DNA from: a virus
DNA: 21,901 nt
Virus record (IMG/VR): IMGVR_UViG_3300031216_000076
Coordinates: 1 to 21,901 of that record
Reading direction: 5' to 3' (one strand)
In this document: in pieces, positions 1-21,901 of the stretch
Numbering within the stretch: the stretch's first letter is position 1
How the letters are laid out: each line of letters opens with the position of its first letter
Position numbers and translations under genes: made by a program
Notes under the pieces: generated by a model
Told to the model about the DNA's origin: nothing
Databases searched by the model: none
What the model saw: only the letters and a program-made list of their open reading frames with translations

Positions 1-311
1 GCATGGTGCTTGGCATTCAGCCACCGCTAGTTTTTGAGCGAGCTTTTAACGACCGTTACGGCGAAATGGTTTACGATACGGCGCTAAAATGGAACGGCGG
101 CGACAAGCATGATTACGTTAAACTTGAGAATCTTTGCTTGGCGTTCGATGTTGAATCACCAAAACAGGGCATGAAGGGCAGCGATGTTTACCGATACTGG
201 CAAGCTGGGCGCATTGAAGAGATTGCAGAGTATTGCCGAGGCGATGTCGAAGCCACCCATGCCGTTTATAAAAAAATGACTATGAAGTTTTACCCGCATG
301 AAAACCGCTAG
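1..311 (+). CDS. DnaQ/PolB-like 3'-5' exonuclease, C-terminal part (5' end outside window)
   Basis: The reading frame is open at the left edge, so this is the C-terminal ~102 residues of a longer protein. The visible part matches the end of the RNase H-fold 3'-5' exonucleases related to the proofreading domain of family B polymerases. An acidic YDT motif lies near residue 25 (counting from the first in-window Met at base 3), then a helix with KLENLCLAF. After that comes the family's usual stretch ending in GRIEEIAEYCRGDVEATHAVY at residues 69-89, where Y77 and D81 form the Exo III motif. Such proteins act in phage replication or recombination by trimming 3' ends. The gene overlaps the next one, a helicase, by 14 bases, so the two are in one operon. 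The family call rests on the Exo III block; the catalytic Exo I residues are not visible. Confidence 0.8.
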   Translation, partial: MVLGIQPPLVFERAFNDRYGEMVYDTALKWNGGDKHDYVKLENLCLAFDVESPKQGMKGSDVYRYWQAGRIEEIAEYCRGDVEATHAVYKKMTMKFYPHENR

Positions 312-2124
312 ACCTTATCAGAGAGCCGCGCTTAATTCTTTGTGGCAATGGATAAATGAGAAGGAAACGCACCCACTGGTTATAGCGCCAGTGGGTAGCG
401 GTAAATCCCTCATGATTGCCGAGTTTATCAGGGGCTATAACAGCGTCCACCCTCACACGCGCATAGTCGTCATGGCGCACGACAAGCGATTGCTTGAACA
501 AAATATGGCGGAGCTTTTAGAGCAAGACCCGTTGGCAGATGCGGGTTTTTACTGTGCTGGCTTGAATCAAAAGCGGATTAATAACGACACGACTTTTGCC
601 AGCATTCAATCCATCCACGATAAAGCATCTTTGATGCACAAGCGCCCGCCGTCATTCATATTAATTGATGAGGCGCATCTTGTTAATCCGGTAAAAGATA
701 CGCGCTACCGCTCATTCATTGATGACTGCGAGGCAATGAATCCTAATTGTATTACCATCGGCTTTACTGGCTCGCCCTTCCGCAGTGATAGCGGCTACCT
801 ATATACGGGAAACCCGCGCCTATTTGACGGCGTGGCCTATGAAATAGCGATTAGCTTTATGATTGATGAGGGTTATTTATGCCGCCCCACACTTCCGCCA
901 GTGACTACAGTGATGAATACCGAGGGCGTTGGCACAAGAGGTGGCGACTTTATCGACAAACAACTAGATGATGCGGTTAATACAGATGCGCTTAACCGCG
1001 ATTGTGTTCGTGAGATTATCGAAAAAGGCGTTACCCGTAAACGCGGGCTAATTTTTACCGTGACTACCGACCATTGCGACAACGTGGTTGAAGAGTTCAG
1101 GAGGCAAGGAGAGCACGCGGAAGGAATCCATAGCAAGATGGCGAAGGGCGAAGTAAAGCGCATCATTGAGGACTATAAGGCCGGAAAAATTAAATACCTT
1201 GTGAACGTCGCTATGCTAACCACTGGCTTTAACTGCCCAGAGATTGACTTGCTGGCCTATATGCGCCCGACGCGCTCGCCCGTTTTATATATTCAATGCA
1301 CAGGCCGTGGATTGCGTACGGTTTATGCCGATGGATACGACTTAGAAACCACAGCAGGACGGCTTGCGGCCATCGCTAATAGCGAGAAACCCGATTGCAT
1401 GATTCTTGACTTCGGAGGCGTGGTGGAGGCTCTAGGGCCTATTGATGACGTAGATATTAGCTCTATTAAAGACAACAAGCCGAAGGGTGCCAGCGCGGAA
1501 GAGGAGGAGGTGGACGAATTAGATATGAAGATCTGCCCTAAATGCGAAGCACCAGCCACTAAAAAACAGCGATTATGCTATGAATGCGCTCACGAGTTTT
1601 ACGAAGAGGAGGGGCTTGCTCTTGTCCGTGGCGCAGAAACAAAGGCCGCTATTTTAGCAGCCGACCGTGTACCGGAAGAGTTCAATGTCTGGGGAATGGC
1701 AACCTCTTTTCATCGCAAGAAAACCCCAGAGGGTGAACCGCCCGCGTTACCCGTGATGAAGGTGGCCTACGAAACGGGAGCGGGTTACATTTATGAATGG
1801 GTGTGCTTTGAACACATGGGTAAGGCGCGAAACAACGCTATCAGATGGCACAAGGAGCACTTACCCGCCTTCCCTAATATGGTTCCCAAAACCGTAAACG
1901 AAGCGCTTGAAAACCAATGCCCGGAAAAGGCAAACCAGCGCAACCGTTATGTAAGGCCGAATAAAATTAGCGCCGTGAAGGCTGGGAAATTTTGGAACGT
2001 GCTTAGCAAGGTGATGCCAACGCTTGACGAGATCAATGTGATGGTTGCAGACGAGGAAGCGAAAGAAAAAGAAATTGAAGCCCAGCAATCCGCTGGTTGG
2101 ATAGACGAACTAATCGACTTTTAG
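298..2124 (+). CDS. SF2 DEAH-box helicase with C-terminal zinc-finger motif
   Basis: A 608-aa superfamily 2 ATPase that would unwind or remodel DNA during phage replication or recombination. Motifs in order are: a Q-like start RPYQRAAL (5-12), Walker A APVGSGKS (30-37), DEAH (124-127), motif III TGSP (157-160), motif V around TTGFNCPEID (308-317) and motif VI QCTGRGLR (333-340). Both RecA-like domains are therefore intact. An acidic run near residues 400-409 is followed by CPKC-(10)-CYEC (413-430), a probable zinc ribbon. The remaining ~170 residues match no domain I recognise. The start overlaps the exonuclease gene by 14 bases and has only a weak ribosome site, which suggests translational coupling. 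Its 3' end overlaps the convergent nuclease gene by 15 bases. Confidence 0.92.
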   Translation: MKTARPYQRAALNSLWQWINEKETHPLVIAPVGSGKSLMIAEFIRGYNSVHPHTRIVVMAHDKRLLEQNMAELLEQDPLADAGFYCAGLNQKRINNDTTFASIQSIHDKASLMHKRPPSFILIDEAHLVNPVKDTRYRSFIDDCEAMNPNCITIGFTGSPFRSDSGYLYTGNPRLFDGVAYEIAISFMIDEGYLCRPTLPPVTTVMNTEGVGTRGGDFIDKQLDDAVNTDALNRDCVREIIEKGVTRKRGLIFTVTTDHCDNVVEEFRRQGEHAEGIHSKMAKGEVKRIIEDYKAGKIKYLVNVAMLTTGFNCPEIDLLAYMRPTRSPVLYIQCTGRGLRTVYADGYDLETTAGRLAAIANSEKPDCMILDFGGVVEALGPIDDVDISSIKDNKPKGASAEEEEVDELDMKICPKCEAPATKKQRLCYECAHEFYEEEGLALVRGAETKAAILAADRVPEEFNVWGMATSFHRKKTPEGEPPALPVMKVAYETGAGYIYEWVCFEHMGKARNNAIRWHKEHLPAFPNMVPKTVNEALENQCPEKANQRNRYVRPNKISAVKAGKFWNVLSKVMPTLDEINVMVADEEAKEKEIEAQQSAGWIDELIDF

Positions 2125-2499
2125 CATACCGCTATCGCGTAGGGCGTGAATAAAGCTATCTTTATCGAATACGGTATAGCGCTTTATGCCCTTGCGATCA
2201 GCGGTTACGGCAAAGTCTTTCTGCGCTTTACTCATTTTACCGATAGCGCCCTTCATCGTTTTCGCGTCCTTCAATTCCATAAGGCAATGGCAGGACGATG
2301 ATAAAACAAGCCAATCGGGAGCGCCAGCAACACAGCCAGCGGCTTCTTTCTTCTGCCAGATATGAAACCCCTTACCCGCTTCCGCCAAAAACTCATTCGG
2401 AACCGTGTAATGCATGGTGTTGATTGCTTCGATTTCATTAAGCCGATCAAGCCACATCTTAATTTTTTGAGAGAGTAATTCTTCCGGCTTTATATGCAT
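2110..2499 (-). CDS. VRR-NUC-type (PD-(D/E)xK) nuclease
   Basis: A 129-aa protein with the restriction-endonuclease-fold active site typical of phage VRR-NUC proteins: GAPDW (59-63, D62), then E75 and K77 in MELKD, then the Q93 helix in KMSKAQKDF. Members of this family include structure-specific or Holliday-junction nucleases, and phage copies are often found beside SF2 helicases, as here. I chose the ATG at 2499 rather than an upstream in-frame TTG at 2514. The ATG overlaps the stop of the upstream repressor gene as TAATG, and there is no Shine-Dalgarno sequence, so translation is probably coupled to the repressor gene. It is convergent with the helicase, with 15 bases of overlap and no terminator between them. 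Substrate (junctions, flaps or host DNA) cannot be told from sequence. Confidence 0.8.
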   Translation of the reverse strand: MHIKPEELLSQKIKMWLDRLNEIEAINTMHYTVPNEFLAEAGKGFHIWQKKEAAGCVAGAPDWLVLSSSCHCLMELKDAKTMKGAIGKMSKAQKDFAVTADRKGIKRYTVFDKDSFIHALRDSGMLKVD

Positions 2500-2708
2500 T
2501 AAGTTATATTGCAAAAATCATTGGGAGTGACGACACCGCCAGTGCAATCGCTGACCGCTTGAAAGGTTTTATTGTTGAGCGGCTTGCTTCGACCTCGCGC
2601 CCAATGCCCCACAGCTTCCGGTGTTATCTTCACGCCATGCGCGGCTAGATTAATAGCGAAAGCCTTGTAGCTTAAATTCTCTTTAGCGAGATACTCTTTT
2701 ATAGTCAT
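2499..2708 (-). CDS. Cro-like helix-turn-helix transcription regulator
   Basis: A 69-aa DNA-binding protein. Residues about 12-40 form a helix-turn-helix: helix 2 near SYKAFAINLAAH, recognition helix near ITPEAVGHWARG. It closes with TGGVVTPNDF (56-65), an ending typical of small Cro/YdaS-like phage regulators. The frame stays open upstream to a GTG at 2735, with an ATG at 2714. I prefer the ATG at 2708 because GGGG lies 8 bases ahead of it. The gene faces away from the small + strand genes, and the region between carries two matching inverted repeats, so it probably represses both directions. It is the first gene of a two-gene operon with the VRR-NUC nuclease. At 69 residues it lacks the dimer/cleavage domain of full-length CI repressors. 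Confidence 0.8.
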   Translation of the reverse strand: MTIKEYLAKENLSYKAFAINLAAHGVKITPEAVGHWARGRSKPLNNKTFQAVSDCTGGVVTPNDFCNIT

Positions 2709-2748
2709 GTTCATAGCCCCATAATACAAGCCCACGCTCAGGTAGTCA

Positions 2749-2777
2749 AATATAAACTAACAATCTGTTATTCTTAT
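2749..2777 (-). promoter_or_regulatory. Candidate promoter for the repressor-nuclease operon
   Basis: On the - strand a TATATT -10 box lies at 2754-2749, about 41 bases ahead of the chosen repressor start. No good -35 is found at the usual distance (ATAAGA at 2777-2772). The left half of operator O1 begins at 2756, directly beside the -10, so repressor bound at O1 would block this promoter. It is weak as a match; the placement between start codon and operator is the main support. Confidence 0.4.
2756..2772. promoter_or_regulatory. Operator O1 (inverted repeat ACTAAC-N5-GTTATT)
   Basis: Arms ACTAAC (2756-2761) and GTTATT (2767-2772) match as an inverted repeat at 5 of 6 positions around a 5-base spacer. 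It shares left arm, spacer length and the CTGTTA core with O2. Inferred binding site for the adjacent Cro-like protein; it touches the -10 of the leftward promoter and lies just ahead of the -35 of the rightward promoter. Confidence 0.65.
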
Positions 2778-2805
2778 TGACGCGCTACTAACGGCCTGTT
2801 AGTGT
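2777..2805 (+). promoter_or_regulatory. Rightward promoter for the small-gene operon
   Basis: TTGACG (2777-2782, 5 of 6 to the sigma70 -35) and TAGTGT (2800-2805, a modest -10) are separated by 17 bases. Operator O2 covers the spacer and half of the -10, which is the usual geometry for a repressed early promoter. It would drive the genes starting at 2839. Confidence 0.55.
2787..2803. promoter_or_regulatory. Operator O2 (perfect inverted repeat ACTAAC-N5-GTTAGT)
   Basis: The 6-base arms are perfectly complementary (2787-2792 and 2798-2803) around GGCCT. The centre is 31 bp from the centre of O1, about three helical turns, so two dimers would sit on the same DNA face. Inferred site for the Cro-like protein encoded next door. 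Confidence 0.7.
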
Positions 2806-2838
2806 AATTGAATAGAGAATTAATCAATGGAGAATAAA

Positions 2839-3012
2839 ATGTATATTTCTATGTATGATGTAAAAAATATAAAAGTAGATTCAATAGAAAGGCTTAAGGG
2901 TTCCAGCTCTTTTGTTTCAAAGATTACAATAGAAGGCGATGACGGCGTAGAATTAGAGATAAAGCTTTTTAGCGATAACAAGCAAAACCTAGAAATTAAA
3001 ACAGGAGAATGA
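2839..3012 (+). CDS. Small hypothetical protein (57 aa)
   Basis: A 57-residue protein of unknown role, first gene after the divergent operator region. The ATG at 2839 is preferred over the in-frame ATG at 2827 because GGAG lies at 2829-2832 with a 6-base gap, an ideal ribosome site for the second ATG. The middle looks like a beta-hairpin (SFVSKITIEGDDGVELEIKL, with alternating hydrophobic and charged residues), and the rest is acidic and polar. There is no signal peptide or membrane segment. It is followed one base later by another small gene with its own AGGAG site. It resembles small accessory genes of phage early operons; I assign no function. Confidence 0.65.
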   Translation: MYISMYDVKNIKVDSIERLKGSSSFVSKITIEGDDGVELEIKLFSDNKQNLEIKTGE

Positions 3013-3013
3013 A

Positions 3014-3187
3014 ATGACTTACATAGCATGGATAACGACTATCGACCAAGGAGGGGATCAGGAGTTTGACGCTTATTCTTGCGACACGCGACAGCAAGCG
3101 CTTGATATAATCAAACAGAGATCGCAAAATTATCTAGGGAAATCCTCGATAGAACACCCAAACGGAAACATGGAAAGAGTAAAGTAA
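3014..3187 (+). CDS. Small hypothetical protein (57 aa)
   Basis: A 57-codon reading frame that begins MTYIAWITTIDQGG and ends NMERVK. It is supported by a GGAG at 3004-3007 six bases before the ATG, by starting one base after the stop of the previous gene, and by a stop that overlaps the next start as TAATG. The protein is soluble and polar; residues 25-40 (TRQQALDIIKQRSQNY) could form one helix after a short beta segment. No known family is recognised. Tight packing between two other small genes argues that it is real rather than a chance frame. Confidence 0.6.
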   Translation: MTYIAWITTIDQGGDQEFDAYSCDTRQQALDIIKQRSQNYLGKSSIEHPNGNMERVK

Positions 3188-3369
3188 TGAAACACGAATT
3201 AATATTTTCAGTTCTAATGACGATAATAGTTATGGCGGGGACCCTTGCGTTTAACGTGGCTTATCATGCCACCACGCCGTCATCGCATGATGAAATTAAA
3301 CTGCGATGCGAGCAAACGCCATCGCATGATAAGTCAACAATCACCTTGCTTGAATGCAATAAGATATAG
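3187..3369 (+). CDS. Small single-pass membrane protein (60 aa)
   Basis: After MKHE, residues about 5-25 (LIFSVLMTIIVMAGTLAFNVA) form one hydrophobic helix. About 35 polar residues follow, with two cysteines (C41, C57). This could be a type II inner-membrane protein with its C-terminus in the periplasm, or an exported protein with an N-terminal signal anchor; no clear signal-peptidase site is visible. The start overlaps the previous stop (TAATG), so it is translated with its neighbour. Such proteins in phage early operons can act in superinfection exclusion or as lysis accessories, but that is a guess; the two cysteines would fit a disulphide in the periplasm. Confidence 0.6.
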   Translation: MKHELIFSVLMTIIVMAGTLAFNVAYHATTPSSHDEIKLRCEQTPSHDKSTITLLECNKI

Positions 3370-3372
3370 CGC

Positions 3373-3402
3373 TTGATTAAAAACTAACAACTAGCATATA
3401 AT
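3373..3402 (+). promoter_or_regulatory. Promoter for the packaging genes, carrying a half-operator
   Basis: TTGATT (3373-3378) and a perfect TATAAT (3397-3402) are separated by 18 bases, placed 27 bases ahead of the start at 3429. ACTAAC, the left arm of operators O1 and O2, lies at 3383-3388, four bases after the -35, exactly as in the rightward promoter at 2777. The right arm is not conserved. It is the best -10 match in the window. Confidence 0.65.
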
Positions 3403-3428
3403 AAAACATCATAACCGGAAGAATTAGA

Positions 3429-3722
3429 ATGAAAACTACGTTAGACCAATTACCAAAACTTTGGCAGATCACAGGCGCAGAGTTTGAAGATATTAAAGCC
3501 GAGAAGGCGCAATTCACAGCGAAGGCGAAAGCTATTCGAGAGCATGGGCAAAAAAAGATTGAAGAGGCAGCCAAGATGTTTCGCCTCAATGTTTTCAATG
3601 TTGTCGGGCTTGACCCTAGCTTAACGGAAGAGGCGGTGACACTTCACCTTTCGGATGATTACGCTGATGATGGGCTGATTATTGTTAAGGTTTTCCCAGC
3701 GAAAGAAGAAGCCACCGAATAA
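3429..3722 (+). CDS. Hypothetical protein before terL (possible terminase small subunit by position)
   Basis: A 97-aa protein with no domain I recognise. Residues about 16-50 are a charged helix rich in Ala, Glu and Lys that could form a coiled coil (AEFEDIKAEKAQFTAKAKAI). The C-terminal half carries a short beta-like segment (LIIVKVFPA) and ends in acidic residues. GGAAG at 3417-3421 sits seven bases before the ATG. Its stop overlaps the terminase start as TAATG, so the two products are made together. Small terminase subunits are usually encoded here, which makes that role possible, but I see no helix-turn-helix; it could equally be an unrelated small protein. Confidence 0.6.
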   Translation: MKTTLDQLPKLWQITGAEFEDIKAEKAQFTAKAKAIREHGQKKIEEAAKMFRLNVFNVVGLDPSLTEEAVTLHLSDDYADDGLIIVKVFPAKEEATE

Positions 3723-5200
3723 TGACGGTCGTTAATTTCCATATTAAACCACAAGGCGAGGTGCTCGAGGCGTATTATAACGACCGAGCGCCTTGCTCTT
3801 TTATTATGGGGCCGCTTGGCTCAGGAAAAACTACCACCAGTTGCCAACGCCTTTTTAAATTAATGTGCCAGCAGCTACCCAACAGAGAAGGCGTGCGACC
3901 CACCCGCTGGTACGCAGTGCGTAACACATACCCCGACTTAATGACCACCACTATTAAAGATTGGCTTGAGCTTGTCGGTGATATTGGAAAATTCACAGGA
4001 GGCGGGTTCGAGCCTCCAACGTGGCGCGGGACGTTTTCACTCCCTAATGACGGAACCACAGTAAAGGCGGAGGTTGTATTCATCGCGCTTGATCGCCCCG
4101 ACGCTGTGAAGAAATTGCGTGGCTCGCAGGTTACAGGCTTTTGGCTGAATGAAACCAAGGAGCTAGACAAGGCCGTCGTTGATATGGCTGATGCGCGTCA
4201 CGGGCGCTACCCTTCTATGGCAGCGGGCGGCGTTATCGCTACATGGCATGGGATGTTTGGCGATACTAACGCACCCGACGAGGATAGCTGGTATTACAAG
4301 CAAGCCGAGGAGGTGAAGCCCGATGGCTGGAATTTCCACCGTCAGCCCGGCGGCGTAAACATCAAGAAGGTGAACGGCAAGGATTCGTTTTCTGTAAACC
4401 TCGCGGCAGAGAATATCGACAACCTGCCAGACAAATATTATCAGCGCCTCATTCAGGGTAAGGCCGACGATTGGGTGCGTATCAACCTTGCTAATGAATA
4501 CGGCTTTGTTGTATCAGGCCGCCCCGTCATGCCGGAATACATCGACTCATTCCATTGCCGCCCGTGCGCCTATGATCCCAACCTTGTGCTTAATATCGGC
4601 ATGGATTTTGGACTAACGCCAGCCGCCACGTTTACACAGCGTAGCCCGATGGGGCAGGTTAGAGTGATTGCCGAATTAGTCGCAACCCGATTGGGAGCGA
4701 AGAATTTTGCGCGAGAAATTAAAGCGCTTATATCTCTAAACGGATGGAGTAACGCTAGAATGGGGAGTATTACAGGCGATCCCGCTGGAAACCAAGGCCA
4801 GCAATCAGACGAGACTATGACCGTCTTTAAGATGATGGCAAGCGAAGGTATTATCGCCCTTCCCGCTCACTCAAATATATTCGCCACACGGCGTGAGACA
4901 GTCGCAGACCAGCTAACAAAAGTTATTGATGCCGAGCCAGCGCTTATTATCGACCCGTCATGTAAGACGCTGCGCAAGGGCATGGCGGGTGGATACTGTT
5001 ATCGTCGCATTCAGGTAGTCGGCAGCGAGCGCTACCAAGACAAGCCAGATAAAACACCAAGCAGCCATGTTTGCGAGGCGCTTCAATATGATTTAATGGG
5101 GCAAGGCATTAGCCGTGAAACCATTTTACAGCCACAGCACACGCTAGAAATGATGGCGAACCGCCCCCGCGTGGCCGTTACAGAGTTTAATCCTTTCTAG
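3722..5200 (+). CDS. Terminase large subunit
   Basis: The 492-aa DNA-packaging motor that cuts phage DNA and pumps it into the prohead through the portal. The ATPase domain shows Walker A GPLGSGKT (30-37) and a Walker B-type stretch VTGFWLNETKEL (137-148) with the catalytic Glu at 144. The RNase H-like nuclease domain shows D295 in IGMDFGLTP, D353 in GDPAGN, and SHVCEALQY (448-456), where the last metal ligand seems to be E452 in the position where many relatives have Asp. Length is normal for the family. It overlaps the preceding small gene by one base. Unlike T7, where the terminase gene lies at the far end of the late genes, it stands here ahead of the portal. The packaging type (cos, pac or terminal repeats) cannot be told from this. 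Confidence 0.95.
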   Translation: MTVVNFHIKPQGEVLEAYYNDRAPCSFIMGPLGSGKTTTSCQRLFKLMCQQLPNREGVRPTRWYAVRNTYPDLMTTTIKDWLELVGDIGKFTGGGFEPPTWRGTFSLPNDGTTVKAEVVFIALDRPDAVKKLRGSQVTGFWLNETKELDKAVVDMADARHGRYPSMAAGGVIATWHGMFGDTNAPDEDSWYYKQAEEVKPDGWNFHRQPGGVNIKKVNGKDSFSVNLAAENIDNLPDKYYQRLIQGKADDWVRINLANEYGFVVSGRPVMPEYIDSFHCRPCAYDPNLVLNIGMDFGLTPAATFTQRSPMGQVRVIAELVATRLGAKNFAREIKALISLNGWSNARMGSITGDPAGNQGQQSDETMTVFKMMASEGIIALPAHSNIFATRRETVADQLTKVIDAEPALIIDPSCKTLRKGMAGGYCYRRIQVVGSERYQDKPDKTPSSHVCEALQYDLMGQGISRETILQPQHTLEMMANRPRVAVTEFNPF

Positions 5201-5212
5201 CCCCCGCCTCAT

Positions 5213-5241
5213 TTGCCATTTACATTTTGCGGATGTAGAAT
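5213..5241 (+). promoter_or_regulatory. Promoter A of a three-member set (head genes)
   Basis: TTGCCA (5213-5218) and TAGAAT (5236-5241), each 5 of 6 to consensus, are separated by 17 bases. A CCCCCGC tract lies just upstream (5201-5207). The first of three sites (also 8684 and 21108) with TTGC in the -35 and TANNNT in the -10. It would start a transcript for the genes from 5270 through the scaffold. Confidence 0.65.
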
Positions 5242-5269
5242 AGAGCAAAGCACATTAGAGGATTTTGTT

Positions 5270-5458
5270 ATGGGCGGCCCTAAAGCACAGAAGCTACCAC
5301 CACCGATTGAAGCACCAACGGTTGATGAGGCACAAGTAGCCACCCAAGACGCAGACCGATTGCGTAAGCGCAAAGGCAGATCAGCAAATATTTTGACGGG
5401 AGCGGGTGGAGATACTGCCCTAACCACAGGCAACACCAAACTATTGGGCGGGGCTTAA
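5270..5458 (+). CDS. Small conserved-type phage protein (62 aa) with GRSANILTG motif
   Basis: A 62-residue protein. The start at 5270 is chosen because AGAGGA at 5257-5262 sits seven bases ahead. An in-frame TTG at 5213 lies inside the -35 of promoter A and would lack a ribosome site. The N-terminal half is Pro/Ala-rich (KLPPPIEAP), then a basic patch RLRKRKGRS (about 30-38), then ILTGAGGDTALTTGNTKLLGG. From memory, small proteins with this plan (basic patch, 'ILTG', glycine-rich 'LLGG' end) sit between terminase and portal or tail genes in many phages; their job is not established. It is probably a minor virion or assembly protein. No membrane segment or catalytic motif is visible. Confidence 0.75.
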   Translation: MGGPKAQKLPPPIEAPTVDEAQVATQDADRLRKRKGRSANILTGAGGDTALTTGNTKLLGGA

Positions 5459-5459
5459 C

Positions 5460-5765
5460 ATGGCTTTACTATACGTTAAAGAATACGAAACACTTGGCAA
5501 CGATAATAAGAGCGCGGCTCAGGTTCCAATGGAGCCGGGCGTTGCGGAGCAAACCCCTGTTACCTTTACGACTGCCACTCAATCAGCGGCGCTGAATGAT
5601 GCAACGAAAATCGTAATGCTGCAATCAGATGCCGATTGCCATATTCTTTTTTCCGTAAACCCCACCGCAACCGTTAATCACGAAAAGCTAATCGCTGGGA
5701 TTAAATATTATCGCGGCGTTCCAAAGGCGAGCGGATTCAAAGTATCAGTTATTGCAGCGACGTAG
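5460..5765 (+). CDS. Small beta-rich phage protein, probable virion component (101 aa)
   Basis: A 101-aa protein starting one base after the previous stop, with GGGCGGGG just ahead as a possible ribosome site. The sequence alternates Thr/Ala/Val-rich strands (TPVTFTTATQSAALN about 32-46; KIVMLQSDADCHILFSV about 50-66), then a glycine/proline-rich turn and a closing strand (GFKVSVIAAT). This pattern of strands and the phrase 'DADCHILFS' recall small all-beta proteins encoded near the portal or capsid genes of other phages, often annotated only as hypothetical. It is probably part of the virion surface or head; a decoration-like role is inference from position and fold impression only. Confidence 0.7.
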   Translation: MALLYVKEYETLGNDNKSAAQVPMEPGVAEQTPVTFTTATQSAALNDATKIVMLQSDADCHILFSVNPTATVNHEKLIAGIKYYRGVPKASGFKVSVIAAT

Positions 5766-5771
5766 CCATTC

Positions 5772-7427
5772 ATGGATAATACCGCAAAAGATGTAGTAAA
5801 AATGCACGGAGTTATGAAGTCCGAACGTGTGAACTTCGACTCCTTATATCAAGAGATTGCCGAGCGGGTAATGCCAGAATATGGCGGGTTTAATGGCGAG
5901 GTTCTACGCGACCAGAGGCCAGATCGTACACTGGTATTCGACAGCACAGCCCCCAGCGCGTTGGATAAATTAGCGAGTGCGCTTGATGATATGCTCACCC
6001 CTCGCAACTCGCGATGGCACGGGCTGGAAACCAACGATAAAAAGATAAACGAGGATCGCGGTTTTCGCCTATGGGCTGACGAGGTGCTTGATATTATTTT
6101 CGCAGAGCGCTACTCGCCACGCAGTAACTTCGCGAGCCAGATTCACGAATGCTACAAAGGGCTTGGCGGCTTCGGCACTGCCTCACTTTTCGTTGATGAT
6201 TCCATGGGCGGCGTTATTCGCTACCGTGCTGAGCATTTAGCGGGTGTGTGGATTCGTGAAAATGGGCATGGCGTTATTGATTACGGACACCGCGAGATTA
6301 AACTTGATGCAGAGCAAGCCGCAGATCGGTTTGGCGAGGATGTTTTGCCGCCGGAGATTCTAAAGGCGCGTAAGGATTCCCCCGCAAAGAAATTTGATTT
6401 CATCCACGCGATTAAACCGAATAGAGACTACGACCCAGAAAGCCGACGCAACGACCGGATGAAATATTCATCTATTTATGTTTCCGTTACTGGCATGAAG
6501 ACGGTTCAAGAGGGCGGCTACCGCACCTTCCGTATGCCGACAAGCCGCTACACCACAATGCCGCGCCAGCTTTACGGCAGTAGCCCAGCCATCCGCGTTT
6601 TGCCAGATATTAAAACCCTTAATGAGATGGAAAAAACCATCTTAATGCAGGGGCAGAAATCGGTTAATCCGGTATTAGTCGCGGCGAAAGACGTTCTCTT
6701 ATCTCAGTTTTCTATGGTACCGGGTGCAATCAATTACGGCGGCATGGACGAGCGCGGGCAACAGCTAATACGCGAGATGCCAACGGGCGCAAACTTCCCG
6801 CTAGGGCTTGAGCTTTCAGACCGCCGTCGCGAAATTATTAACGACGCCTTTCTTGTAAATTTATTCCAAATTTTAGTGGATACCCCAACAATGACGGCTA
6901 CCGAAGTGCTAGAGCGCACCAAGGAAAAGGGAATGCTTCTAGCTCCTACGGGCGGGCGTCAGCAGTCGGAACTACTTGGCGGCATTATTGAGTGCGAGCT
7001 TGATATTTTGGAGCAGCAGGGCAAGCTACCGCCTAAGCCTCAAATCCTTTTGGATTCAGGTGCCGAGGTTTCAGTTCTCTACACCTCACCACTTAACCGC
7101 GCCCAACGTGCGGGCGAAGGATTAGCTATCCAACGCACACTTGAAAGCGTCACCCCCTTGGCGCAGATAGACCCATCAGTTTTAGATCCATATAATCTGC
7201 CAAAAATCAGCCGAGAGCTAGCAGATATTCATGGCATGAAACCGAGCCTAATGTTCTCAGAGGAAGAGATGGCAGAAAAAGACGAACAAAAAGCACAAGC
7301 CGCGCAAGCCGAGCAACTACTGAATGCAGCGCCAGTAGTAGCTGATTCCGCTAGATCATTTGCCGAAACTCAGGCATTGGCTCAGTCACCTTCTAACCAA
7401 GCGTTGCCAAATATTATTCCACAATGA
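5772..7427 (+). CDS. Portal protein (T7-type head-tail connector)
   Basis: A 551-aa protein of the T7 gp8-like head-tail connector family. It forms the dodecameric ring at one capsid vertex, the gate for packaging and ejection, and docks the terminase and the tail adaptor. Family marks are LTPRNSRWHGLE (75-86), GLGGFGTASLFVDD (130-143), YGSSPA (268-273) and PTMTATEVLER (372-382), the latter the most conserved block of this family. The length is close to T7 gp8 (536 aa). The C-terminus (about 485-551) is Ala/Gln/Glu-rich and low in complexity, typical of the flexible portal barrel end. There is no clear Shine-Dalgarno before the ATG. The stop overlaps the next gene as ATGA. Confidence 0.93.
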   Translation: MDNTAKDVVKMHGVMKSERVNFDSLYQEIAERVMPEYGGFNGEVLRDQRPDRTLVFDSTAPSALDKLASALDDMLTPRNSRWHGLETNDKKINEDRGFRLWADEVLDIIFAERYSPRSNFASQIHECYKGLGGFGTASLFVDDSMGGVIRYRAEHLAGVWIRENGHGVIDYGHREIKLDAEQAADRFGEDVLPPEILKARKDSPAKKFDFIHAIKPNRDYDPESRRNDRMKYSSIYVSVTGMKTVQEGGYRTFRMPTSRYTTMPRQLYGSSPAIRVLPDIKTLNEMEKTILMQGQKSVNPVLVAAKDVLLSQFSMVPGAINYGGMDERGQQLIREMPTGANFPLGLELSDRRREIINDAFLVNLFQILVDTPTMTATEVLERTKEKGMLLAPTGGRQQSELLGGIIECELDILEQQGKLPPKPQILLDSGAEVSVLYTSPLNRAQRAGEGLAIQRTLESVTPLAQIDPSVLDPYNLPKISRELADIHGMKPSLMFSEEEMAEKDEQKAQAAQAEQLLNAAPVVADSARSFAETQALAQSPSNQALPNIIPQ

Positions 7428-7738
7428 ACCGAGATTTTTTCTTAGATATTATCAAGCGCAAGAAGCGCGCCTATAATGCGTGTTTCCATTTAACCGGAAG
7501 CGGCGAGCAGCTATCGCAAAGCGGCGTTATAGTGCTTTCTGATATTGTGGAATTTTGCAAGCCATACGCAAGCACCCATGTTTCTGGTCGTGATGGCATG
7601 ATTGACCCTATCGCTGCGGCAGTAAGGGAGGGGCAACGAAGCGTTTACCTCCATTTATTGAAGCAGCTACATCTTGATGATTCAGAGATCATTAAAGCAA
7701 CCCAACAACTAGAAAAAGGAGAATTGGGATATGAGTGA
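7424..7738 (+). CDS. Bbp19-like structural protein
   Basis: A 104-aa helical protein resembling the small family typified by Bordetella phage BPP-1 Bbp19. Marks are the N-terminal RKKRAYNACF (12-21), then SDIVEFCKPYAST (39-51), then DPIAAAVREGQRSVYLHLLKQLHL (61-84), which matches the family pattern of a 'D-hydrophobic-EGRR-V-hydrophobic' helix ending in HL. The family lies between portal and scaffold genes and is thought to be a minor virion protein; its exact role is not established. The start overlaps the portal stop by 4 bases (ATGA) with no ribosome site, so it is probably translated by re-initiation. The end overlaps the scaffold gene by 8 bases. Confidence 0.78.
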   Translation: MNRDFFLDIIKRKKRAYNACFHLTGSGEQLSQSGVIVLSDIVEFCKPYASTHVSGRDGMIDPIAAAVREGQRSVYLHLLKQLHLDDSEIIKATQQLEKGELGYE

Positions 7739-8591
7739 AGCAGCGCAACTACTAGCAGGAGGAGGGGCAGCAACCCCACCGCCAGCAACAGATACACCAA
7801 CACCGCCACCAGCAGCAGAAGGTGCAGCAGTGCCACCAGCTACACCATCAGCAGATGCACCGTGGTATGGTTCTATTGAAGACGCAGAGCTAAAAGGCTA
7901 CGCAGAAAATAAAGGGTTCAAAGACCCAGCAGCAGCGCTCAATTCTATGCGGAATTTGGAAAAGCTGAACGGCGGCGATAAAGTCGCTATGCCGAAAGAC
8001 GGCGAAGATAAAGAAGCGTGGAACAAGGTTTACGATAAGTTAGGCCGCCCAGCCACACCAGCCGATTACCAGCTACCAACCGCCGAGGGTGATGACGGCG
8101 TTTTTGCGGGCGAGGCTGGTAAGTGGATGCATGAAGCAGGTTTAAACACCACTCAGGCGCGGGCATTGGCTGAAAAATGGAATGCACACGCGGCAGGCTT
8201 GCAAGGTGAGTCTGAAACCGAGCGTGCTATTTCCTCCGAAAAAGAAATTGCGGATTTAAAAAAGGAATGGGGCAGTAATTACTCAGCGAACCTTGAGATT
8301 TCAGAGCGTGTAACGCGGGAGTTCGATATTCCACGCGGTGATATTGACTCCGTACTTGGCGGTAATGAAGCCGCGCTCGCCCGTATCCTCAAAAAAGTTG
8401 GCGATGGAATGCTTGAGTCAAAGTATGTTGAGGGTGATGGAAACCTTAGCTTTACGCAGACAGCAGCAGGCGCACAGGCAGAGATTACATCTTTGCGATC
8501 AGACAAAGACTTTATGGCTAAATACCAAAAAGGCGATCCAATGGCAAAACATAAGATGGATTCGCTTTACAAGAAGACTACTAAAGTATAA
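7731..8591 (+). CDS. Capsid assembly scaffolding protein
   Basis: A 286-aa acidic, helix-rich protein ahead of the major capsid gene. Scaffolds line the inside of the prohead and guide capsid proteins, then leave. Residues about 10-42 are a Pro/Ala/Thr-rich low-complexity tail. Next is WYGSIEDAELKGY (45-57) with LNSMRNLEKL (70-79) and RPATPADYQLP (106-116), phrases common in phage capsid-assembly proteins. The C-terminal part ends with ITSLRSDKDFMAKYQKGD and a basic helix MAKHKMDSLYKKTTKV, the kind of C-terminal basic helix that contacts the capsid shell. A strong AAGGAG precedes the ATG. It is the last gene before the terminator at 8632. Confidence 0.88.
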   Translation: MSEAAQLLAGGGAATPPPATDTPTPPPAAEGAAVPPATPSADAPWYGSIEDAELKGYAENKGFKDPAAALNSMRNLEKLNGGDKVAMPKDGEDKEAWNKVYDKLGRPATPADYQLPTAEGDDGVFAGEAGKWMHEAGLNTTQARALAEKWNAHAAGLQGESETERAISSEKEIADLKKEWGSNYSANLEISERVTREFDIPRGDIDSVLGGNEAALARILKKVGDGMLESKYVEGDGNLSFTQTAAGAQAEITSLRSDKDFMAKYQKGDPMAKHKMDSLYKKTTKV

Positions 8592-8631
8592 GCTAGGATT
8601 GTCTACTATATTGTTTGGTTCTTTCGAGATC

Positions 8632-8669
8632 AAGGTCGCCCTCTTATCCGTGGGGCGGCCTTTTTCTTT
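8632..8669 (+). terminator. Rho-independent terminator after the scaffold gene
   Basis: The stem GGTCGCCC (8634-8641) pairs with GGGCGGCC (8653-8660), with one G-U pair, extended by AA/TT, and is followed by TTTTTCTTT. The 11-base loop holds CTTATCCG (8643-8650), the reverse complement of the CGGATAAG repeat found three times just downstream. It ends the portal-scaffold transcript 40 bases after the scaffold stop. Confidence 0.85.
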
Positions 8670-8683
8670 AGCCCCCGCGCGCC

Positions 8684-8711
8684 TTGCGTATTCAATCTAC
8701 TAGGATATACT
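8684..8711 (+). promoter_or_regulatory. Promoter B (major capsid gene)
   Basis: TTGCGT (8684-8689) and TATACT (8706-8711) are separated by 16 bases, with TAGCCCCCGC at 8669-8678 just upstream, as at promoter A. A start near 8718 would give the capsid gene its own transcript with a leader of about 140 bases. It lies directly after the terminator, so capsid expression can be set apart from scaffold and portal. Confidence 0.65.
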
Positions 8712-8721
8712 GTAAATTAAT

Positions 8722-8813
8722 CGGATAAGGCTACGCGCCCCCGTGATACTAAAACCGGATAAGGCTTTTGCCCCCACCCCTTTTAAAATCACGGCCCCGA
8801 TTCGGATAAGCCT
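8722..8813 (+). repeat. Three direct repeats CGGATAAGSCT in the capsid-gene leader
   Basis: CGGATAAGGCT occurs at 8722-8732 and 8756-8766, and CGGATAAGCCT at 8803-8813; starts are 34 and 47 bases apart. A fourth, inverted copy of CGGATAAG is in the terminator loop at 8643-8650. I did not find the 8-mer elsewhere in the window. An inverted repeat CCGTGAT (8741-8747) / ATCACGG (8788-8794) encloses the second copy. From 8814 to the capsid start the leader is AT-rich and probably unstructured. Role unknown: protein-binding sites or an RNA leader structure. Confidence 0.7.
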
Positions 8814-8856
8814 CAAACTATTAAATATTATTAATTAAAGTAAATGAGGTTTACAA

Positions 8857-9795
8857 ATGACTGAATCATTGGTTCCAGCACACGACCGAGTACAGTACTC
8901 TGATAACGTGTCACAACTCCTACAAGACAAGGGCGGCAAACTTGTCGGCGGCGTCATGGTGGATATGCACAAAGGTAAGCAAGCAAGCGTTGTCGATCAA
9001 TACGGCATTGTTGAAATGAAGGCTAAAAACGGCCAGCGCTTCACGCCTATCGAATTTTCTGATATTCCACACACTCGCCGTTGGGTAGTCCCGCAAGAGT
9101 ATGACCTAGCCATCCCTGTTGATGACTTCGACAAACTCCGTACGATTTCCGATCCAACAAATACCTATGTTGAATTAGGCCGCAAGGCTATTGCCCGTAA
9201 AGAAGATGCTATCATCTTTGCTGCATTCTTCAGCACTGCAAAAGTTGGTGAAATGGGTGGCGACACTGAAACCTTCAACACTACATCCTACCGCATCGCG
9301 GCTGGCGTTGGTGGCGGCGGCTCTGATGTTGGCTTGAATGTTGCTAAAATTAAAGCAGCAATCACGATTTTCCTAGAAGCAGAAGTTGATTTCGATGATG
9401 AGTCGAACCAGCGCTTCATGGCAATCACGCCAGCGGAAAACGAGCAGCTGCTTGATGAAGTTCAAGTTGTTAATTCGGATTATCGTGGCGAGAAGCCTGT
9501 TCTTGATGGCGATGGCCGCGTCCGTTCTTACTTGGGCGTTAATTTCATCGTGTTCGCATCTACCACATTCGTTAAAAACGGAATGGTAGTAGGTGCAAAT
9601 CGCACTCTCCCTTGTTGGGTGAAGTCCGGTATGCATTTAGGGCGCTTCGATCCAGCAGGCCACGGCCCAATGAGTGTCGATATTTCGCAACGTAAAGACT
9701 TAAAAGGCCATCCGTATCAGATTTACTTTGATATGGCAGGCGGGGCGACTCGCTTGGAAGCTGGCAAAGTCATTCAAATCCTATCTAAAATCTAA
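8857..9795 (+). CDS. Major capsid protein
   Basis: A 312-aa capsid subunit; many copies build the icosahedral head (HK97-type fold inferred from family). The N-terminal half carries FSDIPHTRRWVVPQEYDLAIPVDDFDKLR (69-97), where the 'TRRWV-P--YD-AIPVDDFD' pattern is common in podovirus capsid proteins of the Phage_capsid_2 kind. Then come a glycine-rich loop GVGGGGSDVG (about 151-160) and FMAITPAENEQLL. The C-terminus ends in IYFDMAGGATRLEAGKVIQILSKI with the family's 'D---GA-R----V--I' pattern. GAGG precedes the ATG at good distance after an AT-rich leader. It has its own promoter and is followed closely by a decoration-like gene. No slippery frameshift site like that of T7 gene 10 is evident at its end. 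Confidence 0.92.
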   Translation: MTESLVPAHDRVQYSDNVSQLLQDKGGKLVGGVMVDMHKGKQASVVDQYGIVEMKAKNGQRFTPIEFSDIPHTRRWVVPQEYDLAIPVDDFDKLRTISDPTNTYVELGRKAIARKEDAIIFAAFFSTAKVGEMGGDTETFNTTSYRIAAGVGGGGSDVGLNVAKIKAAITIFLEAEVDFDDESNQRFMAITPAENEQLLDEVQVVNSDYRGEKPVLDGDGRVRSYLGVNFIVFASTTFVKNGMVVGANRTLPCWVKSGMHLGRFDPAGHGPMSVDISQRKDLKGHPYQIYFDMAGGATRLEAGKVIQILSKI

Positions 9796-9808
9796 GGGAG
9801 ATTAGACC

Positions 9809-10294
9809 ATGACTGTTAATAACTTGAAATCGGCACCGCTAACTAATGCGGATGCACGCCCGATTGCACCATCCTACCCTTTTGAAGCCAACGGCGTTGT
9901 GCGCTCTAGCACGGGCCATATTGCAAAGGTTGCAGGAGATACGAACGGCTCTACTTTCCGTTTTGTGCGCCTACCTTCTAACGCTCGCCTTATCGGACGG
10001 ACGCTAGAGAATGACGCTTTATCTGGTTCGACTGATTGCGATATCGGGCTTTACAATGTTGACGGCGGGGCAGTGGTTGACGCTGACTTGCTGGAAGACG
10101 GCCTTGCGCTCACAAGCGCAGGATCAGCTTTCGCACCCTTTGGCGTTACGGCACCAGAGAATGCGGCTAAGCGCCTTTGGGAATTGGCGGGTGAAACCGT
10201 TGATCCGGGTGGCGAGTATGATGTTGTTCTCACTGGTACCACTATCGGTACTGCTGCGGGTGACATTCGCCTAGAAGTTCTTTGGACTATCTAG
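9809..10294 (+). CDS. Decoration-like / minor head protein (161 aa)
   Basis: A 161-aa, all-beta looking protein starting 13 bases after the capsid gene with GGGAG as ribosome site. The core FRFVRLPSNARLIGRTLEND (about 51-70) is followed by DCDIGLYNVDGGAVVDADLLEDGLALTSAG and LWELAGETVDPGGEYDVVLTGTTIGTAAGDIRLEVLWT. Proteins of this plan ('--F--lPsnA-i----', 'D-GlY', 'WEL-G---DPG--YDV---l') lie after the capsid gene in many podoviruses and are taken to be head-surface or minor capsid proteins. The first ~30 residues are polar and may be flexible. Made with the capsid protein from the same transcript. The exact role, decoration or head completion, is inference. Confidence 0.75.
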   Translation: MTVNNLKSAPLTNADARPIAPSYPFEANGVVRSSTGHIAKVAGDTNGSTFRFVRLPSNARLIGRTLENDALSGSTDCDIGLYNVDGGAVVDADLLEDGLALTSAGSAFAPFGVTAPENAAKRLWELAGETVDPGGEYDVVLTGTTIGTAAGDIRLEVLWTI

Positions 10295-10312
10295 CCCAAT
10301 AGAGCAGGAGTA

Positions 10313-10346
10313 TGGGGAAGGGTTTAGCGCGCTGCTACCTTCCCCA
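10313..10346 (+). terminator. Strong hairpin after the decoration gene (partial terminator or processing site)
   Basis: TGGGGAAGG (10313-10321) pairs perfectly with CCTTCCCCA (10338-10346), and the loop can fold again as TAGC/GCTA (10325-10328, 10334-10337). The following bases, CTTCTTAATG, are poor in T, so full termination is doubtful. It lies between abundant head proteins and low-copy tail proteins, a natural place to lower transcript level. Confidence 0.6.
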
Positions 10347-10381
10347 CTTCTTAATGCAGCGCAACCAAAGAGGTAAATATT

Positions 10382-10552
10382 ATGGCTACCGCATTTTACG
10401 GCATTAACATTGGCGAAACCACTGTTACGCAAGACACGTCCACCACATCAAAAGATATTGAGCTGGCAGTCGATGACGCCAACTCACCTAATAAGCTTGA
10501 TATATTTCTAGCCCTAAAGGAAATCGCCCACGCTGCTGAGCATAAAGCCTAA
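10382..10552 (+). CDS. Small phage protein (56 aa) before tail tube A
   Basis: A 56-residue protein beginning MATAFYGINIGE and ending AHAAEHKA. AAGAGG at 10368-10373 sits eight bases before the ATG, and the stop overlaps the next start as TAATG. The plan, with 'YGIN-G' near the start, 'STTSKDIELAVDDA' (20-33) and a closing amphipathic helix LDIFLALKEIAHAAEH, recalls short proteins found between capsid and tail-adaptor genes in many phages, where 'TTSKD-E--VD' is a recurrent phrase. Those are of unknown role, probably virion-associated or assembly factors. The location between head and tail genes fits a head-completion helper. Confidence 0.72.
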   Translation: MATAFYGINIGETTVTQDTSTTSKDIELAVDDANSPNKLDIFLALKEIAHAAEHKA

Positions 10553-11151
10553 TGGCCTCGCAGGTAGATATTTGCAACCTAGCGCTTACCAGCCTTGGCG
10601 CGGCACCTATTATCAGCATCGACGATGATAGTGAGCCAGCGTCATTGCTGCGGCTTATCTACGATCTGACGCTTGAAAACGAGCTACGCATAAACACATG
10701 GCGCTTTTCCATTAAACGCACCACGCTGCCCGCCCTAGCGACTGCGCCCGCATACGGATATAGCAAGCAATACGCCTTGCCTTCCGATTACTTGCGAGCC
10801 ATTCAGGTGGGTGAGCATTACGTTTGCGAGAACCTGCGAAATTATGTTACCGATAAGTCAACCTTCTACACGTTAGAGGGAAACCTTATTTTAACCGATG
10901 AGGCGGCACCGTTAAAATTTCGCTACATCACAAACGGATTGACTCCCGATGAGTATGATTCAGCATTCGTTATGGTGATAGCCGCAAGGCTTGCCGCCAT
11001 GCTTGCCGAGCCGATCACTCAAAGTAATTCAAAAAAAGCCGCTGCAAAACAAGAATACAAAGACGCGCTAATGGCCGCCCTTGGTTCTGGGTTGGTCGAA
11101 GTACCAGCAGAGGCGCAACAACATGATAGCTGGATTCTAGCGAGGATTTAA
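10552..11151 (+). CDS. Tail tubular protein A (T7 gp11-like adaptor)
   Basis: A 199-aa tail adaptor of the T7 gp11 type, which forms the ring below the portal and joins it to the nozzle. Typical features are the N-terminal VDICNLALTSLGAAPIISIDDDSEPA (5-30), WRFSIKRTTLPAL (50-62), YALPSDYLRAI (73-83) and LRFRYI-like 'PLKFRYITN' (119-127), ending in a helical part with ARLAAMLAEPITQS (144-157). Length equals T7 gp11 (196 aa). Starts on the stop codon of the 56-aa gene (TAATG) and is followed four bases after its stop by tail tubular protein B. Confidence 0.92.
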   Translation: MASQVDICNLALTSLGAAPIISIDDDSEPASLLRLIYDLTLENELRINTWRFSIKRTTLPALATAPAYGYSKQYALPSDYLRAIQVGEHYVCENLRNYVTDKSTFYTLEGNLILTDEAAPLKFRYITNGLTPDEYDSAFVMVIAARLAAMLAEPITQSNSKKAAAKQEYKDALMAALGSGLVEVPAEAQQHDSWILARI

Positions 11152-11155
11152 TAAA

Positions 11156-13639
11156 ATGGTTAAAGCATCTCCGAGCCTTTCATCTTTTAACGCGGGCGAG
11201 CTTAGCCCCCTTTTAGATGGCCGTTCAACAGGCGGTTTCGAGGCGACCTATAAATCAGGGTGCCGTGTATCTGAAAATTTCATTCCATTAGTTCAAGGCC
11301 CCGCTATGCGACGTGGTGGAACTAAGTTTATAAAAGAAGTGAAGAATAGCGCGCACCGTACATGGTTGCTGCGATTTATCTTTTCAGCAAGCCAAGCCTT
11401 CACCCTAGAATTTGGCGATGAATACATCCGTTTTTATGCGAATCGCGGAACGGTGCTTGACGGCGGCGGCTCTGATTATGAGATTGCAAGCCCCTATGCA
11501 ATAGCTGACCTCACAAACAGTGACGGAACGTGCGCGATAAAATTTAAACAATCAGGCGATGTTATTTATTTGGTTTGCGATGGCTACCCTCCACAAGTTT
11601 TGCGACGCTTTGGAAATTCAAATTGGACTATTACGCCATACGCCTCTTCAAATGGGCCATTCAAAAAGCAGAATATCGACGAAACAATCACAGTGACAGG
11701 GCTGACTTACGCGGCGACAGTTTCAGGCGCGGCGAATAATGGAAGCGGATTGATCCGCTTAACCGTAAACACCACGGCAGATTATGTCACAGGTGATTAT
11801 GTAAGGGTTGCGCTGGTTGCTGGAACCGCAGAGGCTAATGGCCGCTGGATGATAACAGTAATTAATGCAACCACCGTTGATTTAGTCGGTAGTGTTTTTT
11901 CTAATAGCTACACATCAGGCGGCGAGGTTCGCACCCGTAGCGAAAAAGGCAACACAATCACCCTAACGTCGAGCGCCGATTTATTCCAAGCTGGCCTTGT
12001 TGGCAGCCTTATTCAGCTAGAGCAAAGCGCCCTTACTGATATTCGCCCCTGGGAGGTTGGTAAGCCCGTTAACGTAACCGAGCTGCGCCGTAGCGACACA
12101 AAAACCTATGAGGCTGTAAGCACAGGATTAGCGGGCGCGAGTCGCCCTATCCATACCGAGGGCGCACGCTATGACGGAAGCGACGACCCAGACACGGGCG
12201 GAGCAGTCGAGGGCGTGAATTGGCTTTACAATGATGCGGGTAGTGGCAACGTAGAGATTACCGAATACATAAGCACCACCCAAGTTAAGGGTATTATCCG
12301 CGAAAACTTACCGTATGAGCTGACGCTTAATCAAGGCACCTTCCGCTGGGCTTTGCAGTCATGGAGCGAAGTGGAGGGATGGCCTACATCCGTCACGATT
12401 TTCCGCGAGCGGCTTTGCTTCGGCCTTGGGTTTAACACTTATTTATCTGTATCAGGTGACTTCGAGAATATGGCGGGCAAATCGTTTGGCGAATTATTGC
12501 CAGATAGCGCGATGATCGTTCCAGCCCTCAATGATGAAACGAATCAAATCCAATGGCTTCACCCAGCCAGTGAAGGGTTGCTTGTCGGCACAGGTGGTGG
12601 CGAGAGCATTATTCGCGCCACATCATCAGGCGAGCCACTGGCACCGGACAACGTAGAGAGTAAGCCGCAGACGGGTTACGGTAGCCGAGCGATCAGCCCT
12701 ATCACCGTGGGTAGCCGTATTCTATTTGTGCAGCGTAGCGGGCGCAAGGTTTACGATAATGGTTTCTCCGTTTCATCAGATCGCTATGATGGAAACGATC
12801 AGACTATTAGAGCCGAGCATATAACGCAAACGGGCTTGATTGATATGGTGTATCAGCAAGACCCATACAGCCTTATTTGGACGGTTCGCAATGACGGCAA
12901 GCTAGTTTGCTTCACCCTCAATGCAGGCGAGAGTGTAGCAGCTTGGCATAGGCACCCTATCGGCGGCAACGGGTTTGTTGAGAGCGTTCAGTCGATACCC
13001 TCGCCAGATAATGAGCGTGATGATTTATGGCTGATTGTTAAGCGCACGATCAATGGCGTGGAAAAGCGCTATATCGAGGTTATGATGCCAGAGATAGAAG
13101 ACGGCGAAGATGTCGTGAATGCCTTTTATGTCGATAGCGGTCTGACCTATGACGGCGTGGCAACTTCCACCATTAGCGGGTTGAACCACCTTGAGGGCGA
13201 GGAAGTGCAAGTTCTTATCGACGGTAGCGCTCACCCTAACCGCACCGTTTCAAGCGGCTCTATTTCCTTGCAACGTGAGGGTAGTAAAATTCATGTTGGG
13301 CTTGCGTATAGAAGCCGATTATCACCAATGCGATTAGAGGCTGGCTCAAGAGATGGCACGGCCCAAGGGAAAACAAAGCGCAGCAGTAAGATCACATTCC
13401 GCTTTCATAATACCGTTGGCGCGAAGGTCGGGCATTTGCTGGATAAATTGCGAGAGATGCCGTTTAGGGGTTCAGGGCTTGCTATGGATTCCCCTATCCC
13501 TTTATTTTCAGGCGATAAGCGTGTAGAGTGGGGAGGTGGTTACGACTCCGACGGTTTTATCGAGGTTGTTCAAGACGCGCCCCTTCCGATGACGTTGGTG
13601 GCAATCTACCCACAGGTAACAACGCAAGATAGTAGGTAG
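11156..13639 (+). CDS. Tail tubular protein B (T7 gp12-like nozzle)
   Basis: An 827-aa beta-rich protein that forms the tail nozzle of short-tailed phages, holding the fibres and the exit channel. Recognised by the N-terminal SLSSFNAGELSPLLDGRSTGGFEATYKSGCRVSENFIPLVQGPAMRRGGTKFI pattern (residues 6-58, key blocks FNAGELSPLL and GPAMRRGGTKF), by LRFIFSASQAFTLEFGDEYIRFY (71-93), and by SEVEGWPTSVTIFRERLCFG (about 404-423), the 'GyPs-v-f---RL-fgg' block of the family. T7 gp12 is 794 aa. GAGGA precedes the ATG. The C-terminal ~90 residues are variable. Followed three bases later by a GTG-started gene. Confidence 0.93.
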   Translation: MVKASPSLSSFNAGELSPLLDGRSTGGFEATYKSGCRVSENFIPLVQGPAMRRGGTKFIKEVKNSAHRTWLLRFIFSASQAFTLEFGDEYIRFYANRGTVLDGGGSDYEIASPYAIADLTNSDGTCAIKFKQSGDVIYLVCDGYPPQVLRRFGNSNWTITPYASSNGPFKKQNIDETITVTGLTYAATVSGAANNGSGLIRLTVNTTADYVTGDYVRVALVAGTAEANGRWMITVINATTVDLVGSVFSNSYTSGGEVRTRSEKGNTITLTSSADLFQAGLVGSLIQLEQSALTDIRPWEVGKPVNVTELRRSDTKTYEAVSTGLAGASRPIHTEGARYDGSDDPDTGGAVEGVNWLYNDAGSGNVEITEYISTTQVKGIIRENLPYELTLNQGTFRWALQSWSEVEGWPTSVTIFRERLCFGLGFNTYLSVSGDFENMAGKSFGELLPDSAMIVPALNDETNQIQWLHPASEGLLVGTGGGESIIRATSSGEPLAPDNVESKPQTGYGSRAISPITVGSRILFVQRSGRKVYDNGFSVSSDRYDGNDQTIRAEHITQTGLIDMVYQQDPYSLIWTVRNDGKLVCFTLNAGESVAAWHRHPIGGNGFVESVQSIPSPDNERDDLWLIVKRTINGVEKRYIEVMMPEIEDGEDVVNAFYVDSGLTYDGVATSTISGLNHLEGEEVQVLIDGSAHPNRTVSSGSISLQREGSKIHVGLAYRSRLSPMRLEAGSRDGTAQGKTKRSSKITFRFHNTVGAKVGHLLDKLREMPFRGSGLAMDSPIPLFSGDKRVEWGGGYDSDGFIEVVQDAPLPMTLVAIYPQVTTQDSR

Positions 13640-13642
13640 GCC

Positions 13643-14071
13643 GTGGAAATTATCAAGCTCAAGAGAGAGCATTTATCTAATCTCTCATTGCAGGATATGC
13701 AGACGCAAATGGCACCGCTACTCAGCGACCCCGCTTATGGCGAAGGGCTGGAAATCCAACCGCTATCTTTCACGGCTATTGAAGGCGACAAGGTTTATGC
13801 GTGCGGCGGGCTTATTGAAGAGTGGAACGGCGTAGCGCGGGCGTGGATGCTAATTACCGGAAAGATGGATGGAAAGTTCATGGCTGTGCATAGCGCGGTA
13901 AAAAAAGGCATTATATCTAATACACAGTTTCACCGAATAGAAATGAGTGTTATTAAAGGACATACAGAGGGTTGCCGTTGGGCTGACCTTTTAGGCTTTC
14001 GCTGCGAGGGCTTGGCTTTAAAATATTCACCAGATGGCACGGACTGCTATCGTTACGCGAGGGTTACATAA
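13643..14071 (+). CDS. gp13-like protein with GNAT acetyltransferase-like fold
   Basis: A 142-aa protein with a GTG start, three bases after the nozzle gene, with AGGTAGG as ribosome site. It has the GNAT plan: N-terminal MEIIKLKREHLSNL, a central strand pair FTAIEGDKVYACGGLIEEWNGVARAWMLI (about 43-71), and a C-terminal helix and strand RIEMSVIKGHTEGCRWADLLGFRCEGLALKYSPDGTDCYRYARV (about 97-140) where 'A--LGF--EG' is the usual GNAT ending. T7 gp13 (138 aa), at the same place in the genome, is needed for assembly of the internal core. No clear acetyl-CoA loop (Q/RxxGxG/A) is seen, so enzymatic activity is doubtful; a structural role is more likely. Confidence 0.78.
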   Translation: MEIIKLKREHLSNLSLQDMQTQMAPLLSDPAYGEGLEIQPLSFTAIEGDKVYACGGLIEEWNGVARAWMLITGKMDGKFMAVHSAVKKGIISNTQFHRIEMSVIKGHTEGCRWADLLGFRCEGLALKYSPDGTDCYRYARVT

Positions 14072-14556
14072 TGACCGGAATCGAGATAGCGCTAATAGCC
14101 GCAACCGTAGCCGGCGCAGGGGTTAGCGCCGTTGGCGCAATCCAACAGGGTAACGCGGCAGAAGCATCAGCAAAATTTAACGCAGACCTACAAACGCGCG
14201 AGGCGGAGCAGCGATCAAAAGAGGCTGGGCTTGCCGAGGAAACGCAACGCAGAGCGAACCGACAGTTGCTGGGGCGACAACGTGCCGAGATTGCTGAAAG
14301 CGGCGTGGGGTTTGGCGAAATGGGGACAAGTCTAATCGAAGATAGCGCGAAATTTGCCGAGCTTGACGCTTTGAATATTAGATACCAAGGTGAAACGCAG
14401 CGATCAGGTTTGCTCGCAGGGGCTAATATAACGCGCCTAGAGGGCAAGAACGCTAAGAAAGCCAGCCGATTCGCGGCGGGTTCAACATTACTTTCAGGAG
14501 CGGCTAAGGCTGGTGGGCAAGCTAATTCCGCCGGACTATTCAGCGGAGGAGAATAA
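14071..14556 (+). CDS. Internal virion protein B-like (T7 gp14-type)
   Basis: A 161-aa protein with an N-terminal hydrophobic segment IALIAATVAGAGVSAVGAIQQG (5-26), then a long charged helix (about 28-75, KFNADLQTREAEQRSKEAGL and on), then GVGFGEMGTSLIEDSAKFAELDALNIRYQGE (78-108) and a glycine/alanine-rich end. This plan matches T7 gp14, the smallest internal core protein, which is ejected first and forms the outer-membrane pore for DNA entry; gp14-like proteins keep 'aa-aS-Gv---GSpl-----na--D-l-----' in the middle. Overlaps the preceding stop as TAATG with GAGGG ahead of it. Confidence 0.83.
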   Translation: MTGIEIALIAATVAGAGVSAVGAIQQGNAAEASAKFNADLQTREAEQRSKEAGLAEETQRRANRQLLGRQRAEIAESGVGFGEMGTSLIEDSAKFAELDALNIRYQGETQRSGLLAGANITRLEGKNAKKASRFAAGSTLLSGAAKAGGQANSAGLFSGGE

Positions 14557-14557
14557 A

Positions 14558-16993
14558 ATGGTTCAACGTATCACACAGCAGACCAATCCACGCGGGGCGG
14601 CACCCTCTACGCGCTTCGCTAATGCAGAGACATTCGGCAGCGGCAGAGGCTTGATCGCAGCGGGCGAGTTTATCGGCAACGCAGCAGATACCGCTTTTCG
14701 TAAAGCCGAGGCTGATGCATCCGTAAACGCGGCACGCATAGCCAGTGACTCCGAAATCCAGCTTGACCTAGATCAACAGGAATTTGCGCGCACAGCACCA
14801 GCGGGCGGGGCAGGTATTACCGCAGCCGCAACCGAGCGTTTTGACCAATACACCGAGAAGCAAAAAGAGAGCCTTGCGAACGGCTTTGAGCGAGAGCGTT
14901 ACGAAAAATGGCGTATAGGCGCACGAGCTGGCTATATCAAGAAAGCCAGATCATTAGAGGTTCAAGAGGGTACGCGCAACACCGTGGCAAACCTTGAGGA
15001 CACAGCGCAAAATTACGGCAAGATGTTTCAAAACTACGACCTACAAGATGTAGTGACTAGAGCGCCCGCGCAGATCGCGCAGATGCGCCAAGCGATTGCT
15101 GATAGCCCATTGTCACCAGCAGGCAAAGCGGCGGCTGACGAGAAGCTGACGCGCACCTTGACCGATGCGGCTATGGATCAGCAAATCCGTTTAGCCCCAG
15201 AGGATTTAGGCGCAGTCGTAAGCGAGCAGATTGACGGCACCCCCGACGGGTTAGCCGAGCTTGTTCTTCATAATGAAGATCGAAGCGAAAACGGAACGCT
15301 GGTCGAAAATGACGGAGGGAGCGGAAGCCCTGCATTATTTGGGATTAACCGCAGATCATTCCCCGCCGAATTTGATGAAGTGAAAGCGCTGCATGATGCG
15401 GGCAAGTTTGAAGAAGCCCGTAACAAGGCAAAGGCGTTTTACAAAACGGAGATTATCGCCAAAAACGGCATTGATAAAATGGATCCAGATGTCGCGGTTG
15501 TCGTGGCTGATGGAGTCACGAACCACCGCTTCGGAATACAGCGCCAGCTAGTCGAGGCCGCACAGGCGGGAGCCACAGCCGACGAGCTTATTGATATACG
15601 TCAAAAGGAATATGATAGACTTGTCGCGATGGATCCCGAAAAACACGGCCCTAGCTACAATGGATGGATGAACCGCCTTGAACACGTCAAAGGCGTTATC
15701 GCGGGCGGCGGCGGCACAGTCACCGGAAACGCAATTTTTGACATGGGAACGATTGACCAACAAAAGAATTGGTTAAACAAGATCGAGTCCGAAAAAAGCC
15801 GGAAGCAGGTTAAGTACAAGGCCGAGCTTAAAAACACGATTAACGACAATCTCTCAATGGTTCAAGCGGGCGTGACTGATGCCAAGTTAAGTGAGAGAGA
15901 TTTTCAGAAAGCCTATGGAGATATTGCCCCGCTCAAGTGGAACGAGTACCAGCAGAATTACATATTTAACTCAACCACTGGCACGATCAAGGGAATGACT
16001 CCCGCGCAGATCAATGGACTTATTACCAATGCGAAGCCTAAAGCGGGCGAGGGGTTCGCGAATAGGCAGAAGAACTACGAAACAATGGTATCCTCTGCCC
16101 AAAATGAGCTTAAAACGCGCATTGATGACCCGATGGCTTTTGCCCAGCGCGAGGGGTTAGCTAGTGGCGACCCCGTTAATTTCTCTGACTTAGACAATAT
16201 TGGTGAAGCTCTTACGGCGCGTAACGTATCCGCTTTATCTGTTAATGAGGCGTACGGGCTACCTTATGCACCACTCACTAAAGGCGAAGTTAAGAGCCTC
16301 ACCGCTGGCCTTCCTAGTATGAGGCCAGAGCAAGAGCTTTCTTTGATTAACTCCATGCACTCCTCTTTCGGCAATAACTCCGTTAAGGTATTCGAGCAAA
16401 TAGGCGAAGAGGATGCAATTTTCGCGCATATTGGCGGCCTAACTTCGGTGGGTGGAAGCTCGAAAACCGCGCTGGATGTATTGCGTGGGCGGCGTTATGT
16501 TGCTGAAAACCCGAAGGCAGTTGACACTAAAGGGATCGACGCGGCGTTTCGCGATAAAATGGGCAACGCTTACCAAGCGAACCCAGAGGCGGGCGAGTCT
16601 GTTAGAAAATCAGCGGCGGCGCTTTATTATGTTCGCGCCATGCAAAAAGGGAAATCAGAGGCGTTTGATGATCGCGCCTATAACGAAGCCGTGGACGAGG
16701 TGCTGGGCAATAAGTCCGATTCGATATTAGAATATAACGATAATAATATCGTTGTTCCTGTGGGGGTTTACGCCAATGAGTTTGAAGATTGGTTAGATGA
16801 TATGGATGACAACGCGCTTAAGCAATATAGCGCAAACGGAAAGCCGCCAATGACAGCTAGTGGCCGCGCTGTAAGTGCTAAAACCATCAAGCAAGCCGAA
16901 CTTATAACAGTGGGGAATGGTGAATATCTTGTAAAGTTTCCTGATGGGTTGCTGAAAGCAGGTGATGAACCTTATAGGATTAAATACCAGTAA
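14558..16993 (+). CDS. Internal virion (ejection) protein with embedded GH108-like lysozyme domain
   Basis: An 811-aa protein in the place of T7 gp15/gp16. I chose the ATG at 14558, which has AGGAG seven bases ahead, over an in-frame GTG at 14513 that would overlap the previous gene. The N-terminal ~215 residues are helical and charged. Residues about 230-378 resemble phage muramidases of the GH108/DUF847 type. ELVLHNEDRSENG (234-246) has E240 at the catalytic place, and ALFGINRRSFP (259-269) is at the 'TNYGIT' place. AKAFYKTEIIAKNG (291-304), VVVADGVTNHRFGIQRQLVEAAQ (314-336) and GWMNRLEHV (369-377) match the family end. This would cut peptidoglycan during DNA entry. Residues 380-811 are helical with no known motif. 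The start overlaps nothing; the stop overlaps the next start. Confidence 0.82.
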   Translation: MVQRITQQTNPRGAAPSTRFANAETFGSGRGLIAAGEFIGNAADTAFRKAEADASVNAARIASDSEIQLDLDQQEFARTAPAGGAGITAAATERFDQYTEKQKESLANGFERERYEKWRIGARAGYIKKARSLEVQEGTRNTVANLEDTAQNYGKMFQNYDLQDVVTRAPAQIAQMRQAIADSPLSPAGKAAADEKLTRTLTDAAMDQQIRLAPEDLGAVVSEQIDGTPDGLAELVLHNEDRSENGTLVENDGGSGSPALFGINRRSFPAEFDEVKALHDAGKFEEARNKAKAFYKTEIIAKNGIDKMDPDVAVVVADGVTNHRFGIQRQLVEAAQAGATADELIDIRQKEYDRLVAMDPEKHGPSYNGWMNRLEHVKGVIAGGGGTVTGNAIFDMGTIDQQKNWLNKIESEKSRKQVKYKAELKNTINDNLSMVQAGVTDAKLSERDFQKAYGDIAPLKWNEYQQNYIFNSTTGTIKGMTPAQINGLITNAKPKAGEGFANRQKNYETMVSSAQNELKTRIDDPMAFAQREGLASGDPVNFSDLDNIGEALTARNVSALSVNEAYGLPYAPLTKGEVKSLTAGLPSMRPEQELSLINSMHSSFGNNSVKVFEQIGEEDAIFAHIGGLTSVGGSSKTALDVLRGRRYVAENPKAVDTKGIDAAFRDKMGNAYQANPEAGESVRKSAAALYYVRAMQKGKSEAFDDRAYNEAVDEVLGNKSDSILEYNDNNIVVPVGVYANEFEDWLDDMDDNALKQYSANGKPPMTASGRAVSAKTIKQAELITVGNGEYLVKFPDGLLKAGDEPYRIKYQ

Positions 16994-18612
16994 TGTTTGT
17001 AGGCACTCAAAATATAAGTTATGCGGGTTACGATTACAGCGAAAACCCCGAAACGACAGGGTTCGGTGAAAACTTTTCAGCGGCATTAGATAATGAGCGT
17101 TATGTTGATAGCCTTCGCGGTTATGACGTTAAGCTTGCCGAGTATGAGCGTGAGAATATCAGTAAAGCTAAGGAGCTTTATGGCATAGATATTAAGAAAC
17201 CTCGCCCTGTAGTATCATCTATTCTGGCAGGGAATGCAGACCCCAAGGCTTATGAAAAACAAATGCGCCGTTACCAGCAACAGCTTGCCGATTTAAACGG
17301 ACAATACCCCGAAATCCAAACACAAGAGCAGATAAAGCAACGAGTGCAGCAAGAAGGCGCGGAGATTGAGCGCGAGGCTGGAAGCGTTGGTGAACGCTCA
17401 ACCTTTATGGGTAGCGTAGGGGGATTTATTGGGGCAATGGTGGGGAGCTTAGACCCTAAAACGAACCCTTTAAACTTCGCAACATTGCCACTTGGCGGCG
17501 GCGGCAAAACTTTTGCTATGCGCGTAGGTTCGGAAGCGGGTGTAGGAATAGGCGTTGAGACGATTAACCAAGTGACGGGCGTGTCGCAAAACCGTCAAAA
17601 CCTTGGGCTTGAGACAACTAGCAGTCAAATGCTCACCAACATTCTAGCGGCAGGTGCGGGCGCGGGTGTATTGCGTGGCGGCGCTGAAGTGGCTGGTAAG
17701 GGCGTGCGCAAGCTATATCAGAAATATGGCAATAAGATGGAGCAAGTGCCAGCCAGCAAGTTGCTTGATGACTTTAAGGGCGATGGCAGCACGACAGATA
17801 ATAGCGTGGAATTTGCATTGCAGCGCGAGGCAATGGAAGAACCTATCACGCAGAACGTATCACCCGCCGTTGCGCGTGAAATAGATGTGAAACTAGCGGA
17901 AGTGGAAAGTGCATTTACGCAAGGCCGCGCCATTGATGATGACATTTTCCCGCCTATCAGCGCGAGTGCTGCGAAGGTTGAATTTGACAGCATTGCAGAC
18001 ACGTTTGATTTGGATAATGTAAGGGCTGATGAATATTTTAACTCTATCGGCGGCAAGGCAGAACAGAAATTTACGGCGGCAGATATTGAGCAGCTAACGG
18101 GGCGAGTCGCTAAAACCATCCGAGAAGCCTTTAATGAAGTGCGTAAAATTTCAGCAAGTGCTAACGCTAAGAAACCCACTAAGGCACAAGATCTTTTAAT
18201 TGCAGAAGAATTACACACAAAGGGCTACTTTCCCGAAAAAGCTACGCCACAAGAAGTTACAAAAGCCGACATTGAATCCGCGCTGAAACAAGAAGCAGAA
18301 CAAGGCCAAACCCGATTTGCGCAAGCTGATGTAGATGATGCATTGAGTGCGCGAAACGGCATGGAAGCACGCATGAACATTCGCAATCCTGAAAATATAA
18401 CGGCGCAGCGGCAAGCTAATATAGATTATGAAGCCAGCGAATTAGCAGGACTAGAACGCCAGCTAAATGAGATGGAAATGACGGGCGAAAAGCAGTCTAT
18501 TCAAATAGAGCGCGGCGATAATGTTGTGGAAAATGTGCTATTCTCTAAACTTCGTAAAGAACTTAATGATGAAACTAGCTTGATTAAAGCGATGAAAGTG
18601 TGTGCAATATGA
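16993..18612 (+). CDS. Internal virion/ejection protein (539 aa)
   Basis: A 539-aa protein starting on the previous stop codon (TAATG). Residues 30-130 are a charged, coiled-coil-prone region (YEKQMRRYQQQLADLNGQY and neighbours). Residues 137-196 are glycine-rich and hydrophobic (FMGSVGGFIGAMVGSLDPKTNP, then GGGGKTFAMRVGSEAGVGIGVE). The pattern 'G-vGg--G---DP-n' is common in internal proteins of podoviruses thought to cross the cell envelope. A second small-residue helix is at 214-236 (LTNILAAGAGAGVLRGGAEVAGK). The C-terminal half is acidic and helical with no motif. It probably corresponds to part of the T7 gp15-gp16 ejection tube. The last codons overlap the next gene by 4 bases. No enzyme motif is visible. 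Confidence 0.75.
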   Translation: MFVGTQNISYAGYDYSENPETTGFGENFSAALDNERYVDSLRGYDVKLAEYERENISKAKELYGIDIKKPRPVVSSILAGNADPKAYEKQMRRYQQQLADLNGQYPEIQTQEQIKQRVQQEGAEIEREAGSVGERSTFMGSVGGFIGAMVGSLDPKTNPLNFATLPLGGGGKTFAMRVGSEAGVGIGVETINQVTGVSQNRQNLGLETTSSQMLTNILAAGAGAGVLRGGAEVAGKGVRKLYQKYGNKMEQVPASKLLDDFKGDGSTTDNSVEFALQREAMEEPITQNVSPAVAREIDVKLAEVESAFTQGRAIDDDIFPPISASAAKVEFDSIADTFDLDNVRADEYFNSIGGKAEQKFTAADIEQLTGRVAKTIREAFNEVRKISASANAKKPTKAQDLLIAEELHTKGYFPEKATPQEVTKADIESALKQEAEQGQTRFAQADVDDALSARNGMEARMNIRNPENITAQRQANIDYEASELAGLERQLNEMEMTGEKQSIQIERGDNVVENVLFSKLRKELNDETSLIKAMKVCAI

Positions 18613-21095
18613 GTGCGTTTATTGACTGCTTAACCCGTAACCTTGGCGATAGCTTGCCGCAAAGCAAAAAAGCGATATTAGCTCGCTATGATAAGATGGT
18701 TGATGCTATGCGCAAAGAGGGCGCTGATGATTTGACCGCGCAAGGTATGGCCGAGAAAGCACTTATTGAGGAGGCGGAGTTTCAGCTACAGTCTAAAATG
18801 AAAATTGTGATTAAGAGCGCGGAAAAGCAAAAACAACTCTTTGACGCAATCGAAAACTACCGCAATGCCAGTGGCAAGAAAGACCCCGCCGAGGCGTTGA
18901 TGCGCATGATAGAAAACCCTAACAACCAGTATAAGGGCGCAAGCTTCTTTTCGCGTGAAGATACGGTAAAGGGGCAGCTATTCTCAAACATGACAGACTT
19001 CACGCGCAAATACAGCACCACGTTTGGCAAGATGGTAGATGATCCCGCAAAGCGTAAAGCGAATGAGTTAGCGGAGATAGTTTCAGAGCTTCACGGGATT
19101 AAGACAGGCAACCGTGGTGCGGAATCAATGGCGGCTGGTATTGCCGACACTTTCGAGCAAGCAAGGTTGCGTGCCAATAAGGCAGGCGCGAACATACCGA
19201 AGCGCGAGAATTTTGGATTGCCGCATAACCATAATAAAGTGGCCATTAAAAAGATGGGCGAGCAAGCATGGATTAAGCTCATTGAGCCGAAAATTGACTG
19301 GGCGAAAATGAAGGATTTTGAAACGGGTGGTAGAATTTTAGATAAAGATGCGTTTCTAGCCGACTCATATAAAACCATTATCACTAACGGCACTGTAAAA
19401 CTGACACCGGGCGAATTTAAAGGCAAGGGCGCAATGGCAACCCGTATGCACCAACAGCGCGTGTTTGAGTTTACCAACGATAAAGACTGGCTTGATTATC
19501 ACAAGGCGGCAGGTGAAGGCACGGTGTTTGATTTAATCGTGAACCACGTTAGCCAAATGAGCCGTGACATTGCCATGATGGAGGTATTCGGCCCTAATCC
19601 TACTGCCATGAAAACAGCCCTAGAAGATAAGGCTAAAAAAATTGCAGCAGATATTGACATTGGCACGGAAGGCAAGAAAAGCAAGGCGGGTGTTAAAGCG
19701 CAAAAGCGCGTGGATAAGTTTTCAGCCATGTGGCATATTATGACAGGCGCAAATGGCATTATTGAGGGCGATGCGATTGGTGAGTTTCCATCATCGGTGC
19801 GTAGTATTATGAGCGCAAACTTTCTTGGGGCCACTGCTTTACTTGCTGCACCAACTGATGGCATGACATCACGCCTAGCTAGGCTTAACAGTGGACTACC
19901 ATTAATGGGTATGACGAGGAAATACTTGAAGCAGCTTAACCCGCTAAGCTCAAAAGACAGGGAGCTAGCGGAACGGATGGGGATTGTAAACGAGCTGGCA
20001 ATTAATAGCACTATGGCAACCGAGCGCATATTTGGCGAAATGAGCGGCCATGAGTTTGCGCAGCAATATACCGACACAATGATGCGGATTAATGGGCTAT
20101 CGGTTCACACACAGGCAGCGCGTAACGTGCATGGCATTGAGTGGGTGAACCATTTGACCACCAAGGCGCAAACGAACTTTAACGAGCTTGACGGCGCGTT
20201 TAAAAAGACGCTGGATAATTACGGTATAGATGAAAGCGACTGGAAGTTTATGCAAAAACAGCCGAAGCAAGATATTAAAGGCGGCCAGTTTATTGTGCCA
20301 AACGCCATGCGCGGCACTGACAAGGGCGATTTGGTTTCTGATAAGCTCATGGATATGATTAACACAGAGATACAATTTGCCGTGCCTTCTGCATCACTTG
20401 AGGCATCAGCCACTTTTATAGGAACGAGCAAGCCCGGTACTTATTATGGGGAGCTATTGCGAAGCGGCGCGCAGTTTAAAAACTTCCCCGCAACTATGTA
20501 TTTCCTATTTGGGCGTAAGGCTATGATGCAGACCACGCTAAAAGGCCGCATAGGGGTGGCAGCGTCGTTTGTTGTGCCTATGGCAATGGCTGGGGCGTTA
20601 GCAACGCAGGTGCGCGAAATGGCCAAAGGGCGCGACCCTATGAACATGGATGCTACATCACAGGATGGTTTGAAGTTTTGGGGCAAGGCATTGTTGGCGT
20701 CGGGTGGGTTGGGTATTTTTGGTGACTTCCTGTTTTCAAACCTTAATTCATATGGTGGCGGGTTAGGCCAAACTTTATCGGGGCCAACAGCGGGGCTTGC
20801 AACTGATACGCTTGACTTAACTTTTGGTAATATAAAACAGGCGGTGCAAGGGGATGATACTGGTGTTGCAATGGAAATAGCTGATTACTCTTATCGCTAT
20901 CTTGCTCCAAAGCCTTTCTTTTTAAGGCTTGCTATAGAGCGCATTGTGGTTGATGAGCTGCAAAAGCAGATAGACCCCAAGGCGCACGCTAAGTTTCGGC
21001 GCAGGCAAAAAATGTTTAAACGCGATTACGGTCAAGAGTACTGGTGGAAGCCCGGCGATACTAAGCCCGATAGATTGCCAGAATATACGCAATAA
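18609..21095 (+). CDS. Large internal virion/ejection protein (828 aa)
   Basis: An 828-aa protein, the last of the internal-core block. I prefer the ATG at 18609, which overlaps the previous stop as ATGA, over a GTG nine bases upstream; neither has a good ribosome site. The N-terminal 200 residues are helical. A conserved-type motif RENFGLPHNHNKV (199-211) recalls 'ylPq-hd' blocks in gp16-like internal proteins. Hydrophobic segments occur at about 402-416 (ANFLGATALLAAP), 648-667 (IGVAASFVVPMAMAGALATQ) and 692-711, enough to insert in a membrane. The last 45 residues are strongly basic (KFRRRQKMFKRDYGQEYWWKPGD). Likely job: forming the inner-membrane part of the ejection channel and helping draw DNA in, by analogy with T7 gp16. 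No lysozyme motif here; that activity is in the 811-aa protein. Confidence 0.78.
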   Translation: MSAFIDCLTRNLGDSLPQSKKAILARYDKMVDAMRKEGADDLTAQGMAEKALIEEAEFQLQSKMKIVIKSAEKQKQLFDAIENYRNASGKKDPAEALMRMIENPNNQYKGASFFSREDTVKGQLFSNMTDFTRKYSTTFGKMVDDPAKRKANELAEIVSELHGIKTGNRGAESMAAGIADTFEQARLRANKAGANIPKRENFGLPHNHNKVAIKKMGEQAWIKLIEPKIDWAKMKDFETGGRILDKDAFLADSYKTIITNGTVKLTPGEFKGKGAMATRMHQQRVFEFTNDKDWLDYHKAAGEGTVFDLIVNHVSQMSRDIAMMEVFGPNPTAMKTALEDKAKKIAADIDIGTEGKKSKAGVKAQKRVDKFSAMWHIMTGANGIIEGDAIGEFPSSVRSIMSANFLGATALLAAPTDGMTSRLARLNSGLPLMGMTRKYLKQLNPLSSKDRELAERMGIVNELAINSTMATERIFGEMSGHEFAQQYTDTMMRINGLSVHTQAARNVHGIEWVNHLTTKAQTNFNELDGAFKKTLDNYGIDESDWKFMQKQPKQDIKGGQFIVPNAMRGTDKGDLVSDKLMDMINTEIQFAVPSASLEASATFIGTSKPGTYYGELLRSGAQFKNFPATMYFLFGRKAMMQTTLKGRIGVAASFVVPMAMAGALATQVREMAKGRDPMNMDATSQDGLKFWGKALLASGGLGIFGDFLFSNLNSYGGGLGQTLSGPTAGLATDTLDLTFGNIKQAVQGDDTGVAMEIADYSYRYLAPKPFFLRLAIERIVVDELQKQIDPKAHAKFRRRQKMFKRDYGQEYWWKPGDTKPDRLPEYTQ

Positions 21096-21107
21096 CCACC
21101 CGATCAT

Positions 21108-21136
21108 TTGCAATTAAGGCGGCGGGGCGGTATGAT
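21108..21136 (+). promoter_or_regulatory. Promoter C (tail fibre)
   Basis: TTGCAA (21108-21113) and TATGAT (21131-21136) are separated by 17 bases. Upstream bases ATCATTTGCAATTAA match CTCATTTGCCATTTA of promoter A at 12 of 15 positions. A C-rich tract (CCACCC, 21096-21101) is placed as at promoters A and B. The spacer holds GGCGGCGGGGCGG (21118-21130), unusual in such a position. Confidence 0.65.
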
Positions 21137-21177
21137 GGGCGATAGCAGCGTTAACTTCTTTTTGAGGTGGCTTTATT

Positions 21178-21901
21178 GTGACTGTTTCTTCTAATCCTTT
21201 TCCAATCCGTTATTCAGGCGATGACACCAGCACGGTGTTCAATGTTAATGCGTATTTTCTAGCGGAACTTAGCGGCGATCCTCACCTATCCGTCATTGTG
21301 CGGGCAGCAGATGGCACGGAAGCAGTAAAGACTTATAACACTGATTACACAGTCACGGGCGCTAATGACCCGACAGGCGGCGCGATTACATTCACCACGG
21401 CACCTATCACAGGTGAGACCGTTGTTATCAATCGCAGCGTTCCAAGCACACAAGAAACCGATTACATCGCGTACAATGACTTTCCAGCCGAAAGCCACGA
21501 ACGGGCGCTTGATAAGCTGACCATGCACGATCAAGAGCGTGCGACAGAGGTTGACCGCGCCCTATTGCTTGGGGCCACTGATGTTGACGGCAGCGGAGCG
21601 TTTGAAGCACGCGGTAATAAAATCGAAATGCTTGGCGATCCTATAGAGGCTACAGACGCTACCAATAAACAATATGTTGACGCAGCTATTATAGCTGGTG
21701 GTGGCGGTGGTGGCGGTGGTGGTGGTGTTTCAGACCATGGATTGCTAACTGGGCTGTCAGATGACGACCATTCAATTTATCATACAGATGCACGCGGCGA
21801 TGTTAGATATAACACAAAGGCAGAGATTACATCAGCGCTAGGCGGTAAAGCGGATACAGCACACACACACACAGCCAGCGAAGTGACGGACTTTTCCGAA
21901 G
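21178..21901 (+). CDS. Tail fibre protein, N-terminal part (T7 gp17-like; 3' end outside window)
   Basis: The first 241 residues of a tail fibre; the frame runs off the right edge. The GTG start has AGGTGG at 21165-21170, seven bases ahead. Residues 1-170 match the T7 gp17 N-terminal tail-attachment domain: beta strands with YNTDYTVTG (53-61) and VVINRSVPSTQETDY (82-96), a helix ALDKLTMHDQERATEVDRAL (110-129), then FEARGNKIEMLGDPIEATDATNKQYVD (142-168), the family's 'lda-g-rI-nL--p---tDA-nk-yv' end. Next are ten glycines (174-183), then DHGLLTGLSDDDHSIYHTDARGDVRY (186-211), a phrase common in fibre shafts, and GKADTAHTHTASEVTDFSE, also shaft-like. Receptor binding would lie in the missing C-terminus. 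Confidence 0.9.
   Translation, partial: MTVSSNPFPIRYSGDDTSTVFNVNAYFLAELSGDPHLSVIVRAADGTEAVKTYNTDYTVTGANDPTGGAITFTTAPITGETVVINRSVPSTQETDYIAYNDFPAESHERALDKLTMHDQERATEVDRALLLGATDVDGSGAFEARGNKIEMLGDPIEATDATNKQYVDAAIIAGGGGGGGGGGVSDHGLLTGLSDDDHSIYHTDARGDVRYNTKAEITSALGGKADTAHTHTASEVTDFSE
21697..21726 (+). repeat. GGN codon run encoding ten glycines in the tail fibre
   Basis: Ten consecutive glycine codons (GGT or GGC) lie between the attachment domain and the shaft, probably a flexible hinge. Slippage in units of three would change its length without breaking the frame. Confidence 0.85.

Follow-up and report, generated by a model that had tools for sequence, protein, structure and literature searches.

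Between two divergent transcription units of the 21,901-nucleotide window (the whole stretch of phage DNA analyzed here) lies what is probably a Cro/YdaS-type repressor-operator module of the ordinary kind, in which a small helix-turn-helix (HTH) protein would repress the rightward promoter through two matched operators. This places the element among the familiar kinds of switch and its divergent protein in the Cro/YdaS family; the putative module is compact and comes from an uncultured podovirus-like phage.

Two 17-bp dyads occupy the region between the leftward HTH gene and the rightward operon. Putative operator 1 (2756-2772; ACTAAC-AATCT-GTTATT, i.e. ACTAAC-N5-GTTATT) and putative operator 2 (2787-2803; ACTAAC-GGCCT-GTTAGT), which is a perfect dyad, have their centres at 2764 and 2795, and the spacing of 31 bp corresponds to about three helical turns, so that two dimers bound there would share one face of the DNA. 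Positions and spacing agree exactly with those given in an earlier sequence-only reading of this DNA, and a search for the motif over the whole 21.9-kb record with up to one mismatch allowed returned the two dyads as the sole matches. A matched N5 pair occurred in none of 60 dinucleotide-preserving shuffles of the window, and matched pairs with any spacer of 0-8 in 2 of 60, while 20,000 shuffles of the 112-bp intergenic region produced the N5 pair once. Since it is nearly absent from the shuffles of both the window and the intergenic region, the dyad pair is a genuine feature, far above chance. The sole near relative that carries the locus, IMG/VR contig 3300031269_000161, is 99.9% identical to window positions 1-14576 (12 differences, none of them within 2490-3440) and extends 121 bases further left.

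The placement of the dyads relative to the promoters is asymmetric. The leftward promoter of the regulator (2721-2749, minus strand; TTGACT-17-TATTAT, score 12.9, predicted +1 at 2714) is the only sigma-70-like site with a 10/12 match on the minus strand of the window, and the rightward promoter (2777-2805, plus strand; TTGACG-17-TAGTGT, with an extended -10 TG at 2797-2798) is the top-scoring candidate within the 130 bases before the ATG at 2839. Operator 1 adjoins both -35 boxes on their upstream side, 6 bp from the leftward and 4 bp from the rightward one. Operator 2 lies within the spacer and -10 box of the rightward promoter and overlaps its core, as expected from the earlier proposal of two matched operators placed to repress the divergent promoter, which is supported for these putative sites. 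The weak match of the rightward -10 (TAGTGT) counts against repression at this promoter as the main explanation. Autoregulation by the 69-71 aa protein is uncertain because the core of its own promoter is overlapped by no dyad, unlike in typical Cro autorepression. A lambda OR2-like activation of the leftward promoter was also considered and is not claimed, as the centre of operator 1 is near -50 and not at -42.

On the left side, the regulator gene (2499-2714, minus strand; 69 aa from the ATG at 2708, 71 aa from the ATG at 2714) is followed by a small nuclease-like gene (2110-2499, minus strand), which matches phrog_824, a family of no stated function, at E 1e-7 and has a nuclease motif recognized by eye. 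The ATG of the latter at 2499-2497 overlaps the stop codon of the regulator as TAATG (window 2497-2501), and this overlap suggests translational coupling; the two genes probably form one coupled operon. The nuclease-like gene is convergent with a helicase gene, the end of which it overlaps at 2110-2124. On the plus strand, small gene 1 (2839-3012; listed as an open reading frame from 2827) has its probable start at 2839 with GGAG 6-7 nt upstream and is followed by small gene 2 (3014-3187; 57 aa, no family) and small gene 3 (3187-3369; 60 aa with a hydrophobic N terminus, no family); a repeated start, GGAGAATRAAATG, is present at 2816-2841 and 2991-3016. Beyond the packaging-gene promoter (3373-3402, plus strand; TTGATT-18-TATAAT, 10/12 match) follow a gene in the position of a small terminase (3429-3722, plus strand; 97 aa, no family match) and the terminase large subunit gene (3722-5200, plus strand; phrog_2 at E 3e-13, 53% identity to BcepC6B TerL). 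No terminator-like site was seen on the plus strand between 2000 and 3785, so that read-through from the rightward promoter may also supply transcripts of the packaging genes.

From the dyads, promoter matches, fold and family, all established by sequence or computation, we infer a simple course of events. The 69-71 aa protein, acting as a dimeric HTH repressor of the Cro/YdaS type, would bind operator 2, a site overlapping the rightward promoter, and would also occupy, cooperatively or additionally, operator 1 at a distance of three turns on the same side of the helix. Occupancy of the operators would shut the rightward promoter and thereby turn off the three small genes, and, because no terminator is seen after this promoter, expression of the packaging genes would also be reduced through the loss of read-through. 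The separate leftward promoter would provide the repressor and the nuclease-like protein from an mRNA with a leader that is absent or about 6 nt long, and operator 1 may modulate this promoter from upstream with either sign.

The regulator alone (P0001) scored below the Pfam cut-offs, its best phage family was phrog_35 with a weak E of 0.0017, a family that includes the Cro protein of BcepC6B at E 4.5e-17, and a fold predicted from its sequence alone (pLDDT 59) led to no usable structural match. An AF2 model built from a 24-sequence alignment reached a mean pLDDT of 84.8 and contains the four helices of the HTH fold in the Cro/CI arrangement, and a search of the PDB with the 24-member profile placed Cro/YdaS of an E. 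coli prophage first (8co2, E 7e-8; 8c7k, E 1e-7). Together these results bear out the Cro-like HTH protein of the sequence-only reading. The top Foldseek match in the PDB was likewise 8co2, YdaS of CP-933P, with a probability of 1.00 but an E of 0.05, all Foldseek E-values for the regulator being above 0.001, and VIA-align gave a Z of 7.7 to 8co2, with which many HTH chains tie. Among the 24 members of the alignment, HTH_3 was matched by 19 and YdaS_toxin by 10 at E up to 0.01. The modeled Cro/CI-type HTH fold of this short protein can be regarded as secure, while its assignment to the Cro/YdaS subfamily rests on sequence, the relationship to recognized members being found through homologues only.

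Within the named phage records, the regulator is most similar to a 76-aa protein of MT835519, with which it has 38% identity and shares TGG-x-VTPNDF near the C-terminal end. This lead extended to 69 bacterial-genome loci and three more IMG/VR records. Seven of the eight stand-alone homologues (L037, L053, L054, L056, L082, L094 and L099) face an HTH_3 or HTH_31 gene, although L037 and L053 are close relatives and the seven divergent cases are thus not fully independent; in four of the seven (L037, L053, L054 and L094) the facing partner carries a Peptidase_S24 domain, while the eighth homologue, L055, faces a PD-(D/E)XK nuclease. Because seven of eight face a CI-like HTH gene, the regulator belongs on the Cro side of CI/Cro pairs. 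Dyads of other sequence are present between the divergent genes of L037, L054, L082, L094 and L099, and such different dyads at the same place are what would be expected of cognate operators. Two traits set the window apart from most of these relatives, namely that no CI gene faces the regulator and that the strongest dyad lies on the promoter of the neighbour and not on its own. When IMG/VR was searched with the regulator, the nuclease, the helicase and the protein in small-terminase position, this left side turned up in no further phage, a doubtful short match to the regulator in L006 being the lone exception. The sequences of the closest TerL/portal relatives, L008 and L039, begin downstream of the region, and in MW202898, a complete phage whose portal is related, this junction is occupied by a leftward gene of another, unrelated kind.

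The bacterial loci also revealed that, in Alphaproteobacteria, the same small HTH domain with its TGGAVTPNDF ending forms in-frame N-terminal fusions with metabolic enzymes. The partner is RibBA (DHBP synthase/GTP cyclohydrolase II) in 60 of the 69 genome loci (L057 and most of L061-L124), the 2-oxoglutarate dehydrogenase E1 in about four loci from Parvibaculum and relatives (L059, L060, L073 and L086) and CoaBC in one (L058), with the enzyme domains confirmed by Pfam in one example of each kind. It is possible that these fusions represent self-regulating enzymes.

The predicted leftward +1 at 2714 falls on the A of the regulator's first ATG, and the homologues start at the methionine encoded at 2708, which would leave a leader of 0 or 6 nt. 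Because the predicted start coincides with the regulator ATG, the regulator mRNA is expected to have no leader or almost none (0 or about 6 nt predicted). In a simple scan for the best promoter-like site, with predicted start codons, the -10 box was located 5-6 nt before the regulator start codon in L037, L053, L054, L056, L099 and the window (first ATG), and shuffled upstream regions gave a -10-to-start spacing of 5-7 nt in about 2-6% of cases each. This placement of the -10 box suggests that a leaderless mRNA is a recurrent trait of this branch of Cro proteins, a small general observation that remains a prediction. Both PaaR2, the CI-like protein of CP-933P, and lambda cI are leaderless genes (PMC8630535).

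The alternative that survives best, a minor but real possibility, is a split CI/Cro switch in which the Cro-type protein is encoded here and a CI-type protein acting on the same operators is encoded in the portion of the genome that the record lacks. This reading is compatible with the repressor-operator module and would supply it with a partner. It is favored by the seven of eight homologues with CI-like neighbours described above, four with Peptidase_S24, and by BcepC6B, the nearest named phage by TerL, which has CI, Cro and an integrase. No CI-type gene faces the regulator within 2110-3429, where the facing open reading frames encode 57-61 aa without family assignment, and the divergent CI-type gene that stands beside a Cro gene in a CI/Cro bistable switch is accordingly not found at this locus. 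The record is a linear 21.9-kb fragment of an incomplete genome, which also speaks for the split arrangement, as a CI located elsewhere in the phage would lie outside its reach. However, in the homologues CI is adjacent, while here both flanks are sequenced and contain none.

Early and late genes can be under the control of a single protein, as exemplified by p4 of phi29 and CI of phage 186. A corresponding one-protein switch, in which the regulator would also bind a third site at 3383 and repress or time the packaging promoter with no CI anywhere in the phage, appears improbable here. If correct, it would constitute a minimal one-component switch linking early and packaging gene expression. 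The site in question is the half-site AAACTAACAA (3381-3390, plus strand), which has the same 10 bp as the left arm of operator 1 and no second arm. Its ACTAAC at 3383-3388 begins four bases past the -35 of the 3373 promoter, so that TTGACG-CGCT-ACTAAC starting at 2777 and TTGATT-AAAA-ACTAAC starting at 3373 share the same -35-to-ACTAAC distance; these sequences and their identical phasing had been reported correctly. AAACTAACAA occurs nowhere else in the window (0.06 occurrences expected on both strands under a first-order model) and is the best non-operator half-site. Moreover, one half-site is unconserved in two of the four repeats in the regulatory region of CP-933P (PMC8630535), and the phage of L054 has ACCA-N3-TGGT dyads, three in the switch region and two about 10 kb away.

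On the other hand, a second arm for 3383 at N5 matches in 2 of 6 bases, and the packaging promoter has this single half-site in place of a complete operator. Scored as a dyad, 3383 reaches 8 of 12, a score that 59 positions reach or exceed, and its score relies on one arm, given that it drops out of the best 25 positions when only the other three arms are used. Taken alone, ACTAAC is no more frequent in the window than chance would give (7 occurrences, 6.55 expected), and among shuffles of the AT-rich 3373 promoter region 5.4% contained ACTAAC and 1.2% a 10-bp half-site of equal quality. A direct-repeat reading of 3383 (ACTAAC-A-ACTAGC, 5/6) was judged to be post hoc. As the half-site was chosen after the fact, it is weak evidence, and it is most probably incidental or, at most, a weak binding site; the earlier claim that a third site controls the packaging promoter thus comes down to an unpaired half-site barely above chance. 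Distant second operator sites do exist in this family, but those of L054 have both arms (L133 1759-1793, in the record of L054, 24 bp apart, near the start of a leftward open reading frame). The nearest homologues, being Cro members of CI/Cro pairs, count against a one-protein design as the default, and a CI could be encoded in the unsequenced part of the genome. The most far-reaching version, an orphan Cro-type protein that occupies the usual position of CI, is made from a leaderless mRNA and as sole regulator with no CI partner controls both the rightward operon and, through a half-operator, the packaging promoter, is very improbable. That a host protein or another phage protein binds the dyads while the small HTH protein acts elsewhere is likewise highly doubtful: Cro-type operators are not predictable from protein sequence and binding of the dyads by the regulator is putative, but the dyads adjoin the regulator gene, have no further copy in the window, and correspond in homologues to dyads of other sequence at the equivalent position.

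The preferred Cro/YdaS-type module resembles several known systems. In lambda, the divergent promoters PRM and PR have their start points about 100 bp from each other, with operators between them, and the window shares this layout with a leftward regulator that is leaderless or nearly so and a rightward mRNA with a leader; however, the regulator of the window is Cro-sized and without a cleavable domain, and two operators were found, not three. Burkholderia phage BcepC6B has a related TerL and portal and a YdaS/Cro-like protein, gp45 (phrog_35), but there the genes of CI (gp44) and Cro (gp45) are in facing orientation next to the polymerase/primase gene, whereas the lone regulator of the window lies between replication and packaging genes. 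The Cro proteins of MT835519 and IMG/VR 2517093015_000004 (L037, L053) are 36-38% identical to the regulator, end in VTPNDF and have the -10 box 5-6 nt before the ATG, and L037 also has a dyad between the divergent genes, but both Cro genes are divergent from a repressor with HTH and Peptidase_S24 domains. In the cryptic prophage CP-933P of E. coli O157:H7 two regulators, YdaS and PaaR2, face each other with sites over both promoters, while in the window a lone regulator faces small unrelated genes and its own promoter is without a dyad. Nevertheless, YdaS, a tested Cro analogue with operators between divergent promoters (PMC8630535; 8co2, 8c7k), is a small HTH protein of the same fold, and both systems combine operators between divergent promoters with a leaderless regulator transcript, there that of PaaR2 and here a predicted one.
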